64,000 nucleotides of DNA. Source: Streptomyces sp. NBC_01142 (GTDB lineage: Bacteria; Actinomycetota; Actinomycetes; Streptomycetales; Streptomycetaceae). The stretch's first letter is position 1, and every line of letters starts with the position of its first letter. Position numbers and translations under genes: made by a program. The stretch lies in the NCBI RefSeq assembly GCF_026341125.1, contig NZ_JAPEOR010000001.1, forward strand, positions 2,418,001-2,482,000. Direction: 5' to 3'. Positions 1 to 64,000 of this stretch are shown piece after piece. Under the pieces are notes generated by a model. The model worked only from the letters and a program-made list of their open reading frames with translations, did no database searches and was not told the origin of the DNA.

Positions 1-1201
1 CACGCAGACTGTCCAGCGCCCCGTAGTCGTACGCGGCGTGGTACTTGGTGATCTCGCGCCGGATCTTCCGCAGCTCGCGCTCGTGCCTCACGCTCCGGGC
101 ACGCCGGCGCCGCATCCGTCCGAAGGCCCCCAGCAGCATCCAGCGCAGACTCGTGGCGGTGAACCGGACCAGCGCCCACCACTGTTCGAGACCGCCGAGC
201 GGCAGATAGGCGACATGGCTGAACCGGATGTGCACCGGCGGCAGCACATAGGCGGCGACCTGCCAGGAGAGCCGGTTCTGCGTGAGGCGCGCCCGCAGAT
301 GCATCGACACCACATACTTGCCGCCGCTGCCGACCATCTCCAGGCTGAGATAGGTGCGCATCCCGCCGCCGGGCCGGATCACACCGGCCTGGACGAGCTG
401 TTTGTCGATCCGCGGAAGAGGGCGGCGCAGCGGATCGGGCAGCAACTGCGCGCCGAGGCTCGGCACATGCAGCCCGCGGACGTAGAGGCGGTTACGGGCC
501 CGCAGGCCCTCCAGGCCCGCGACAGCGCCCATCCCCCGCGCCATGTAGGTGTGCAGACCCACCGCGTCGAACGGCATGAGCGTGAGCTTGCCGCCGCCGG
601 GTGCGTCGGCCGGCCGGCCGACGTCGATGCTCGGCCAGACGTCCTCCTTGATCTTCTCGCCGCTTCCGACAAAGGGGTTGTCGGCCTCGACGTGTGCGTC
701 GTACGGGACGACGTTGGCCAGGCGCAGTGCCTTGAGCCGGTCCTCCGTCGCCGCCTCCACGGGCGCCGCGAGGTCCTGCGGCTTCTCCTGCCCCCGGTAG
801 ACGCCGCGGGCTGCCCGCCACGCGGAGTGTCCGCTGCGGTGGACGACGACTGCCGCCACCACCAGCGCGAATGCGGCGGCCAGGCCGAACGCGGCGGCCG
901 CGCTCCGGTGGCCGTTGCCCAGCGAGGCGAGTGCCGCGATCACCGAGGCGACGATGGTGAGCAGGAGCACGGCGAGCTGCCCGTCACGTAACCTCCGGCG
1001 CTGCTGCGCCGCCCTGGCGTGCCGTACGAGCGCCACGAGGTTGATGCCCAGCGGCAGCCCGATCGCCTTGAGCCGGTCCGCGGTGAACTCGTCGAGTACT
1101 TCCTGGGCGAAGTCCTCGTCGAGATGCGTGTGCGCGCAGAGCAGCCGGGTGACGGCGTCCTCGCGGTACTGCGGCAGGAGCGGCATGGGTGCTGGCGTCA
1201 T
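1..1201 (-). CDS. Membrane protein of unknown function, 3' end cut by window edge
   Basis: I do not recognise this family. The protein starts MTPAPMPLLPQYRED from an ATG at 1201, preceded by a strong AGGAGG ribosome site 7-8 bases upstream. It reads open through the window edge for at least 400 residues. The first ~75 residues are soluble and charged. Two hydrophobic segments follow at roughly residues 78-96 and 103-122. The rest is a long soluble part ending in an Arg/Glu-rich stretch that looks helical. No catalytic motif is visible. The reading frame is supported by the GC-rich third codon position and the ribosome site. It diverges from nothing nearby: fdhD is also on the minus strand, 175 bases upstream. 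Confidence 0.75.
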   Translation of the reverse strand, partial: MTPAPMPLLPQYREDAVTRLLCAHTHLDEDFAQEVLDEFTADRLKAIGLPLGINLVALVRHARAAQQRRRLRDGQLAVLLLTIVASVIAALASLGNGHRSAAAAFGLAAAFALVVAAVVVHRSGHSAWRAARGVYRGQEKPQDLAAPVEAATEDRLKALRLANVVPYDAHVEADNPFVGSGEKIKEDVWPSIDVGRPADAPGGGKLTLMPFDAVGLHTYMARGMGAVAGLEGLRARNRLYVRGLHVPSLGAQLLPDPLRRPLPRIDKQLVQAGVIRPGGGMRTYLSLEMVGSGGKYVVSMHLRARLTQNRLSWQVAAYVLPPVHIRFSHVAYLPLGGLEQWWALVRFTATSLRWMLLGAFGRMRRRRARSVRHERELRKIRREITKYHAAYDYGALDSLR

Positions 1202-1376
1202 CGGTCCCCCTCCTGGTGATGCCATTCCCAGCCTAGGGAGACACGGTGGATCTGTCCGCCGATTTCAGCAGGCCAGGCGGCCGAACCCGGCCGGTCGTCC
1301 GGCCTCCTGCGGTGGGACCCGGCCGCCACAGGGCGATCCCGCCGACCGGTCCCGAATCCCGTGCAACCAAGGCACT

Positions 1377-2225
1377 TCAGACCTCGGTGCTCAGGGCGAT
1401 GCGCTCGTCGCCCGCGTACACGTTCATATTGGGACCGCGCAGAAAACCGATCAGGGTCAGCCCCGTCTCGGCGGCCAGGTCGACAGCGAGCGACGACGGG
1501 GCGGAGACGGCGGCGAGCACCGGGATGCCCGCCATCACCGCCTTCTGGGCGAGCTCGAAGGACGCCCGCCCGGAGACCAGCAGAATCACCCGGGACAGGG
1601 GCAGCCGGTCGTCCTGGAGCGCCCGGCCGACCAGCTTGTCGACAGCGTTGTGCCTGCCGACGTCCTCCCGTATGTCGAGCAGTTCCCCCTCCTCCGAGAA
1701 GAGCGCCGCCGCGTGCAGCCCCCCGGTCCGGTCGAAGACCTGCTGCGCCGCCCGCAGGCGGTCGGGGAGGCCGGCGAGCAGAGCGGGCTCGACGCGGAGC
1801 GGGGGAGTGTCGGCGATGGGGAAGCGGGCGATGGTGCGTACGGCGTCGAGGCTGGCCTTGCCGCACAGACCGCAGGAGGACGTGGTGTAGACGTTGCGCT
1901 CGAGGGTGATGTCGGGGACGGGCACGCCCGGCGCGAGCTGGACATCCACCACGTTGTACGTGTTGGTGCCGTCGTCCTTCGCACCGGCGCAGTACACGAT
2001 GGTGCGTATCTCGCGCGCCGCCCCGAGCACGCCCTCGCTGACCAGGAAGCCCGCCGCGAGCGCGAAGTCGTCGCCCGGGGTGCGCATGGTGATCGCGAGC
2101 GGCTTGCCGTTGAGCCGGATCTCCAGAGGCTCCTCGGCGACCAGGGTGTCGGGACGGGTCGACACCGCCCCGCCCCTGATGCGGATGGTGCGGCGGCGCT
2201 CGGTGACCCGTCCCATGACGATCAC
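1377..2225 (-). CDS. fdhD: FdhD sulfurtransferase for formate dehydrogenase
   Basis: 282 residues, normal for FdhD. FdhD moves sulfur from a cysteine desulfurase to the bis-MGD molybdenum cofactor of formate dehydrogenase, and works in the cytoplasm. The paired catalytic cysteines are visible as CGLC (Cys118 and Cys121) after TTSS, and the conserved GRHNAVDKLVG segment lies further on. The GTG at 2225 overlaps the stop codon of a decayed iron-sulfur reading frame (ATGTGA), so translation was probably coupled to it. An ATG at 2216 is an alternative start; neither has a clear ribosome site. A formate dehydrogenase catalytic subunit is not seen in this window, so its client must be elsewhere. 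Confidence 0.93.
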   Translation of the reverse strand: MIVMGRVTERRRTIRIRGGAVSTRPDTLVAEEPLEIRLNGKPLAITMRTPGDDFALAAGFLVSEGVLGAAREIRTIVYCAGAKDDGTNTYNVVDVQLAPGVPVPDITLERNVYTTSSCGLCGKASLDAVRTIARFPIADTPPLRVEPALLAGLPDRLRAAQQVFDRTGGLHAAALFSEEGELLDIREDVGRHNAVDKLVGRALQDDRLPLSRVILLVSGRASFELAQKAVMAGIPVLAAVSAPSSLAVDLAAETGLTLIGFLRGPNMNVYAGDERIALSTEV

Positions 2226-2395
2226 ATCCGATTCTGTACGTGCTGGAAGCCGAAGCGGCCCTTGATGCAGCGGTTGCCGTGGGTCACCGGGCTGTCGTGA
2301 GGCGAAGTGACCTTGAAGAATTCATTCTCCTGCAGATGCAGAGTGAGCTTGCAGCCGACGCCGCAACAGGCGCAGACCGTGGTCGTCTCCGTCCG
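2225..2395 (-). pseudogene. C-terminal remnant of a [4Fe-4S] formate dehydrogenase-type subunit
   Basis: About 57 codons match the carboxy end of the 2Fe-2S/4Fe-4S protein that usually precedes fdhD in actinomycetes. Visible are the cluster motif C-x2-C-x3-C (CACCGVGC) and the later THGNRCIKGRFG with the fourth cysteine. The rest of the usual ~300-residue protein (2Fe-2S and ferredoxin-like domains) is missing. Upstream of 2395 the frame stays open but reads sequence unlike this family, and no ATG, GTG or TTG lies between the operator at 2455 and the start of homology. I therefore call it a deletion remnant. What survives still overlaps fdhD by the stop/start bases. Confidence 0.7.
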
Positions 2396-2454
2396 GTCGA
2401 GCGGCCGAGCGAGGGCGAAAGTGAGAGAGACGAGGAGAGGAAACGTCGACAGAA

Positions 2455-2470
2455 TATTGTCTACAGTATG
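2455..2470. promoter_or_regulatory. Probable GntR/FCD operator in front of the fdhD remnant and KAS III gene
   Basis: TATTGTCTACAGTATG. Its reverse complement shares the 13-mer ACTGTAGACAATA with 4112-4127, which lies just before the GntR gene. It is located between the leftward fdhD unit and the rightward KAS III-like gene, so it could control either or both. Confidence 0.6.
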
Positions 2471-2614
2471 CTGTTCAGGGTCCAAGGGGGCGTTGCCACC
2501 CTGGGAGAAGCTCCAAAGTCCTGGCCCCGAAGCTGTGGGATCACGTGCCGTCGTACCAGGCGGTAACACCCAAGACTGGGTAGTTCCTGACTTTCGTTGC
2601 GAGGGGAACCATCC

Positions 2615-3562
2615 ATGACCGGCTCACGTGTCGTCGCCCTGGGGCACTACCAGCCCGCCAAGGTGCTCACCAACGATGACCTGGCGGCCATGGTCGACAC
2701 CAGCGACGAGTGGATCCGCAGCCGCGTCGGGATCGAGACCCGGCATGTGGCGGGCCCCGACGAACCGGTCGACGAGCTGGCCGCGCACGCCGGAGCGAAG
2801 GCCCTCGCCTCCGCCGGTCTGACGCCCGCCGACATCGACCTCGTCCTGGTTGCCACCTCCACCGCCATCGACCGCTCCCCGAACACCGCGGCCCGCGTCG
2901 CGGCCCGCCTCGGCATGGGCTCGCCCGCCGTCATGGACCTCAATGTCGTCTGCGCGGGCTTCACGCACGCGCTCGCCACGGCCGACCACACCGTACGGGC
3001 GGGAGCCGCGACCCGCGCCCTGGTCATCGGCGCCGACAAGATGGCCGACATCACCGACTGGACCGACCGCACCACCTGCGTGCTCGTCGGCGACGGCGCC
3101 GGCGCTGCGGTCGTCGAGGCGACCGGTCCCGACGAGGACCCCGGCATCGGCCCGGTGCTGTGGGGCTCGGTCCCGGAGATGGGTCATGCCGTACGCATCG
3201 AAGGCACCCCGCCGCGCTTCGCGCAGGAGGGCCAGTCGGTCTACCGCTGGGCCACCACCCAGCTCCCGCCCATCGCCCGCAAGGTCTGCGAGCGGGCCGG
3301 CGTCACTCCCGAGGAGCTGGCGGCAGTCGTCCTGCACCAGGCCAATCTGCGGATCATCGAGCCCGTCGCCCAGAAGATCGGTGCGGTGAACGCCGTGATC
3401 GCCCGCGATGTGGTGCAGTCCGGCAACACCTCGGCCGCCTCGATCCCGATGGCGCTCTCCAAGCTCGTCGAGCGCGGCGAGATCGCGTCGGGAGATCCCG
3501 TCCTGCTCTTCGGCTTCGGTGGCAACCTCTCGTACGCGGGTCAGGTGATCCGCTGCCCCTGA
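2615..3562 (+). CDS. 3-oxoacyl-ACP synthase III family protein (FabH-like ketosynthase)
   Basis: 315 residues from the ATG at 2615, chosen because AGGGGA sits just upstream; a longer frame from 2597 adds six unlikely residues. The fold is the KAS III thiolase type, which condenses an acyl-CoA with malonyl-ACP or forms related C-C bonds. The catalytic triad is complete: Cys113 in VVCAGF, His241 in LHQANLR, Asn271 in SGNTSAAS. The DEWIRSRVGIETR signature near residues 32-45 is typical of FabH. It stands apart from any fatty acid synthase genes and has no neighbouring ACP, so it is probably a paralogue for a special acyl group rather than the housekeeping FabH. NUDIX and GntR genes follow on the same strand. 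Confidence 0.9.
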   Translation: MTGSRVVALGHYQPAKVLTNDDLAAMVDTSDEWIRSRVGIETRHVAGPDEPVDELAAHAGAKALASAGLTPADIDLVLVATSTAIDRSPNTAARVAARLGMGSPAVMDLNVVCAGFTHALATADHTVRAGAATRALVIGADKMADITDWTDRTTCVLVGDGAGAAVVEATGPDEDPGIGPVLWGSVPEMGHAVRIEGTPPRFAQEGQSVYRWATTQLPPIARKVCERAGVTPEELAAVVLHQANLRIIEPVAQKIGAVNAVIARDVVQSGNTSAASIPMALSKLVERGEIASGDPVLLFGFGGNLSYAGQVIRCP

Positions 3563-3589
3563 TCGCCCAGGGACCTCCACACTGACCCC

Positions 3590-4066
3590 ATGGAGACGAA
3601 GCGAAGCGCCGGCCTGCTGCTGTTCCGCAGGCGGGGTCCCGCCACCGAGGTTCTCATCGGCCACATGGGAGGGCCGTTCTGGCAGGCCCGTGACGCGGAG
3701 GCCTGGTCGGTGCCGAAGGGTGAGTACACCCCGGAGGAGGAGGCGATGGCCGCCGCGCGCCGGGAGTTCCAGGAAGAACTCGGCCTGCGGCCGCCCGACG
3801 GGACCTGGCTGCCGCTCGGTGAAGTCCGTCAGGCGAACGGCAAGATCGTCACCTGCTGGGCACTGGAGGGCGACCTCGACACCGCCCTCGTCGTGCCGGG
3901 CACCTTCACCATGGAGTGGCCGCGGGGATCAGGCCGTGTCCAGGAGTTTCCCGAGATCGACCGGGCCGAGTGGTTCGAGGCCCGGGCGGCGAGCGAGAGG
4001 CTGGTGAAGGGCCAGCGTGTCTTCCTGGAACGGCTCGAGGAGCTTCTCGAGCCGGACTCGCAGTGA
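3590..4066 (+). CDS. NUDIX hydrolase
   Basis: 158 residues. The complete Nudix box runs from Gly44 to Leu66, with the metal-binding REFQEE core at 58-63 and Gly65. NUDIX enzymes hydrolyse a nucleoside diphosphate linked to another moiety. The start METKRSAGLLLFRR and the SVPKGEYTPEE segment resemble the actinobacterial NUDIX proteins annotated as predicted NTP pyrophosphohydrolases. The substrate cannot be read from sequence. It lies 27 bases after the KAS III-like gene and may share its transcript. Confidence 0.9.
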   Translation: METKRSAGLLLFRRRGPATEVLIGHMGGPFWQARDAEAWSVPKGEYTPEEEAMAAARREFQEELGLRPPDGTWLPLGEVRQANGKIVTCWALEGDLDTALVVPGTFTMEWPRGSGRVQEFPEIDRAEWFEARAASERLVKGQRVFLERLEELLEPDSQ

Positions 4067-4111
4067 CCGGAGGCGACGGGATCTCCTCCGGGCACAGGGG
4101 ACTGTGCTCGG

Positions 4112-4127
4112 TAGACTGTAGACAATA
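4112..4127. promoter_or_regulatory. Probable autoregulatory GntR operator
   Basis: TAGACTGTAGACAATA, 38 bases upstream of the GntR start. The 13-mer ACTGTAGACAATA recurs inverted at 2455-2470. TAGACT within it could serve as a -10 element, which would let the repressor block its own promoter. Confidence 0.6.
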
Positions 4128-4164
4128 GCCAAGTGTCGCTCGCTGTTGTTGACCAGGAGGGACC

Positions 4165-4863
4165 GTGACGTTGTCCGCAGGACTCCCGCAGGGAACCGTG
4201 CCAAAGCTGGAACGCCCGGGTCCGCTGCGCGAGCGCGTGTACGAAGCGCTCCTGGAACTGATCACGACCCGCGCCCTGCGTCCCGGCCAGCACCTGGTCG
4301 AGAGCGAACTCGCGGGCCATCTCGGGGTCTCCCGCCAGCCCGTGCGCGAGGCGCTGCAGCGGCTGAACACCGAGGGCTGGGTCGATCTGCGCCCGGCGCA
4401 GGGCGCGTTCGTCCATGAGCCGACCGAGTCGGAGGCGGACCATCTGCTCTCGGTCCGCACACTTCTTGAGGCGGAGGCGGCCCGGCTGGCCGCCGCGAAC
4501 TCCGGCCCGGCGGGCATCGCGGCGCTGGAGGAGCTGTGCGCACAGGGCGAACAGGCTGTGGCGGACGACGACGCCGACCTGGCGGTAGCCACCAACGCGC
4601 GCTTCCACGCGAAGGTGATGGAGCTGGCCGGGAATCCCGTCCTGGCGGAGCTGGCGGGTCAGGTGGAACGCCGGGTCCGCTGGTACTACACGCCGGTGGC
4701 GCGGCAGCGCGGCAGACAGTCGTGGATCGAGCACCGGGAGCTGATCGCGGCGATCCTGGCCCGTGACGAGCAGCGCGCGACCGAGGTCGTGCGCGCGCAC
4801 ACCGAGCACACCCGGACGACCTACCACCAGCGCGAACAGGGTGAGAGGGCGTTGTGGACGTAG
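4165..4863 (+). CDS. GntR-family transcriptional regulator, FCD type
   Basis: 232 residues from a GTG with AGGAGG five to six bases upstream. An N-terminal winged helix-turn-helix (about residues 15-80, with VYEALLELITTRALRPG and LGVSRQPVREALQRL) is followed by an all-helical FCD ligand-binding domain. That domain contains the usual metal/carboxylate-binding features (NARFHAKVM, then WIEHRELIAAIL). Regulators of this class repress until a small organic acid binds. The shared operator in its own promoter and before fdhD/KAS III suggests it controls both. The gene is followed by a strong inverted repeat at 5052-5085. Confidence 0.92.
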   Translation: MTLSAGLPQGTVPKLERPGPLRERVYEALLELITTRALRPGQHLVESELAGHLGVSRQPVREALQRLNTEGWVDLRPAQGAFVHEPTESEADHLLSVRTLLEAEAARLAAANSGPAGIAALEELCAQGEQAVADDDADLAVATNARFHAKVMELAGNPVLAELAGQVERRVRWYYTPVARQRGRQSWIEHRELIAAILARDEQRATEVVRAHTEHTRTTYHQREQGERALWT

Positions 4864-4962
4864 CGCCGTTCGCCCGCGGGGCCGGGTCCTGCAGCGTGTG
4901 GTGCGTGCCACGGCACGGCGGGAGGACCGCTCTCGTACGGGACGTACCTGGGCGACTCCCTA

Positions 4963-5003
4963 TCTTCATGGGGTGATTCGCTGTCTTCATGCGGTGATGC
5001 GCT
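4963..5003. repeat. 21-bp period direct repeat, two copies
   Basis: TCTTCATGGGGTGATTCGCT at 4963-4982 and TCTTCATGCGGTGATGCGCT at 4984-5003 differ at two positions. It lies in the noncoding stretch after the GntR gene. Function unknown. Confidence 0.6.
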
Positions 5004-5051
5004 CTGGCGCGCGTCCTCGACTTCGGCACCGGGCTCGTGCAGCCCGGAACG

Positions 5052-5085
5052 GTGACGTGGGTCCGTGGTGCGGGCCCCACGTCAC
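5052..5085. terminator. Strong inverted repeat, probable bidirectional terminator
   Basis: GTGACGTGGG (5052-5061) pairs perfectly with CCCACGTCAC (5076-5085) around a 14-base loop. It sits between the rightward GntR gene and the leftward genes. A second weaker hairpin (CGCGCC/GGCGCG, 5103-5121) follows. There is no T-run, as is common in Streptomyces. The IS insertion at 5142 separates both from the Ig-like gene at 6823. Confidence 0.6.
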
Positions 5086-5297
5086 GACGAGAGCAATGGA
5101 CGCGCGCCAGGCGCCGGCGCGTAGTTCCCGCGAGGAGCTAACCTCGCTGTTTCGCTTCGGGTGGTTGAGGCGGTCTGATCGCGGCGGACCGGTGATTTCG
5201 TTTGCTTGTCGTCGGGTGGGCATGGCTGGGCCCCGGCGCTCGGGCCGGGTGCTCCAGGGTTCCTCGGGTCGTGGGTGGGCAGGGATGGTGCCGAGGT

Positions 5298-6701
5298 TCA
5301 GGTGGACGGCCGTGGCAGGGCCGTGAGGCGGGCGAATGCGCTGCTCAGTTCGTGCCGCCAGGGCCAGGTTGCGGAGATTCGCAGGTTAAAGCGGCGTCCG
5401 CCGCGGGTGATGCGGGCGGCGACGTGCAGCAGCCGGTAGCGGAGCTTCTTGGGTTCGGCGGTAGCCAGTTCGCTGTCCAGCAGGAGGACGCGCGTCCAGG
5501 CCAGCAGGTCGATTGCCGCGAGGCTGAGTTCGAGCCAGGCGGTGTTGATGGTGAAGTGGCGTGAGGGGAAGCGGCCGAAGCCTGTGGTCTTGCCCGTTCG
5601 GATGTGGTCCTCGACGGTGGCGTGCCCGCGGTGGCGGACTTCGAGGAACTGGGCGGAGCCGCCGGTGAACGGTGTGTCGGTGAGGAACACCTGATGCCGC
5701 AGGCCCTCGTCCTGGTCGAACAGCGAGAGCTGGGCGCCGGGGTGTGGACGTTCCCGTCGGACGATGATGCGGGTGCCGGGCGGGTAGCCGTTCAGGTCGA
5801 CCATGCCGGTCAGTTCGGCGACCTCGGCCCCGGCACGCAGGGTTCCGTCCTGGTCCAGGGCGGGATGCCAGACCTGCCCGGGCAGGGCCCGGACCGCGCG
5901 GCGGACCGGCTCGGTGACCGCGTATCCGACCGAGAAGAAGGTACGGATTCCTCGTGTCCGCAGGTTCCGGACGTGAGTGAGGAAGGCTTTCGCTCCTCCG
6001 GCGCTGTCGGTGCGGATCAGGATGTCGATGCCGTGCCGGTGAGCGTCGGGGATCTGTGCGAGGGCCTGATCGAGGACTGTGATGTGATCGGCGGCGGTGT
6101 TGGCGCCGGCGTTGCCGGGCCGCAGCAGCCCGGACATGGCCTCACCGGTATTCGCCAGGAAACACAGCAGCGGGTGGTAGCCGAAGCCGCCTTTGTAGGT
6201 GGGCGCGGCCTCCTCCTTCTGGGAGTGGCACGTGATCAGCGTGGCGTCGATGTCCAGGACGAGACCGGGCAGTTCCTGCCCTGCGGCCCGGGTCGTGGGT
6301 ATGCCGGTTCCGGTCTCGGCGGCCTGCAGCCAGGCCACTTCCCGGGCCTGGGCCCTTGCCGATCGCAGCGCAGCGAGTACGTTCTCGTCCGTGTCGGCGA
6401 GCAGCCGCCAGGCCGTGGGTGTCGAGGCGACCGGACCGAACACCTCTGCCTGGTCCCTGAGCACGGCCAGGTCGGCGATGGCTTCGCCGCCATCGGCAAG
6501 AGTCACCGCAAGGTCGGTCGCGACCCGGCCCGGATCGTGCCCGGTTGCGCGGGGACGAAGAGGCCGCAGCGCGGTGGAGTACGCGGTCGTCAGACCGGTG
6601 GCATCAGCGAGATCGGCGAGCAGACGTGCCCCGGCATGCCCGACCACCCCCGCTCCGTCAGCCGACACATGGAGCTTGGGACGCGAACCGATACCCTGCA
6701 C
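5298..6701 (-). CDS. IS1380-family DDE transposase
   Basis: 467 residues from the GTG at 6701 (protein begins VQGIGSRPKLHVSADG), typical of this family. The open frame extends beyond the right end of the element, so longer starts are excluded. Probable catalytic acids are Asp152 in DIDATL, Asp232 in RTDSAGG and Glu364 in TVEDHI. The last is followed by GFGRFPSRHF and a conserved N-x2-W segment, as in other IS1380 transposases. No frameshift or early stop is seen. Its start region lies beside one arm of a long inverted repeat (6705-6775) that may limit translation. Confidence 0.92.
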   Translation of the reverse strand: MQGIGSRPKLHVSADGAGVVGHAGARLLADLADATGLTTAYSTALRPLRPRATGHDPGRVATDLAVTLADGGEAIADLAVLRDQAEVFGPVASTPTAWRLLADTDENVLAALRSARAQAREVAWLQAAETGTGIPTTRAAGQELPGLVLDIDATLITCHSQKEEAAPTYKGGFGYHPLLCFLANTGEAMSGLLRPGNAGANTAADHITVLDQALAQIPDAHRHGIDILIRTDSAGGAKAFLTHVRNLRTRGIRTFFSVGYAVTEPVRRAVRALPGQVWHPALDQDGTLRAGAEVAELTGMVDLNGYPPGTRIIVRRERPHPGAQLSLFDQDEGLRHQVFLTDTPFTGGSAQFLEVRHRGHATVEDHIRTGKTTGFGRFPSRHFTINTAWLELSLAAIDLLAWTRVLLLDSELATAEPKKLRYRLLHVAARITRGGRRFNLRISATWPWRHELSSAFARLTALPRPST

Positions 6702-6704
6702 GCA

Positions 6705-6775
6705 GAAAGTGCCTTCCGCCTGGACCGACAGAACCCCTCGACAAGGTTCATCGTCCCAGCCCAGAAGGCACTTTC
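6705..6775 (-). promoter_or_regulatory. Inverted repeat that could hide the transposase ribosome site
   Basis: GAAGGCACTTTC (6764-6775) and GAAAGTGCCTTC (6705-6716) are a perfect 12-bp inverted repeat with a 47-base spacer. In the minus-strand transcript the distal arm contains the GGAAGG ribosome site just before the GTG at 6701. Transcripts entering from outside would fold and block translation, while an internal promoter between the arms would omit one arm. Confidence 0.5.
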
Positions 6776-6822
6776 GCGTTACCGCCCGTGATCCGGACAC
6801 AGGTCCAAGTGAAACGCGCAGG

Positions 6823-7374
6823 CTAAGCGGTCTCGGCGCGGGTGTTGCCGGGGACGAAAACGATTGTGCCGCCACCTGCAACCGTGCCGCCGCCTACAAT
6901 CGTGCCGCCACCTACGATCCAGCCACCATCGCCATCACAGGTGTGGCAGCAGGGGTACGGAGGTTCGGGCGTATTCGGTGTTCCTGACACCTGGACGGTG
7001 GTCGTGCCGTTCGAGGCGTTGCAGTTGGCGTTGCCGTTGTATGCGGCGGTGATCGCGTGAGCGCCGGTGGAGGCGAAGCTGACCGAGTAGGCAGCTGCCC
7101 CATTGGCCGCGACGGGCACGGTGGTCAGGAGCTTCGCGCCGTCGAAGAACGTGAGGCCGAGGCCGCCGCTGGGGTCACTCGAGCACACCACCGTCGCGGT
7201 GAGCAGGACCGATTGCCCAACGGTCGCTGATGAAGGTGTTGCCTGGACCGTGGTTGCCGACGGCACTGCTGCTGCTGCCGCCGCTGTCGGCGCCGGCGAA
7301 GCAAAGGTCACCACCGCGGCGAACGCCGCGAAGGTGACCATTTTCCAAGCTTTCACTTCTCGCCAACGTCTCAC
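6823..7374 (-). CDS. Small secreted protein with a bacterial Ig-like (group 3) domain
   Basis: 183 residues from a GTG preceded by GGAGG. A Sec signal peptide is visible (MRRWREVKAWKMVTFAAFAAVVTFASPAPTAAAA in outline: basic start, hydrophobic core, Ala-x-Ala site near residue 33). One Ig-like domain follows at about residues 40-130, with the usual SATVGQSVLLTATV and GAHAITAAYNGNANC strands. The tail is Cys-rich (PCCHTC) and then Gly-rich with GGGTIVGGGT repeats. The stop codon overlaps the target duplication of the IS element, but the joined flanks give the same stop, so the protein is intact. It is probably extracellular or wall-associated; the binding partner is unknown. Confidence 0.8.
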   Translation of the reverse strand: MRRWREVKAWKMVTFAAFAAVVTFASPAPTAAAAAAVPSATTVQATPSSATVGQSVLLTATVVCSSDPSGGLGLTFFDGAKLLTTVPVAANGAAAYSVSFASTGAHAITAAYNGNANCNASNGTTTVQVSGTPNTPEPPYPCCHTCDGDGGWIVGGGTIVGGGTVAGGGTIVFVPGNTRAETA

Positions 7375-7627
7375 TGAATTGCCTCCTTGATCGGCCGTTG
7401 GGTGAGGACTGCCCCAAGGGCGTGCCCCTATACCGCACGTTCCTGCATTTCAGGGGACGTGTCTGCTTGGTCGATCCAATCGGTTGACGGAACTCGTCCG
7501 AACGGGCGGGATCCGTCCTTTCCAGGTTCGAGGACGAAGAATTCGGTTCCGTTTCTCCGCGCACTTCCCGGTGCCCCATCCGGCTTTCCACAGCCGGTCG
7601 GACCGACAGGAACGGGAGCGCGGGACT

Positions 7628-8680
7628 CTAGATCACGGGAGGTGCCACACGCGTGTAGGTGAGGGAGTTGCTGGTGCCGGCGTCAGTGGTGACTTTGACG
7701 AGGACGGGCCCCGCCGCTCCCGCCGGGGCCGACGCGACGACGGTGGTGTCGGACAGCACGGTGAACGCCGCGGGCGTGGTGCCGAAGAGGACGGATGTCG
7801 TGGTGGTCAGGCCGCTGCCCGTGAGGGTGACACCGGCCCCGGGTCCCGTAGGTCCCTGGACGGGGGAGAGGGCGGTGAGGACCGGCGCCGCCAGATAGAT
7901 GTAGAAGACGGAGTTGCTCGTACCGCCCGGGGTGGTGACCTTGAGAGCGACGGTCCCTGTTCCCGCGGGCGCGACGGCGGTGATCTGGTTGGCGGAGTTG
8001 ACGGTGTAGGAGGTGGCGGGTGTGGATCCGAAGGTGACCGCTGTGGCTCCGGTGAACCCCGTGCCGGTGAGGGTGACGGTGGTACCGCCGGAGGTCGGGC
8101 CCTGGCTGGGCGAGACCGAGGTGAGGGAGGGCGCGCCCACGTAGAAGAAGAAGACGGAGCCGGTCGTACCGTTGGGTGTGGTGACGGTGACGGGCACAGC
8201 ACCAGTTCCCGCGGGCGCGACGGCGGTGATCTGGTTGGCGGAGTTGACGGTGTAGGAGGTGGCGGGTGTGGATCCGAAGGTGACCGCTGTGGCTCCGGTG
8301 AACCCCGTACCGGTGAGAGTGACGGTGGTACCGCCGGAGGCCGGACCCTGGCTGGGCGAAATGGCGGTGAGGGTCGGCCCCGCCGCGTAGACGTAGAGGG
8401 CCGGATTGCTGGTCCCGGCAGGAGACGTGACGGTGACGAAAACGCTGCCCGTGCCGGGCGGGGCCACCGCGGTGATCTTCGTCGATGAGTTGACCGTGTA
8501 GCCGAGCGCTGCGTTGGGGCCGAAGTTGACCGCAGTGGCTCCGGTGAGACTGCTGCCGTTCAACGTGACGGTGTTGTTGCCGGCTGCGGGCCCCTGATTC
8601 GGAACGACCGAACTGAGAGCGGGCGCGGCGGCGATGACGGCGTGCCCTGCTGCTCCCGCCGCGTGGGCGCTGTTTTCCAC
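7628..8680 (-). CDS. IPT/TIG-repeat protein, four repeats, no signal peptide
   Basis: 350 residues from the GTG at 8680, chosen because GGAG lies 7-8 bases upstream; a longer frame to 8773 has no ribosome site. After ~20 Ala-rich residues the protein is four tandem IPT/TIG (Ig-like) repeats of 80-85 residues. Each opens with S-P-x-Q-G-P-x-x-G and contains TVTLTGTGFTGATAVTFG. Repeats two and three are nearly identical also at DNA level (around 7965-8070 and 8205-8320), pointing to recent duplication or conversion. Such domains mediate binding or structural stacking. No signal peptide, membrane segment or sorting motif is visible, so its location is unclear. Confidence 0.8.
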   Translation of the reverse strand: MENSAHAAGAAGHAVIAAAPALSSVVPNQGPAAGNNTVTLNGSSLTGATAVNFGPNAALGYTVNSSTKITAVAPPGTGSVFVTVTSPAGTSNPALYVYAAGPTLTAISPSQGPASGGTTVTLTGTGFTGATAVTFGSTPATSYTVNSANQITAVAPAGTGAVPVTVTTPNGTTGSVFFFYVGAPSLTSVSPSQGPTSGGTTVTLTGTGFTGATAVTFGSTPATSYTVNSANQITAVAPAGTGTVALKVTTPGGTSNSVFYIYLAAPVLTALSPVQGPTGPGAGVTLTGSGLTTTTSVLFGTTPAAFTVLSDTTVVASAPAGAAGPVLVKVTTDAGTSNSLTYTRVAPPVI

Positions 8681-8951
8681 GGGTGTCTCCGTAGGTGTCT
8701 GGCGGCCCGGGAGGGCCGGAAGTGGTCGATCGGGTTGTGCGTGCCGTTGCCTTGCCGCGAACTCCAAGCGCACCGACGGGCGTCTGTATCCCCGTCCGGT
8801 CCTCGCGCCTGGTCAGGTGGGGCAACGGCCCCCGACCCAGGAGGGATTCTGGGGCGGGGGCCTTGGAAGGCGGATACGGCGTCCTGGGGAGTCACCGCAT
8901 CCGCTTCCGGTGGGGGGGGTCCCCGGGTGTGGCCGCGCCTGAGGGCGACGG

Positions 8952-9695
8952 TCAGATTCCGGGCCCTGCGATGTACTCGAACGCGTCCGTGGCGGTCGCG
9001 CTGCCCGCGTCGTTGGTGACGACGACATCGACCAGACCGGCTGCCCCGGGAGGTGTGAAGGCCGACAGGGCGGTGTCGGAGATCACGGTGAAGGGCGCAG
9101 GCACGCCGTCGAAGGTGAGTGAGTTGGTGCTGGTGAGGCCGGTGCCGGCCACGGTGACCGGCGTGCCGCCTGTCGTCGGCCCCTCGTCGGGCGTGACCGT
9201 CGTCACCGTCGGCGGGGAGACGTAGGTGTATGAGAGCCCGTTGCTGGTGCCGCCCGCAGTGGTGACGCTGACTCCCACCGAGCCGGCCGCACCAGCCGGT
9301 ACGACGACAGTGATCTGGCCGTCGGACACCACCGTCGGCACCGCACTGTTGGCGCCGAAGGAGACGCTGGTGGCGGTGGACAGGCCGGCGCCGGTGAGCG
9401 TGACGGTCCCGCCGCCCGCCGTCGATCCCGATGTCGGGCTGAGGGTCTGCTTGAACGGTGCCCCAACGTAGTAGAAGGGAATCGGGCCGCTCGTCCCTCC
9501 CGGAGTGGTCACGGTGACGCCGACCGACCCGTTGCCGGACGGGGAGACGGCGGTGACCTGGGTGGGCGAGACGTTGGTGACGGAGGTCGCGAACTTGGTG
9601 CCGAAGCGGACCGCGGTGGTGCCGGACAGGTTCGTGCCGGTGATGGTGACGGCTGTGCCGCCACCACTGGATCCCTGGTTCGGGCTGATTGGCAT
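8952..9695 (-). CDS. IPT/TIG-repeat protein, three repeats, no signal peptide
   Basis: 247 residues from the ATG at 9695, which has GAGGAG upstream; the frame extends to 9869 without a better start. The start MPISPNQGSSGGGTAV enters directly into the first of three IPT/TIG repeats. The others begin at SPTSGSTAGGG and TPDEGPTTGG. Repeats are less alike than in the neighbouring protein. It ends with the EYIAGPGI strand. It lies 271 bases upstream of the four-repeat gene on the same strand. As with its neighbour, no export signal is visible and the partner is unknown. Confidence 0.8.
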   Translation of the reverse strand: MPISPNQGSSGGGTAVTITGTNLSGTTAVRFGTKFATSVTNVSPTQVTAVSPSGNGSVGVTVTTPGGTSGPIPFYYVGAPFKQTLSPTSGSTAGGGTVTLTGAGLSTATSVSFGANSAVPTVVSDGQITVVVPAGAAGSVGVSVTTAGGTSNGLSYTYVSPPTVTTVTPDEGPTTGGTPVTVAGTGLTSTNSLTFDGVPAPFTVISDTALSAFTPPGAAGLVDVVVTNDAGSATATDAFEYIAGPGI

Positions 9696-10200
9696 GAGAG
9701 GCTCCTCTTCGCTCGGAATGCGGTACATTGCCGAGCAGTTATCTGGGCGTTGAATCCGGGCATCGAGGAACATGGCCTGCCGGGCGTCAACTGCCGCCGG
9801 ATCAGAGGCCTTTCTCGCGTCTGTTGAGGATTCTCGCGCCCATTGATGTGGGTGTGAGAAGTAACCCATCCGGGTGATTATTGAGACAAGGCTTCAGACA
9901 CGGAGTCAGCCGTTCAGTCGAGCGCTGAGAGGTGAAATGCAGCTCATTCGCGGCGCATTTATGAAAAGCGCTTAATCGGGTCATATTACCGGCGGCGTCG
10001 AATGTGTTGACCGAGGTGGACGCCTCCCGGCCGCTGCGCGAGCGTCCCGGTTGCTGCGGCAAGGGGGATGCGATGCCCACGTCCACCGCGTCCTGCGGGG
10101 CTTCCGGGTCGTCTCCGTCACGGACCCCCGTCGCGGCCCCGCCACAGCCCGGCCAAGGCCCCGCCGCCTCTCCGCCGCGGCTCGTCCTCGGTCGGTCAGA
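9696..10200. other. Noncoding stretch between IPT gene and ROK promoter
   Basis: No convincing gene. The part from 9840 to 9990 is clearly poorer in GC than its surroundings and probably holds the leftward promoter of the IPT genes. I see no RNA gene. Confidence 0.5.
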
Positions 10201-10254
10201 TCTTTGTCCCGGGTGTGGAGAAAGTTGTGCTGGAACTCTGCGCAAGTTCTTCCC
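10201..10254 (+). promoter_or_regulatory. ROK-associated promoter element, copy 1
   Basis: Matches 17821-17874 at about 36 of 54 positions without a gap. Shared blocks are CTTTGTCC, GTG, GGA, AAGTTG, CTGC, CAAG and CTT. It ends about 70 bases before the ROK start. It is probably the operator and core promoter bound by the ROK regulator. Confidence 0.5.
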
Positions 10255-10322
10255 AGCTGGAGAAAGCGCTGCTACGTTCCCCTCGAAAGCCCGACGGACG
10301 GCCTGGCAGGCGGGAGGGGCAC

Positions 10323-11513
10323 GTGAGACGTATGACAGCTCGACCCGCGAATGCGCATCAGGCGCGACTGCTCAGGCTGCTGCGCGACGGCGGGCCCAAC
10401 TCCCGTGCCCAGCTGGGCGATCAGGTCGATCTGTCCCGGTCGAAGCTGGCCGTGGAGGTCGACCGGCTGCTGGAGACCGGCCTCGTCGTCGCGGACGGTC
10501 TTGCCGCCTCGCGCGGCGGGCGGCGTTCTCACAACATCCGGCTCGCGCCCGCCCTCCGCTTCCTCGGCGTCGACATCGGCGCCACCTCGATCGATGTGGC
10601 TGTCACCAACGCGGAGCTCGAGGTGCTCGGCCACCTCAACCACCCCATGGACGTCCGCGAGGGCCCGGTCGCCGTCTTCGAGCAGGTCCTGTCGATGGCG
10701 GCCAAGCTCAGGGCCTCCGGACTCGCCGAGGGTTTCGACGGGGCGGGCATCGGAGTCCCGGGGCCCGTCCGCTTTCCCGAGGGCGTACCGGTGGCACCCC
10801 CGATCATGCCCGGCTGGGACGGCTTCCCGGTCCGCGAAGCACTCAGCCAGGATCTGGGCTGCCCCGTCATGGTCGACAACGATGTGAACCTGATGGCGAT
10901 GGGGGAGCAGCACGCGGGCGTCGCGCGCTCGGTGGGCGACTTCCTGTGCGTCAAGATCGGTACGGGCATCGGCTGCGGCATCGTCGTCGGCGGCGAGGTC
11001 TACCGCGGTACGACGGGCAGCGCCGGCGACATCGGCCATATCCAGGTCGAACCGGACGGGCGTGCCTGCGCCTGTGGCAACAAGGGCTGCCTGGAAGCGC
11101 ACTTCAGTGGCGCCGCGCTCGCCCGCGACGCCGAGGACGCGGCGCGCAGCGGCCGGTCGGAGGAGCTCGCGGCCCGGCTGGAGACGGCCGGCAGGCTCAC
11201 CGCCGCCGATGTGGCTGCCGCCGCGGCCGCGGGCGACGCCACCTCGCTCGACCTCATCCGCGAGGGCGGCAACCGCGTCGGCCAGGTCATCGCCGGACTC
11301 GTCAGCTTCTTCAACCCGGGGCTCGTGGTGATCGGCGGCGGGGTGACCGGCCTCGGCCACACGCTGCTGGCCAGCGTACGCACCCAGGTCTACCGTCAGT
11401 CGCTGCCGCTGGCCACCGGCAACCTCCCCATTGTGCTGGGCGAGTTGGGGCCCGCCGCCGGAGTGATCGGCGCGGCCCGGCTCATCAGCGACCACCTGTT
11501 CTCGCCGGCCTGA
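10323..11513 (+). CDS. ROK-family transcriptional repressor
   Basis: 396 residues. The GTG at 10323 is preferred because GGAGGG lies 4-5 bases before it; an ATG at 10332 is possible. A winged helix-turn-helix (about residues 8-65, with SRAQLGDQVDLSRSKLAVEVDRL) precedes a ROK sugar-kinase-like domain. That domain has the phosphate loop DIGATSIDVAV, the catalytic-type VDNDVNLMAMGE segment and GTGIGCGIV. The ROK zinc motif is GHI followed by CACGNKGCLE. Because it has the DNA-binding domain, it is a regulator of the NagC/XylR type. It heads a sugar importer cluster and shares a promoter element with the later secreted-protein gene. Confidence 0.92.
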   Translation: MRRMTARPANAHQARLLRLLRDGGPNSRAQLGDQVDLSRSKLAVEVDRLLETGLVVADGLAASRGGRRSHNIRLAPALRFLGVDIGATSIDVAVTNAELEVLGHLNHPMDVREGPVAVFEQVLSMAAKLRASGLAEGFDGAGIGVPGPVRFPEGVPVAPPIMPGWDGFPVREALSQDLGCPVMVDNDVNLMAMGEQHAGVARSVGDFLCVKIGTGIGCGIVVGGEVYRGTTGSAGDIGHIQVEPDGRACACGNKGCLEAHFSGAALARDAEDAARSGRSEELAARLETAGRLTAADVAAAAAAGDATSLDLIREGGNRVGQVIAGLVSFFNPGLVVIGGGVTGLGHTLLASVRTQVYRQSLPLATGNLPIVLGELGPAAGVIGAARLISDHLFSPA

Positions 11514-11663
11514 CCGGGCCGGACGATCACGTAACACCACGCGCGGACCACGAAACACCGCGTGCAGCACGCAGCACAACAGGCACCACGTACCACGTAC
11601 CGCCACGCGTACCACCACCACGCCCTGCCCGCTCACCGGCCGCACCCGCCGAGGGGATTTGTC

Positions 11664-13187
11664 ATGGCACCAGAACCACCCCTGCTCACCATGTCCGGCA
11701 TCACCAAGTCGTTCCCCGGTGTCCGCGCCCTCGACGGGGTGGACCTGGAGGTCCAGGCCGGCGAAGTCCACTGCCTCCTCGGCCAGAACGGCGCCGGCAA
11801 ATCCACCCTGATCAAGGTGCTCGCCGGGGCCCACCAGCCCGACGGCGGAGACATCACCTGGCGCGGCGGAACCGTCTCCCTCAAGTCGCCCATCGCCGCA
11901 ATGCGGCTCGGCATCGCCACCATCTACCAGGAGCTCGACCTGGTCGAGGGACTGTCCGTCGCCGAGAACGTGTTCCTCGGGCACGAGCCCACCTCGGCCG
12001 GATTCGTCGTACGCGGCGGGGAAGCGAGATCGGCAACAGGCAGGCTACTGAAGCGACTTGGCCACCCCGAGATCGATCCGACCCGCCGCGTCGGAGACCT
12101 CTCCGCCGCCCAGCAGCAGATCGTCTCCATGGCCCGCGCGCTCTCCCACGAGGTACGCCTCATCGTGATGGACGAACCCTCGGCCGCCCTGGACCCCGAC
12201 GAGGTCGACAATCTCTTCCGTATCGTCGGCGATCTGACCGCCGACGGAGTCGCCGTCGTCTACATCTCCCACCGCCTCGAGGAGATCCGGCGGATCGGCG
12301 ACCGGGTGACCGTCCTCAAGGACGGCCGGGCGGTCGCCGTCGGCCTGCCGGCCCGGGACACTCCGACCCGCGACATCGTTGCCATGATGACCGGCCGGAA
12401 CGTCGAGTACGTCTTCCCCGAGCGGCGGGAAGCGGTACGGGCGGCGGCCCAGCAGCCGGTTCTGCGGGTCGAAGGGCTCGCCAGAGAAAGGGAGTTCGCC
12501 CCGGTCGACCTGGAACTGAGGCCGGGCGAAATCGTCGGCCTCGCGGGGCTCGTCGGATCGGGACGCTCCGAGATCCTGGAGACGATCTACGGCGCCCGCA
12601 GGCCCACCGCCGGACGTGTCCTCCTCGACGGCACCCCGCTCCGCCCCGGCAGTGTCCGCGCCGCCGTCCGTGCCGGAATCGGACTCGCCCCCGAGGAGCG
12701 CAAGGCGCAGGCGCTGCTGATGCTGGAGTCCGTCACCCGCAACGTCTCCCTCTCCACGCTCTCCCGTTTCTCCCGTGGCGGCTGGCTCAACCGCCGCGAA
12801 GAACGGGCCGCGGCACAGCGGGCGACCCGTGAACTCTCCTTGCGCCCCGACAACCCCGACACCCGCGTCCGCACCCTCTCCGGCGGCAATCAGCAAAAGG
12901 CCGTGCTCGCGCGCTGGCTGCTGCGGGGCTGCCGGGTGCTGCTGCTCGACGAGCCCACTCGCGGCGTCGATGTCGGCGCACGGGCCGAGCTCTATGCAGT
13001 GATCCGCCGACTGGCCGACGAAGGGCTCGCCGTACTTCTCGTATCCAGCGAAGTGCCCGAAGTCCTGGGCCTCGCCGACCGGGTGCTGGTGCTCCGCGAG
13101 GGCAGCGTCGTGCACACGGCCGACGCCCGGGAGCTGGACGAGCACCGCGTACTCAACCTCGTGATGGAAGGGAGCCCGACGGCATGA
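11664..13187 (+). CDS. Sugar ABC transporter ATP-binding protein (RbsA/XylG type)
   Basis: 507 residues from the ATG at 11664 with GAGGGG upstream. Two ABC domains are fused, as in the CUT2 carbohydrate importers. The first Walker A is GQNGAGKST (residues 40-48), with LSAAQQQIVSMARAL and the Walker B LIVMDEP. The second has the degenerate Walker A GLVGSGRSE (about 295-303) usual for this family, then LSGGNQQKAVLARWL and LLLDEPTRGVD. It energises uptake of a pentose, inositol or similar monosaccharide by the permease that follows with a 4-base overlap. The 150-base leader from 11514 is rich in CACG-type words. Confidence 0.95.
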   Translation: MAPEPPLLTMSGITKSFPGVRALDGVDLEVQAGEVHCLLGQNGAGKSTLIKVLAGAHQPDGGDITWRGGTVSLKSPIAAMRLGIATIYQELDLVEGLSVAENVFLGHEPTSAGFVVRGGEARSATGRLLKRLGHPEIDPTRRVGDLSAAQQQIVSMARALSHEVRLIVMDEPSAALDPDEVDNLFRIVGDLTADGVAVVYISHRLEEIRRIGDRVTVLKDGRAVAVGLPARDTPTRDIVAMMTGRNVEYVFPERREAVRAAAQQPVLRVEGLAREREFAPVDLELRPGEIVGLAGLVGSGRSEILETIYGARRPTAGRVLLDGTPLRPGSVRAAVRAGIGLAPEERKAQALLMLESVTRNVSLSTLSRFSRGGWLNRREERAAAQRATRELSLRPDNPDTRVRTLSGGNQQKAVLARWLLRGCRVLLLDEPTRGVDVGARAELYAVIRRLADEGLAVLLVSSEVPEVLGLADRVLVLREGSVVHTADARELDEHRVLNLVMEGSPTA

Positions 13188-14218
13188 CGCAGCCAGCCAC
13201 TCCGGCGCAGCAGGACGCGTCGATACCCACCACCAAGTCCGCACCGGACACCGGGGGGTGGCGCCGCCCGCTGGGGCTGCGCGCGGATGTCCGCAATCTC
13301 TCGCTGCTGGGCGTCCTCGCCGTTCTGATCGCGGTCGGCGGCATCACCAAGCCCGACGAGTTCCTCGCCGCGAGCAACCTCCAGCTCGTCCTGACACAGG
13401 CCTCGGTCATCGGTGTCGTGACCGTCGGTATGACGTTCGTGATCACCAGCGGTGGCATCGATCTGTCGGTCGGCGCGATCGTGGCGCTGGCTTCGGTCTG
13501 GGCGACGACGCTGGCGACCCAGGAGTTCGGGTTCGCGGGCATCCTCTTCACCGCTGTGGTGGTGGGACTGGGCTGCGGGCTGGTGAACGGTCTGCTCATC
13601 GCGTACGGCGGGATGGTGCCGTTCATCGCGACCCTCGCCATGCTCGCCTCGGCTCGCGGACTCGCCCTCCAGATCACGGACGGCAAGACCCAGATCGTCA
13701 CCGTGAACTCCGTACTCGACCTCGGCATCAAGGACGCGTACGTCCTCGGAATCCCGCCGCTGGTCCTGGTCTTCGCCGCCGTGACGGTCGTCGGCTGGCT
13801 CCTGCTGAACCGTACGACCTTCGGGCGGCGCACCGTCGCGGTCGGCGGCAACGCGGAAGCCGCCCGCCTCGCCGGCATCGACGTACGGCGCCAGCGGCTC
13901 TACCTCTATCTGCTCTCCGGGCTGTGCTGCGGAATCGCCGCCTTCATGCTGATCGTCCTGGCCGGCTCGGGACAGAACACCAACGGCAATCTCTACGAAC
14001 TCGACGCCATCGCCGCGGCGATCATCGGCGGCACGCTGCTCAGCGGCGGCCGGGGCACCATCGTCGGCTCGGTCCTCGGCGTCCTGGTCTTCACCACGAT
14101 CACCAACATCTTCGCCCTCAACAATCTGGAGAGCGCCGTCCAGCAGATCGCCAAGGGCGCGATCATCGTCGCCGCCGTCCTGGTCCAGCACCGCACCCTG
14201 CGCGGCGCCGAGCACTGA
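13184..14218 (+). CDS. Sugar ABC transporter permease (RbsC type)
   Basis: 344 residues, overlapping the ATPase gene by ATGA. The N-terminal ~35 residues are polar. The rest is a hydrophobic permease with 8-10 membrane spans and the family signature ITSGGIDLSVGAIVALASV near residue 85. The EAARLAGIDVRRQRLY cytoplasmic loop contacts the ATPase, and GGTLLSGGRGTIVGSVLG is also typical. It forms the transmembrane channel of the CUT2 importer together with the ATPase and the lipoprotein that follows 62 bases later. Confidence 0.94.
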   Translation: MTQPATPAQQDASIPTTKSAPDTGGWRRPLGLRADVRNLSLLGVLAVLIAVGGITKPDEFLAASNLQLVLTQASVIGVVTVGMTFVITSGGIDLSVGAIVALASVWATTLATQEFGFAGILFTAVVVGLGCGLVNGLLIAYGGMVPFIATLAMLASARGLALQITDGKTQIVTVNSVLDLGIKDAYVLGIPPLVLVFAAVTVVGWLLLNRTTFGRRTVAVGGNAEAARLAGIDVRRQRLYLYLLSGLCCGIAAFMLIVLAGSGQNTNGNLYELDAIAAAIIGGTLLSGGRGTIVGSVLGVLVFTTITNIFALNNLESAVQQIAKGAIIVAAVLVQHRTLRGAEH

Positions 14219-14280
14219 CCCACCACCCCCTCCCGCTTCCCCACATCTGTCGCACCACCCGGCCGAAGGGTTGATCCGTC

Positions 14281-15327
14281 ATGCCAGAAATCCCAGCCAC
14301 CAGCCGCAGAGGACTGCTTTTCGGCACTGCCGCGGTCTCCGCCGGCGCGCTGCTGACCGCCTGCACCAGCAACGAGCCCAAGAAGCAGGAACCGGCGACG
14401 AACAATGTGCCGGAGGCCGACGACAAGCCCGGCAAGGCCGTCACCATCGGCTTCGCCGGACCGCAGGCCGACCACGGCTGGCTGAACGCCATCAACGAGA
14501 ACGCCAAGGCACGGGCGAAGAAGTACTCCGAGGTGACCCTGGAGATCACTGAGGGGTCCAACGACACCGCCGCCCAGATCGGCCAGGTCCAGACCCTGAT
14601 CAACAAGAAGGTCGACGTCCTGGTGATCCTGCCGGCGGACGGCAAGGCTCTGACCCAGGTCGGTCTGCAGGCCATGAAGGCCGGAATCCCCGTCATCAAC
14701 CTGGACCGGGTCTTCGCCTCTCCGCAGGCGTACCGCTGCTGGATCGGCGGCGACAACTACGGCATGGGCCTCAACGCCGGCAACTACATCGGCGAGCAGC
14801 TCAAGGACAAGCCGAACGCCAAGGTCATCGAGCTCGCCGGCCTCGACAATCTGGAGCTCACCAAGCAGCGTACCCAGGGCTTCGACGACGCCCTGAAGAA
14901 CTACCCCAACATCAGGAAGGTGGCCCGCCAGGCCGCCGACTTCACCGTCGAGTCGGGCCAGGCGAAGATGGCCCAGCTCCTCCAGGCGCAGAAGCAGTTC
15001 GACGCCCTGTGGAACCACGACGACGACCAGGGGGTGGGCGCGCTGCGCGCCATCGCGCAGGCCGGCCGCAAGGACTTCCTGATGGTCGGTGGTGCCGGAG
15101 CCAAGTCCGCGATGGACGCCATCAAGGCCGACAACAGTGTTCTCAAGGCGACGGTCCTCTACCCGCCGACGATGGCCGCCTCCGCCATCGACCTCGCTCG
15201 CTCCCTCGGGCAGTCCAAGGGTCTCAGCGGGATGTCCGAACTGGAGATCCCCGCCTCGATCACCCTCTACTCGGCCGTCGTGACCAAGGAGAACGTGGAC
15301 GAGTACCTGCCCACGGGCTTCAGCTGA
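14281..15327 (+). CDS. Sugar-binding lipoprotein of the ABC importer, Tat-type signal
   Basis: 348 residues. The signal carries a twin arginine (SRRGLLFG) and a lipobox LTAC with the lipid-anchored Cys28, so the protein is probably exported folded and anchored outside the membrane. The mature part is a type I periplasmic-binding fold of the RbsB class (GFAGPQADHGWLNAINENA, QTLINKKVDVLVILPADGKAL, GGDNYGMGLNAGNYI). It captures the substrate for the importer. By position next to an inositol-type dehydrogenase and epimerase, a cyclitol or monosaccharide is likely, but the ligand cannot be fixed from sequence. Confidence 0.93.
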   Translation: MPEIPATSRRGLLFGTAAVSAGALLTACTSNEPKKQEPATNNVPEADDKPGKAVTIGFAGPQADHGWLNAINENAKARAKKYSEVTLEITEGSNDTAAQIGQVQTLINKKVDVLVILPADGKALTQVGLQAMKAGIPVINLDRVFASPQAYRCWIGGDNYGMGLNAGNYIGEQLKDKPNAKVIELAGLDNLELTKQRTQGFDDALKNYPNIRKVARQAADFTVESGQAKMAQLLQAQKQFDALWNHDDDQGVGALRAIAQAGRKDFLMVGGAGAKSAMDAIKADNSVLKATVLYPPTMAASAIDLARSLGQSKGLSGMSELEIPASITLYSAVVTKENVDEYLPTGFS

Positions 15328-15371
15328 CCGGCCTGCCGCCTTCACCGAGCAACCGATGAGGAGGAACCCGT

Positions 15372-16736
15372 ATGGAACAGAGGGACAGTGAGGCCAGTGA
15401 GGCCGCACCGTCGGCTGCCAGTGCACCGGCACCCGGTGGGTCGGGACCCGTTGTGCCGGCGTCCGGTGTGCCGACGCTCGGCGTCGGCATGGTCGGATAC
15501 GCCTTCATGGGCGCCGCCCACTCGCAGGGGTGGCGCACCGCGGGACGCGTCTTCGACCTCCCGATGCGGCCGGTCCTCGCCGCGATCGGCGGCCGTGACG
15601 CGGCCGCTGTGCGGGCCGCCGCCGACAAGCACGGCTGGGCGGCGGCGGAGACCGACTGGCGCGACCTCGTGACCCGCGACGATGTGCAGCTCGTCGACAT
15701 CTGCACACCGGGGGACAGCCATGCGGAGATCGCCGTCGCGGCGCTGGAGGCGGGCAAGCACGTGCTGTGCGAGAAACCGCTCGCCAACTCGGTCGCCGAG
15801 GCGGAGGCAATGGTCGCGGCGGCAGAACGGGCACGGTCCAACGGTCAGTTGGCGATGGTCGGCTTCAACTACCGGCGGGTGCCGGCGATCGCGTACGCCC
15901 GCCGGCTGATCACCGAGGGCAGGCTCGGGACGCTGCGCCATGTGCGGGTCACCTACCTCCAGGACTGGCTGGTCGACCCGGACTTCCCGCTCACCTGGCG
16001 GCTCAGGCGCGAGCATGCGGGATCGGGCGCACTCGGCGACCTCGGTGCGCACATCGTGGACCTCGCGCAGTATCTGGCGGGAGAGCCGCTGGTCGGGGTC
16101 TCGGCGCTGTCGGAGACATTCGTACGGGAACGGCCGCTGCTGCAGGGAGCCTCGTCCGGCCTCTCCGACTCTTCCGGTCTCTCCGACGTGTCCAGCACCT
16201 CCGGCTCGCCCGGCCTCTCCGGCCCGTCCCGCCTCTCCGCTCCGGGCGGCGGCGCGCGGGGGGCGGTCACCGTCGACGACGCGGCGCTGTTCACCGGCCG
16301 GCTCGCGTCGGGGACGCTGGCCTCCTTCGAGGCCACCCGGATGGCCTCGGGCCGCAAGAACGCCCTGCGGCTCGAAATCAACGGCGAGCACGGGTCGTTG
16401 GCCTTCGACCTGGAGCGGCTCAACGAGCTGTCCTTCCACGACCACACCGAGCCCGCCGCCTCCTCCGGTTTCCGCCGGATCCTGGTCACCGAGCCCGGCC
16501 ATCCGTACCTGGAGGCGTGGTGGCCGCCCGGTCATGCGCTGGGCTACGAGCACACCTTCGCCCACCAGGCCCGCGACCTGGTGGAGGCGATAGCCGCCGG
16601 GAAGGACCCCGCGCCGTCGTTCGCCGACGGACTCCAGGTGCAGCGGGTGCTCGCCGCGGTGGAGGAGAGCGCAGAGAAGAACGCCGTCTACACCCCCGTA
16701 CAGGCCGTGCCGGCCGTCCAGACACAGGCTCAGTGA
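15372..16736 (+). CDS. Gfo/Idh/MocA-family NAD(P)-dependent dehydrogenase
   Basis: 454 residues, longer than usual (~390). After a ~35-residue Ala/Pro/Ser-rich extension a Rossmann fold starts with GVGMVGYAFMGAAHS. The catalytic lysine motif CEKPLAN lies at about 133-138 and the MVGFNYRR motif follows. The C-terminal sheet domain contains GALGDLGAHIVDLAQYL. Between about residues 260 and 296 there is a Ser/Gly/Leu-rich insert (SSGLSDSSGLSDVSS and similar) built of short DNA repeats. It sits on a surface loop and probably does not affect catalysis. Enzymes of this family oxidise sugars or cyclitols, often at C3. It follows the importer by 44 bases and precedes an isomerase. Confidence 0.92.
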   Translation: MEQRDSEASEAAPSAASAPAPGGSGPVVPASGVPTLGVGMVGYAFMGAAHSQGWRTAGRVFDLPMRPVLAAIGGRDAAAVRAAADKHGWAAAETDWRDLVTRDDVQLVDICTPGDSHAEIAVAALEAGKHVLCEKPLANSVAEAEAMVAAAERARSNGQLAMVGFNYRRVPAIAYARRLITEGRLGTLRHVRVTYLQDWLVDPDFPLTWRLRREHAGSGALGDLGAHIVDLAQYLAGEPLVGVSALSETFVRERPLLQGASSGLSDSSGLSDVSSTSGSPGLSGPSRLSAPGGGARGAVTVDDAALFTGRLASGTLASFEATRMASGRKNALRLEINGEHGSLAFDLERLNELSFHDHTEPAASSGFRRILVTEPGHPYLEAWWPPGHALGYEHTFAHQARDLVEAIAAGKDPAPSFADGLQVQRVLAAVEESAEKNAVYTPVQAVPAVQTQAQ

Positions 16737-16748
16737 GGAGAGGTCCCC

Positions 16749-17753
<1,005 letters not shown>

Positions 17754-17820
17754 CACATAAGGGCAGGTCCGAGCCCGGTGGTGAATGCGCTGCCGGGCCG
17801 GTCCGGCCTGCCCGGACGCG

Positions 17821-17874
17821 CCTTTGTCCTGCGTGGGGAAGAAGTTGAACTTCCCTACTGCACAAGGGCTTTCC
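17821..17874 (+). promoter_or_regulatory. ROK-associated promoter element, copy 2
   Basis: Gap-free relative of 10201-10254. It also contains the inverted repeat GGGAAG/CTTCCC around AAGTTGAA. It lies about 155 bases before the GTG of the large secreted protein and likely begins the second transcription unit of the cluster. Confidence 0.5.
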
Positions 17875-18027
17875 GACCCGGACGAACCCCGCTACCGTCC
17901 CATGAGGTGTACAGGACATAGGTGGTCCCCGGTGTGACGGCGCACTCCGGTTCCACGACCAGCCCGCCCGGCGGTTGAGGGCAGAACACCGCCCCGCCCG
18001 TTCGACCGGCCATCCCGGAGGACATTC

Positions 18028-21000
18028 GTGCACAGGAAAAGGCTCAGAGCGCGCAAAGCACTCGCACTCCTCACCGGCAGCCTTCTCGCCGCAACCTCGC
18101 TCGCTTTCACCGCACCACAGATCGCGGCCGCCGCCGACCCCGACCCGGCGCCGGCCGCCGAGGAATTCCAGCAGGTCACCCTCGCCAAGGGCGGTGAGGA
18201 GACCGGCGAGCCCATGTCGCTGGCCGTGCTGCCCGACCGCAGCGTGCTGCACACCTCACGCAACGGCGAGCTGCGCATGACCGACAGTGCCGGCAACACC
18301 CGTGTGGTGGGCACCATTCCCGTCTACTCCCATGACGAGGAAGGCCTCCAGGGCGTCGGCCTCGACCCGAAGTTCAGCGAGAACCGCTTCGTCTACCTGT
18401 ACTACGCGCCGCCGATGAACACTCCGGCGGGCGACGCCCCCAACGAGGGCACCGCCGAGGACTTCGCCAAGTTCGACGGCGTCAACCGCCTCTCGCGCTT
18501 CGTCCTGAAGGCCGACGGCACCCTGGACAACGCCAGCGAGAAGAAGGTCATCGACATCCCGGCGACCCGTGGCATCTGCTGCCACGTCGGCGGTGACATC
18601 GACTTCGACGCTCAGGGCAACCTCTATCTGTCGACCGGCGACGACTCCAACCCCTTCGCCTCCGACGGATACACCCCCATCGACGACCGCCCGGGCCGAA
18701 ACCCGGCGTACGACGCCCGCCGCACCTCCGGCAACACCAACGACCTGCGCGGCAAGATCCTGCGGATCAAGGTCAACGACGATGCGTCGTACTCCATCCC
18801 CGACGGCAACCTCTTCGCGCCCGGGACCGACAGGACCCGGCCCGAGATCTACGCCATGGGCTTCCGCAACCCCTTCCGGTTCAGCGTCGACAAGAAGACC
18901 GGCATCGTCCACGTCGGTGACTACGGCCCCGACGCCGGCACCGCCGATCCCAAGCGCGGCCCGGGCGGGCAGGTCGAATTCGCCCGCGTCACCAAGGCCG
19001 GGAACTTCGGCTGGCCCTTCTGCACCGGCAAGAACAACGCCTACGTCGACTACGACTTCGCCACCAAGACGTCCGGCGCCACCTTCGACTGCGCGGCCCT
19101 GAAGAACGACTCGCCGTACAACACCGGACTGGTCGATCTGCCGCCCGCGCAGCCCGCCTGGATCCCCTACGACGGTGGCTCACTCCCCGAGTTCGGCACC
19201 GGCTCGGAGTCCCCGATGGGCGGACCGGTCTACCGTTACGACGCCGAGTCCACGTCCCCGGTGAAGTTCCCCGAGGCGTACGACGGCGACTTCTTCGCCG
19301 GTGAGTTCGGCCGCCGCTGGATCAAGCGGATCGAGCAGGGCGAGGACGGTGCGGTCCAGTCCATCAACCCCGTCCCGTGGACCGGGACCCAGGTGATGGA
19401 CATGGCATTCGGCCCGGACGGCGCGCTGTACGTCCTCGACTACGGCACCGCCTGGTTCGGCGGCGACGAGAACTCCGGCCTCTACCGGATCGAGAACGCC
19501 ACCGGCGGACGCTCCCCGGTCGCCGAGGCCGCCGCGAACAAGACCTCCGGCAAGGCGCCGCTGCGCGTCGCCTTCTCCTCCGACGGAACCACCGACGGCG
19601 ACGGCGACACCCTGACCTACGCCTGGAACTTCGGTGACGGCGGCACGTCCACCGCGGCCAACCCGACGTACACCTACAAGAAGAACGGCACCTACACGGC
19701 GACCGTCACCGCCAAGGACCCCAGCGGCCGGACCGGCTCCGCCAGTGTCCATGTGGTCGTCGGCAACACCGCCCCCAAGGTGACGCTCGAACTCCCTGTG
19801 GAGGGAGCGCTGTTCAGCTTCGGCGACGAGATCCCGTTCAAGGTGAGGGTCACCGACCCGGAGGACGGGACGATCGACTGCGCCAAGGTGAAGGTGACCT
19901 ACATCCTCGGCCATGACAGCCACGGCCACCCCATCACCTCGGCCAACGGCTGCTCCGGCACCATCAAGACCTCCTCGGAGGGCGGACACGACCCCAACGC
20001 CAATATCTTCGGCGTGTTCGACGCCGAGTACACCGACGGCGGTGGCGGCGGCCAGGCCGCGCTGACCACCCACGACCAGTCGCAGCTCCAGCCGCGCCAC
20101 CGGCAGGCCGAGCACTACAACAACTCCGCGGGCGTCAAGATCCACAACAAGAGCAGTGCGAACGGCGGCAAGACGGTCGGCGACATCCACAACGACGACT
20201 GGATCTCCTTCAAGCCGTACAACCTGACCGGATCCACCAAGCTCACCGCCCGGATCTCCTCCGGCGGCGCGGGCGGCTTCCTCGAGGTGCGCACGGGATC
20301 AGCGACCGGGAACCTGCTGGGGTCCGCCCCGGTGCCCGTCACCGGCAGCTGGGACACCTTCCAGGACATCGACGTACCGCTACGGGCCGTACCCAGCAAG
20401 ACCACTGAACTCTTCCTGGTCTTCAAGGGCGGCGCCGGAGCGCTCTACGACGTCGACGACTTCGAGCTCTCCCACAGCGCCCCCGACCGGACCGCCAAGC
20501 GCGTCCTGGTCTTCTCCAGGACCGCCGGCTTCCGCCACGACTCCATTCCGGCCGGCGTCGCCGCCCTCAAGGAACTCGGGAAGACCAGCAACGTCACGGT
20601 CGACTCCACCGAGGCGGCCGCGCAGTTCACCACCAGCAACCTCGCCCGCTACGACGCGGTCGTGTTCCTGTCCACCACCGGTGACGTACTCAACGCCGAC
20701 CAGCAGCAGGCGTTCGAGAACTATGTCGCCACCGGCGGCGGCTACATGGGCGTGCACGCCGCGGCCGACACCGAGTACGACTGGAAGTTCTACGGCGGGC
20801 TGGTCGGCGCGTACTTCGCCTCCCATCCGCAGATCCAGCCCGCGACCGTACGGGTCGAGGACCACACCCACCCGTCGACCGGGCATCTGGACGACGCCTG
20901 GGAGCGCACCGACGAGTGGTACAACTACCGCACCAACCCGCGCACCCAGGCCCGAGTCCTCGCCACCCTCGACGAAACCACCTACGAGGGCGGCACCATG

Positions 21001-21717
21001 AAGGGCGACCACCCGATCGCCTGGTGCCAGACGTACGAAGGCGGCCGCGCCTTCTACACCGGCGGAGGCCACACCAAGGAGTCGTACGCCGAGCCGGACT
21101 TCCGCCGGCATCTGCTGGGAGGACTGCGCTACGCCGCAGGCCAGGTCAAGGCCGACTGCACGCCGGCGACGGGGTACCGGCCCCTCTTCAACGGCAAGAC
21201 CCTGGACGGCTGGAAGCAGGCCGGGCCCGGCAAGTTCGCCGTCGTCGACGGTGAACTGCGTACCGAGGGCGGCATGGGCATGCTCTGGTACCAGGCCAAA
21301 GAGCTGAAGTCCTACTCCGTCAAGCTCGACTGGAAGATGGCGGGCGACGACAACTCCGGTGTGTTCGTGGGCTTCCCGGCCTCCGACGACCCCTGGTCGG
21401 CGGTGAACAACGGGTACGAGGTGCAGATCGACGCCACCGATGCGGCCGATCGCACCACCGGCGCCGTCTACGGCTTCAAGTCCGCCGACCTCAAGGCCCG
21501 CGATCGCGTGCTGCGGCCGCCCGGCCAGTGGAACAGCTACGAGATCCGGGTCCAGGGTGAACGCCTCCAGCTCTTCCTCAACGGAGCGAAGATCAACGAC
21601 TTCACCAACACCGACCCGGCGCGCAGCCTGAAGGACGGCCATATCGGTCTCCAGAACCACGGGGCCGACGACCAGGTGTCCTTCCGCAACATCCAGCTCA
21701 GGGTGCTGCCCTCCTAG
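18028..21717 (+). CDS. Secreted multidomain sugar-oxidising protein: propeller, PKD, CBM6-like, ThuA, DUF1080
   Basis: 1229 residues from a GTG with GGAGGAC upstream. A Sec signal peptide (about 1-36, ending APQIAAAA) leads to a glucose/sorbosone dehydrogenase-type beta propeller (about 46-490; ICCHVGGDIDFDAQGNLYLS, AMGFRNPFRFSVD). A PKD domain follows (about 496-575; YAWNFGDGGTS), then a linker, then a CBM6-like sugar-binding domain (about 688-818). A ThuA glutamine-amidotransferase-like domain spans about 823-1040 (VHAAADTEYDWKFYGGLVG). A DUF1080 domain, the fold of 3-keto-disaccharide hydrolases, spans about 1048-1229 (LFNGKTLDGWKQ). Known relatives of ThuA and DUF1080 act on 3-keto glycosides, so this protein may oxidise and cleave a glycoside outside the cell. 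The order of chemistry is inference. Confidence 0.9.
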   Translation: MHRKRLRARKALALLTGSLLAATSLAFTAPQIAAAADPDPAPAAEEFQQVTLAKGGEETGEPMSLAVLPDRSVLHTSRNGELRMTDSAGNTRVVGTIPVYSHDEEGLQGVGLDPKFSENRFVYLYYAPPMNTPAGDAPNEGTAEDFAKFDGVNRLSRFVLKADGTLDNASEKKVIDIPATRGICCHVGGDIDFDAQGNLYLSTGDDSNPFASDGYTPIDDRPGRNPAYDARRTSGNTNDLRGKILRIKVNDDASYSIPDGNLFAPGTDRTRPEIYAMGFRNPFRFSVDKKTGIVHVGDYGPDAGTADPKRGPGGQVEFARVTKAGNFGWPFCTGKNNAYVDYDFATKTSGATFDCAALKNDSPYNTGLVDLPPAQPAWIPYDGGSLPEFGTGSESPMGGPVYRYDAESTSPVKFPEAYDGDFFAGEFGRRWIKRIEQGEDGAVQSINPVPWTGTQVMDMAFGPDGALYVLDYGTAWFGGDENSGLYRIENATGGRSPVAEAAANKTSGKAPLRVAFSSDGTTDGDGDTLTYAWNFGDGGTSTAANPTYTYKKNGTYTATVTAKDPSGRTGSASVHVVVGNTAPKVTLELPVEGALFSFGDEIPFKVRVTDPEDGTIDCAKVKVTYILGHDSHGHPITSANGCSGTIKTSSEGGHDPNANIFGVFDAEYTDGGGGGQAALTTHDQSQLQPRHRQAEHYNNSAGVKIHNKSSANGGKTVGDIHNDDWISFKPYNLTGSTKLTARISSGGAGGFLEVRTGSATGNLLGSAPVPVTGSWDTFQDIDVPLRAVPSKTTELFLVFKGGAGALYDVDDFELSHSAPDRTAKRVLVFSRTAGFRHDSIPAGVAALKELGKTSNVTVDSTEAAAQFTTSNLARYDAVVFLSTTGDVLNADQQQAFENYVATGGGYMGVHAAADTEYDWKFYGGLVGAYFASHPQIQPATVRVEDHTHPSTGHLDDAWERTDEWYNYRTNPRTQARVLATLDETTYEGGTMKGDHPIAWCQTYEGGRAFYTGGGHTKESYAEPDFRRHLLGGLRYAAGQVKADCTPATGYRPLFNGKTLDGWKQAGPGKFAVVDGELRTEGGMGMLWYQAKELKSYSVKLDWKMAGDDNSGVFVGFPASDDPWSAVNNGYEVQIDATDAADRTTGAVYGFKSADLKARDRVLRPPGQWNSYEIRVQGERLQLFLNGAKINDFTNTDPARSLKDGHIGLQNHGADDQVSFRNIQLRVLPS

Positions 21718-21733
21718 GGCGCCCGTCAGCCGG

Positions 21734-21769
21734 CGGCGGGCGGAGGGGCGCCGTACCCCCCGCCCGCCG
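21734..21769 (+). terminator. Hairpin between the large secreted protein and the ebo-type operon
   Basis: CGGCGGGCGG (21734-21743) pairs with CCGCCCGCCG (21760-21769); inner GGGG/CCCC extends the stem. It may end or attenuate transcription in the 85-base gap, lowering expression of the following operon. No T-run. Confidence 0.5.
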
Positions 21770-21802
21770 TCTCCACCACACCGAATGGCAGGGAGGCAGC
21801 CT

Positions 21803-22981
21803 GTGTCCGCCGAGTCCGCCGAATGCGCTGAGCCCGTCGAGTCCGCCGAACTCGTCGAGTCCGCCGAGTGCGCTGGAAGAAGTGTCGGAGTCTGGTTCGT
21901 CGGAGCACGTGGTTCCGTCGCCACCACGGCGGTCGCCGGATGCGCGGCGGTCAGCGCCGGACTGCATCCGCCGAACGGCATGGTCACCGAGACCCCGCCG
22001 TTCTCGGGCTCCGGACTGCCCGCCCTGTCGTCGCTCGTCTTCGGCGGACACGACACCGCGCACTGTCCGCTGCCCAAACGCGCGGAGGAACTGACGACGG
22101 CGGGCGTGCTGCCGCACGGGCTCGCGGCGGCGGTACGCGGAGAACTCACCGCCGCCGACAACGAGATACGCCCAGGTGGTCCGCAGGCCGGCGACATTCG
22201 CACCGACGAAGAACTGATCGCCTCCTTCACCGCGGACCTGACAGGCTTCCGGGAACGCCACGGGCTCGCCCGGGTCGTCGTCGTCAATGTCGCCTCCACC
22301 GAACCGCAGCCCGCGCCCGACGCCGTACGGCTGCCGCCCAGCTCGCTGTACGCGGCCGCGGCGCTGAGAGCCGGCTGCCCCTACGTCAACTTCACCCCCT
22401 CCACCGGGCTGCGCACCGCCGCCCTCACTGCCGCCGCCGCGGCCAGTGGACTTCCCCACGCGGGCCGTGACGGCAAGACAGGCCAGACGCTGCTCCGTTC
22501 CGTGCTCGCCCCGATGTTCGTGCAACGTGCCCTGTCCGTACGGGCATGGTCGGGCACCAACCTCCTGGGCGGCGGGGACGGAGCGGCGCTGGCCGACCCG
22601 GCGGCCGCGGCCGCCAAGAACGCCGGCAAGGAACGCGTCCTGTCGGACACGCTCGGCCACACGCCCGAGGGTGAGGTCCACATCGACGACGTACCGGCTC
22701 TCGGCGACTGGAAGACCGCCTGGGACCACATCGCCTTCGAGGGTTTCCTCGGCTCGCGGATGATCCTCCAGACCATCTGGCAGGGCTGCGACTCGGCACT
22801 CGCGGCCCCGCTGGTCCTGGACCTGGCCAGGCTGGTGGCCCGCGCGCACGAGGCGGGAATCGCGGGTCCCCTCCCCGGACTGGGCTTCTACTTCAAGGAC
22901 CCGGACGGTGGCCCCGCGGGCCTGTCCGAACAGTTCACGCAGCTGCTCACCTTCGCCGACCGGCTGCGGGAGGCCAAGTGA
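21803..22981 (+). CDS. Inositol-3-phosphate synthase family protein heading the ebo-type operon
   Basis: 392 residues from the GTG at 21803 (GGGAGG upstream); an ATG at 21785 lacks a site. The first ~30 residues are an acidic Ser/Ala/Glu repeat (SAESAECAEPVESAE). Then comes the NAD-binding start VGVWFVGARGSVATTAVAGC. Later motifs (VNVASTEPQP, YVNFTPSTGLR, GRDGKTGQTLLRSVLAPMF, SGTNLLGGGDG) place it in the myo-inositol-1-phosphate synthase superfamily, which cyclises glucose 6-phosphate. It is divergent from the housekeeping enzyme. Its stop overlaps the UbiA-type gene. In classical ebo operons another sugar-phosphate cyclase (EboD, dehydroquinate-synthase-like) occupies this role. Confidence 0.85.
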   Translation: MSAESAECAEPVESAELVESAECAGRSVGVWFVGARGSVATTAVAGCAAVSAGLHPPNGMVTETPPFSGSGLPALSSLVFGGHDTAHCPLPKRAEELTTAGVLPHGLAAAVRGELTAADNEIRPGGPQAGDIRTDEELIASFTADLTGFRERHGLARVVVVNVASTEPQPAPDAVRLPPSSLYAAAALRAGCPYVNFTPSTGLRTAALTAAAAASGLPHAGRDGKTGQTLLRSVLAPMFVQRALSVRAWSGTNLLGGGDGAALADPAAAAAKNAGKERVLSDTLGHTPEGEVHIDDVPALGDWKTAWDHIAFEGFLGSRMILQTIWQGCDSALAAPLVLDLARLVARAHEAGIAGPLPGLGFYFKDPDGGPAGLSEQFTQLLTFADRLREAK

Positions 22982-24399
22982 CCCTGCGGGCCTGGGCGGA
23001 ACTACTGCGCGTCTCCGCACTCTTCACCGTCCCGGGCGACGCGCTGGCGGGCGCGGCCTCCGTGGGCCGTGCTCCCGACCGCGGCACCGCGTACGCGGTG
23101 GGCGCCTCACTGTGCCTGTACGAGGCGGGCATGGCGCTCAACGACTGGGCGGACCGCGAAGAGGACGCGGTGGACCGCCCCCACCGCCCGATTCCCTCGG
23201 GCCGCATCACCCCGGCCGCGGCGCTCACCGCGGCGGGCGCCCTGACGGCGGCCGGCCTGGCCCTGGCCTCCCGTGCGGGCCGCCCGGCCCTGGCGGTGGC
23301 GACGGCGCTTTCGGTGACGGTCTGGTCCTACGACCTCCACTTCAAGCACACCGGGGGCGGCCCGGCGGCCATGGCAACGGCGCGGGCACTGGACCTGGTG
23401 CTGGGGGCTGTGGCCACGGGCGCGGGCGCGGGCGCGGGCGCGCGCGGCGCGCAGCACGCACCGCCACCGGGCGCGGGAGGAGACGGTTCACCCAGGCTGA
23501 GCGCGAGTACGAAGAGCAGTGCGAGTACGCAGGGGAGCGCGAGTACGAAGGCGACCGCGAGCACGAAGGGCAGTGCGAGCACGTCAGGGAGCGAGAGCGG
23601 TGCGGCGGGTGCGACGGCGACGCGCGGGGTCCGTGCCGCCGGCCGCCCGCAGGCGCGGGGTGCGGGCTCGGAAGCCGCAGGTACGGCCCGGTCGGCCAGT
23701 CGTGCGGCATCGTGCCCCGGCGCACGGCCCACCGGCGGTGGAGGCAGGAGCCCCGCTCGGCCGACCACGTGGGACACAGGCATGGCTCGCCCGAGCGCGA
23801 GCACCCCGGGCGCGGCAGGGCGCCGCGGGCCGCGCCCGTCCGGCACCTCCGCCGCACGGATTGAGGACGCCACCGGTTTGCATCGACTGCCGGACGCGGG
23901 CCTGCGCGGCGCACTCGCCGCGCTGCCCGCTGCCGTCGTGCTCGGCGCGCACACCTATGCCGTGACCACCGTCTCGCGACACGAGGCTCAGGGCGGCTCG
24001 ACCTCCGCGCCGCTCGCCGCACTCGCGGCGAACCTCGGGCTCGGCGCCCTCGTGGCCCGCGAACAGCGGGGGCCCGGGGGCCCGCTCTCCACGCGGCGGA
24101 GGCGACTGCCGATGCGGCCAGGAAAGGGAGGGGCAGAGGGCCAGCACCTCACCCCCACAGGCCTCCTCGCCGCCGTACTCGCCGTCACCTACGTCCGCAC
24201 CGCTGCCAAGCCCCTCCTCCACGCCGCACTGAACCCCTCCCCGCCCCTCACCCAGCGCGCCGTCGGCGGCGGTATCCGGGCCATGATCCCGCTCCAGGCC
24301 GCCCTCGCCGCGCGCGCCGGAGCCACCGTCATCCCAGTCGCGGTCATGGGCCTCGTACCGCTCGCCCGCAAGCTCGCACGGAAGGTGAGCCCGACATGA
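22978..24399 (+). CDS. eboC: UbiA-like prenyltransferase (EboC type) with a ~147-residue low-complexity insert
   Basis: 473 residues, against ~300 for the family. The GTG overlaps the preceding stop by four bases. The first half is a normal UbiA membrane domain with the Asp-rich prenyl-diphosphate motif NDWADREEDAVDRPHRP (residues 55-71) and the YDLHFKH loop. From about residue 148 to 294 the chain is a Ser/Ala/Thr/Gly/Arg-rich insert that includes five 18-bp DNA repeats (23503-23592) coding for SASTKSSASTQGSAST-like units. Membrane segments resume at GLRGALAALPAAVVLGAHTY. The insert falls in a loop between membrane spans, so activity may survive. EboC proteins attach or act on prenyl-type lipids at the membrane. 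Confidence 0.85.
   Translation: MTLRAWAELLRVSALFTVPGDALAGAASVGRAPDRGTAYAVGASLCLYEAGMALNDWADREEDAVDRPHRPIPSGRITPAAALTAAGALTAAGLALASRAGRPALAVATALSVTVWSYDLHFKHTGGGPAAMATARALDLVLGAVATGAGAGAGARGAQHAPPPGAGGDGSPRLSASTKSSASTQGSASTKATASTKGSASTSGSESGAAGATATRGVRAAGRPQARGAGSEAAGTARSASRAASCPGARPTGGGGRSPARPTTWDTGMARPSASTPGAAGRRGPRPSGTSAARIEDATGLHRLPDAGLRGALAALPAAVVLGAHTYAVTTVSRHEAQGGSTSAPLAALAANLGLGALVAREQRGPGGPLSTRRRRLPMRPGKGGAEGQHLTPTGLLAAVLAVTYVRTAAKPLLHAALNPSPPLTQRAVGGGIRAMIPLQAALAARAGATVIPVAVMGLVPLARKLARKVSPT
23503..23592 (+). repeat. 18-bp tandem repeat, five units, inside eboC
   Basis: Units begin GCGAGTAC or GCGAGCAC and are 18 bp long, so the frame is kept (six codons per unit). They encode the Ser/Ala/Thr-rich part of the loop insert and are likely to vary in number between strains. 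Confidence 0.85.
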
Positions 24400-25307
24400 G
24401 CGACATGAGCCCCGATCCCCGCCCCGGCCTCCGCCCCGATCCCCGCCCCGAGCCGGTGATCCGCCTCGGCTACGGCACCAACGGGCTCACCGATCTCAGG
24501 CTCGACGACGCTCTCGCCCTCCTTGCCGACCTCGGCTACGACGGTGTGGGACTCACCCTCGACCATATGCACCTCGACCCCCTTGCCCCCGATCTGGCCA
24601 CCCGGACCCGCCATGTGGCGCAGCGGCTCGCCACGTTGGGCCTCGAGGTCACTGTGGAAACCGGCGCCCGTTACGTCCTCGACCCCCGCCGCAAACACGG
24701 TCCCTCCCTCCTCGACCCCGATCCCGGCGGCCGTGCCGCCCGTACCCGGCTGCTGATCACCGCCGTGCAGGTCGCCGCCGACCTCGGCGCCCACGCCGTG
24801 CACTGCTTCAGCGGAATCACCCCCGCGGCCACCCCCACCGACACTGCGTGGAAGCTCCTCGAGGAGTCCCTGACCCCCGTCCTGGACGCTGCCGCGACCG
24901 CCGGCATTCCGCTGGCCATCGAACCCGAGCCCGGTCACCTCCTTGCCACCCTCGCCGACTTCCACCACCTCCGCCGCACCCTCGGCGACCCCGACCCCCA
25001 GTTCCTCGGCCTCACCCTCGACATCGGCCACTGCCAGTGCCTGGAAGCCGCTGGGCCCGCCGACTGCGTACGCGACGCCGCCCCCTGGCTACGGCACGTC
25101 CAGATCGAGGACATGCGCCGCGGCGTCCATGAACACCTCCCCTTCGGCCACGGTGAGATCGACTTCCCGCCCGTGCTCGAAGCCCTCGCCGGCACCGGCT
25201 ATCAGGGACTCACCGTCGTCGAACTGCCCCGCCACTCGCACGCGGGCCCTGAACTCGCCCGCGCCTCCATCGAGTTCCTGCGGACGAAGGGAGCACCGGC
25301 ATGCTGA
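24396..25307 (+). CDS. Sugar phosphate isomerase/epimerase TIM barrel of the ebo-type operon
   Basis: 303 residues; ATG overlaps the UbiA stop by four bases. A short Pro/Arg/Asp-repeat N-terminus (PDPRPGLRPDPRPEP) is followed by a xylose-isomerase-like TIM barrel. The metal-site pattern is present: a Glu in PLAIEPEPGHLL, Asp/His in GLTLDIGHCQ, His in LRHVQIEDM and Glu in LTVVELPRHSH. It resembles EboE and AP endonuclease family 2 proteins. Substrate unknown; position between EboC and EboA suggests it acts on the cyclised sugar product. Its stop overlaps eboA by seven bases. Confidence 0.88.
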   Translation: MSDMSPDPRPGLRPDPRPEPVIRLGYGTNGLTDLRLDDALALLADLGYDGVGLTLDHMHLDPLAPDLATRTRHVAQRLATLGLEVTVETGARYVLDPRRKHGPSLLDPDPGGRAARTRLLITAVQVAADLGAHAVHCFSGITPAATPTDTAWKLLEESLTPVLDAAATAGIPLAIEPEPGHLLATLADFHHLRRTLGDPDPQFLGLTLDIGHCQCLEAAGPADCVRDAAPWLRHVQIEDMRRGVHEHLPFGHGEIDFPPVLEALAGTGYQGLTVVELPRHSHAGPELARASIEFLRTKGAPAC

Positions 25308-25897
25308 AGACCCGCAGGGAACTCGATGCGCAGCTCGGCGGAGCGGCGCGAGCCTGGCTCGACCAGGCGCTCACCGAAGCCGCGCGTGCGCTACCCGTGT
25401 GGGAGCTCCGGTTCGCGTCCGCCGGGCGCCACTGCGGCCAGGACCACGCCGACTCCGTACGCACTCTCCTCCTTCGGGAAGCGTGCGCCGACGGCGCCAC
25501 TCTCACCCGCCTCTACCAGCAGGGGACCGCCGCCGAACGCCGTGCCGTGCTCCTCGCCCTGCACTCCCTCGTCGGCAGCCCCGCCGCGCTGCCACTCCTC
25601 GAGGACGCCCTGCGCACCAACGACACCCGGCTCGTCGCCGCGGCCGTCGGCCCGTACGCCGCCGCGCACCTCGATGCGCATGCCTGGCGGCACGCGGTCC
25701 TCAAGTGCCTGTTCACGGGCGTGCCCGTGGACGCGGTCGCCGACCTGGAGCGCCGGGCCGCAGGCGACGGCGAGCTGGCCAGGATGCTCGCCGACTACGG
25801 CGCCGAGCGCACCGCCGCCGGCCGAACCGTCCCCTCCGACCTCCCTCGCGTACTGACCCTGACCGGCGAGCGGCCCGATCGGCCCGAGGAGTCCTGA
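25301..25897 (+). CDS. eboA: EboA-family metabolite traffic protein
   Basis: 198 residues, usual for EboA. This helical family has no known enzymatic activity; in cyanobacteria the ebo genes are needed to bring scytonemin precursors to the periplasm. Recognisable segments are RTNDTRLVAAAVGPYAA, AWRHAVLKCLFTGVPVD and ELARMLADYGAERTAAGR, the last two highly conserved in the family. The ribosome site AAGGGAG lies within the end of the preceding gene. The stop TGA shares a base with the ATG of eboB. It is the most specific marker that this operon is ebo-type. Confidence 0.87.
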   Translation: MLKTRRELDAQLGGAARAWLDQALTEAARALPVWELRFASAGRHCGQDHADSVRTLLLREACADGATLTRLYQQGTAAERRAVLLALHSLVGSPAALPLLEDALRTNDTRLVAAAVGPYAAAHLDAHAWRHAVLKCLFTGVPVDAVADLERRAAGDGELARMLADYGAERTAAGRTVPSDLPRVLTLTGERPDRPEES

Positions 25898-26745
25898 TGC
25901 GCATCTTCGACCCCCACATCCATATGACCTCCCGCACCACCGACGACTATCAGGCGATGTACGCCGCCGGTGTCCGTGCCCTCGTCGAACCGTCCTTCTG
26001 GCTCGGCCAGCCCCGCACCTCGCCCACCAGCTTCTTCGACTACTTCGACGCACTGCTCGGCTGGGAGCCCTTCCGCGCCGCCCAGTACGGCATCGCCCAC
26101 CACTGCACGCTCGCCCTCAACCCCAAAGAGGCGAACGACCCTCGCTGCACCCCCGTCCTGGACGCCCTGCCCCGCTATCTCGTCAAGGACTCCGTCGTCG
26201 CCGTCGGCGAGATCGGCTACGACTCCATGACCCCCGCCGAGGACACCGCCCTCGCCGCCCAGCTCCAGCTCGCCGCGGACCACGGCCTGCCCGTCCTCGT
26301 CCACACCCCCCACCGGGACAAGCTCGCCGGACTCCGCCGCACCGTCGACGTCATCCGTGAATCGAACCTCCCCACGGACCGCGTCCTGCTCGACCACCTC
26401 AATGAAACGACCGTAGAACACGCCACTGACAGCGGCAGCTGGCTCGGCTTCTCCATCTACCCGGACACCAAGATGGACGAGGACCGCATGGTCGCGATCC
26501 TGAAGACCTACGGAACCGAGAAGGTCCTGGTCAACTCGGCCGCGGACTGGGGCAGGAGCGACCCGCTCAAGACCCGCAAGGTCGGCGACGCCATGCTCGC
26601 CGCCGGCTTCACCGAGGACGACGTCGACCAGGTTCTGTGGCGCAACCCCGTCGCCTTCTACGGCCTCAGCGGCCGCCTCCAGCTCGACCTCCCCGAACCG
26701 GAGACCCTGCACGAGGGCAACTCCATTCTCCGCGGCGGGGAATGA
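25897..26745 (+). CDS. eboB: TatD-family metal-dependent hydrolase (EboB)
   Basis: 282 residues from the ATG at 25897 (TGATG junction with eboA). It begins MRIFDPHIHM, whose His7 and His9 are the first metal ligands of the TatD/amidohydrolase barrel. Other ligands are in GEIGYDS (Glu), LVHTPHRD (His), LLDHLNETT (His) and NSAADWGRSDP (Asp). The protein matches EboB, the hydrolase of ebo clusters, more than DNase-type TatD, which lacks the FYGLSGR ending. Substrate unknown. EboE follows 12 bases later with its own GAGGAGG site. Confidence 0.88.
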   Translation: MRIFDPHIHMTSRTTDDYQAMYAAGVRALVEPSFWLGQPRTSPTSFFDYFDALLGWEPFRAAQYGIAHHCTLALNPKEANDPRCTPVLDALPRYLVKDSVVAVGEIGYDSMTPAEDTALAAQLQLAADHGLPVLVHTPHRDKLAGLRRTVDVIRESNLPTDRVLLDHLNETTVEHATDSGSWLGFSIYPDTKMDEDRMVAILKTYGTEKVLVNSAADWGRSDPLKTRKVGDAMLAAGFTEDDVDQVLWRNPVAFYGLSGRLQLDLPEPETLHEGNSILRGGE

Positions 26746-26757
26746 GGAGGCACACGT

Positions 26758-27927
26758 ATGCGCTTCCGCCACCCCGACGGGACCACCGTCCACCTCTCCT
26801 ACTGCACCAACGTCCACCCCGCCGAAACCCTCGACGGTGTACTCGCCCAGCTTCGCGACCACTGCGAGCCCGTACGCAAACGCCTCGGCCGGGACCGCCT
26901 CGGCATCGGTCTCTGGCTCGCCAAGGACGCCGCCCACGCCCTGATCAACGACCCGGCGGCGCTGCGCGGCCTGCGCGCCGAACTCGACCGCCGCGGCCTG
27001 GAGGTCGTCACCCTCAACGGCTTCCCCTACGAGGGATTCGGTGCCGAGGAGGTCAAGTACCGCGTCTACAAGCCGGACTGGACCGCTCCCGAACGGCTCG
27101 CCCACACCACCGACCTGGCCCGCCTCCTCGCCGCCCTCCTTCCCGACGACGTCACCGAAGGCACCATCTCCACCCTCCCGCTCGCCTGGCGTACACCCTT
27201 CGCCGACACCGCGGCCGAGGCCGCGCACACCGCCCTGGCCACCCTCTCCGCGCGCCTCGACGCACTGGAGGAGCTGACCGGAAAGTCGATACGCATCGGT
27301 CTGGAGCCGGAGCCCGGCTGCACGGTCGAGACCACCGCCGACGCGATACGCCCCCTCACCGCCATCGGATCCCGGCGGATCGGCATCTGCATCGACACCT
27401 GCCACCTCGCCACCTCCTTCGAAGATCCCGGAACAGCCCTCGCCGCCCTCGACGCGGCAGGCGTCACCATCCCCAAGGCCCAGCTGTCCGCCGCCCTCCA
27501 CGCCCAGGAACCCCACCTCCCCGAAGTACGCGCCGCCCTCGCCGCCTTCGCCGAGCCCCGCTTCCTCCACCAGACCCGCACCCGCACCGCCGCCGGGCTT
27601 CGCGGCACCGACGACCTCGACGAGGCACTCGCCGGCGAGACGCTGCCCGACGGCGCCCCGTGGCGCGCCCACTTCCACGTCCCCCTGCACGCCCCGCCCG
27701 CCCCGCCGCTCGCCTCCACCCTCCCCGTACTCCAGGACGCCCTGACGCAGCTTGTCGGCGGCACCGGTCCCCGCACCCGCCATCTCGAGGTCGAGACGTA
27801 CACCTGGCAGGCGCTCCCCTCCGAGCTGCGTCCCCGCAACCGCACCCAGCTGGCCGACGGGATCGCCGCCGAACTCACCCTCGCCCGCGATCTCCTGACG
27901 GACCTCGGCCTGAAGGAGCTCCCATGA
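26758..27927 (+). CDS. eboE: EboE metabolite traffic protein, TIM-barrel
   Basis: 389 residues. The N-terminal signature LSYCTNVHPAETLDGVLAQL is characteristic of EboE. A TIM barrel of the AP endonuclease/xylose isomerase class follows: GIGLEPEPGC is present as IGLEPEPGCTVE, then GICIDTCHLATSFED with metal-binding Asp/His, and a final HLEVETYTW with Glu. The C-terminal half is Arg/Ala rich and less conserved. It probably isomerises or rearranges the sugar-derived ring; this has not been shown for the family as far as I know. Its stop overlaps eboF (ATGA). Confidence 0.88.
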   Translation: MRFRHPDGTTVHLSYCTNVHPAETLDGVLAQLRDHCEPVRKRLGRDRLGIGLWLAKDAAHALINDPAALRGLRAELDRRGLEVVTLNGFPYEGFGAEEVKYRVYKPDWTAPERLAHTTDLARLLAALLPDDVTEGTISTLPLAWRTPFADTAAEAAHTALATLSARLDALEELTGKSIRIGLEPEPGCTVETTADAIRPLTAIGSRRIGICIDTCHLATSFEDPGTALAALDAAGVTIPKAQLSAALHAQEPHLPEVRAALAAFAEPRFLHQTRTRTAAGLRGTDDLDEALAGETLPDGAPWRAHFHVPLHAPPAPPLASTLPVLQDALTQLVGGTGPRTRHLEVETYTWQALPSELRPRNRTQLADGIAAELTLARDLLTDLGLKELP

Positions 27928-29399
27928 CCGATGCCAGCGACAGCAGCGATGTCAGCGATGCCACCGACGCCGCCACCCCCAGCGACCGCAACGACCCCGC
28001 CGGGACCGCAAGCCCCACCCCTCTCCTGGTCCTGGACGTCGTCGGTCTCACCCCCCGGCTCCTCGACCACATGCCCCACCTGAAATCCCTCGCCCGGTCC
28101 GGCTCCCAGGCCCCCCTTTCCACTGTGCTGCCCGCCGTCACCTGTGCCGCCCAGTCCACCTTCCTCACCGGCGCACTCCCCGCCGAACACGGCATCGTCG
28201 CCAACGGCTGGTACTTCCGTGAACTCGGCGACGTCCTGCTGTGGCGCCAGCACAACGGCCTCGTCTCCGGCGACAAGATCTGGGACGCCGCCCGCCGTGT
28301 CCACCCCGGCTACACCGTTGCCAACATCTGCTGGTGGTACGCGATGGGCGCAGACACCGACATCACTGTCACTCCCCGCCCCGTCTACTACGCGGACGGC
28401 CGCAAGGAACCCGACTGCTACACCCGGCCCCCGGCCCTGCACGACGAACTCACCCGGAAATTCGGCACCTTCCCCCTCTTCCACTTCTGGGGCCCGGGCG
28501 CGGACATCGTCTCCAGCCAGTGGATCGCCGACGCGACCCGCCACATCATGCGCACCCGACACCCCGACCTGACCCTGTGCTACCTCCCGCATCTCGACTA
28601 CGACCTGCAGCGCTACGGCCCCGACGACCCCCGCTCCTACCGTGCCGCCGCCGACCTCGACGCCGTCATCGCTCCGCTGCTGGACGATGCCCGTCAGGAA
28701 GGCCGCACCGTCGTCGCCCTGTCGGAGTACGGCATCACCCGCGTCAGCCGGCCCGTCGACATCAACCGCGCCCTGCGCCGCGCCGGCCTGCTCGAAGTGC
28801 ACACCCAGGACGGCATGGAGTACCTCGACCCGATGGCCTCACGGGCCTTCGCCGTCGCCGACCACCAGCTCGCCCATGTCTACGTACGCCACCCCGAAGA
28901 CCCCGGAGAACTCGCCGCCACCCGCGAAGCCCTCGAGGACCTCCCGGGCATCGAGCAACTCCTCGACGACGAGGGAAAGAAGGCCCACGGCCTCGACCAC
29001 CCCCGGTCCGGCGAGCTCGTCGCCATCGCGGAACCCGACGCCTGGTTCACGTACTACTACTGGCTCGACGACGCCCGCGCCCCCGACTTCGCCCAGCTCG
29101 TCGAGATCCACCGCAAACCCGGCTACGACCCGGTCGAGCTGTTCATGGACCCGCTCGACCCGTACGTACGCCTCAAGGCGGCCAAGGCGATCGTCCGCAA
29201 GAAGCTCGGCATGCGCTACCGCCTGGCGGTCGTGCCCCTCGACCCCTCACCTATTCGCGGCAGCCATGGCCGCCTTCCCACGAGCGACGACAGTGACAAC
29301 GGACCGCTCATTCTGTGCTCCACCCCCCGCGCTGTGGATGGCCGTGTCGCGGCCACCGATGTGAAGTCCCTGCTGCTTCAACTCGCTGGTCTCCACTGA
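27924..29399 (+). CDS. eboF: EboF-type alkaline phosphatase superfamily phosphodiesterase
   Basis: 491 residues. The first ~32 residues are a Ser/Asp/Ala repeat (SDSSDVSDATDAA) that precedes the folded domain. The domain is of the nucleotide pyrophosphatase/phosphodiesterase kind: LLVLDVVGLTPRLLDH supplies a metal-binding Asp, and TCAAQSTFLTGALPAEHGI the Thr nucleophile and His. LPHLDYDLQRYG and ALSEYGITRV supply further Asp/His or Glu ligands. It likely removes a phosphate or cleaves a phosphodiester of the pathway lipid. No signal peptide is seen. A 37-base gap leads to the secreted TIM barrel. Confidence 0.87.
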   Translation: MTDASDSSDVSDATDAATPSDRNDPAGTASPTPLLVLDVVGLTPRLLDHMPHLKSLARSGSQAPLSTVLPAVTCAAQSTFLTGALPAEHGIVANGWYFRELGDVLLWRQHNGLVSGDKIWDAARRVHPGYTVANICWWYAMGADTDITVTPRPVYYADGRKEPDCYTRPPALHDELTRKFGTFPLFHFWGPGADIVSSQWIADATRHIMRTRHPDLTLCYLPHLDYDLQRYGPDDPRSYRAAADLDAVIAPLLDDARQEGRTVVALSEYGITRVSRPVDINRALRRAGLLEVHTQDGMEYLDPMASRAFAVADHQLAHVYVRHPEDPGELAATREALEDLPGIEQLLDDEGKKAHGLDHPRSGELVAIAEPDAWFTYYYWLDDARAPDFAQLVEIHRKPGYDPVELFMDPLDPYVRLKAAKAIVRKKLGMRYRLAVVPLDPSPIRGSHGRLPTSDDSDNGPLILCSTPRAVDGRVAATDVKSLLLQLAGLH

Positions 29400-29436
29400 A
29401 CCAGACGCCACTGACAATCCGATCCCAGGAGATCCC

Positions 29437-30468
29437 ATGAGCCGCACGAGCAAGGCCAACGACCCCGAACTCGCCCACAAGCTCAGCAGACGCAACATGC
29501 TCGGCGTCGCCGCGGGCGCGACCGCCGCCGCCCTCCTCGGCGCCTCGGCGAGCCCCGCCGCCGCCCACAGCAAGGGCCGCGGCCGCCCCGTCCTTCCCCC
29601 CGGCCGCCTCGGCATCCAGCTGTACTCGCTGCGCGACAAGGTCTCCACCCTCGGATTCGCCAAGGTCTTCGCCGAGCTGGAGCGCTATGGATACGACGAG
29701 GTCGAGTACGCCGGCTACACCCAGGGCGCCGCGGGCGCCATCACCCTTGCCCAGCTCAGGCAGTTGACCCGTGACCACGGACTGCGCGGAATCGGCAGCC
29801 ATGTCAACTACTACGACGACAGCAACCCGGGCGCCTACAGCTTCGCTCAGAACCTCGACAGGGTCCTCGACGACGCCCAGGCCCTCGGCCTCGAGCACAT
29901 CGGCACCGCATCCGGCCCCTGGCGCTACGGTGCGACGGTCGACGGCTGGAAACGCTGCGCGGAGGACTTCAACCACTACGGCGCCGAGGCACGCAAGCGC
30001 GGCATGAAGTTCTACCAGCACAACCACGCCGAGGAATTCTCCTTCGCGACCGACAAACCGCACATCCGCCTCTATGACGTTCTGCTGGCCGAGACCGACC
30101 CCGACCTGGTCTTCCTGGAGATGGACATCTACTGGGCGTACGCGGGCCAGTTCCGCTTCTCCCAGCGCGTCGACGGCACGCCCGCTCCTTTCGACCCGCT
30201 GCGCTATGTCCTCAAGCAGCCCGACCGCTACCCGCTCTTCCACGTCAAGGACGGCGAACACGACGCGTCCGCCCGCGACGGGTACCGCATGGTCGACGTC
30301 GGGGACGGGGACATCGACTACAAGCGTTTCATCTCCGCGGTGAGCAGGACTCACGGCGGACGCAAGGACCACCACTGGCAGGCCGAGCACGACAACCCCG
30401 TCGAGTCGTTCGCGTTCGCCCGCAAGTCCAGCGCTCACCTTCACTCACTGCGCGAGAAGGACTGCTAG
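29437..30468 (+). CDS. Tat-secreted sugar isomerase-like TIM barrel
   Basis: 343 residues with AGGAGA upstream. A twin-arginine signal is clear (LSRRNMLGVAAGATAAALL, then ASPAAAH). The mature part is a xylose-isomerase-like TIM barrel: LGIQLYSLRDK at the start, YQHNHAEEF, FLEMDIYWAYAGQ, PLFHVKDGEHD and AEHDNP carry the Glu/His/Asp metal positions. Homologues occur with ThuA and DUF1080 proteins in bacteria that handle keto sugars outside the cytoplasm. Export by Tat suggests the metal is loaded first. It is the last gene before the 12-bp terminator at 30519. Confidence 0.9.
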   Translation: MSRTSKANDPELAHKLSRRNMLGVAAGATAAALLGASASPAAAHSKGRGRPVLPPGRLGIQLYSLRDKVSTLGFAKVFAELERYGYDEVEYAGYTQGAAGAITLAQLRQLTRDHGLRGIGSHVNYYDDSNPGAYSFAQNLDRVLDDAQALGLEHIGTASGPWRYGATVDGWKRCAEDFNHYGAEARKRGMKFYQHNHAEEFSFATDKPHIRLYDVLLAETDPDLVFLEMDIYWAYAGQFRFSQRVDGTPAPFDPLRYVLKQPDRYPLFHVKDGEHDASARDGYRMVDVGDGDIDYKRFISAVSRTHGGRKDHHWQAEHDNPVESFAFARKSSAHLHSLREKDC

Positions 30469-30518
30469 GACGCCGCACGGCTCCCTGCCAGACCGCCAGA
30501 CCGCCAGACCGCCAGGCC

Positions 30519-30546
30519 GCCCGTCGGCGACGATTCGCCGACGGGC
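30519..30546 (+). terminator. Operon terminator: 12-bp perfect hairpin
   Basis: GCCCGTCGGCGA and TCGCCGACGGGC pair around the loop CGAT, 50 bases after the last gene of the ebo-type operon. Just before it is a short tandem repeat of CCAGACCG-type units (30487-30518). Confidence 0.85.
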
Positions 30547-30724
30547 GTCTCGCGTGCTCATGTGTGTCCGCCGTACATCCTGCGTACGAACAACATCTTG
30601 CTACCGACCAGTAGAGGGAATGTTGCCTTCCGTCCATCATGGGACGCGAGCATGCCAAGACTCGTCTGTCTGTTCGGGACAGACGGGCCTTCTCTGAGCT
30701 GTTCCGAGACCCAGGAGACCCCCC

Positions 30725-31390
30725 ATGCATGTACGCAAATGGAGAACGCGGACGGCGGCGACCTTCGCTGCGCTGGCGTTCACCATGGCCACCCCGGTGG
30801 CGTCGGCAGCGGACGCGACCGCCTCGAACCGGTCGGCACACACGGCAGTTCATGCCGCACAGCAGTCGCCTGCGGGTACGGCGCAGCTCCTGGACGTCGA
30901 CTACGGGACCTGGCAGCGTGACGTGGCCGCCGTTGTCGCCGTGGCCCGCCCGTACATCGAGCAGCGGACCTCGGGCGCCTCCGGCGAGAAGCAGGCGATC
31001 GTCCTGGACATCGACAACACCTCGCTCGAGACGGACTTCCGTAACTTCTGGGAGTACCCGACCCCGGCGGTCAAGCCGGTCCTCGACCTCGCCCGCTTCG
31101 CGGACTCCCGCGGCGTGGACGTCTTCTTCGTCACCGCCCGGCCGGGCATCATCTATTCGCTCACCCAGTACAACCTGCGAAAGGTCGGCTACCCGGTCTC
31201 CGGTCTGTACGTGCGGGACCTGCCCGACCTCTTCGACGAGGTGAGCGCCTACAAGACCGGCAAGCGGGCGGAGATCGAGGCGAAGGGCTACACCATCATC
31301 GCCAACATCGGGAACAAGCCCAGCGACCTGGTGGGCGGTCACGCCGAGCGGACATTCAAGCTGCCTGACTACGACGGCCAGTTGTCGTGA
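30725..31390 (+). CDS. Secreted acid phosphatase, HAD superfamily class B/IIIB
   Basis: 221 residues with AGGAGA upstream. The signal peptide ends near ASAADA (about residue 28). The HAD nucleophile motif is VLDIDNTSLE with Asp95 and Asp97. FFVTARPG supplies motif II, TGKRAEIEAKG the lysine, and ANIGNKPSDLVGG the final acidic motif. The family hydrolyses phosphomonoesters outside the cell. Its own promoter probably lies in 30547-30724, since a strong terminator separates it from the previous operon. A hairpin follows at 31403-31432. Confidence 0.9.
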   Translation: MHVRKWRTRTAATFAALAFTMATPVASAADATASNRSAHTAVHAAQQSPAGTAQLLDVDYGTWQRDVAAVVAVARPYIEQRTSGASGEKQAIVLDIDNTSLETDFRNFWEYPTPAVKPVLDLARFADSRGVDVFFVTARPGIIYSLTQYNLRKVGYPVSGLYVRDLPDLFDEVSAYKTGKRAEIEAKGYTIIANIGNKPSDLVGGHAERTFKLPDYDGQLS

Positions 31391-31402
31391 AACAGCGGGT
31401 GG

Positions 31403-31432
31403 CTGCGGCGCCCGGTTTCCCGGCCGCCGCAG
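31403..31432 (+). terminator. Hairpin after the phosphatase gene
   Basis: CTGCGGC (31403-31409) pairs with GCCGCAG (31426-31432), with inner CCGG/CCGG pairing. It lies 13 bases after the stop. Confidence 0.5.
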
Positions 31433-31579
31433 TCCCCCGCAGGTCCGCTGCCCGCCGCACCCAGCCGCCCGGACCGGATCAGCCCATGTCTCGGCGGATC
31501 GGACATGGATCGGGCTCGATACGCCCCCCGCGGCCGCCCCGGCGGATGCAGGAGCACCGCGACACAGCCGGCGAACAGC

Positions 31580-32193
31580 GAGATCGCCCGTGTCATCAGC
31601 CCTGACAACCTCAACTGCCCCGGCCTGATCAGCCCGGGCCAGTCCGATGCCGGCATCATCCCGGCCGGCATCGCCGCCAAGCCCGGGCAGGCCGGACTCG
31701 TCTCCAAGCCCGGGCAGGCCGAACTCGTCTCCAAGCCCGGGCAGGCCGGACTCGTCTCCAAGTCGGGCACGCTCACGTATCAACTCATGTACGAGCTGCG
31801 GGAGACAGGCCCTCGTCCGCGGTCGGCATCGGAAGCGACCCGGTCGTCGGCGCGCCCCCACATCGACCGCCCTGCCGCCTTCCAGCAGGGCCCGGACACC
31901 GAACTCATCGTGCTCGTCGAGGAGATCGGAGGTGACGCCGAGGAACGCGCGGCGGCGTACATCGCCGATGACATCAGCAAGCCTGTCGTCGGCCACATCG
32001 CAGGCTTCACTGCTCCGGAGGGCAGGACGATGGGCGCCGTGCCGGCGCCATCGGCTCAGGCTCCTCCGACACCGTGCACGCCAAGAAACAGGCCCTCGAA
32101 GCGGCTGGGGTACACGTCGGAGCGATCCCCACCGAGATCTCGCGACTCGTCCTCGACCGCCTCGCGCAGCCCGGTGACGTCGCCGATCATTGA
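31580..32193 (+). pseudogene. sucD: Decayed succinyl-CoA synthetase alpha subunit
   Basis: The region encodes recognisable SucD pieces in shifting frames: NCPGLISPGQSDAGIIP, SKSGTLTYQLMYELRE, DTELIVLVEEIGGDAEE and FTAPEGRTMG. In another frame the tail KKQALEAAGVHVGA runs to the TGA at 32191. The N-terminal ~120 residues, including the CoA-binding Rossmann part, are missing. At least three frame changes are needed (near 31815, 31855 in a run of five C, and 32035). A 27-bp unit is present three times (31679-31759), repeating KPGQAGLVS. No sucC is beside it. The open frame continues into the next gene by chance. Confidence 0.8.
31679..31759 (+). repeat. 27-bp tandem triplication inside the sucD remnant
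   Basis: Three in-frame copies of AAGCCCGGGCAGGCCG-starting units; copy two differs by one base. Functional SucD has this segment once. Confidence 0.85.
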
Positions 32194-32269
32194 CGCCGAG
32201 TGCGTGCCACACACTCACGGCCGTTCATCCGGCCCCTCCCGCCCCCTTTCGAGCGGAGACCACATCCTC

Positions 32270-33823
32270 ATGGCGCCCACCCGCACCCCGACCCTCACCC
32301 TCAAGCCGGGCACCGCCTGGTCCGACGCCTGGCAGCGCTGCCTCGCCGTCGCCCCCGAGTCCTTCCGGGACGACCGCGTGCTGAATCTCTGGGACGCCCA
32401 GTGGCAGCCCGACGGCAGCCCCCTGCCCGCCACCAGCCCGATCGACCTCAGTCCGATCGCGGGACCGCCGCGCCTGGACGCGGCCACCGCCCAGAAGACC
32501 GTACGGGCCTCGCTCGACCAGCACCGCGCCTGGCGGCACGTTCCTCTGGCGGAGCGCCGGGCCCGCGTCGCCGCCACGCTCGACGTCCTCACCGAACACC
32601 GCGAGCTGCTCGCCCTGCTCCTGGTCTGGGAGATCGGCAAGCCATGGCGGCTCGCACAGGCCGACGTCGACCGTGCGATCGACGGAGTGCGCTGGTACGT
32701 CGACGGCGCCGAGCCCATGCTGGCGGACCGTACGCCGCTGCCCGGCCCGGTCTCCAACATCGCCAGCTGGAACTACCCGATGTCCGTCCTGGTGCACGCG
32801 ATGCTCGTGCAGGCACTGGCCGGGAACGCGGTGATCGCCAAGACCCCGACCGACGGCGGCGTCGCCTGCCTCACCCTGGCCTGCGCTCTCGCCGCCCGCG
32901 AAGGCATCCCGATCACGCTGGTCAGCGGCAGCGGCGGCGAACTCTCCGAGGCCCTGGTGCGCTCCCCGGAGATCGGCTGCGTCTCCTTCGTCGGCGGCCG
33001 CGACACCGGGGCCCGTATCGCCACCGCAGTCGCCGACCTCGGCAAACGCCACATCCTCGAGCAGGAGGGCCTCAACACCTGGGGCGTCTGGAACTACACC
33101 GACTGGGACGCGCTCACCGCCGTGATTCCCAAGCTCTTCGACTACGGAAAACAGCGCTGTACGGCGTATCCGCGCTTCGTGGTCCAGCGAGCGCTGTTCG
33201 CGGAATTCCTGGCGGCCTACCTCCCCGCCGTACGTTCCGTCCGTACCGGCCACCCCCTGGCGGTCGAGAACCCGGCCGACTCCCTCCCCACCCTGGACTT
33301 CGGCCCGCTGATCAACGCGGCGAAGGCCGAGGAGCTGACGGACCAGGTGGCCGAGGCGATCGACCGCGGCGCGGTCCCGCTGTACCGGGGCTCACTCACC
33401 GACGGCCGTTTCCTCCCAGGCCAGGACACCTCGGCGTACGTCCACCCGGTGACACTCCTGAACCCCCCGCCCTCCTCTCCGCTCCACCACGCGGAACCGT
33501 TCGGCCCGGTCGACACGATCGTCCTGGTCGACACGGAGGCGGAACTGCTCGCCGCGATGAACGCCTCGAACGGGGCGCTGGTCGCCACCCTGTCGACCGA
33601 CGACCCGGCGACGTACGAGCGACTGGCCCCGCAGATCCGTGCCTTCAAGGTCGGACACGGGAAGCCGCGCTCCCGCGGTGACCGCGACGAGCTGTTCGGC
33701 GGCTTCGGGGGCTCGTGGCGGGGCGCCTTCGTCGGCGGCGAGCTGCTGGTGCACGCGGTGACCGAGGGGCCCGAGGGCGAGCGCTTGCCGGGCAACTTCC
33801 CCGACTACCACCTGATGCCCTAA
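32270..33823 (+). CDS. Aldehyde dehydrogenase family protein
   Basis: 517 residues from the ATG at 32270 with GGAG upstream. The upstream frame is continuous with the sucD remnant but is not part of the gene. The fold is NAD(P)-dependent aldehyde dehydrogenase: SNIASWNYP has the conserved Asn, LEQEGLN holds Glu266, and GKQRCTAYPR the catalytic Cys297. The spacing of the two residues (31) is slightly short, and the usual F-T-G-S motif is FVGGRDTG, so it is a divergent member. Substrate unknown. Its stop overlaps that of the convergent DUF2254 gene by four bases (CTAA). Confidence 0.85.
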   Translation: MAPTRTPTLTLKPGTAWSDAWQRCLAVAPESFRDDRVLNLWDAQWQPDGSPLPATSPIDLSPIAGPPRLDAATAQKTVRASLDQHRAWRHVPLAERRARVAATLDVLTEHRELLALLLVWEIGKPWRLAQADVDRAIDGVRWYVDGAEPMLADRTPLPGPVSNIASWNYPMSVLVHAMLVQALAGNAVIAKTPTDGGVACLTLACALAAREGIPITLVSGSGGELSEALVRSPEIGCVSFVGGRDTGARIATAVADLGKRHILEQEGLNTWGVWNYTDWDALTAVIPKLFDYGKQRCTAYPRFVVQRALFAEFLAAYLPAVRSVRTGHPLAVENPADSLPTLDFGPLINAAKAEELTDQVAEAIDRGAVPLYRGSLTDGRFLPGQDTSAYVHPVTLLNPPPSSPLHHAEPFGPVDTIVLVDTEAELLAAMNASNGALVATLSTDDPATYERLAPQIRAFKVGHGKPRSRGDRDELFGGFGGSWRGAFVGGELLVHAVTEGPEGERLPGNFPDYHLMP

Positions 33824-35124
33824 CCGATGCCCTGGTGGTCGGGGGTGAGGGCGAACTCGCGCTCGGCCGCCTCCGGCACCGTACGCTCCACGGCCTGCAC
33901 GAGGAGCGTACGGTGCCGGACCAGTGGCTCCCTCCGCTCCTCCGGCGCGAGAAGCAGCAGATCGTCGATGCCGGCCAGAATCCGCCGGGACACCTGTGGA
34001 TTCCCCTGCGCATGGAGCCGCATCTCGGCCAGCCCCAGATCCACCAGGTCGGTCCACCCGGGCACGTCCTGCACCAGCCGCACGTCGCCGCGCCGGTCCC
34101 GGTGGTGCACCTCCCCGAGCGGCCGGCGGGCCACGGCCGCCAGGAACTGCACGACCCGGTCCAGGCACTGCACGGCGGTGGTCGGGTCGTTCACGGCCGG
34201 TGACAGCGACCGCAGCCCGATGTCCGACAGCTGACGCAGACCGAACGCGAGATCCTGGTGAAACGTCCGCTCGACTCCGACGGAGACCGTGTATCGCAGC
34301 GCGCGGCGAGGCGGCGCGCTCCCGCCGTGCACGGCGAGCACCGGCGTCCCCGGCACCACGAAATCCCCGATCCGCGGAATGAGTCGCAGCACCACACCCT
34401 GCCGCCGCGCGGTCCGCACCAGCCGGGCCACATTCACATCCAACAGCACCCCCGCCCGCCCCTGGTACGCGATCCGTGCGGTCTCGGGCGGCAGCCGGGC
34501 CCCACCCGGCACCACGACGGGCTGCCGGTGCAGCACCTGGAAGGAGTCCCGGGTGATCCGCTCGACGACCGGCCCGATCTGCATCAGCCGCAGCGTCGAG
34601 GACACATAGCCGATGAACAGGAACAGGCTCAGCAGCACCAGCAGGATGGTCAGCACGCTCTGCAGCAACGGCACGGAGGTGACGCGCCGCGGATCGGTCT
34701 CGCTCTCGTACGAGCTCAGTACCAGCAGTGAGAACAGGAACGTCGACAGGAACACGGTCAGCGTGAGCTTGCTGATCCGGCTCCGTACGAAGATCCGCAC
34801 GACCCGGGGCGTGAGCTGCCCGCTGGCCATCTGCACGGCCACCAGCGAGATGCTGAAGACGACGCCGATGAAGGTCATCATCGCGGAGCTGATGGTGGTG
34901 ACGATGGTCTTGGTGTCCTCGGCGAACGAGATCAGATCGCCGAGCTCCTCGTACGCCTCCTGGTCCTTCAGGTATGCGACGAGCCGGGCGTCCACCTCGT
35001 CTGCCACCCACCACAGGAGCATCGCGCACACCAGCCCGGCGGTCGGCGCGAACCAGAAGGTGTCCCGCAGATGCTCGCGCAGCGGCGAGAGCAAGCGGGG
35101 CCGTCGATAGCTGCGATCACTCAC
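33820..35124 (-). CDS. DUF2254 integral membrane protein
   Basis: 434 residues from a GTG at 35124 (VSDRSYRRPRLLSPL), preferred to an upstream extension of low coding quality. Four membrane spans are visible in the first ~220 residues (PTAGLVCAMLLWWVADE, MMTFIGVVFSISLVAVQMAS, LSTFLFSLLVLSSY, LLSLFLFIGYV). A soluble part follows with the conserved GDFVVPGTPVLAVHG and LSPAVNDPTTAVQCLDR. The family is widespread and its function unknown. The GC-rich second half is relatively conserved. A tRNA gene lies 230 bases upstream on the other strand. Confidence 0.9.
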   Translation of the reverse strand: MSDRSYRRPRLLSPLREHLRDTFWFAPTAGLVCAMLLWWVADEVDARLVAYLKDQEAYEELGDLISFAEDTKTIVTTISSAMMTFIGVVFSISLVAVQMASGQLTPRVVRIFVRSRISKLTLTVFLSTFLFSLLVLSSYESETDPRRVTSVPLLQSVLTILLVLLSLFLFIGYVSSTLRLMQIGPVVERITRDSFQVLHRQPVVVPGGARLPPETARIAYQGRAGVLLDVNVARLVRTARRQGVVLRLIPRIGDFVVPGTPVLAVHGGSAPPRRALRYTVSVGVERTFHQDLAFGLRQLSDIGLRSLSPAVNDPTTAVQCLDRVVQFLAAVARRPLGEVHHRDRRGDVRLVQDVPGWTDLVDLGLAEMRLHAQGNPQVSRRILAGIDDLLLLAPEERREPLVRHRTLLVQAVERTVPEAAEREFALTPDHQGIG

Positions 35125-35354
35125 GTACGCGAAGGTAGCGCCACGACCGCGTTCAGGGTCGGACGTCGCGGGGCGATCCCCTGGACTGTGCGTACGCGGA
35201 ACGCAACACTCTGTACGCAGGTGGGGCGACGTGGGCCGGACGGCCTCGAACGAGTCCGCCGCACCCCACTGACCACGGGATATGCAGGTGAAGGGCACCT
35301 CAAACCCCTGGTATTGTTGTCCATGTCGCCACGGGAAACCGGGGCGGTCACCTG

Positions 35355-35442
35355 GTCCGGGTGGCGGAATGGCAGACGCGCTAGCTTGAGGTGCTAGTGC
35401 CCTTTATCGGGCGTGGGGGTTCAAGTCCCCCCTCGGACACCA
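35355..35442 (+). tRNA. tRNA-Leu (GAG)
   Basis: Acceptor GTCCGGG pairs with CTCGGAC (one G-U). The anticodon stem CTAGC/GCTAG encloses the loop TTGAGGT, with anticodon GAG at 35388-35390. A long variable arm (class II, as expected for Leu) and the T arm GGGGGTTCAAGTCCCCC follow. CCA is encoded (35440-35442). It reads CUC and CUU codons. Confidence 0.95.
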
Positions 35443-35446
35443 GAGA

Positions 35447-35471
35447 GACCCCAGTTCATCTGGGGTCTTTT
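35447..35471 (+). terminator. Rho-independent terminator of tRNA-Leu
   Basis: GACCCCAG and CTGGGGTC pair around TTCAT, followed directly by TTTTGCGTTT. It starts five bases after CCA. Confidence 0.9.
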
Positions 35472-35663
35472 GCGTTTCCAGGCCAGAGGCGGGGTGGTTG
35501 CAGCCCCCGAACGGGCCGTTCCGCTCCCGGTTCTCCGCCCCGATCATCGCTCGGACTCTTGTCGCAGGCCCCTGTGGCCTGGTCTTGTGTACCGCGGCAG
35601 CCAAGGACGGGTCTGCCGACGGGTTGCGCGCGTTCCGTGTGGCCGTAGGCGATGGGGAGCAGC

Positions 35664-36485
35664 GTGGAATCAGTGACGGGGCAGGACGTACGAGGCACCC
35701 TGCCCGACGGACTCGCCGACGCGATACGTGACACCGCCGAGAACATCGCCGCACTGTTGCGCGGGGTTGCCGACACGGGTGCCCCGGTGCCCGGGTCGGA
35801 ATGGACCATGGGCGAGGCGGCGGCGCATCTGGCGCAGGCCAACGAGCTGATGGCGGACATCGCGGCCGGGCACGAACGGAGCTACGGCGACGGCACGCCG
35901 CAGAGCCTGGCCGCGGCCAATCAGCGGGCCCTGGCCGAATTCGCGGAGCGCGGGGCCGATCCGCTGGCCGACATGATCGTGGCGCAGGCCAATGCCTATC
36001 TCGAGGCGATGGACCAAGGCTTGGCGGAGGAGGCCGTGCTCACCCCGTTGGGCCCGATGTCCCGGGCAGTGCTGGGCTCGTACCTGCTGACGCACATGCT
36101 GGGCCACGGCTACGACCTCGCGCGTGCGGTGGGCCGCCCGCACATGATCGACGCCGCCCGGGTGGAGCTCACCCTGCCCTTCATGATCACGGCCATGCCC
36201 CGGGTGACCAATGCCGCTGCCACCGCCGGTCTGACCGCCCGCTACCGGGTCCGGATGCGGGGCGGCACGGGCTTTGGTGTCACGTTCACGAACGGTGCGG
36301 CAGCCGTGAGCCCGGGGCCGCCGAGCCGGCCCGACTGCACGATCCTGATCGAGCCGGTCACGTTCCTCCTGATGGCGCTCGGTCGCTGCGAACCGTGGGG
36401 CGCGATCGCCCGGGGCCGAGTCCTTGCCTGGGGCCGCAAGCCCTGGCTCGGTCCCCGCTTCCCGACGCTCTTCACGGCGCCGTGA
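35664..36485 (+). CDS. Maleylpyruvate isomerase N-terminal (DinB-like) domain protein with SCP2-like C-terminus
   Basis: 273 residues from the GTG at 35664, close after GGGGAG; an ATG at 35652 and a GTG at 35673 are alternatives. The first ~160 residues form the MDMPI/DinB four-helix fold with WTMGEAAAHLAQANELM and LLTHMLGHGYDLARAVGR, where His positions can bind a metal. Mycothiol-dependent enzymes of actinomycetes share this fold. The rest resembles an SCP2 sterol-carrier domain (TILIEPVTFLLMALGR). It is probably a mycothiol-dependent transferase or isomerase; the substrate is unknown. It stands alone after the tRNA terminator. Confidence 0.82.
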   Translation: MESVTGQDVRGTLPDGLADAIRDTAENIAALLRGVADTGAPVPGSEWTMGEAAAHLAQANELMADIAAGHERSYGDGTPQSLAAANQRALAEFAERGADPLADMIVAQANAYLEAMDQGLAEEAVLTPLGPMSRAVLGSYLLTHMLGHGYDLARAVGRPHMIDAARVELTLPFMITAMPRVTNAAATAGLTARYRVRMRGGTGFGVTFTNGAAAVSPGPPSRPDCTILIEPVTFLLMALGRCEPWGAIARGRVLAWGRKPWLGPRFPTLFTAP

Positions 36486-36646
36486 GCGCGCGTACGCCTT
36501 CGCTGTGGCCGTCGGTCACCTGAAGGAGCCCTCTACCGAGCCGGCTTCCGGCGGACGGCGGCCTGAATCCGGGTGCGCGCTTCGTGTCCGCCGGCAAGAC
36601 GATGTACCAGGCCCTGGACTCCCGTCTGTCAGGCGCCACTTGGTGG

Positions 36647-36919
36647 TCACGCCCCGAGAACTCGGGAACGGTTTCGGATCCGCCGCAGGGCGAGCAGTCC
36701 ACCGACTCCCGGGATGGCGGCGCGCCACCGGGCGCCCTGCGAGGCGGCCGAAGAGGCAAGGGCAGTGACCGCGATGACGACGAGGTAGGCCGTGCCGTGC
36801 AGCGGGCCGACCAGCGTTGTGATCGCCTGCGTGTGTGTGGTCAGCAGGTTGCCGAGCAGGACCGCGAAGGAGGCAGCCTCGGCGCCGGCCGCGATCCGCA
36901 GCGTACGCACCGTGATCAC
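36647..36919 (-). CDS. DUF3817 small membrane protein
   Basis: 90 residues. GTG start overlaps the stop of the upstream membrane gene (GTGA). About three hydrophobic segments (AASFAVLLGNLL, LHGTAYLVVIAVTALAS, ending in RWRAAIPGVGGLLALRR) match the DUF3817 family of small membrane proteins. Function unknown. Co-translated with the DUF2269-like gene, and together they diverge from a PadR regulator that may control them. Confidence 0.75.
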   Translation of the reverse strand: MITVRTLRIAAGAEAASFAVLLGNLLTTHTQAITTLVGPLHGTAYLVVIAVTALASSAASQGARWRAAIPGVGGLLALRRIRNRSRVLGA

Positions 36920-37389
36920 GCTCCCGTGGTGGAGCCGGGGCGAACGATCATCAGGATGACGACGACCGCCCAGAGGACGTTGAAGATGCCGGTGAGCATG
37001 GTCAGCCGGGTGGCCGCGGAACGCGGCCCGTCCTCGGTGGCCGTGTCCTGGGTCAGTGCGAGCAGGCGCTGCTGGCCGGGCAGGATGGCCATGGCGAGGA
37101 TGACGGCGGCGATCACGGTCAGCGCGAGCGACGCGATCAGCCAGGCGTCGGTGAGGACGCCGAGCGCGGCGCCGGTGGCGAGCCCGAAGACCGGCACGGC
37201 GAGACCGGCGACAGCGTAGCCGCGGCAGATCTTGTGCAGGAGTGCGGCGATCGTGGCGGCTCGAGCGTCCGGATCCTGGCCGCCGGATGCCTGCAGCGCG
37301 TAGCGGGGGAACATCGAGGCGGCCACGGTGATCGACCCGACCGCCAGGATCGCCGCGAGGACATGTACGGACAGCAGCACCTTGGTCAC
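36916..37389 (-). CDS. DUF2269-like four-span membrane protein
   Basis: 157 residues from the GTG at 37389 with GGAGG eight bases upstream; a TTG at 37404 is less likely. Four membrane spans (LLSVHVLAAILAVGSITVAAS, YAVAGLAVPVFGLATGAALG, WLIASLALTVIAAVILAMAI, LTGIFNVLWAVVVILMIV). The histidine in the first span and its spacing are as in the DUF2269/YndJ-type predicted membrane proteins. Function unknown. It reads away from the PadR gene; both share the operator region 37417-37472. Confidence 0.75.
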   Translation of the reverse strand: MTKVLLSVHVLAAILAVGSITVAASMFPRYALQASGGQDPDARAATIAALLHKICRGYAVAGLAVPVFGLATGAALGVLTDAWLIASLALTVIAAVILAMAILPGQQRLLALTQDTATEDGPRSAATRLTMLTGIFNVLWAVVVILMIVRPGSTTGA

Positions 37390-37416
37390 TGCGGGCGCCT
37401 CCAAGTCAGATCATGA

Positions 37417-37472
37417 ATGTGTTGGCTGCCAATACATACACTGCCTACCTCATTTTGGGTAGGCTGCCTACT
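37417..37472. promoter_or_regulatory. PadR-type operator region between divergent genes
   Basis: A near-perfect palindrome covers 37417-37437 (ATGTGTTGGC, T, GCCAATACAT), matching the ATGT...ACAT ends seen at many PadR sites. A second inverted repeat, GCCTACC/GGTAGGC, lies at 37443-37465. CTGCCTAC is present twice (37441 and 37465). It lies directly before the PadR start. Confidence 0.65.
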
Positions 37473-37473
37473 C

Positions 37474-37815
37474 ATGAAGGCAGACGCGGTGCGAGGGCAC
37501 CTGGACGGACTGTTGCTGGCCGTGCTCGAGCCGGGCCCGCTGCACGGCTACGCGATCATCGCCGCGGTCCAACACCGCAGCGGGGGCGCACTCGAGCTGC
37601 GCACGGGCACGATCTACCCGGCCTTGAACCGGCTGGAGCGGATCGGGCTGCTGAGCAGCAGCTGGCAGTCCTCCGGCGAACGGCGACGGCGTTGCTACGA
37701 ACTCACCGAGGCGGGACGGCACACCCTGGCCGGCGAGCGGACCGCGTGGAGCGAGTTCACCACAGCGATCGGCTCGGTCCTGAACCCCGTCACACCGCCC
37801 GGACTTGCCACATGA
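37474..37815 (+). CDS. PadR-family transcriptional regulator
   Basis: 113 residues from the ATG at 37474. The winged helix-turn-helix shows PadR hallmarks: LEPGPLHGYAIIAAVQ, LELRTGTIYPALNRLERIGLL and RRRRCYELTEAGRHTL. It probably represses its own operon and the divergent membrane genes through 37417-37472. Its stop overlaps the next gene (ATGA), which encodes the HAAS-type membrane partner common beside PadR regulators. Confidence 0.92.
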   Translation: MKADAVRGHLDGLLLAVLEPGPLHGYAIIAAVQHRSGGALELRTGTIYPALNRLERIGLLSSSWQSSGERRRRCYELTEAGRHTLAGERTAWSEFTTAIGSVLNPVTPPGLAT

Positions 37816-38492
37816 ACGCCATCGGCCGGCAGGCCGACCCCATCGAGGACTACGTCGCGGCCCTGACCGCCGCCCTGCACGGCCCGGCCCGGGCCAAGGC
37901 CCGGATGATCGAGGAGATACACGACGGCCTCGCGGACACGGTAGCCGCGCACACCAGCGAGGGAACGCCCTACCCACGCGCCGCCCACCAAGCCGTCGGA
38001 GAGTTCGGGACCCCCGACGAGCTCGCGCCGATCTGCCAACGGGAACTGACCATCGCCCAGGCCCGGCACACTGCTCGGGCCGTCGCCCTCACCGCCCCCT
38101 TCCTGATCGCCTGCTGGTACGTGGCCCGGACCGCCGACCACGGTCAGTCCTGGCAGCTGCCACGCATGGCTCAGCTGCTGGCTGTTCATCTGGCCGGTGT
38201 GGCGACCGGCGCCGCACTGCTCGCCGCGGCGACGCTGGCCACCACCGGCACCCTCGCGCGTCGGCTGCCCACGCCGCACGGGCTGCCCGTCGCGGTCGCA
38301 TGGACAGGCACCACTGCCAGCGTGGCCATGGCGGTCGCGACGCTCGCGCTCGCCACGGCCTCCGTCCTGGCGACGAACTGGCCACTGCTCGCGTTCGCCG
38401 CCGCGCTCGCAGCCGCGTCGCATGGGGTGGTGGCGGCCTCGGCCCGCGCCTGCCGCCGATGCGCGCGCCTACCGACCAATGATCGCCGGTAG
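37812..38492 (+). CDS. Permease-prefix (HAAS) domain membrane protein
   Basis: 226 residues, coupled to padR by ATGA. The first ~75 residues form the small helical domain found beside PadR regulators (DYVAALTAALHGPARAKARMIEEI, VGEFGTPDELAP). Four to five hydrophobic spans follow (AVALTAPFLIACWYV, LLAVHLAGVATGAALLAAA, VAWTGTTASVAMAVATLAL, LLAFAAALAAASHGVVAA). It probably senses a membrane state or partners the PadR protein. The end is rich in Arg and Cys. No enzymatic motif. Confidence 0.82.
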   Translation: MNAIGRQADPIEDYVAALTAALHGPARAKARMIEEIHDGLADTVAAHTSEGTPYPRAAHQAVGEFGTPDELAPICQRELTIAQARHTARAVALTAPFLIACWYVARTADHGQSWQLPRMAQLLAVHLAGVATGAALLAAATLATTGTLARRLPTPHGLPVAVAWTGTTASVAMAVATLALATASVLATNWPLLAFAAALAAASHGVVAASARACRRCARLPTNDRR

Positions 38493-38933
38493 CTACCCGT
38501 GTGTGGCTGACTGCCGGTCGCCGGCGTCTCCTGGAGCGCGACCGGCACGTTGACCGCCCGCGATGTACGAGCGAAACCGCACCACTTCGTGCGGCCCCCG
38601 GCGCTGCCCCGCCTTCCTGCGTCGGTCGGTCAGGAACTCTGCGCGGCGTTACGGGCGCGCACCATGAGCATGCCGATTGCCGGTCTCCAGCGCGTCGAGG
38701 ATGCAGGCGTCGATGTCCGTGAACCCGTGACGCTTGAGCAGATCGGCCCGAGCGCAAGGCTTGTACTGCCGGCGAAGGCGAAGGCGAAGGCGAAGAGGCC
38801 CCCGCCGCAGCCGGAGCGAGAGAACACGTAGGGGCGTGGCGGGCTGACCCGACGACCCGCCGGTACATGCAGTCACGGGCTGCGGTACGTGCCCCGCAGG
38901 CACCGCTGGAACCGCTGGTCAGCGAACCGCCAC
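38493..38933. other. Noncoding stretch with a short hexamer repeat
   Basis: No supported gene. A GCGAAG-type hexamer is repeated four times at about 38774-38799. Short frames exist on both strands, but none has a ribosome site or a recognisable product. Confidence 0.5.
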
Positions 38934-39461
38934 ATGGCCACGCTGAGTGGTGTGGAGACCGAATCCGTATGCATTGACATGCTGCAATCGGCAACACCTG
39001 CAGGACAGTTCACGCAGTTGCTGAGCGCCACCCGGCGTGGTGCGCGTCTGGCGCGGCTGCTCGCTGTCGAGCAGATCACACAGTGGGGGTGGCCCCGCGG
39101 CAGTGAGCGGGCAGAAGCCGCCGAGGCCGTCGTCGCCGAACTGGCCGCGAACGCCGTCATGCACGGACGGCTCCCCGGCCGGGGATTCCGGCTCAGCCTC
39201 GTACTCCTGCCGAGCGCCGGCCTGCTCATCGAGGTCACCGACCCGCGGGGCGAACGCCTTCCTGTTGTCCCCAGGACGGCCGACGAGGAAGGACATGGAC
39301 TGGTCATCGTGGAAGCGCTGGCCGCCGACTGGGGCGTACGGTCCTGCCCGCCGTCCGGGAAGACTGTCTGGGCGGAGATCTCCCCGGCTCGCCTGCGCCC
39401 GGTGGCTGCTTCCGTCGATCCCTCGGACGCTGTGCGCCCTGCCGCCGCCGAGGAGACATGA
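38934..39461 (+). CDS. ATP-binding anti-sigma-factor-like protein (HATPase_c_2)
   Basis: 175 residues from an ATG at 38934. A GTG at 38889 would add 15 residues; no start has a clear ribosome site, so the start is uncertain. The GHKL ATPase fold has the N box AVVAELAANAVMHG and the G1 box EVTDPRGERLP. The G2-like DEEGHGLVIVEALAADWGV follows. Streptomyces has many such RsbW-like proteins; they bind ATP and anti-sigma antagonists or phosphorylate them. No sigma factor or antagonist is beside it. A 14-bp hairpin lies 190 bases downstream. Confidence 0.85.
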   Translation: MATLSGVETESVCIDMLQSATPAGQFTQLLSATRRGARLARLLAVEQITQWGWPRGSERAEAAEAVVAELAANAVMHGRLPGRGFRLSLVLLPSAGLLIEVTDPRGERLPVVPRTADEEGHGLVIVEALAADWGVRSCPPSGKTVWAEISPARLRPVAASVDPSDAVRPAAAEET

Positions 39462-39650
39462 GAGCGCGGCCGCTTTTTCGGGGAACTCTTTGGTGCGCCC
39501 GACGGAGCGGTCGCTCCCGGCCGCGGTGATGGCGTTGTTCACTGGCGTCGGCCGGTCGGCAGGTGGGCCGTCTCCGCCGTGACGCGCGTATGCCGCGGAG
39601 CGTCGGGCGGGGCCACCCGACTCCTCGGCCGGGCTCAGGGCGACAACCGA

Positions 39651-39683
39651 CCAGCCGGTGCCACGCTGTGTGGCACCGGCTGG
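39651..39683. terminator. 14-bp perfect hairpin
   Basis: CCAGCCGGTGCCAC and GTGGCACCGGCTGG pair around GCTGT. It lies downstream of the ATPase gene and upstream of the first flanking repeat. No T-run. Confidence 0.65.
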
Positions 39684-39689
39684 CGGATC

Positions 39690-39900
39690 CAGTCCCTCTT
39701 TTGGGGTGCCCATCGCAGAATCACGGATGGACACTGGCTGCCCTACGCGCAAGGAGGCCAGCGGACAGACCGGATACCGCGCTCCCCCGAGGAGGGATGG
39801 GCTGCCCACCGGTTGGATACGAACAGTGAGCCACGTTACGGAATATGCCGCAAGGGATATTACCCTCAGTCACTCAATCGGCGGGCGTACAGGGGAGCAT
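39690..39900. repeat. Flanking direct repeat, left copy
   Basis: Related to 42225-42425 in the same orientation. Shared words: GCCCATCGCAGA, CAGCGGACA, GATGGGCTGCCC, CCGGT, CAGTGA and TCACTC. The two copies flank the large IPT-repeat gene. Noncoding. The rest of 39462-40210 holds no supported gene. Confidence 0.5.
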
Positions 39901-40210
39901 GGCTGAGACAGGGTTCGACCGATTGAGCGCCCTGGCGCTCGTTCTGCGCTCTGGTGCGCAGGGAAACGGGCATCACCGGACCCCAAGCTGCTTCTGGCTG
40001 TTCACATTGCGGTCAGCATCAGACCTCCGGTCGGTCCGGTCTGACCCTGGTTGCAATGAGCGCTCGAGGCACACGTGCCCACCAAGAGTGATGGCAGCTC
40101 GGCATCTCCTCGGTCGGCACAGCCAGGCGGTGACTCGGCGCGACCAAGTCGGTCGGGAAGTCTGCCCGGGCTCACGCGAGTTGACCTCGCACGGCTGCCG
40201 GCAAAAGAGC

Positions 40211-40242
40211 GCGGACCGGCCGGAGACACCCGGCCGGTCCGC
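40211..40242 (-). terminator. Terminator of the six-repeat IPT gene
   Basis: GCGGACCGGCCG (40211-40222) and CGGCCGGTCCGC (40231-40242) pair perfectly around an 8-base loop, 18 bases after the stop at 40260. Confidence 0.75.
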
Positions 40243-40259
40243 TGGAGGGCGCCTCGCGG

Positions 40260-41864
40260 TTACACGTAGGTGAAGCCCCCGGTGACGGTGGTGCTGCCGG
40301 CCGGGGTGGTGACGACAACAGCGGCGTTGCCGACTGCTCCAGCAGGCGTGATGCCGGCCAGCACGGTGCCGGTCGGGTCCACCACGATGCCGGTTGCCGG
40401 GACACCGCCGATGGTGACCGTCGCGCCGGTGAGGTTCGCGCCGACGATGACGAAGACCGTACCGCCGACGGCGGGGCCGGTGGCCGGGGTGATCGAGATT
40501 GCCGTGGGCAGCGGTGGTGCGATGTAGGTGAAGCCGCCGGTGACGGTGGCGCTGCCGGCCGGGGTGGTGACGACGACCGGTACGTTGCCTGCGGCGTGTG
40601 CCGGAATGACTCCGGTCAGCACCACGCCTGCCAGGACGTTGACTCCGGTGGCGGGGATGCCGTCGAAGGTGACTGTCGCGCCGGTGAGGTTGGTGCCCAG
40701 GATGGTGAAGAGGGTGCCGCCGGTGGTGGGGCCGGCGGGCGGGACCAGAGCGATCACGGTCGGACCGGCCGGAATCGGTGGTGCGATGTAGGTGAAGCCG
40801 CCGGTGACGGTGGCGCTGCCGGCCGGGGTGGTGACGACGACCGGTACGTTGCCTGCGGCGTGTGCCGGAGTGACTCCGGTCAGCACCGAGCCTGCGATGA
40901 CGTTGACTCCGGTGGCGGGGATGCCGTCGAAGGTGACTGTCGCGCCGGTGAGGTTGGTGCCCAGGATGGTGAAGGGCGTGCCGCCGGTGGTGGGGCCGGC
41001 GGGCGGGACCAGGACGATCACGGTCGGACCGGCCGGAATCGGTGGTGCGATGTAGGTGAAGCCGCCGGTGACGGTGGCGCTGCCGGCCGGGGTGGTGACG
41101 ACGACCGGTACGTTGCCTGCGGCGTGTGCCGGAGTGACTCCGGTCAGCACCGAGCCTGCGATGACGTTGACTCCGGTGGCGGGGATGCCGTCGAAGGTGA
41201 CTGTCGCGCCGGTGAGGTTGGTGCCCAGGATGGTGAAGAACGTCCCACCGGTGGTGGGGCCGGTGGGCGGGACCAGAGCGATCACGGTCGGACCGGCCGG
41301 AATCGGTGGTGCGATGTAGGTGAAGCCGCCGGTGACGGTGGCGCTGCCGGCCGGGGTGGTGACGACGACCGGTACGTTGCCTGCGGCGTGTGCCGGAGTG
41401 ACTCCGGTCAGCACCGAGCCTGCGATGACGTTGACTCCGGTGGCGGGGATGCCGTCGAAGGTGACCGTTGCACCGGTGAGGTTGGTGCCCAGGATGGTGA
41501 AGAACGTCCCACCGGTGGTGGGGCCGGCGGGCGGGACCAGAGCGATCACGGTCGGACCGGCCGGAATGGGCGGTCCGATGTAGGTGAAGCCGCCGGTGAC
41601 GGTGGCAGTGCCGCCCGGGGTGGTGACGACGACCGGTACGTTGCCTGCGGCGTGTGCCGGAGTGACTCCGGTCAGCGCCACGCCGGCCACGACATTGACT
41701 CCGGTGGCGGGGATGCCGCCGAAGGTGACCGTCGCACCGGTCAGGTTGGTGCCCAATATGGTGAAGAACGTCCCACCGGTGGTGGGGCCGGTGGGCGGGA
41801 CCAGAGCAATCACGGTCGGAGCTGCGAGTACGGACAGATCGGGGGCCTGCAGAGTTGCGGACAT
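40260..41864 (-). CDS. IPT/TIG-repeat protein, six repeats, near-identical units
   Basis: 534 residues from the ATG at 41864 with AGGAGG upstream. After ~15 residues the whole protein is six IPT/TIG domains of about 88 residues. Each has P-T-V-I-A-L-V-P-P, GPTTGGTFFTILGTNLTGATVTF and a TVTGGFTYI ending. Repeats two to five are almost identical in protein and DNA; the first and last diverge. There is no signal peptide, no membrane span and no anchor. The product would be a stiff rod of Ig-like beads. Copy number is likely to vary by recombination. It is unrelated in sequence detail to the IPT genes at 7.6-9.7 kb but has the same plan. Confidence 0.85.
   Translation of the reverse strand: MSATLQAPDLSVLAAPTVIALVPPTGPTTGGTFFTILGTNLTGATVTFGGIPATGVNVVAGVALTGVTPAHAAGNVPVVVTTPGGTATVTGGFTYIGPPIPAGPTVIALVPPAGPTTGGTFFTILGTNLTGATVTFDGIPATGVNVIAGSVLTGVTPAHAAGNVPVVVTTPAGSATVTGGFTYIAPPIPAGPTVIALVPPTGPTTGGTFFTILGTNLTGATVTFDGIPATGVNVIAGSVLTGVTPAHAAGNVPVVVTTPAGSATVTGGFTYIAPPIPAGPTVIVLVPPAGPTTGGTPFTILGTNLTGATVTFDGIPATGVNVIAGSVLTGVTPAHAAGNVPVVVTTPAGSATVTGGFTYIAPPIPAGPTVIALVPPAGPTTGGTLFTILGTNLTGATVTFDGIPATGVNVLAGVVLTGVIPAHAAGNVPVVVTTPAGSATVTGGFTYIAPPLPTAISITPATGPAVGGTVFVIVGANLTGATVTIGGVPATGIVVDPTGTVLAGITPAGAVGNAAVVVTTPAGSTTVTGGFTYV
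40528..41583 (-). repeat. 264-bp tandem repeat, four near-identical units
   Basis: Units 40528-40791, 40792-41055, 41056-41319 and 41320-41583 differ at only a few positions. A fifth, more diverged unit follows to about 41847. Each encodes one IPT/TIG domain in frame. Confidence 0.9.
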
Positions 41865-42224
41865 GCTGGTCCTCCTGGGAGAGCTGGCTGGGTCGGTTGC
41901 GGGTTGGAGCGGCGCCTGCGCCGTACGCCCTGGTCTCCTGCGCGACCCCGACGAGGGTTCAGGCGCAGCAGAAGGTCAGGAGCGATCGGCCGAGGCGGGC
42001 CCCTGTCGAAAGCAGGGTCGGCCACCGGCGGTCGGAGAGAGCGGGTTGGCGGCTGGTGACGGGCAGTTCTCTGCGCCGTCAGGTCGCTTCACCGGTTTGC
42101 TTCCTAAGGGGGCGGTGGGGCAACTTCGTCCATCTGCCAAGGGCTCGAGGGCCCTTTGGCCGGGCCGCCCGCGGGGATTGCCGGTCTGCAGCAGTTGTCC
42201 ACCATGGGGGGTGTGGGCGGCTGC

Positions 42225-42425
42225 TTGTAACCGGGCCTCTCGGGGGGCGCCCATCGCAGACAGAGTCGTGTCGACTGCTGCTGGCAAGGCGCATCAGGAC
42301 AGGTCAGCGGACATTCAGATGTCGCGCTACCCGGATGGGATGGGCTGCCCGCCGGTACCTACAGTGACCCAGACGGGTGTACGCCTTGACAATAGACGGG
42401 ACATCACATCACTCGGATGGCGGAG
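42225..42425. repeat. Flanking direct repeat, right copy
   Basis: Counterpart of 39690-39900. It lies upstream of the six-repeat IPT gene and could carry its promoter. The remaining part of 41865-42663 holds no supported gene. A TTGACA word occurs at about 42388. Confidence 0.5.
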
Positions 42426-42663
42426 CGCGCGATCCGAGGGCGGAGCGAATGGCAGTAGTGGATCCACCCCACACACTCCCTGTGCGCCCTCCGCGCCCTG
42501 CGCTCGTGGTTGACGTCGAACGCGACCGATCGCGACCGCCCCTCGCCCGGAAGTGCGGCGCCGCAGGCGCCGTTCACCCGGGCGGGCGTCGTCCGGGGGC
42601 CGACGCAGCTCTCGGCATCTAGCGTGGGACGGGGGACACGCGAAGAGAGATCGGGACCGCGTC

Positions 42664-43539
42664 ATGTTTGTCACTCAGCTCGCTCTGGTGTCCGAGTCCA
42701 CTCGCATCAATCCCTCCCAGCTGAACCGCGTGGCGGCCGCCCTCCAGAAACAGGCGACCCGTGACTTGAGCCCCCTGTGGGGGATCGACGCCACCGTGGA
42801 CGCCTTCGCCGAACTCGAGGACGTCCCGGTGGGCTATTGGCCGCTGATCGTGGTGGACGACGTGCCCGACGCGGCCGGGTTCCACCACGACGAGAACGGG
42901 CAGCCCTTCTCCCTGATCGAGTTCGGCGACAGTTGGTCGCTGACCGCCAGTCACGAAATGCTGGAAATGCTCGTCGATCCGTGGGGCAACCGTCTGGTGC
43001 CCGGCAAGTCGCCCAAGCCCGACCAGGGACTGGTGGAATTCCTGGTGGAGGTCGCCGACCCGTCGGAAGACGCGGAATTCGGATACACGGTCAACGGAAT
43101 GCTCGTCTCGGACTTCTACACCCAGAACTTCTACGACCCCGTCGTCACCACCGGCACGCGCTACAGCTTCGGCGGCCACATCAGCGAGCCCCGTCAGGTA
43201 CTTCCCGGCGGCTATCTCAGCTGGCGCGAACCCATCACGGACCACTGGTGGCAGCAGACCTGGTTCGAGGGCAACGAGCCGAAGTTCCGGCACCTCGGCC
43301 GGTTGACGGACCGTACGTCCGGTCTGCGCGCGGCCATCGACGCCATGACCAAAACGGCACCGCGCCTCGCACGGCGGGGGCCTGTCTCCGAGCGGTACGC
43401 CGCCGCCACCGTCACCCGTATGCAGGCCAAGGAGAGTACGGGCGCACGCGCCGAGGGCTGGCGCGGCCTGATCGCACAGATGCGCAGCACCGGCTCCCCC
43501 GAAGGCGGATTCACGGACGGCGGGCCGGACCGGGGCTGA
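42664..43539 (+). CDS. Conserved protein of unknown function with a HEMLE putative metal site
   Basis: 291 residues from the ATG at 42664. I do not recognise a named family. The central segment WSLTASHEMLEMLVDPWGN contains H-E-x-x-E, which could bind a metal as in some minimal metalloproteases, and HHDENGQPFSLIEF lies before it. Two aromatic-rich stretches (YTQNFYDPVV and HWWQQTWFEGNEPKF) follow. The C-terminal ~70 residues are basic and probably flexible. No signal peptide. A small charged protein gene starts 25 bases downstream and may be co-expressed. Confidence 0.72.
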   Translation: MFVTQLALVSESTRINPSQLNRVAAALQKQATRDLSPLWGIDATVDAFAELEDVPVGYWPLIVVDDVPDAAGFHHDENGQPFSLIEFGDSWSLTASHEMLEMLVDPWGNRLVPGKSPKPDQGLVEFLVEVADPSEDAEFGYTVNGMLVSDFYTQNFYDPVVTTGTRYSFGGHISEPRQVLPGGYLSWREPITDHWWQQTWFEGNEPKFRHLGRLTDRTSGLRAAIDAMTKTAPRLARRGPVSERYAAATVTRMQAKESTGARAEGWRGLIAQMRSTGSPEGGFTDGGPDRG

Positions 43540-43564
43540 AGGCCGCCTCGAGGAGGAGGCCGTG

Positions 43565-43867
43565 ATGGCCGAAGGCGCCGGAAAGCGCAAGAGCTACGCA
43601 GAGCTCATGCGGCAGCTCAGGAAACGTGGCCGGACCAATGCGCCCGCCGACGAACCGGGGGAGCAGGAGAGTCTGCGAGAAGCCGTCCATCGGCGTATGC
43701 GGGAGCTGGACGAGAGCGAAGGCGGAGAAGGCGGCGGTACGGGTGAGGGGGCGCGGAAGCCCCGTACCGGTGAGGACAGGAACGGACGCCGGAACGCAGC
43801 CGACGACGACGCAGCCGACGACGACGCGGCGGACGACGACGCGGCGGACGACGACGCGGCGGAGTGA
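43565..43867 (+). CDS. Small charged protein with an Ala/Asp repeat tail
   Basis: 100 residues from the ATG at 43565, with GAGGAGG eight or so bases upstream; the GTG just before it could also serve. The first ~45 residues are basic and probably helical (KRKSYAELMRQLRKRGR). The tail is five AADDD units coded by 15-bp tandem repeats (43799-43867). No known family. The strongly opposite charges of the two ends are the only notable feature. Confidence 0.6.
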   Translation: MAEGAGKRKSYAELMRQLRKRGRTNAPADEPGEQESLREAVHRRMRELDESEGGEGGGTGEGARKPRTGEDRNGRRNAADDDAADDDAADDDAADDDAAE

Positions 43868-44045
<178 letters not shown>

Positions 44046-45320
44046 ATGATCATAAGAAAACGGCTGGCCGCTGCGGCGTGCGGCCTGCTGGCCGCCGTGA
44101 CCGTCGGGCTCTCCCCGGCGGGCGCCGCCGCCGATGAGCCGGCGGCGAAGGCGTCCCCCAAGGTCGATCTGGTGCTCGACGTCAGCGGTTCGATGCGGGC
44201 GCGCGACATCGACGGCCAGTCCCGGATGGCAGCCGCGAAGAAGGCGTTCAACGAGGTACTGGACGCGGTGCCGGACGAGGTACAGCTCGGCATCCGCACC
44301 CTCGGCGCCAACTACGCCGGTGACGACAAGAAGCTCGGCTGCAAGGACACCCGTCAGCTGTACCCGGTCGGTCCGCTCGACCGGACAGAGGCCAAGACCG
44401 CCGTGGCGACGCTCGCTCCCACCGGCTGGACACCGATCGGGCCGGCTCTGCTCGGTGCGGCCGAAGACCTCGAGGGCGGTGAGGCCACCCGCCGGATCGT
44501 GCTCATCACGGACGGCGAGGACACCTGCGCCCCGCTCGACCCGTGCGAGGTCGCACGTGACATCGCCGCCAAGGGGATTCACCTCGTCATCGACACGCTG
44601 GGGCTGGTCCCGGACGCCAAGACCCGTGAGCAGCTGACGTGCATCGCCGAGGCCACCGGCGGTACGTACACAACCGTGCGGCACACCGACGAACTCTCCG
44701 ACCGTGTCAGCCAGTTGGTGGACCGCGCCGCAGACCCCGTCGTCACGCCGGTCGCGACCGAGGGTGCGCGGGAATGTGCGAAGGCCCCGCAGCTCGAAGC
44801 GGGCCTGTACAGCGACCGTGAGAAGTTCGCCGAGCACCGCTGGTACCGGGTGGATGTCCTGCCCGGCCAGGAGCTGCGCGCCTCGGTGAGCGTGGCCGCC
44901 GACCGTGCCGTGAACAATGACTACGGGGTCATGTTGCGCGCCGTGACCGTCCACGGCCGGGAAATCGTCCGCGGCTCGGAAGCGGGCAACGGACGCACCG
45001 ATGTGATCTCGGCCGGTCTGCGCTATCCGAAGGCTCCCCTCGACGACACGGACGGCGACGCCAAGCCTGCGGCGGAGACCGTCTGTCTGCAGGTCAGCAA
45101 CTCTTTCTCGGCACCCGCCTCGGTCAAGACCGAGCCCGGCCTGCCTGTCGAGCTGACCATCGACGTGGTCGACGCGCCGGAAAACGCCTCCGACGTGGCC
45201 TCCTTCGGTCTCGGCCGGGGCTGGTGGCTCCTCGCCGTCCTGGTGCTCACCGGCCTGGTGGCCGGTCTGCTGTGGGGCTGGGTCTCACGCTGGCGCGTCG
45301 CTGTCTGGAGGACCAACTGA
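44046..45320 (+). CDS. Secreted, membrane-anchored von Willebrand factor A domain protein
   Basis: 424 residues from the ATG at 44046; no strong ribosome site is visible. A Sec signal peptide (MIIRKRLAAAACGLLAAVTVGL, ending AGAAADEP) precedes a VWA domain at about 38-230. It has an intact metal-adhesion site: DVSGSMRA, a Thr in GWTPIGPAL, and ITDGEDTC with Asp. A beta-rich domain follows, then one C-terminal membrane span (WWLLAVLVLTGLVAGLLWGWV) and a short basic tail. Topology is outside with the tail inside. It probably binds a cell-surface partner. The stop shares a base with the next gene's ATG (TGATG). Confidence 0.88.
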   Translation: MIIRKRLAAAACGLLAAVTVGLSPAGAAADEPAAKASPKVDLVLDVSGSMRARDIDGQSRMAAAKKAFNEVLDAVPDEVQLGIRTLGANYAGDDKKLGCKDTRQLYPVGPLDRTEAKTAVATLAPTGWTPIGPALLGAAEDLEGGEATRRIVLITDGEDTCAPLDPCEVARDIAAKGIHLVIDTLGLVPDAKTREQLTCIAEATGGTYTTVRHTDELSDRVSQLVDRAADPVVTPVATEGARECAKAPQLEAGLYSDREKFAEHRWYRVDVLPGQELRASVSVAADRAVNNDYGVMLRAVTVHGREIVRGSEAGNGRTDVISAGLRYPKAPLDDTDGDAKPAAETVCLQVSNSFSAPASVKTEPGLPVELTIDVVDAPENASDVASFGLGRGWWLLAVLVLTGLVAGLLWGWVSRWRVAVWRTN

Positions 45321-46141
45321 TGCGTACCGCACACCTGATGACCACAGCTCTGCTGGCTGGTGCCGCACTGTTCGGCACGGCGGGCGCAGCCGTCGCGGAC
45401 GACCCTTCGGCGAGCCCGAGCGGGAGTACGTCGGCGCCGACGGAGGCCGGCACCACCTTCCGTACCGCGACCGCGATCGCTCAGGGCCAGCAGGCCACGG
45501 CAAGCGCGTCCGCGGGTGACTACCTCTACTGGGTGTTCCCCGCCGACGCGGGGCAGCGAGCCACGGTGAAAGCCACGGTCACGCTGCCCGAGTCCGCCGG
45601 ACGGCACGGCGTCTCGACGTGGCAGCTCGATGTGTACGACGGACTGCGCCGTCGGCAGGCCTGTATGTACGGCATGCAGACCCGGCCGGCGGCGAAGGAC
45701 GCCGCCTCGGTCGAGCTGTCCTGCACGCTGCGTACGGTCCGTTCCTGGGCGGAGCCGTGGGCCAATGATCCGCTGCCGGGCAGCTACTACGTACGTCTGA
45801 CGGTCGTCGACCTTCCCGAGGAAGACCTCGGCCAGCCGGTACAGGCAAAGGTCGAGGCCCAGTCGGCCGACGCCGGCGGGGCGCACGCGGGGGACGGCTC
45901 ACTCTCCGCTCCGCTGGTCCCCGGCACTGCCGCGCGGACGGAGAAGGAGAACGAGGGCGGGGACGCGCCGGAGCGGGCGACCGCCCTCGGTGAGCCGGAC
46001 GGCGGCTGGTCCTCCGGCCGATGGTCCGACCGCTGGATCTGGACCGTGGCCGGAGGCCTGCTCGGGGCCCTTGCGGGCATCGGCGGCTACTCCCTCACCC
46101 GAGGGTCCGGCCGTCCCGCGCGGGTACCACCGGCCGCCTGA
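45320..46141 (+). CDS. Secreted membrane-anchored partner of the VWA protein
   Basis: 273 residues, coupled by TGATG. Signal peptide (MRTAHLMTTALLAGAALFG, ending AAVADDP), then a beta-rich domain of about 45-190 whose start (TTFRTATAIAQGQQATASASAGDYLYW) resembles the second half of the VWA protein. A flexible acidic segment and one membrane span near the end (WIWTVAGGLLGALAGIGGYSL) follow. I know no name for it. Coupling suggests the two form a surface complex. A 13-bp hairpin follows at 46148-46178. Confidence 0.75.
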   Translation: MRTAHLMTTALLAGAALFGTAGAAVADDPSASPSGSTSAPTEAGTTFRTATAIAQGQQATASASAGDYLYWVFPADAGQRATVKATVTLPESAGRHGVSTWQLDVYDGLRRRQACMYGMQTRPAAKDAASVELSCTLRTVRSWAEPWANDPLPGSYYVRLTVVDLPEEDLGQPVQAKVEAQSADAGGAHAGDGSLSAPLVPGTAARTEKENEGGDAPERATALGEPDGGWSSGRWSDRWIWTVAGGLLGALAGIGGYSLTRGSGRPARVPPAA

Positions 46142-46147
46142 CCAGGT

Positions 46148-46178
46148 GAGCGGCCACGGCTCGGCGCCGTGGCCGCTC
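46148..46178 (+). terminator. Terminator of the VWA operon
   Basis: GAGCGGCCACGGC and GCCGTGGCCGCTC pair around TCGGC, six bases after the stop. Confidence 0.75.
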
Positions 46179-46420
46179 CGCACTCGGCAATACCCGGACC
46201 AGCCGTCCCGCTGCCCGCTCTTCGTGACGTCCTTGCCCTGCACACGGCATACGATCTTCGGTTTCCGGACGGTCGGGGGGCGACCGGGGGCGGTGACGGC
46301 TCGTCAACCGTGGCGGTCCGGCCTGTATGTGGCGTAATCGGTACTGGCACGCGGTAAGGCCTGTCTCTTAGCGTGGCGCCTGACCCGGTCACTCGACTGA
46401 CAGTGCAAGGGGGAACAAAA

Positions 46421-46765
46421 GTGAAGAAATCAACGAAGGTGTGGTTACGCTCCGCAACCGTTGTCATGGGAGCCGGTCTGCTGGCGATCGCCACCACGAC
46501 GTCGGCCTCGGCAGCCACCGCGTCGCACGGCTCGGACCGCGCGCAGGCCACGTCGTACTCCATGCGGGCTTTTGACGGCGAGTCGGACGGTAATGGCGTC
46601 TACGCCGATGCCTACCTGGCCAACGGCGCCCACGTGTCGCAGTGGGACGGCAACGGTGCCCACGGGGACTGGGGCCCCTGGTCGACCTACTCGTCACAGA
46701 TCAAGCAGTTCCGGGTCTGCGAGGACCACACGGGCTGCTCGTCCTGGATCTACTGGCCCAGCTGA
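46421..46765 (+). CDS. Small secreted protein of unknown function
   Basis: 114 residues from a GTG with AAGGGGG upstream. Signal peptide (MKKSTKVWLRSATVVMGAGL, cleavage near SASAATA). The mature ~80 residues contain many Gly, Asp, Trp and Tyr (DGESDGNGVYADAYL, WDGNGAHGDWGPW) and two cysteines in CEDHTGC that could form a disulfide. It resembles other small secreted streptomycete proteins of no known function. A long hairpin ends the gene. Confidence 0.75.
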   Translation: MKKSTKVWLRSATVVMGAGLLAIATTTSASAATASHGSDRAQATSYSMRAFDGESDGNGVYADAYLANGAHVSQWDGNGAHGDWGPWSTYSSQIKQFRVCEDHTGCSSWIYWPS

Positions 46766-46788
46766 GCTGTACCCCGTACCTGATCGTC

Positions 46789-46824
46789 GGTGGTGCCCGG
46801 GGGCTTCGGCTCCCGGGCACCACC
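46789..46824. terminator. 16-bp hairpin with TTCG loop, bidirectional terminator
   Basis: GGTGCCCGGGGGC and GCTCCCGGGCACC form the core around TTCG; outer pairs extend it. It lies between the convergent small secreted gene and the tetR gene and can serve both. Confidence 0.8.
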
Positions 46825-46855
46825 CGGCCCACCCTGCGTCGCGGAGATATCGGCG

Positions 46856-47428
46856 TCAGTGCGTCGGCGGCTGTGGGCGATCCGCCTCCAGCAGGGTGCG
46901 CGCCGCCTCCCGGGCGTGGGCTGCCGGCGCGCTGTCCCCGGAGATTGCCGCTGTCGTGATGGCGCCCTCCGCGAGCAGGACGAGGGCCTCCGGCAGCCAG
47001 GTGGAGTGGCCCGCTGAGGTCGCGAGGTCCGCCAGATAACCCTTCAGCGCATCGACGTGTTCGCGTGACACCGCCGCGACCGCTTCCGATGTCGCACCCA
47101 GCTCCCCGAAGGAGTTGACGAAGGCGCAGCCGCGGAAGTCGGGCTCCTCGAACCATGACTTCAGCCAGTCGAAGACCGCCAGAATCCGGTTCTCGTCCGA
47201 GGGCCGGTCGTCGACATAGCTCGCGAGCGATGCGCGCCATCGCGCGTCCCGTCGGCGCAGGTACGCCTCCACCAGGTGCTCCTTGGAGGGGAAGAGCTGG
47301 TAGAGCCGCTTGAGGGACACTCCCGACCCGTTGCGGATCTCGTCCATGCCCACCGTCTGCAGTCCGCGCCCGTAGAAGAGCGTCTCGGCTGCGTCGAGGA
47401 CGCGGGCCTCCTGTGCTGCGGCTTCCAT
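46856..47428 (-). CDS. TetR-family transcriptional regulator
   Basis: 190 residues. The helix-turn-helix is in residues 8-55: [20 protein letters not shown], then [18 protein letters not shown]. The C-terminal domain ([19 protein letters not shown]) resembles the TetR group with a Cys that may sense electrophiles. It faces the NTF2-like gene across two copies of GAGAA-N6-TTCTC, so it most likely represses both. The Glu/Asp and Ala content is normal for the genome. Confidence 0.92.
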
Positions 47429-47450
47429 GCCACCAACCCTCGCCTTGCCA

Positions 47451-47504
47451 GAGAATCACTGTTCTCCTAGGCTACTGCACGCAAGGGAGAACGCACGTTC
47501 TCCC
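47451..47504. promoter_or_regulatory. Two TetR operators, GAGAA-N6-TTCTC
   Basis: Site one is 47451-47466, site two 47487-47502 within the 20-bp perfect palindrome 47485-47504 (GGGAGAACG, CA, CGTTCTCCC). Their starts are 36 bp apart. They lie between divergent genes, near both promoters. Confidence 0.7.
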
Positions 47505-47523
47505 ATCCGTGAAGGGGAAAGTC

Positions 47524-47943
47524 ATGACTGCTCAGAGGCCGCCGTTCCCGCCGTTCACCGCCGAGACCGCCCTGCAGAAGGTCAGGGCGGCCGAGGATGC
47601 CTGGAACAGCCGGGACCCCGAGCGGGTCGCACTGGGCTACACCGAGGACTCCGAGTGGCGAAACCGCGATGTCTTCCTCTGCGGGCGCACGGAGATTGTG
47701 GAGTTCCTGCGCACCAAGTGGCAGTACGAGCTGGACTATCGCCTTCGCAAGGAACTGTGGGCCTTCACGGACAACCGCATCGCCGTCCGTTTCGAATACG
47801 AATGGCGCAACGAAGAGGACCGGTGGTTCCGCAGCTACGGCAACGAGAACTGGGAGTTCGACGAGAACGGTCTGATGCGGCGCCGGTACGCGAGCATCAA
47901 TGACTTCCCTGTTTCCGCGGACGAGCGACGCATATCCCTCTGA
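47524..47943 (+). CDS. DUF1348 (NTF2-like) protein
   Basis: 139 residues from the ATG at 47524, with AGGGGAAAG upstream. The fold is nuclear transport factor 2-like: [19 protein letters not shown], then [22 protein letters not shown], then [23 protein letters not shown]. The family is common and known as DUF1348; no reaction is proved. Control by a TetR regulator fits a role in detoxifying a small molecule. A 10-bp hairpin follows at 48006-48028. Confidence 0.9.
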
Positions 47944-48005
47944 CGGACGGGTGGTCCCGCTCTCCGGTCCCCCAGGGGCGGCGAGCGGGATGCGCCTCGT
48001 CACGT

Positions 48006-48028
48006 CCGTCCGCCCTGCGGGCGGACGG
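48006..48028. terminator. Hairpin between convergent genes
   Basis: CCGTCCGCCC and GGGCGGACGG pair around TGC, between the DUF1348 gene and the AAA gene. Confidence 0.7.
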
Positions 48029-48048
48029 CGCTACTTCCCCGGCACGTC

Positions 48049-49887
48049 CTAGCCGTCGCCCAGGCCCAGATGTTCCACAAGCTCGCGGTAGGCCCCCGCA
48101 ACATCCTCCAGGAGGACCGTGGTCATCTCCTCGCGGGTCGGCGTACCACTCGCGTAGGCGGAGTAGAGCCGTAGATCGCGCAGAGCCGTGGCCTTCATGC
48201 ACAGCTCGCGGGCGAAGCGGCCGTTCCCCAGCTCGTCGGCCAGACCGCCGTCCACGGCCTGCCCGCAGCGCGCTTCGAGCGCGGCGTCGGCGTCGGGAGA
48301 CAGCGTGTCCCCGTGCTCGGCCAGCACGGACCGTGCGATGAGGGCCAGTTCCGACGCCGAGTACGAAGGGAAGTCGATCCGGGTGGTGAACCGCGAGGCG
48401 AGGCCGGGGTTCGACGCGATGAGCTCGGCCATCTGGCTCCGGTAGCCGGCGAGTACCACCACGAGCCGGCCCCGGTCGTCCTCGGCCCGTTTGAGAAGGA
48501 CCTGGAGGGCTTCGTCGCCGAAGGCGTCGCCTCCCGAGTAGCCACTGTTGGACAGGGCGTATGCCTCGTCGATGAACAGCACTCCGTCGAGTGCCGAGTC
48601 GATGATCTTCGTTGTCTTGATGGCGGTCGACCCGAGGTGCTGGCCGACCAGGTCGACGCGCTGGGCTTCGACGACATGACCCCGCTTCAGCAGTCCGAGG
48701 CCGGCGAAGACCTTGCCGACGATGCGAGCGACGGTGGTCTTGCCGGTTCCCGGCGGTCCCGCGAAGACGAAGTGCTGGGGCCTCGCGGCCGACGGCAGGC
48801 CCTGTTCCTCGCGCAGCGTCGCCATGCGCAGTTGGGCGATGAGCGTGCGGACCTGGCGTTTCACCGGCTCCAGCCCGACCATACGGTCCAGGGTCTGCTG
48901 GGCGTCCGCCAGGAGTTGGGCCCGTTCTGCGGCGGGCAGCTCCCTTGCGTCGGTGGTCGGCGGGCCCGGAGCCGTGGCGGCCCCCGCGATGGTAGCGGCG
49001 GTAGCGGCGGTCGCCGGGGGGATCTTCGGCGGGGACGGAGGTGCGGGCTGCGGCGTGGGTTGCGGGGTCGCCGCCGGCTCGGCCGGCCTGGCCTGTGCGC
49101 GCTCGGCCACGTCGAACAGGTCGGGCCAGTAGCGGAACGAGTACTGGTACTGCTTCAACGCCTCCTCCGACCGGCCGACTTCCTCGTGTGCCCGTCCCCG
49201 GAAGTAGGCCACCTCGGCGTCGAAGCGGCTGCCGGCCGTGAGGGCCAGCGGGAGCGGGGCGAGCGCGCTCAGGGCCTCGTGGTGCACATTCTGCTGGATG
49301 AGCGCGATACCGACGTAGAGCTGTGCCTCGTCGCGCAGGAAGCCGTCTCCCGTGATGCCGCGGGCGAAATTCAGGACGAGCGGCCAGTCGTTCTTCAAAA
49401 AGGCATAGCGTGTGCAGACGAATCGCGTTTCGTCGCAGTCCAGCAGAGCCTCGGACAGCGCTGTCCACGCCGTATCCAGCTCCCGCGCCTTGAGCAGTTC
49501 GGTAATGGTGGCCAGCCACAGGTCGCGGGCGTTCTCGAGCCGGAAGGTGACGTACTCGCCGATGGAGAACCGGGAGTTCAGTGTCATGCCGGACTTCTGG
49601 CGCAGGGCGCCGAAGGAACCCGCATGGGCGATCATCTCGTCGAGCGCCTCCTGCTGACGCCGGCCCGTGGCATGCAGTCCCAGCCAGGCGTCCGCCGCGC
49701 TCGGATCGTTCTGTACGGCCTCCGCGAACAGGCCGGCGGCGTGATCGATGTTTCCCTGCCGCAGCAGACCGACAGCCTGTGTCCAGGCTCGCTCGGCCTT
49801 CTTGGTGGCGCGCCACGGAGTGGCAGGTCCCGGCACAGTTCCCCCTCCGGCACGTGTACCCCCGTGTGGTGGGAGTCGGTACGGCAT
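48049..49887 (-). CDS. EccA/CbbX-type AAA ATPase with helical-repeat N-terminus
   Basis: 612 residues from an ATG with AGGGG upstream. The first ~270 residues are TPR-like helical repeats (AWTQAVGLLRQGNIDHAAGLF, EVGRSEEALKQYQYSFRYWPD). A Pro/Ala/Thr linker follows. The AAA domain has Walker A GPPGTGKTT at about 375-383, Walker B VLFIDEAYAL and the sensor region FTTRIDFPSY. The architecture is that of EccA of type VII secretion and of CbbX. No ESX components lie nearby, so I would not assign it to secretion. A 13-bp hairpin at 49986 separates it from the SGNH gene. Confidence 0.88.
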   Translation of the reverse strand: MPYRLPPHGGTRAGGGTVPGPATPWRATKKAERAWTQAVGLLRQGNIDHAAGLFAEAVQNDPSAADAWLGLHATGRRQQEALDEMIAHAGSFGALRQKSGMTLNSRFSIGEYVTFRLENARDLWLATITELLKARELDTAWTALSEALLDCDETRFVCTRYAFLKNDWPLVLNFARGITGDGFLRDEAQLYVGIALIQQNVHHEALSALAPLPLALTAGSRFDAEVAYFRGRAHEEVGRSEEALKQYQYSFRYWPDLFDVAERAQARPAEPAATPQPTPQPAPPSPPKIPPATAATAATIAGAATAPGPPTTDARELPAAERAQLLADAQQTLDRMVGLEPVKRQVRTLIAQLRMATLREEQGLPSAARPQHFVFAGPPGTGKTTVARIVGKVFAGLGLLKRGHVVEAQRVDLVGQHLGSTAIKTTKIIDSALDGVLFIDEAYALSNSGYSGGDAFGDEALQVLLKRAEDDRGRLVVVLAGYRSQMAELIASNPGLASRFTTRIDFPSYSASELALIARSVLAEHGDTLSPDADAALEARCGQAVDGGLADELGNGRFARELCMKATALRDLRLYSAYASGTPTREEMTTVLLEDVAGAYRELVEHLGLGDG

Positions 49888-49985
49888 GATCACCCCTGAG
49901 TGGCAGATGATAACCAACCTGCTGCTCAAGCGCCTTGAGGCATGAGCGGTCAGGCGCTGCCCGCCGGGCCGCTCGAGTGAAGAGG

Positions 49986-50013
49986 CCGGCCCGCGGTGTC
50001 CACCGCGGGCCGG
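49986..50013 (-). terminator. Terminator of the SGNH gene and upstream cluster
   Basis: CCGGCCCGCGGTG and CACCGCGGGCCGG pair with a short loop, 20 bases beyond the stop at 50033. Confidence 0.75.
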
Positions 50014-50032
50014 GACGGGTGATCTGCGGCCG

Positions 50033-51358
50033 TTACCGCCTGGAGCAGTGCAGCAGCCCAGGGTCGACGGTGGCTCCCATGCGCCGCATCCCGGCGTCGT
50101 TGGGGTGCAGATGGTCCCCGCTGTCGTAGGCGGGGAGCAGGCGGGCCGCGGCGGCTGGATCCTTGACCGCCGCGTCGAAGTCGACCACCGCGTCGAACGC
50201 GCCGCTGTCCCGGATGAAGGAGTTGACCCGCTGCCGGACCGCCTCACCGCTCTCGGTCCAGCCGCGCCACCCCCGGTACGGCATCACGGTCGCCCCGACG
50301 ACGCAGAGGCCTGCGGCATGGGACCTGGCGATGATCTGCCGGTATCCGGCGATCAGATCGGCGGCGGTGGGGGCGGGGGTCGCCTTGATGTCGTTGACGC
50401 CCTCCAACAGGAACACCGTCCGCAGGCCCCGCTGCGACAGGACGTCCCGGTCGAGCCGCTTCAGCGCGCTCTGCCCCGAACCGTCCGAGAGGACCTTGTT
50501 GCCGGAGATGCCTTCGTTGGCGACGCCCTTGATACGGGAGCGCGGATCGTCCTGCAGCCGACGGGCGAGGAAGTCCGGCCAGCGGCGGTTGGTGTCGAGA
50601 GTGGACGCCGAGCCGTCGGTGATCGAGTCGCCGAGCGCGGCCACGGCGCCGGTTCCCCGCAGGGCGTTCACGACTGCCGCGTCGAGATAGAACCAGGAGG
50701 TCGCCCGCTGGGTGAACGCAGTGGCGGAGTCGTCCGCGGAGTGGTCGCCGACGGGTGCGACGTACGAGGTCTGCAGCGCCATCCGGTGGCCGGTCGCGGG
50801 TCCGGCCGCGCTCTGGACGTAGAGACTGACGGCCAGGTCGGACTGCGGCGGTACGGTGCCGGGCAGCGGATCGCTGGAGACCGATCCGCCGGGCGCGACG
50901 GTGACGGAGGGTGAACCACCGAAGGAGAGCGGGTGGTTGGTGCCGGGCACCAGCGTGGCGCCGGTCTTCCGCAGTCCGGCGTGGGCGCGGCCGAAGGTCA
51001 CCGGACGGTCGCCGAAGGCGTTGGAGAGGCGGATCCGCAGTCCGCTCCCGCCGACACTGGTGCGGACGACGAGACGGTAGGTCCGCTCCTGGGCAGCCGT
51101 GCCCAGCAGTTGGGGACTGGCGGCCCAGGTGACGACGGGCGAGGTTTCGGCGGGCGACGCTTCGGTGGGCGAGGTGCCGACGTGCGAGGAGACGAGGGTC
51201 GTGGCGCGGTGCGGGGCGCCGGCGGGAAGGGTGGAGTTGGTGGGAGCGGGTGTGGCGTACGCAGCTCCGGCCGTGAGGACCATGCCGATTGAGGCGGCGA
51301 CCGCGGCCACGGTGCGCAGTGGGTGGGTGCGTAACTTCGGTCTGGACATGGACAGCAT
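50033..51358 (-). CDS. Secreted SGNH/GDSL-type esterase
   Basis: 441 residues from an ATG at 51358; an ATG at 51349 is also possible and neither has a clear site. A signal peptide ends near AYATPAP. A ~170-residue beta-rich domain precedes the SGNH hydrolase. Block I is AALGDSITDG with the Ser nucleophile, block III LEGVNDI with Asn, and block V SGDHLHPNDAG with Asp/His. The enzyme cleaves acetyl or acyl esters outside the cell, often on polysaccharides. It starts 33 bases after the SWIM gene on the same strand and may be transcribed with the yeh-like cluster. Confidence 0.88.
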   Translation of the reverse strand: MLSMSRPKLRTHPLRTVAAVAASIGMVLTAGAAYATPAPTNSTLPAGAPHRATTLVSSHVGTSPTEASPAETSPVVTWAASPQLLGTAAQERTYRLVVRTSVGGSGLRIRLSNAFGDRPVTFGRAHAGLRKTGATLVPGTNHPLSFGGSPSVTVAPGGSVSSDPLPGTVPPQSDLAVSLYVQSAAGPATGHRMALQTSYVAPVGDHSADDSATAFTQRATSWFYLDAAVVNALRGTGAVAALGDSITDGSASTLDTNRRWPDFLARRLQDDPRSRIKGVANEGISGNKVLSDGSGQSALKRLDRDVLSQRGLRTVFLLEGVNDIKATPAPTAADLIAGYRQIIARSHAAGLCVVGATVMPYRGWRGWTESGEAVRQRVNSFIRDSGAFDAVVDFDAAVKDPAAAARLLPAYDSGDHLHPNDAGMRRMGATVDPGLLHCSRR

Positions 51359-51391
51359 TGACTCGCGCGCTGCCTGTTGTGTCCATGGCGC

Positions 51392-53527
51392 CTACCGGGG
51401 TTCACCCTCCTGGTGGAGCTCCGCGGCGGCCAGCAGATGGATCTGTGCGTTCACCCACGCCTCGGCCGCGGCCGCCTCTTCGTGCGGAAGTGCCTCGAGG
51501 AAGGTGCGTATCAACGCGGCGGCCCGGTCCAGGCCGACCAGCGACAGACGCGCGGCGGCCTCCTGCAGATGCGTCCTGGCCGGAGCAGGGAGACGGCGCA
51601 CTCCCCGGTGCGCGGCGGCGGCGAGTGCCGAGAGCGCCTCGTCCAGGGCGGCGGCGAGCGGATCCGCCGGTGCGGTGGACGTACTGGGTACGGGTGCTGC
51701 CGAAGTGAAGGGCGCGAGATCGAGGACGGTGACACCGGTGGACGACAGAACGGCGATCGGATCGATCCGGATACGACCGCCGGAGCGGCTCAGTGAGCCG
51801 CTGAGGAAACGGGGCCCGCTGTCCAGGACCGTGGCCAGGGCGTCCAACGCACCGGGGCACAGCGGGTTGTAGGCGGCACGGACGAGCGCAGGAGTGCCGA
51901 CGGCATCGTGGACGACCGCTTCGAGATGCTGCTCGGCCGGGTCGTACCCCACACTCTCGACACGGGAGATCTCGACGACGCGGACCGTCTCCGCCTCGAC
52001 CCGCGGGCGGATCAGCCGGGGCGGCCGGGCATCCCACGGCGCGGTGTGCTTGGCGAGGTCGCGTACGAGGAGGGGTTCGGGCAGCTCCGTCCAGGCCGAG
52101 CCGACCGGTACGACGCTGGTGGCGGCGAGACGGCCGCGGGCCAGGGTGAGCGTACGGCTCGGGCTGCGCCGGGCGTTCTCACTGATCAGGCTGCCTGTCG
52201 CCAGGGCGGCCAGCGTCGAGCCGAGGACACGGCGCACGGCAAGGCCGTGCCCGGTGAGCGGGCGGTCGCCGGTCGCGCTCCACCGCTTGCGCAGCACCAG
52301 CACGACGCCCGCGTCGGCGTGCGCCAAGTAGACCTCGGCGACCGGAGCTTGGGGATCGCCGCCGATACGGCAGCCCAGGGAGGTCAGACGCACCCGCCGC
52401 AACGGGGTCTCCCCGGCCTCCTGCGCGCCCAGAACCTCGGGCACCGCGGAGGCGCGGTGGCGGGCGTGCAGCTCGGTGAGGAGCGCGGCAAAGCGCTCGG
52501 GCCGGTAGTGGGCGCTGCGGGTGGCGTACGCGTCCAACTGGTCGGTCAGCTCCGCGACCGCGGCCGCAGGCCAGTGCAGCGACGCGGCGGCAAGGTCACT
52601 GCCGGTGCGGTGCAGCGTGCTCGCAAGGACCGGGCCCGCGTGCACGGCACCTTCCATCAGCAGGTCGTCGACATGGACGAGGGCGGTGTCCAGGGCGGGT
52701 GCGGCGGCGGTACGGCCCGGTGCGGTGCGGCCGCCGACCGTCACTGATCCGTCGGCGTCGCTGTCGCTGCCGCTGTTGTCCGCCGCCCGGAACGCCCAGA
52801 CGGCCAGGGCCGTGACCTCGCCGCGCAGCGCGGCCGCGGCGTCGGTGAGGGCGTAACCGACCTCACCGGGGACCGGGAAACGCACCGTGCAGGTGGGCAG
52901 TTCCACCCAGGGCCCCGGATGCTCCGCCGTGGGGCGGTGCACCCGGGCGACGAAGCCGCGCTCGAAGGCACGCCTGGCGCCGGCCATCGCCCGGGCGCCC
53001 ACGGCGGCGGTCAGCGTCTCGTCGTCGATGGCGCCGGGCGACCAGCCGGACCGGACGGCGGGCACGGTGCCGGCGGAGGCGGCGTGGCTGGAGGATGCCT
53101 CGGCGGAGGTGGCCTGTGGGGAGTCGGTCTGATGGGAGGCGGCCTCGGGGGAGGCGGTCCGACCGGGGCCGGCCTGCTCGGGGTCGGCCTGATCGGCGTC
53201 GGACTCGGCGGAGCCGGTGTGGTCGGAGGCGGCTTCCTCTGAGGCGGCTTCGTCGGCCGAGCGCTGATATGCCAGCACCAGGCCGATCAGATGCCGGCAG
53301 ACCCCGGGCGCGCCACATCCGCACGCGCCGGTGTCCAGGTTTCCGCCCGGCGGCAGCTCCGCCTTCGTACCGTCGGCGAAGCTGCCGCGTACGGTGCCGT
53401 CCGCCTCGGCCGTGACGGTGGGCCCGGAACCCGCGCCGAGGTCCTTCGACGCGCGTTTGACCAGGCCCCGGTTGGTCAGCGCGGCCAGCGTGTCCGGGGT
53501 CAGCGCCAGCAGATCCGTACGTCTCAT
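51392..53527 (-). CDS. SWIM zinc-finger protein (YehQ-like) of the MoxR-VWA cluster
   Basis: 711 residues from the ATG at 53527, which overlaps the preceding stop (ATGA). The N-terminal SWIM zinc ligands are visible as Cys69-x-Cys71-x5-Cys77-x-His79. SWIM fingers bind nucleic acid or protein. A Ser/Ala/Glu/Asp-rich linker of ~60 residues (about 90-155) follows, built from short repeats. The rest is a long domain without motifs I can name, found in YehQ-type proteins. The gene is last of five coupled genes. Its job is probably to bind the target acted on by the MoxR-VWA pair. Confidence 0.82.
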   Translation of the reverse strand: MRRTDLLALTPDTLAALTNRGLVKRASKDLGAGSGPTVTAEADGTVRGSFADGTKAELPPGGNLDTGACGCGAPGVCRHLIGLVLAYQRSADEAASEEAASDHTGSAESDADQADPEQAGPGRTASPEAASHQTDSPQATSAEASSSHAASAGTVPAVRSGWSPGAIDDETLTAAVGARAMAGARRAFERGFVARVHRPTAEHPGPWVELPTCTVRFPVPGEVGYALTDAAAALRGEVTALAVWAFRAADNSGSDSDADGSVTVGGRTAPGRTAAAPALDTALVHVDDLLMEGAVHAGPVLASTLHRTGSDLAAASLHWPAAAVAELTDQLDAYATRSAHYRPERFAALLTELHARHRASAVPEVLGAQEAGETPLRRVRLTSLGCRIGGDPQAPVAEVYLAHADAGVVLVLRKRWSATGDRPLTGHGLAVRRVLGSTLAALATGSLISENARRSPSRTLTLARGRLAATSVVPVGSAWTELPEPLLVRDLAKHTAPWDARPPRLIRPRVEAETVRVVEISRVESVGYDPAEQHLEAVVHDAVGTPALVRAAYNPLCPGALDALATVLDSGPRFLSGSLSRSGGRIRIDPIAVLSSTGVTVLDLAPFTSAAPVPSTSTAPADPLAAALDEALSALAAAAHRGVRRLPAPARTHLQEAAARLSLVGLDRAAALIRTFLEALPHEEAAAAEAWVNAQIHLLAAAELHQEGEPR

Positions 53528-54683
53528 CGGCCCAGCCTCTCCGCGACGAACTCGGCGAGCCGGCCCGGCGTCATCGCCCCCATGTGCGCGCCCGCCTCCG
53601 CCAGCCGGCCGGCCAGCGCACGGTCGTAGTCCGCGTTCGCCTCCTCGTCGAGGGAGGCGAGGCCCAGCACGGTCGTGCCCTGCCCCACCAGCGAGCGGAC
53701 CGTGCGCACCAGCCGGTACGGATCGCCCCCTTCGTAGAAGTCGGAGACGATCGCGAAGACACACCGGCGCGGGTTCTCGACCAGGCCCGCGCCGTAGTCG
53801 ACGGCCCGTGCGATGTCGGTGCCGCCGCCGAGCTGGACACGCATCAGCAGCTCCACCGGGTCGGTCACCTCGGACGTCAGATCCACCACGGAGGTGTCGA
53901 AGGCGATCAGATGCGTCTTGAGGCCCGGCAGTCCCCACAGGCAGGCCGCGGTCACCGCGGAGTGGATGACCGAGCCGGCCATCGACCCCGACTGGTCGAC
54001 CAGCAGCACCAGTTGCCACTGCTCCAGGTGGCGGCGGGTACGGGAGTGGAAGTACGGCCGCTCGATGAGGACGCGCCGCCGGTCCGGCTGATAGTGCGCG
54101 AGGTTGGCGCGTACGGTCTGTCGGAAGTCGAAGTCCCGCGCCAGGGGCAGCCGGCTGGGGCGGCGCGACCTGGTCCCGGTGAAGGCCCGGTGGACCTCCG
54201 GCTTCAGCCGCTCCATCAACTGGCGCACCACGCCCTCCACGATGCGCCGGGCCAGCCGGAGCACCTCCGGGTTCATCAGGTGCTTCGTCCGCAGCACCGC
54301 GCGCAGCAGGGTCGCGCTGGGCTCGATCCGTTCCAGTACCGCCGGGTCCGTGACGATCTCCTGGATTCCGTACCGCTCGACGGCGTCGCGCTCCAGCCGC
54401 TCGATGGTCTCCTTCGGGAAGAGCCGGTGGACGTCGTCGAGCCAGTCGACGGCGGTGACCGCGGACGGCCCGTCGCCGCCCTCGCGGCCGTGGGGACCGG
54501 CGCGGCGCACCCCGCGCTCCGCGAGCTCCGGGTCCCGGCCGTACAGCCACTCCAGCGCGGCGTCGCGGGTGGCGGCTTCGGTGCCGAGCGGTCCGGTGCA
54601 CCGCTCGGCGGGGGCGCCAAGGATGAGCCGCCAGCGCTCGAGAGAGGGGTCGGCCGCGGGTGCCCGGCCGGGCTCCGTCCCGG

Positions 54684-54687
<4 letters not shown>
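53524..54687 (-). CDS. VWA-domain protein (YehP-like) of the MoxR-VWA cluster
   Basis: 387 residues from the ATG at 54687, overlapping the DUF5682 stop by ATGA. The N-terminal ~200 residues are helical and basic. The VWA domain has an intact metal site: LLVDQSGSMAGS, a Thr in LGGGTDIARA and an Asp in AIVSDFYEGG. No signal peptide, so it acts in the cytoplasm, unlike the VWA protein at 44 kb. MoxR ATPases work with such VWA proteins to load or remodel a client. It is fourth in the operon. Confidence 0.88.
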
Positions 54688-57001
<2,314 letters not shown>

Positions 57002-57002
<1 letters not shown>

Positions 57003-58129
57003 CAGTCGGCCAGCAGATGGCGGGCGTCGTACAGGGCCTTCCACTGCGGGCCGCGGCGGCGGGAGACCTGCTGCTCCAGATAGCGGCGCAGCCGGGCCAG
57101 ATCCTCCGGGCTGTCCTTCGCGGCGGTCCCCGCGAGACAGGCCACCACATCGGCGGCGCTGCCCGCTTCGGCGCGCAGGAACCAGCCGCGGATGCCGACC
57201 GCGTGGGCGACGGACACCGCCTCCGCGGTGCTCATCACCGCGGACGGACGATCCGTCGGCGCCCCTTCACGGGTGGTGCCCGAACGCAGCTCGCGGAAGG
57301 TGGAGACCAGCACCTCCAGCACGTCGCGGTCGGGCGGGGTCTCGACGCCGGACCGGCGCAGCAGCGCGCTCGCCTCGGCCTCGACGAGGGCGAGTTCGGT
57401 GTCGAGGTCGGGGATCGGGAACACCGTCTCGAAGTTGAACCGGCGCTTGAGCGCGGCACTCATCTCGTTGACGCCCCGGTCCCGGGTGTTGGCCGTGGCG
57501 ATCACATTGAAGCCGGGCCGGGCGAAGACCATGCCCTCGGCACCCCCCAGCTCCGGTATCGCCAGGACCCGCTCGGAGAGCAGGGACAGCAGCGAGTCCT
57601 GCACCTCCAGCGGGCAGCGGGTGATCTCCTCGAACCGCACGAGCCGGCCTTCCGCCATGCCGCGCAGCATCGGAGCCGGTACGAGGGAGCGCTTCGAGGG
57701 CCCCTCGGAGACGAGCAGCGCATAGTTCCAGGAGTACTTGATCTGATCCTCGGTGGTGGCCGCACCGCCCTGGACGGTCAGGGTGGAGGTGCCGGCGACC
57801 GCGGCCGCGATGAGCTCGGACAACAGGGATTTGGCGGTGCCCGGCTCGCCCACCAGCATCAGCCCCCGGCTGGTCGCCAGGGTCACCAGGGCCCGGTCGA
57901 CCAGCGAGGGGTTGCCGACGAACTTGCGGCTGATGCCCGCGCTCTCGTCGCCGACGATGAAGCGGCGGGCCGCGCGCAGGCTCAACTCCCAGCCCGGCGG
58001 GCGAGGATCGGAGTCGGCGGCACGCAGCGCGGCGAGCTCCGCCGCGTACCGCACCTCGGCCGGGGGCCGCTGCAGCAGTTCCTGGTCCGCGGCCGTGTCC
58101 GTGTCCCTCTTTGGGTCCGCGGTGCTCAC
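57002..58129 (-). CDS. MoxR-type AAA ATPase (YehL-like)
   Basis: 375 residues from the GTG at 58129, overlapping the DUF4132 stop (GTGA). Walker A is GEPGTAKS (94-101), Walker B lies in LVRFEEITRC, sensor 1 in VIATANTRDRGV and the arginine finger in ALKRRFNFE. The protein also has the MoxR-specific QDSLLSLLSERV segment. MoxR ATPases are chaperone-like and act with VWA partners to assemble or activate another protein. The ATPase is second in the operon, after the WGR protein. Confidence 0.92.
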
Positions 58130-61100
58130 TTGGCGGCCTCCGCAAGCTCCAGCAGATCGGCGAGCACCTCGGAGACGGCCACCGGGTCGAGGTCGCCGAA
58201 GCGCAGCGGGTGGTGCGCGCGCGGAGAGAAGTCTCCGGGGGCGGTGCCGAGCCAGATGGTCTCCAGCTTCTGGTCGGGGAACACATCGAGCGCGCCGACG
58301 GCGATGCCCTCGTACAGATCGATGACCAGATACCGCTCCGGTGCAAGCTTCTTGGAGAACCAGCGCTCGACTCCGGCGTCCTGCGGCGTGCCGCGCTCCC
58401 AGCCGCGCCGCTGCAGGCCGAGCAGCTTGCCCGTCGGCACGGTGATCCCCTCGAATCGGGTCAGCCGCGAGCCCTGCGCCTCCTGGTCGGTCGGCGCGTA
58501 CAGCGGGCGGCCCAGCTGCGGGAAGGGCTGAAGGATCTCGTAGTCCGCGAAGACCTCCGACCACGAGGAGAGGCTGTCGCCCAGGTGGAGCGGGTGGGGG
58601 AGCCGTACGGAGGCGTCCTCGGGAAGGGTGAACTCGTCGTCCTCGACATCGGCGAACGTACGGTCCTCGGCCACCCGGAAGGCGGTGACCGTGCCCGCTG
58701 ACTCACTCAGCCACACCAGGCGGCGCACCAGATGCCACAGCAGCGGGTGCTGGACGAACAGTTCGCAGAACTCGGCCGCCGGCCAGGAACGGCCCGCGAC
58801 CATCGCCGTCTCGAGCCGACGCATCTGATCCGAGGCGATGGTACGGACATCCTTCTTCAGTGCCATGAAGCGCTTGCGTTCGGCGGGGGCGAGCTCCGCG
58901 TCGTCGCGGGCGCCGGGCTGCGGCAGATCCTTGCGCCGCTTCCCGTCCTGGTCCAGGACGTACGGCCGCAGCTGTTCGTCGAAGCCCACCGTGAAGCGAC
59001 GGGTCCCGTAGTCGATGACCGTGGAGCCGTCGGCGCTCAGGCCGAAATCGGGGACCAGCCGGTCGGCCAGTTGCTCACCGGTCAGCCCGAGACTCTCCGC
59101 CACCACGGCGATCTTCTCCTGGGCGCGGACCTTCAGCGCCTTGAACTTCACCCGCTGGGCGACGCCGTGCAGATGGAGCAGTGCCACATCCGTACCGATG
59201 GAGGCCAGTACGTCCAGACCCTCCACCGCACGGTGATGCGCGCCCTCTCCCGGCCAGACGCGCACCAGCGGGGTGAGCCGGCGCACCGTCTCGTCGTCGC
59301 CGAGCAGGCCGAGCGCGTGCAGCGCCCAGCTCTGCTTGGACGGCATCCCCGACAGCCGCCACTGCTCGAACAGAGCCCAGACGAACTCGGCCAGCGAGCC
59401 CGCGTCGCACACCTCCTTGAGCACCGCGATTCCCGGATAGGTCTCGCCCGGCTTGGAGAGGGCCAGCATGGTGACGGCGTGCCTGGTGGCGTCCGCGGGA
59501 AGGGCTTCCCCGGTTCGCACCAGAATCTGGGGCAGCAGGGTCGGCTCGGCCCACTCGACGGGTTCGGGCATCCGGGTGGGCAGCGCGTTCTCCAGGGGGT
59601 CGGCGGAGAGAGTCTCGTCGACGACCGCGACGGCCTCGGGCCCGTATGCGGAGGCGGCCGTGCGCACGGTCTCCGTACTGTGGGCGGCGGCGATCAGACG
59701 CAGGGCGTGCTCCGCGCGGCGCCGTGCCGGACCGGCCTTGCCCACCGCGTCGGGGACCAGCAGTGCGGCCGCGGCCGCTCCATGGCGTACGAACCAGGAG
59801 CGGGCCGTGCCGGCCGTCGAGGTGAGCCGGATCGCCCAGTCGGCCATCTGCCGGGCGACCCGGACGTCCACATACGGCAGCAGCAGCGGACCGAGGCTGC
59901 TCGGTTGCCGGGCGGCGACACGGAGCAGCAGGCCCAGCGCGGACTCCTCGAACCTGGCCACGATCGGCTTGAGCACGTCGGCGCCGTCCCAGAGATCGTC
60001 AGGGTCCCAGTCGTCGAGCAGCGGACGGATCAGCTCGGCAGGCGCGTGGATGAACGCCCCGGCCGACCTGACCGACCCGGACCGGAGCTCGCGGCGCAGG
60101 GCCTCCGCGTCGTGCATCCACGTCTGCGATGCGGACCAGGAGCGGTGCCAGGAGGGGGTGTCGGCCCATTCCTGCTGTTCGCCCGGCAGCCAGCTGACGG
60201 CGGGCTCGGACACCGCCGTCAGCCCGGCGACGACTCCGGCCTTCGCGGCCGGGCGCCTGTTCACCCACGGGGGGCTGGTCAGCAGCGCGGGCAGAGCGTC
60301 GGCCGGGGCATCCGCGATCCGGACCTGGCGGTCGAGGAGCGGCGCGAGGGCCGCTGCGATCTCCTCACCGAGCGTGGGAAGTACGGCCTCGACCAGGTCA
60401 CGGTGGGCACCGACGTGCGCGGACAGCAACTGCCGGGCTGTCGGTCCGTCCGCGACGGCCAGCATGCGCAGCGCCCGTACGGGGTAGCGGTGGGCGGCCT
60501 TGAGCAGGGCAGGACGGACATGCTTGTCGTCCGAGTGGGAGAGCAGGATGCCGAACGCCTCGTCGGTCGGCAGTTCGCACAGCACACCGGCGATGAGCTT
60601 GACGGTGTCCGAGCTGCGGTAGGTGTGGCTCAGCGGCTCGGCCAGGAGCGGGGCCACCGCCGGGCCGACGCCCTCCGCGACGGTGCCGATCGACGTGACC
60701 GTCCAGCCGTACCAGCCGAATCCGCCCCGACTGCCCAACTGGGCGACCTGGTCCGGTGAGTTGAGCGAGCAGAACAGCATGGCGCGTACGGTTTCGTCCT
60801 CCTCGCCGCTGACGCCGGGGTGTGCACAGCATGCGGCCACCCAGTCCGTCTCGGTGGGAACGAGGTACGACGCCACGATCCGTCGGCGGTCCGTGCCCCG
60901 GCGCTCCGCCAGCGCCGCGACGGCCTCCCGGTAGGTCGCCTCGTCCGTTGCGGCGAGCAGCGCCCGCACCCGGTCGGCGGCCGGGCGGCGCTGCGAGGCC
61001 GCGTACGGGGGTGCCGAGGGCCCGAGTTCGCCGATCCAGGGGTCGGTGCGGTCCTGACCCCGCTGGAGGTAATGCACGTCGAGTTCAAAGAGCTCCACCA

Positions 61101-61704
61101 CGGCCGCGGCCGCGAACGGGAGCCCGTAGGAGCTGACCCAGGTGTCCGCCCAGGCGTCCGCGGGCAGGGGGTAGATCCCCGTCAGCGCGGCGAGGACCGC
61201 GGCGCCGACCGGGTTCGCGTCGCCCCCGAGCTGGGCACGCGCGGCCTCGGCGAGCTGGGGAGCGGTCTTCGGACTGAGCAGGAACTCCTCGATCCACTCG
61301 GCCTCCTCCTTGACCCGGAGCCCGGTCTTCTCCGCCGCGTCCTCGATGGCCGTGCCGGGCGACCGGCGTATTCCACCACGCCGGGGGTGCACCCGGCGCC
61401 GCCAGGCCGTCGGCAGCGTGAAGGTGTCCTCGTCGGGCAGCTCGACGGCCGAAGCGCCGGAGACCTGCGCCGCTTGCGCCGTCGGTGCCGCCTCGCCGGC
61501 CTCGCGGTAGCCCTTGCGCTCCTTCTCTCCGACGGCCTTGAGCAGATAGTCGCTCGCCGCGTCCGCCGAGGCGCACTCCTTCACCTGCGTACGGCCCGTC
61601 GTGCCGCAGCGCCCGAAGCGGATCGTCACCACGGAGCCCTCCGCCTCGGCCTCCCAGAACTTTGCCGAGCCCCCGTCGACGTACTCCCAGCGCGTCACAG
61701 CCAC
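58126..61704 (-). CDS. WGR and DUF4132 domain protein (YehI/MolR-like)
   Basis: 1192 residues. An N-terminal WGR domain (about 1-80; TRWEYVDGGSAKFWEAEAEG, TIRFGRCGTTGRTQVKE) is the module also found in PARPs, where it contacts DNA ends or partner domains. A very long region follows, rich in helical HEAT-like pairs (VLPTLGEEIAAALAPLLD and similar). The C-terminal DUF4132 is at about 960-1190 (WPAAEFCELFVQHPLLWHLVRRLVW). E. coli YehI/MolR has the same layout. It heads the cluster and is probably the sensor or client. The 230-base region 61705-61935 should hold the promoter. Confidence 0.88.
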   Translation of the reverse strand: MAVTRWEYVDGGSAKFWEAEAEGSVVTIRFGRCGTTGRTQVKECASADAASDYLLKAVGEKERKGYREAGEAAPTAQAAQVSGASAVELPDEDTFTLPTAWRRRVHPRRGGIRRSPGTAIEDAAEKTGLRVKEEAEWIEEFLLSPKTAPQLAEAARAQLGGDANPVGAAVLAALTGIYPLPADAWADTWVSSYGLPFAAAAVVELFELDVHYLQRGQDRTDPWIGELGPSAPPYAASQRRPAADRVRALLAATDEATYREAVAALAERRGTDRRRIVASYLVPTETDWVAACCAHPGVSGEEDETVRAMLFCSLNSPDQVAQLGSRGGFGWYGWTVTSIGTVAEGVGPAVAPLLAEPLSHTYRSSDTVKLIAGVLCELPTDEAFGILLSHSDDKHVRPALLKAAHRYPVRALRMLAVADGPTARQLLSAHVGAHRDLVEAVLPTLGEEIAAALAPLLDRQVRIADAPADALPALLTSPPWVNRRPAAKAGVVAGLTAVSEPAVSWLPGEQQEWADTPSWHRSWSASQTWMHDAEALRRELRSGSVRSAGAFIHAPAELIRPLLDDWDPDDLWDGADVLKPIVARFEESALGLLLRVAARQPSSLGPLLLPYVDVRVARQMADWAIRLTSTAGTARSWFVRHGAAAAALLVPDAVGKAGPARRRAEHALRLIAAAHSTETVRTAASAYGPEAVAVVDETLSADPLENALPTRMPEPVEWAEPTLLPQILVRTGEALPADATRHAVTMLALSKPGETYPGIAVLKEVCDAGSLAEFVWALFEQWRLSGMPSKQSWALHALGLLGDDETVRRLTPLVRVWPGEGAHHRAVEGLDVLASIGTDVALLHLHGVAQRVKFKALKVRAQEKIAVVAESLGLTGEQLADRLVPDFGLSADGSTVIDYGTRRFTVGFDEQLRPYVLDQDGKRRKDLPQPGARDDAELAPAERKRFMALKKDVRTIASDQMRRLETAMVAGRSWPAAEFCELFVQHPLLWHLVRRLVWLSESAGTVTAFRVAEDRTFADVEDDEFTLPEDASVRLPHPLHLGDSLSSWSEVFADYEILQPFPQLGRPLYAPTDQEAQGSRLTRFEGITVPTGKLLGLQRRGWERGTPQDAGVERWFSKKLAPERYLVIDLYEGIAVGALDVFPDQKLETIWLGTAPGDFSPRAHHPLRFGDLDPVAVSEVLADLLELAEAAK

Positions 61705-61935
61705 TCCCCATCGTTGTGCCCGGAGCTACCCAGTCCGGATGATCAGTGGCGTCACAGTAGCGAGGCCCACTGACAACGGAGCGGAGTGCTGCGCCGCCCC
61801 CGTCGCCCTCCTGGGAACTCCCCACAGCAGAAGTTCAGTTGCTTGCCGACGGTGAGGACGCCTGCGAGGATCACGTGATCGGACTGATCGACTGATCGAC
61901 GGCCGGAGAATCTTGAGCAGTCAGGGGAGCCTCGT

Positions 61936-62748
61936 ATGACCGGGACCGAGCCGGCCGGCAAGCGGATCGACACCAGCAAGCCGCATCCGGCCCGGGTGTA
62001 CGACTGGTTCCTGGGCGGCAAGGACAACTATCCGGTCGACGAAGAGCTCGGCCGCCACATCATGAGCATCGACGCGCGCGCCAAGCATGTCGCGCAGACC
62101 AACCGGTGGTTCATGCAGCGCTTCACACGCTGGATGGCGGGCGAGGCGGGCATACGCCAGTATCTCGACATCGGCACCGGCATCCCCACCGAGCCCAATC
62201 TGCACCAGATAGCCCAGGCCGCCGCCCCCGAGTCCCGCATCGTCTACGCCGACAACGACCCCATCGTGCTGACGCACGCGGAGGCGCTGCTGCGCAGCAC
62301 GCCCGAGGGCATGACCGACTACATCCAGGCGGATGTACGCGACCCCGAGCGCATCCTCGAGCAGGCCGGGAAAGTCCTCGACTTCGGGCAGCCGATCGCC
62401 CTCTCGCTGGTGGCGCTGCTGCACTTCGTCGGCGACGAGGACAGCCCCTACGACCTGGTCCACCGGCTCGTGGACGCGCTGCCGGCCGGCAGCTATCTCG
62501 TCCTGTCGCAGCTCACCGCCGACTTCGACCCGGTGGCCGTCCGGCGCGGAGTCGACATGTACGCGGCCGGCGGTGTCACGCTCGCCCCGCGTTCGCGCGC
62601 CGAGGTCGAGCGCTTCTTCCACGGGCTGGAGCCGACCGAGCCCGGTATCGTCCCGCTGACGCAGTGGCACCCGGAGCTCGGTGTCGACGAGGTCTCCGAC
62701 GGGGACGAGGCGGTCTCGCTGTATGCGGGAGTGGCCCGCAAGCCGTAA
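61936..62748 (+). CDS. SAM-dependent methyltransferase, DUF574 family
   Basis: 270 residues with GGAG upstream. The family, abundant in Streptomyces, begins DTSKPHPARVYDWFLGGKDNY, and this is exactly visible. The SAM site motif YLDIGTGIPTEPNLHQIA follows, then VYADNDPIVLTHA and LSLVALLHFVGDED. The substrate is unknown for the family. The gene lies between the yeh-like cluster and a LysR gene, with no visible link to either. Confidence 0.93.
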   Translation: MTGTEPAGKRIDTSKPHPARVYDWFLGGKDNYPVDEELGRHIMSIDARAKHVAQTNRWFMQRFTRWMAGEAGIRQYLDIGTGIPTEPNLHQIAQAAAPESRIVYADNDPIVLTHAEALLRSTPEGMTDYIQADVRDPERILEQAGKVLDFGQPIALSLVALLHFVGDEDSPYDLVHRLVDALPAGSYLVLSQLTADFDPVAVRRGVDMYAAGGVTLAPRSRAEVERFFHGLEPTEPGIVPLTQWHPELGVDEVSDGDEAVSLYAGVARKP

Positions 62749-62798
62749 CCGGGGGAGCGGAGGCGGGGGGTGGGGCGATCTGCCGTACTCCCCAAATT

Positions 62799-62815
62799 CT
62801 GCTTATGATTCACGG
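62799..62815 (+). promoter_or_regulatory. -10 element and LysR-site half next to the leaderless start
   Basis: TATGAT (62804-62809) is a good -10 six bases before the GTG at 62816. CTGCTTATGA (62799-62808) is the inverse of TCATAAGCAG at 63738-63747, suggesting the LysR protein binds both. Confidence 0.55.
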
Positions 62816-63721
62816 GTGTTCGATGCCCGGCACATCAGGACGTTCCACGAAGTGGTCAGAGCCGGTTCGTACTCGGCCGCCGCTCGCGCGCTCGGCTATA
62901 CGCAGCCCGCGATCACGCAGCAGATGAAAGCCCTGGAACGGGACGTCGGCACACCGCTGTTCATCCGGGTCGGCCGCGGCCTGCGCCTCACCGAGGCCGG
63001 AGAGGCGCTCTCGCGGCACGCCACGGTCATCCTCGACAGCATGTCCGCCGCACAGCAGCAGATGGGTGCCCTCACCCGGCTGCGGGCGGGACGGGTGCGT
63101 GTCTGTGCCTTCCCCAGTGCCAATGCCTCGCTCATCCCCGAGACGCTGGCCCGGCTCGCCGCCGACCACCCCGGGGTGCGCGTCGACCTGCTGGAGAACG
63201 AGCCGCCCGAGTCGCTGCAGCGGCTGGTGCGCGGCGAATGCGACATCACGCTGGCCTTCACCTATCCCGGTCTGCACGAGCATGTGCCGGACGAGCTGGT
63301 GGAGATACCGCTTCTCGAGGACCAGTTGACGGTGCTGCTGCCGACCGGGCATTCACTGGCGCGGCGGCGGGCGGTGCAACTGGCCGATCTCGCCGAGGAG
63401 CGCTGGATCGCGGGGTGTCTGCGGTGCCGCGCCAACCTCCTCCACGAGTGCGCCGAGCGGGGCTTCGCGCCGGACATCGCCTTCACCACGGACGACAATC
63501 TCGTGGTGCAGAGCCTGGTGGCGGAGGGCCTGGGTGTCGCCATGATGCCGGCCCTCGTGCTGAACTTCCTCTGCCACCGGAAGGTGACCGGCCGGCCGCT
63601 GCAGCCCGCCTCCCGGCGGCAGATCTCGGCGTACGTCCTGCGGGAGCATCTGAGGATCCCGGCGACGGCTCTGGTGCTCGACGAGCTCAAGACGGTCGCG
63701 GCGAACAAGATCGGCTGCTGA
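62816..63721 (+). CDS. LysR-family transcriptional regulator
   Basis: 301 residues from the GTG at 62816. No ribosome site precedes it and a -10 element ends six bases upstream, so the mRNA is probably leaderless. The helix-turn-helix is residues 3-60 (FHEVVRAGSYSAAARALGYTQPAITQQ, quoted in parts: SYSAAARALGYTQPAIT). The co-inducer domain follows, with the VCAFPSANASLIPE and LVAEGLGVAMMPAL segments usual in actinomycete members. It precedes a cysteine dioxygenase-like gene and is likely its regulator. Confidence 0.93.
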   Translation: MFDARHIRTFHEVVRAGSYSAAARALGYTQPAITQQMKALERDVGTPLFIRVGRGLRLTEAGEALSRHATVILDSMSAAQQQMGALTRLRAGRVRVCAFPSANASLIPETLARLAADHPGVRVDLLENEPPESLQRLVRGECDITLAFTYPGLHEHVPDELVEIPLLEDQLTVLLPTGHSLARRRAVQLADLAEERWIAGCLRCRANLLHECAERGFAPDIAFTTDDNLVVQSLVAEGLGVAMMPALVLNFLCHRKVTGRPLQPASRRQISAYVLREHLRIPATALVLDELKTVAANKIGC

Positions 63722-63737
63722 GCCTCGCGCACCCAAC

Positions 63738-63747
63738 TCATAAGCAG
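63738..63747 (+). promoter_or_regulatory. Second LysR-site half before the dioxygenase-like gene
   Basis: TCATAAGCAG, the inverse of 62799-62808, followed by TGCTT so that AAGCA-G-TGCTT forms a short palindrome. It lies 65 bases before the next gene. Confidence 0.5.
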
Positions 63748-63812
63748 TGCTTGGGAACTGGCGAAGAAACCCTCGTTGGACGTGATGGGTCGGGCGCCAC
63801 GACGCTGCCGTT

Positions 63813-64000
63813 ATGGCTACTTCGACCGTATCGACCGCATCGACCGCCTTCCGGGCCGCGCGCAGGACCGACCGCCTCGACGTGCTGATAGCCGAGGTGC
63901 GCGAGGCCGTCGGACGGGGACTGCCGCCGGACCTGACGGCGTACCTGGTCGGTGAGCGTCTCGCGCCCCATCTGGGCGCGGACGATCTCCTCACCCCGGA
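63813..64000 (+). CDS. Start of a cysteine dioxygenase-like gene, 3' end beyond window
   Basis: 62 residues visible from the ATG at 63813. After a Thr/Ser start (MATSTVSTASTAFRAARR) come DVLIAEVREAVGRGLPPDLT and AYLVGERLAPHLGADDLLTP. This resembles the N-terminus of actinomycete cysteine dioxygenase family proteins, which oxidise cysteine to its sulfinate with iron. The metal-binding His residues would lie beyond the window. The neighbouring LysR gene supports the link. Confidence 0.65.
   Translation, partial: MATSTVSTASTAFRAARRTDRLDVLIAEVREAVGRGLPPDLTAYLVGERLAPHLGADDLLTP

Follow-up and report, generated by a model that had tools for sequence, protein, structure and literature searches.

An inositol-phosphate-synthase-type cyclase in the place of EboD in the ebo operon of a Streptomyces strain and other Actinomycetes

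The widespread ebo operon was named in a paper that left its product unknown (Yurchenko 2016, PMC5133447), and no later paper naming the product was found in the literature searched. In Nostoc punctiforme, the movement of a metabolite across the membrane requires ebo, and passages of PMC6282210 report that ebo mutants retain the scytonemin monomer in the cytoplasm. This scytonemin-linked ebo comprises proteins of the EboA, EboB, EboC, EboE and EboF kinds with an EboD homologue nearby, and the word 'inositol' is absent from the main text of PMC6282210. A list of the CDA cluster of S. coelicolor holds SCO3242 ('Putative transferase') and SCO3243 ('myo-inositol phosphate synthase'), which the passages concerned count as antibiotic-cluster genes without a link to ebo (PMC3610822). 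Operons for 3-keto-glycoside deglycosylation (levoglucosan, AtOGE/AtHYD) have also been described (PMC10628242). No paper describing an ebo operon with a cyclase of the myo-inositol-phosphate-synthase (MIPS) type was found in the open-licence literature.

The window analysed here, a stretch of 64,000 nucleotides of Streptomyces sp. NBC_01142, carries eight tightly spaced genes on one strand, as the initial annotation had described:

21803..22981, + strand: MIPS-type cyclase (inositol-3-phosphate synthase family) in EboD's place; PF07994 and PF01658 above cut-off
22978..24399, + strand: EboC-like UbiA membrane prenyltransferase, SCO3242 subfamily; NF045897 above cut-off
24396..25307, + strand: TIM1, xylose-isomerase-like TIM barrel; PF01261, 150 bits
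25301..25897, + strand: EboA-domain protein; NF035938, 160.7 bits
25897..26745, + strand: EboB, TatD-like metal-dependent hydrolase; PF01026, match to Azospirillum EboB
26758..27927, + strand: EboE, TIM barrel 'metabolite traffic protein'; NF035939, 427.5 bits
27924..29399, + strand: EboF, type I phosphodiesterase/alkaline-phosphatase-like hydrolase; PF01663, 231 bits
29437..30468, + strand: TIM2, TIM barrel with a twin-arginine-like signal, SRRNML (by eye); PF01261, 61.5 bits

Counted from a GTG start at 21803, the successive spacings are -4, -4, -7, -1, +12, -4 and +37, so that MIPS-EboC-TIM1-EboA-EboB-EboE-EboF (21803-29399) overlap by 1-7 bases with a single 12-base gap, and TIM2 begins 37 bases after EboF. 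The MIPS reading frame is also open from ATG 21785, but GTG 21803 is the likelier start because of the placement of a GGGAGG (21791-21796) that ends six bases 5' of it. Consensus scans for promoters and terminators found no site.

The cyclase possesses both Pfam domains of myo-inositol-1-phosphate synthase (PF07994, 121 bits, cut-off 25; PF01658, 105 bits, cut-off 27) and its catalytic Asn, Asp and Lys positions, which it shares with the Archaeoglobus fulgidus MIPS 1u1i (202.9 bits). The Asn, the Lys and two Asp positions are invariant in all 33 MIPS sampled, and one further Asp is kept in 30 of the 33. Unlike 1u1i, the window protein is encoded among prenyltransferase and Ebo genes. The MIPS-family synthase 6k96, which makes a different product, a five-membered cyclitol phosphate, scores 39.5 bits against it. 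Because the genome has three PF01658 genes, the operon MIPS is an extra copy; its identity with the housekeeping INO1 of mycothiol synthesis was rejected on this ground and on a TIGR03450 score of only 27.1 bits against a cut-off of 638.

EboD itself is missing from the operon, as had been noted beforehand. A profile built from three EboD proteins gives 436-555 bits with four proteins in the EboD position of other operons, which lie outside the profile. The two PF01761 genes of the genome, neither adjoining ebo, reach 138 bits (the AroB-like protein) and 145 bits (another sugar phosphate cyclase, on a different contig, C12). With scoring limited to four candidates per genome, 380 of 394 genomes of the class have a match to this profile and none exceeds 174 bits, far from an EboD-grade score. 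The concern that an eboD might lie just outside the operon in relatives is answered by 0 of 93 loci of the class and 0 of 80 Streptomyces loci (the best 80 of 574). That the C12 protein, as a second cyclase beside the AroB-like one, acts as EboD in trans, with MIPS an unrelated addition, is consequently very improbable: it scores close to AroB, and profile scores led us to discard the idea.

The other genes bear out most of the family assignments of the initial annotation. The window EboE passes NF035939 (427.5 bits, cut-off 250), its nearest solved chain by profile being IolI 1i60 (E 6e-4), and EboA passes the EboA-domain model NF035938 (160.7 bits, cut-off 50), with 59.7 bits on the full-length model NF035937 (cut-off 320). 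EboF scores 231 bits on PF01663 (cut-off 23) and EboB 48 bits on the TatD family PF01026 (cut-off 27). Searching the whole genome with the Azospirillum EboB, EboF and EboC returned the window gene each time as the sole match at E <= 0.001 (368, 539 and 52 bits, respectively). Identities are 57% to Azospirillum EboB, 48% to Aureibacter EboB and 57% to Azospirillum EboF. EboA, EboB, EboE and EboF are thus recognisable as claimed, and EboC is better described as a member of the SCO3242 subfamily: it passes NF045897, 'SCO3242 family prenyltransferase' (354.8 bits, cut-off 260), and stays at 109.4 bits on the EboC equivalog NF035940 (cut-off 250). It retains the NDxxDxxxD motif, and a low-complexity insert spans roughly residues 150-310; a second Asp-rich motif could not be clearly seen in 11 aligned EboC-type proteins.

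To place this operon among its relatives, 93 EboE loci were fetched from the Actinomycetes. Five lone remote EboE loci (L154, L184, L187, L198, L199) were excluded from the operon counts, leaving 88 ebo operons in 24 genera and 11 families; 18 EboE matches below cut-off, among them the sole matches of 8 of 98 genomes, were left out of the survey. MIPS is present in 82 of the 88 operons (23 genera, 11 families) and EboD in none, and the exact order MIPS-EboC-TIM1-EboA-EboB-EboE-EboF recurs in 76. Among the best 80 of 574 confirmed stretches, all from Streptomyces, MIPS is found in 64 of the 66 loci whose upstream sequence extends for 5.6 kb or more. The swap of EboD for MIPS that had been claimed for the window is thus real, but it is not special, being the ordinary actinobacterial form. 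Nor does the synthase vary independently of EboE: over 78 loci, those of the 93 in which all five genes are present, MIPS and EboE distances correlate at r = 0.922, a value reached by none of 500 permutations and level with that of EboF and EboE (0.919), TIM1 and EboE giving r = 0.924. Exceptions include the operon L167 and the second ebo copies L014 and L127, which are without MIPS, L193, without an EboC match, and L146, which retains MIPS and has no match to EboC, TIM1 or EboF. The genome of L167 has MIPS- and TIM1-like genes elsewhere (L282); these sit with YcaO and methyltransferase-like genes, not with ebo, and were dismissed as an explanation of its MIPS-less operon.

Compared to the EboD-type ebo (PMC5133447), the window operon shares EboA (or EboG), EboB, an EboC-like protein, EboE and EboF, with identities to Azospirillum, Aureibacter and one Deinococcus of 39-57% for EboB, 43-57% for EboF and 31-39% for EboE. 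It differs in that MIPS and usually TIM1 replace EboD, in the SCO3242 subfamily of its EboC and in gene order. The EboD-type loci are those of Azospirillum (L104), Aureibacter (L224), Deinococcus (L223/L228), Ketogulonicigenium (L109), Mycetohabitans (L108) and Salipiger (L225). In 16 loci fetched from 48 plasmid records with EboE, seven have EboD, eight have MIPS, none has both and one is a lone EboE. A Gemmatirosa operon combines MIPS and TIM1 with an EboE that falls among those of the EboD type (100/100 support). A first MIPS tree, for which 16 of 31 outgroup MIPS loci were usable, hinted that a MIPS-TIM1 module had moved between Actinomycetes and Gemmatimonadota; a larger tree, reusing five of these loci and including the A. 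fulgidus MIPS, did not uphold this. There the Gemmatimonadota MIPS groups with A. fulgidus and not with the actinobacterial ebo MIPS, which makes a separate recruitment of MIPS at least as likely.

Upstream of the operon lie the following genes, which, to judge from their domains, form a flanking partner set of the 3-keto-glycoside kind:

11562..15327, + strand: sugar ABC importer (ATPase, permease, binding protein); PF00005, PF02653, PF13407
15372..16736, + strand: Gfo/Idh/MocA dehydrogenase, levoglucosan/inositol-dehydrogenase-like; NF052479, 348.6 bits, below the cut-off of 650
16749..17753, + strand: TIM0, TIM barrel related to 2-hydroxy-3-keto-glucal hydratase; 8ro4 139.6 bits, 2zds 714.7 bits
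18028..21717, + strand: 1229-aa protein with GSDH, PKD, CBM6, ThuA and 3-keto-disaccharide hydrolase domains (domain scan) and a signal-like N-terminus (by eye)

The Gfo/Idh protein, TIM0 and the 3-keto-disaccharide hydrolase domain resemble the operons of PMC10628242; unlike these, the window set flanks ebo and carries a GSDH-ThuA-3-keto fusion. Relatives (Gfo/Idh, TIM0, binding protein or GSDH/ThuA/3-keto-hydrolase) occur beside 64 of the 88 operons and in none of 20 control windows, which were hand-chosen places in 20 survey genomes and not random; the ABC ATPase, matched in 4 of the 20 controls, is left uncounted in the 64. None was found at threshold beside the seven EboD-type loci, save for ABC ATPase and permease matches at L104. 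In 37 of 75 scored loci, the gene that immediately precedes MIPS is a GSDH/ThuA/3-keto relative (the 75 are those of the 82 MIPS loci that gave an ORF; it was chosen by a rough codon-composition criterion, and some rows entered as 'other' are in the wrong frame). In four loci (L106, L107, L123, L151) ScyD/ScyE-family genes hold this upstream position; such genes score over the NCBIfam cut-off in five loci and are annotated in a sixth. These neighbours of MIPS may echo the scytonemin link of the cyanobacterial ebo. The products of both recurrent kinds of neighbour, GSDH/ThuA/3-keto and ScyD/ScyE, are probably secreted. A ScyE-like match of 64 bits, with no profile score, lies upstream of MIPS in L149. 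No ScyE was found among the flanking ORFs of the window that were scanned.

Of the two extra TIM barrels thought to widen the pathway, only TIM1 holds its place, being mostly part of the core (82 of 93 class loci; lacking a match in L117, L119, L140 and L146, which have MIPS and EboA). Relatives of TIM2 are found near 46 of the 93 class loci, outside the conserved core, and near 76 of the 80 Streptomyces loci (the best 80 of 574), some only 34-37% identical. TIM2 is more probably a member of the flanking 3-keto-glycoside set than of ebo, since its likeness to the sugar-phosphate-isomerase-family chains 8tcd/8tcr/8tcs (72 bits) fits the flanking genes.

We read the operon as the actinobacterial, MIPS-type form of ebo, with two unrelated cyclases as interchangeable entries to one kind of product, and give this a probability of about 0.55. 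That MIPS stands in for EboD is well supported. From this we infer, as the initial annotation did, an ebo product that starts from a cyclitol, and further a prenylated cyclitol as that product; the conserved swap of two unrelated ring-forming enzymes lends independent support to the cyclitol idea. MIPS would convert a hexose phosphate, probably glucose 6-phosphate, to an inositol phosphate, TIM1 and/or EboE could reshape the ring, the membrane-bound EboC would add an isoprenoid chain, and EboF and EboB may take off the phosphate or otherwise hydrolyse. The ring that MIPS makes is phosphorylated and lacks the ketone that products of the EboD type should have, and therefore the later steps cannot be identical in both types. 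With the help of the resulting isoprenoid-cyclitol lipid, small molecules might get to the outer side of the membrane and there be acted on by secreted enzymes of neighbouring genes (GSDH-ThuA-3-keto-hydrolase, ScyD/ScyE-family).

Tentatively, ebo could even be a modular pathway for such a lipid, with EboD and MIPS swappable and recruited more than once (in Actinomycetes and separately in a Gemmatimonadota operon) and the lipid serving secreted oxidoreductases that act on aromatic metabolites (ScyE-linked) or glycosides (GSDH/ThuA/3-keto-linked). An unlikely alternative has MIPS and TIM1 serving the flanking inositol or 3-keto-sugar metabolism and the ebo product made without a cyclitol. It would account for the flanking relatives at 64 of 88 operons and for the likeness of the Gfo/Idh protein to IolG (111.8 bits, under the cut-off of 355), but 24 operons have no such neighbours in the fetched stretch while MIPS persists in 82 of 88, and the plasmid loci L105, L106, L107, L110, L226 and L227 keep MIPS-EboC-TIM1-EboA-B-E-F without sugar genes, the ABC ATPase aside. 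Decidedly doubtful is the proposal that the prenylated ring serves oxidoreductases outside the cytoplasm (GSDH propellers, ScyE-type), by carrying electrons or as a cofactor, and is not a translocation lipid. A UbiA-type enzyme is common to every ebo type, genes of the GSDH and ScyE types are found repeatedly just upstream, the cyclase, the IolE/IolI-like TIM barrels (weak scores) and Gfo/Idh could oxidise or dehydrate a cyclitol, and Klicki 2018 lists cofactor synthesis among the options in a passage of PMC6282210. However, the cytoplasmic scytonemin monomer of the Nostoc mutants described there points to a defect in transport rather than in oxidation, and no aromatising enzyme is evident.

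If the modular lipid pathway proves true, actinobacteria would make a prenylated derivative of inositol, a lipid class that is not known to have been described. The MIPS-type ebo offers a simple handle on the product, namely labelled inositol in a genetically tractable Streptomyces host, and makes the GSDH/ThuA/3-keto and ScyE-type proteins candidate partners of ebo. It also links SCO3242, whose family model the window EboC passes, and SCO3243, given as a myo-inositol phosphate synthase in the CDA cluster list of PMC3610822, to a general system for membrane traffic or cofactors.

The genes concerned lie on the forward strand, and their spacings from the first to the last, in gene order, are -4, -4, -7, -1, +12, -4 and +37 bases:

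21803-22981, + strand: MIPS-type (inositol-3-phosphate synthase family) cyclase, passing both MIPS Pfam models
22978-24399, + strand: EboC-like prenyltransferase, passing the 'SCO3242 family prenyltransferase' model
24396-25307, + strand: TIM1, a TIM barrel protein (NCBIfam/Pfam profiles)
25301-25897, + strand: EboA-domain protein, EboA domain model over cut-off
25897-26745, + strand: EboB (NCBIfam/Pfam profiles), sole match of Azospirillum EboB in the genome
26758-27927, + strand: EboE, EboE model over cut-off
27924-29399, + strand: EboF (NCBIfam/Pfam profiles), sole match of Azospirillum EboF in the genome
29437-30468, + strand: TIM2, a TIM barrel whose N-terminus is twin-arginine-like (NCBIfam/Pfam profiles)

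The profile scores of EboE and of the EboA domain bear out the Ebo identities given in the initial annotation; for EboC the membership of the SCO3242 prenyltransferase family stood, but the EboC equivalog model was not passed. Since Azospirillum EboB, EboF and EboC each match one gene only in the whole genome, namely the one in the window, these three are orthologues rather than fortuitous members of their families. Compared with the operons of Azospirillum, Aureibacter and Deinococcus, the window proteins are 39-57% (EboB), 31-39% (EboE) and 43-57% (EboF) identical, and their closest matches, where named, are from Streptomyces. In an alignment of 11 EboC types NDxxDxxxD is kept, with (S/A)(R/K)xE-like residues in the place expected for a second Asp-rich motif. 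The window EboC-like protein carries a low-complexity SAST-rich insert at residues about 150-310, which is shorter or missing in several relatives.

MIPS is part of the ebo operon and does not vary independently of EboE. Over the 78 loci having all five genes, the distance correlation with EboE was 0.922 for MIPS, a value reached in 0 of 500 permutations, compared to 0.924 for TIM1, 0.919 for EboF and 0.868 for EboB. The closest solved protein is Archaeoglobus fulgidus MIPS (202.9 bits), and the positions that match its catalytic Asn, Lys and two Asp residues in the alignment are invariant in all 33 sampled operon MIPS; at one further Asp position, 30 of these 33 have Asp and the other 3 have Asn, and two of the Lys positions are those altered in chains 3qvw and 3qvx. 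The genome contains three PF01658 genes, and mycothiol INO1 was ruled out as the identity of the window MIPS (27 of 638 bits).

EboE members were detected in 98 of 394 Actinomycetes genomes (over the cut-off in 90); these include 28 of the 40 genomes that belong to the same genus as the window. The class survey comprised all 93 EboE places over the cut-off besides the window, of which 5 were lone, remote EboE genes and 88 were ebo operons, spanning 24 genera and 11 families. MIPS was found in 82 of the 88 operons and EboD in none, and the order MIPS-EboC-TIM1-EboA-EboB-EboE-EboF was exact in 76. Among the six operons without MIPS, three are truncated by a contig end (L138, L172, L173; L numbers denote loci fetched for comparison) and two are second copies in genomes that also hold a MIPS-bearing copy (L014, L127), leaving one true exception, L167, where Gfo/Idh genes and importer genes sit immediately upstream. 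MIPS was moreover present in 4 of 4 further loci of a phylum survey and in 64 of the best 80 of 574 confirmed stretches, all named Streptomyces and none with EboD; 66 of these 80 had at least 5.6 kb upstream, and MIPS was present in 64 of the 66.

The genome of L167, an operon devoid of both MIPS and TIM1, holds a separate cluster (L282, 2969-8885) with MIPS-like (46%) and TIM1-like (50% to Gemmatirosa) genes next to YcaO and methyltransferase-like genes. A reduced operon (L146, 8965-12824) consists of MIPS, EboA, EboB and EboE, with no match to EboC, TIM1 or EboF, and in L069 (Streptomyces) a second, divergent EboA-EboB-EboE-EboF set interrupts the first one between its EboE and EboF. EboE-like matches below the cut-off occur at a further 18 places (e.g. 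G440:C17 and G550:C1); they mostly cover profile positions 1-242 and come from about 15 genomes of one family (f68).

The claim that no EboD is present was upheld by a profile built from three proteins adjoining eboE and annotated '3-dehydroquinate synthase' (Azospirillum, Mycetohabitans, Ketogulonicigenium): the two PF01761 proteins of the window's genome score 138 and 145 bits, whereas the EboD-position proteins of Salipiger, two Deinococcus and Aureibacter reach 436-555 bits. When up to four candidates were scored in each genome, the 394 Actinomycetes genomes yielded no EboD-grade match (top score 174 bits). The second DHQ-synthase-family sugar phosphate cyclase of the window's genome (L013, 955-2178, on the 37 kb contig C12), ruled out as EboD by its profile score, adjoins a transketolase-like ORF, as read from translation.

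A sample of 16 EboE loci on plasmid records extends the exclusivity across phyla, with EboD and no MIPS in seven (Azospirillum, Mycetohabitans, Ketogulonicigenium, Salipiger, two Deinococcus, Aureibacter) and MIPS and no EboD in eight (L105, L106, L107, L110, L227 and L283 from Streptomyces, L226 from Nonomuraea and L111 from Gemmatirosa). Gemmatirosa shows a same-strand run EboG-EboB-EboF-EboC-MIPS-TIM1 with a divergent EboE; the EboG label rests on 38% identity to a small Deinococcus gene at the position where a passage of PMC5133447 reports eboG. The Gemmatirosa EboE nests within the EboD-type clade with 100/100 support, next to its sister from Mycetohabitans (96/86). A single MIPS module moved between Actinomycetes and Gemmatimonadota would match a first tree, in which Gemmatirosa MIPS groups with actinobacterial ebo MIPS; once A. 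fulgidus MIPS joined the tree, the Gemmatimonadota sequences grouped with this archaeal protein (99/95, long branch), which leaves the idea of one transferred module without support. On the evidence of this one Gemmatimonadota locus, it is at least as likely that an EboD-type lineage recruited a MIPS separately.

Several plasmid loci have further biosynthetic neighbours. The L110 operon adjoins FAD monooxygenase, adenylosuccinate lyase and glutamine-synthetase-like genes, that of L227 an adenylation-domain protein gene, and those of L105 and L227 phosphopantetheinyl transferase genes. The remaining one of the 16 loci, L112 (8995-10173, Streptomyces), is a lone eboE within a type II polyketide cluster, with no other ebo genes within 9 kb either side.

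Upstream of the window operon lies a flanking set:

11562-21717: sugar ABC importer, Gfo/Idh/MocA dehydrogenase, TIM0 (a TIM barrel at 16749-17753) and a 1229-residue fusion protein

The dehydrogenase is levoglucosan-dehydrogenase-like, below the cut-off of that model; TIM0 scores 139.6 bits to the 2-hydroxy-3-keto-glucal hydratase 8ro4 and 714.7 bits to 2zds, which we take to be S. coelicolor SCO6571; and the fusion, with a signal-like N-terminus, reads GSDH-PKD-CBM6-ThuA-3-keto-disaccharide hydrolase. The solved structures nearest TIM2 are sugar-isomerase-family chains, presumably 3-keto-glycoside lyases. The initial annotation had this Tat-secreted barrel widening the ebo pathway; we read TIM2 instead as a probable member of the flanking set rather than an added step in the ebo pathway. 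According to PMC10628242, such genes act in oxidation, elimination, hydration and reduction of glycosides. The set probably forms a 3-keto-glycoside pathway, and it is found repeatedly next to ebo operons. Of the 88 operons, 64, from 9 of the 11 families, have one or more relatives of GSDH, ThuA, 3-keto hydrolase, Gfo/Idh, TIM0 or the binding protein within some 9 kb; such a relative is present in none of 20 control windows, picked by hand in the same survey genomes, and in none of the 5 lone-EboE loci. A crude pick of the gene directly upstream of MIPS at 75 loci gave GSDH/ThuA/keto in 37, Gfo/Idh in 6, ScyE-like in 3, TIM2-like in 1, ABC in 1 and other genes in 27. Near the Gemmatirosa operon, too, lie relatives of Gfo/Idh (29%) and of TIM0 (60%). 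At the seven EboD-type loci such relatives were absent at threshold, and Azospirillum alone matched the ABC ATPase and permease; in the Ketogulonicigenium cluster two genes are annotated as Gfo/Idh, alongside a TIM barrel.

Cases without eboD were already noted by Yurchenko 2016 in a passage of PMC5133447, which also mentions actinobacterial TIM barrel-EboA fusions, fitting the TIM1-EboA adjacency in the window. The word 'inositol' is absent from the main text of PMC5133447 and was not found in PMC6282210 or PMC9235831. Within open-licence PubMed Central full text we came across no account of such an operon with MIPS; pairing EboE with 'inositol phosphate synthase', or EboA with inositol, returned no paper, and EboE with Streptomyces only PMC5133447. 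SCO3242 and SCO3243 are listed with the CDA cluster in PMC3610822.

Direct evidence here consists of gene content, conservation, exclusivity in the sampled loci and active-site conservation. It is established that MIPS-family enzymes cyclise hexose phosphates and that UbiA-family members are prenyltransferases. For one EboC, Ubi-297, PMC9235831 reports in vitro farnesylation of an aromatic acid. In the mechanism that we propose, inositol phosphate would take the place of the EboD product as the ring for prenylation by EboC, and TIM1/EboE, EboB and EboF would modify this ring. The EboE profile is closest, weakly (E 6e-4), to the solved inosose isomerase IolI, a likeness that agrees with ring chemistry without proving it. 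The end product would be an isoprenoid-cyclitol lipid, as a passage of PMC5133447 proposes for ebo, possibly used for metabolite transfer, the ebo role proposed in a passage of PMC6282210.

Genes of the NCBIfam ScyD/ScyE family, over the cut-off in L106, L123, L151, L037 and L084 and annotated in L107, lie near MIPS-type ebo operons, and directly upstream of MIPS in L106, L107, L123 and L151:

L106, 3221-4423: ScyD/ScyE-family gene
L107, 3207-4406: ScyD/ScyE-family gene
L123, 3523-4554: ScyD/ScyE-family gene
L151, 1946-2989: ScyD/ScyE-family gene
L037, 14219-15271: ScyD/ScyE-family gene
L084, 14178-15287: ScyD/ScyE-family gene

None of the 20 hand-picked control windows had such a match. Nostoc ScyE is, according to PMC6282210, the proposed periplasmic enzyme that receives the scytonemin monomer after ebo-dependent transfer. 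As ScyE pairs with ebo in that system, so ScyD/ScyE-family genes adjoin the MIPS-type actinobacterial operons, and by this analogy the pairing with either cyclase type supports a shared ebo function.
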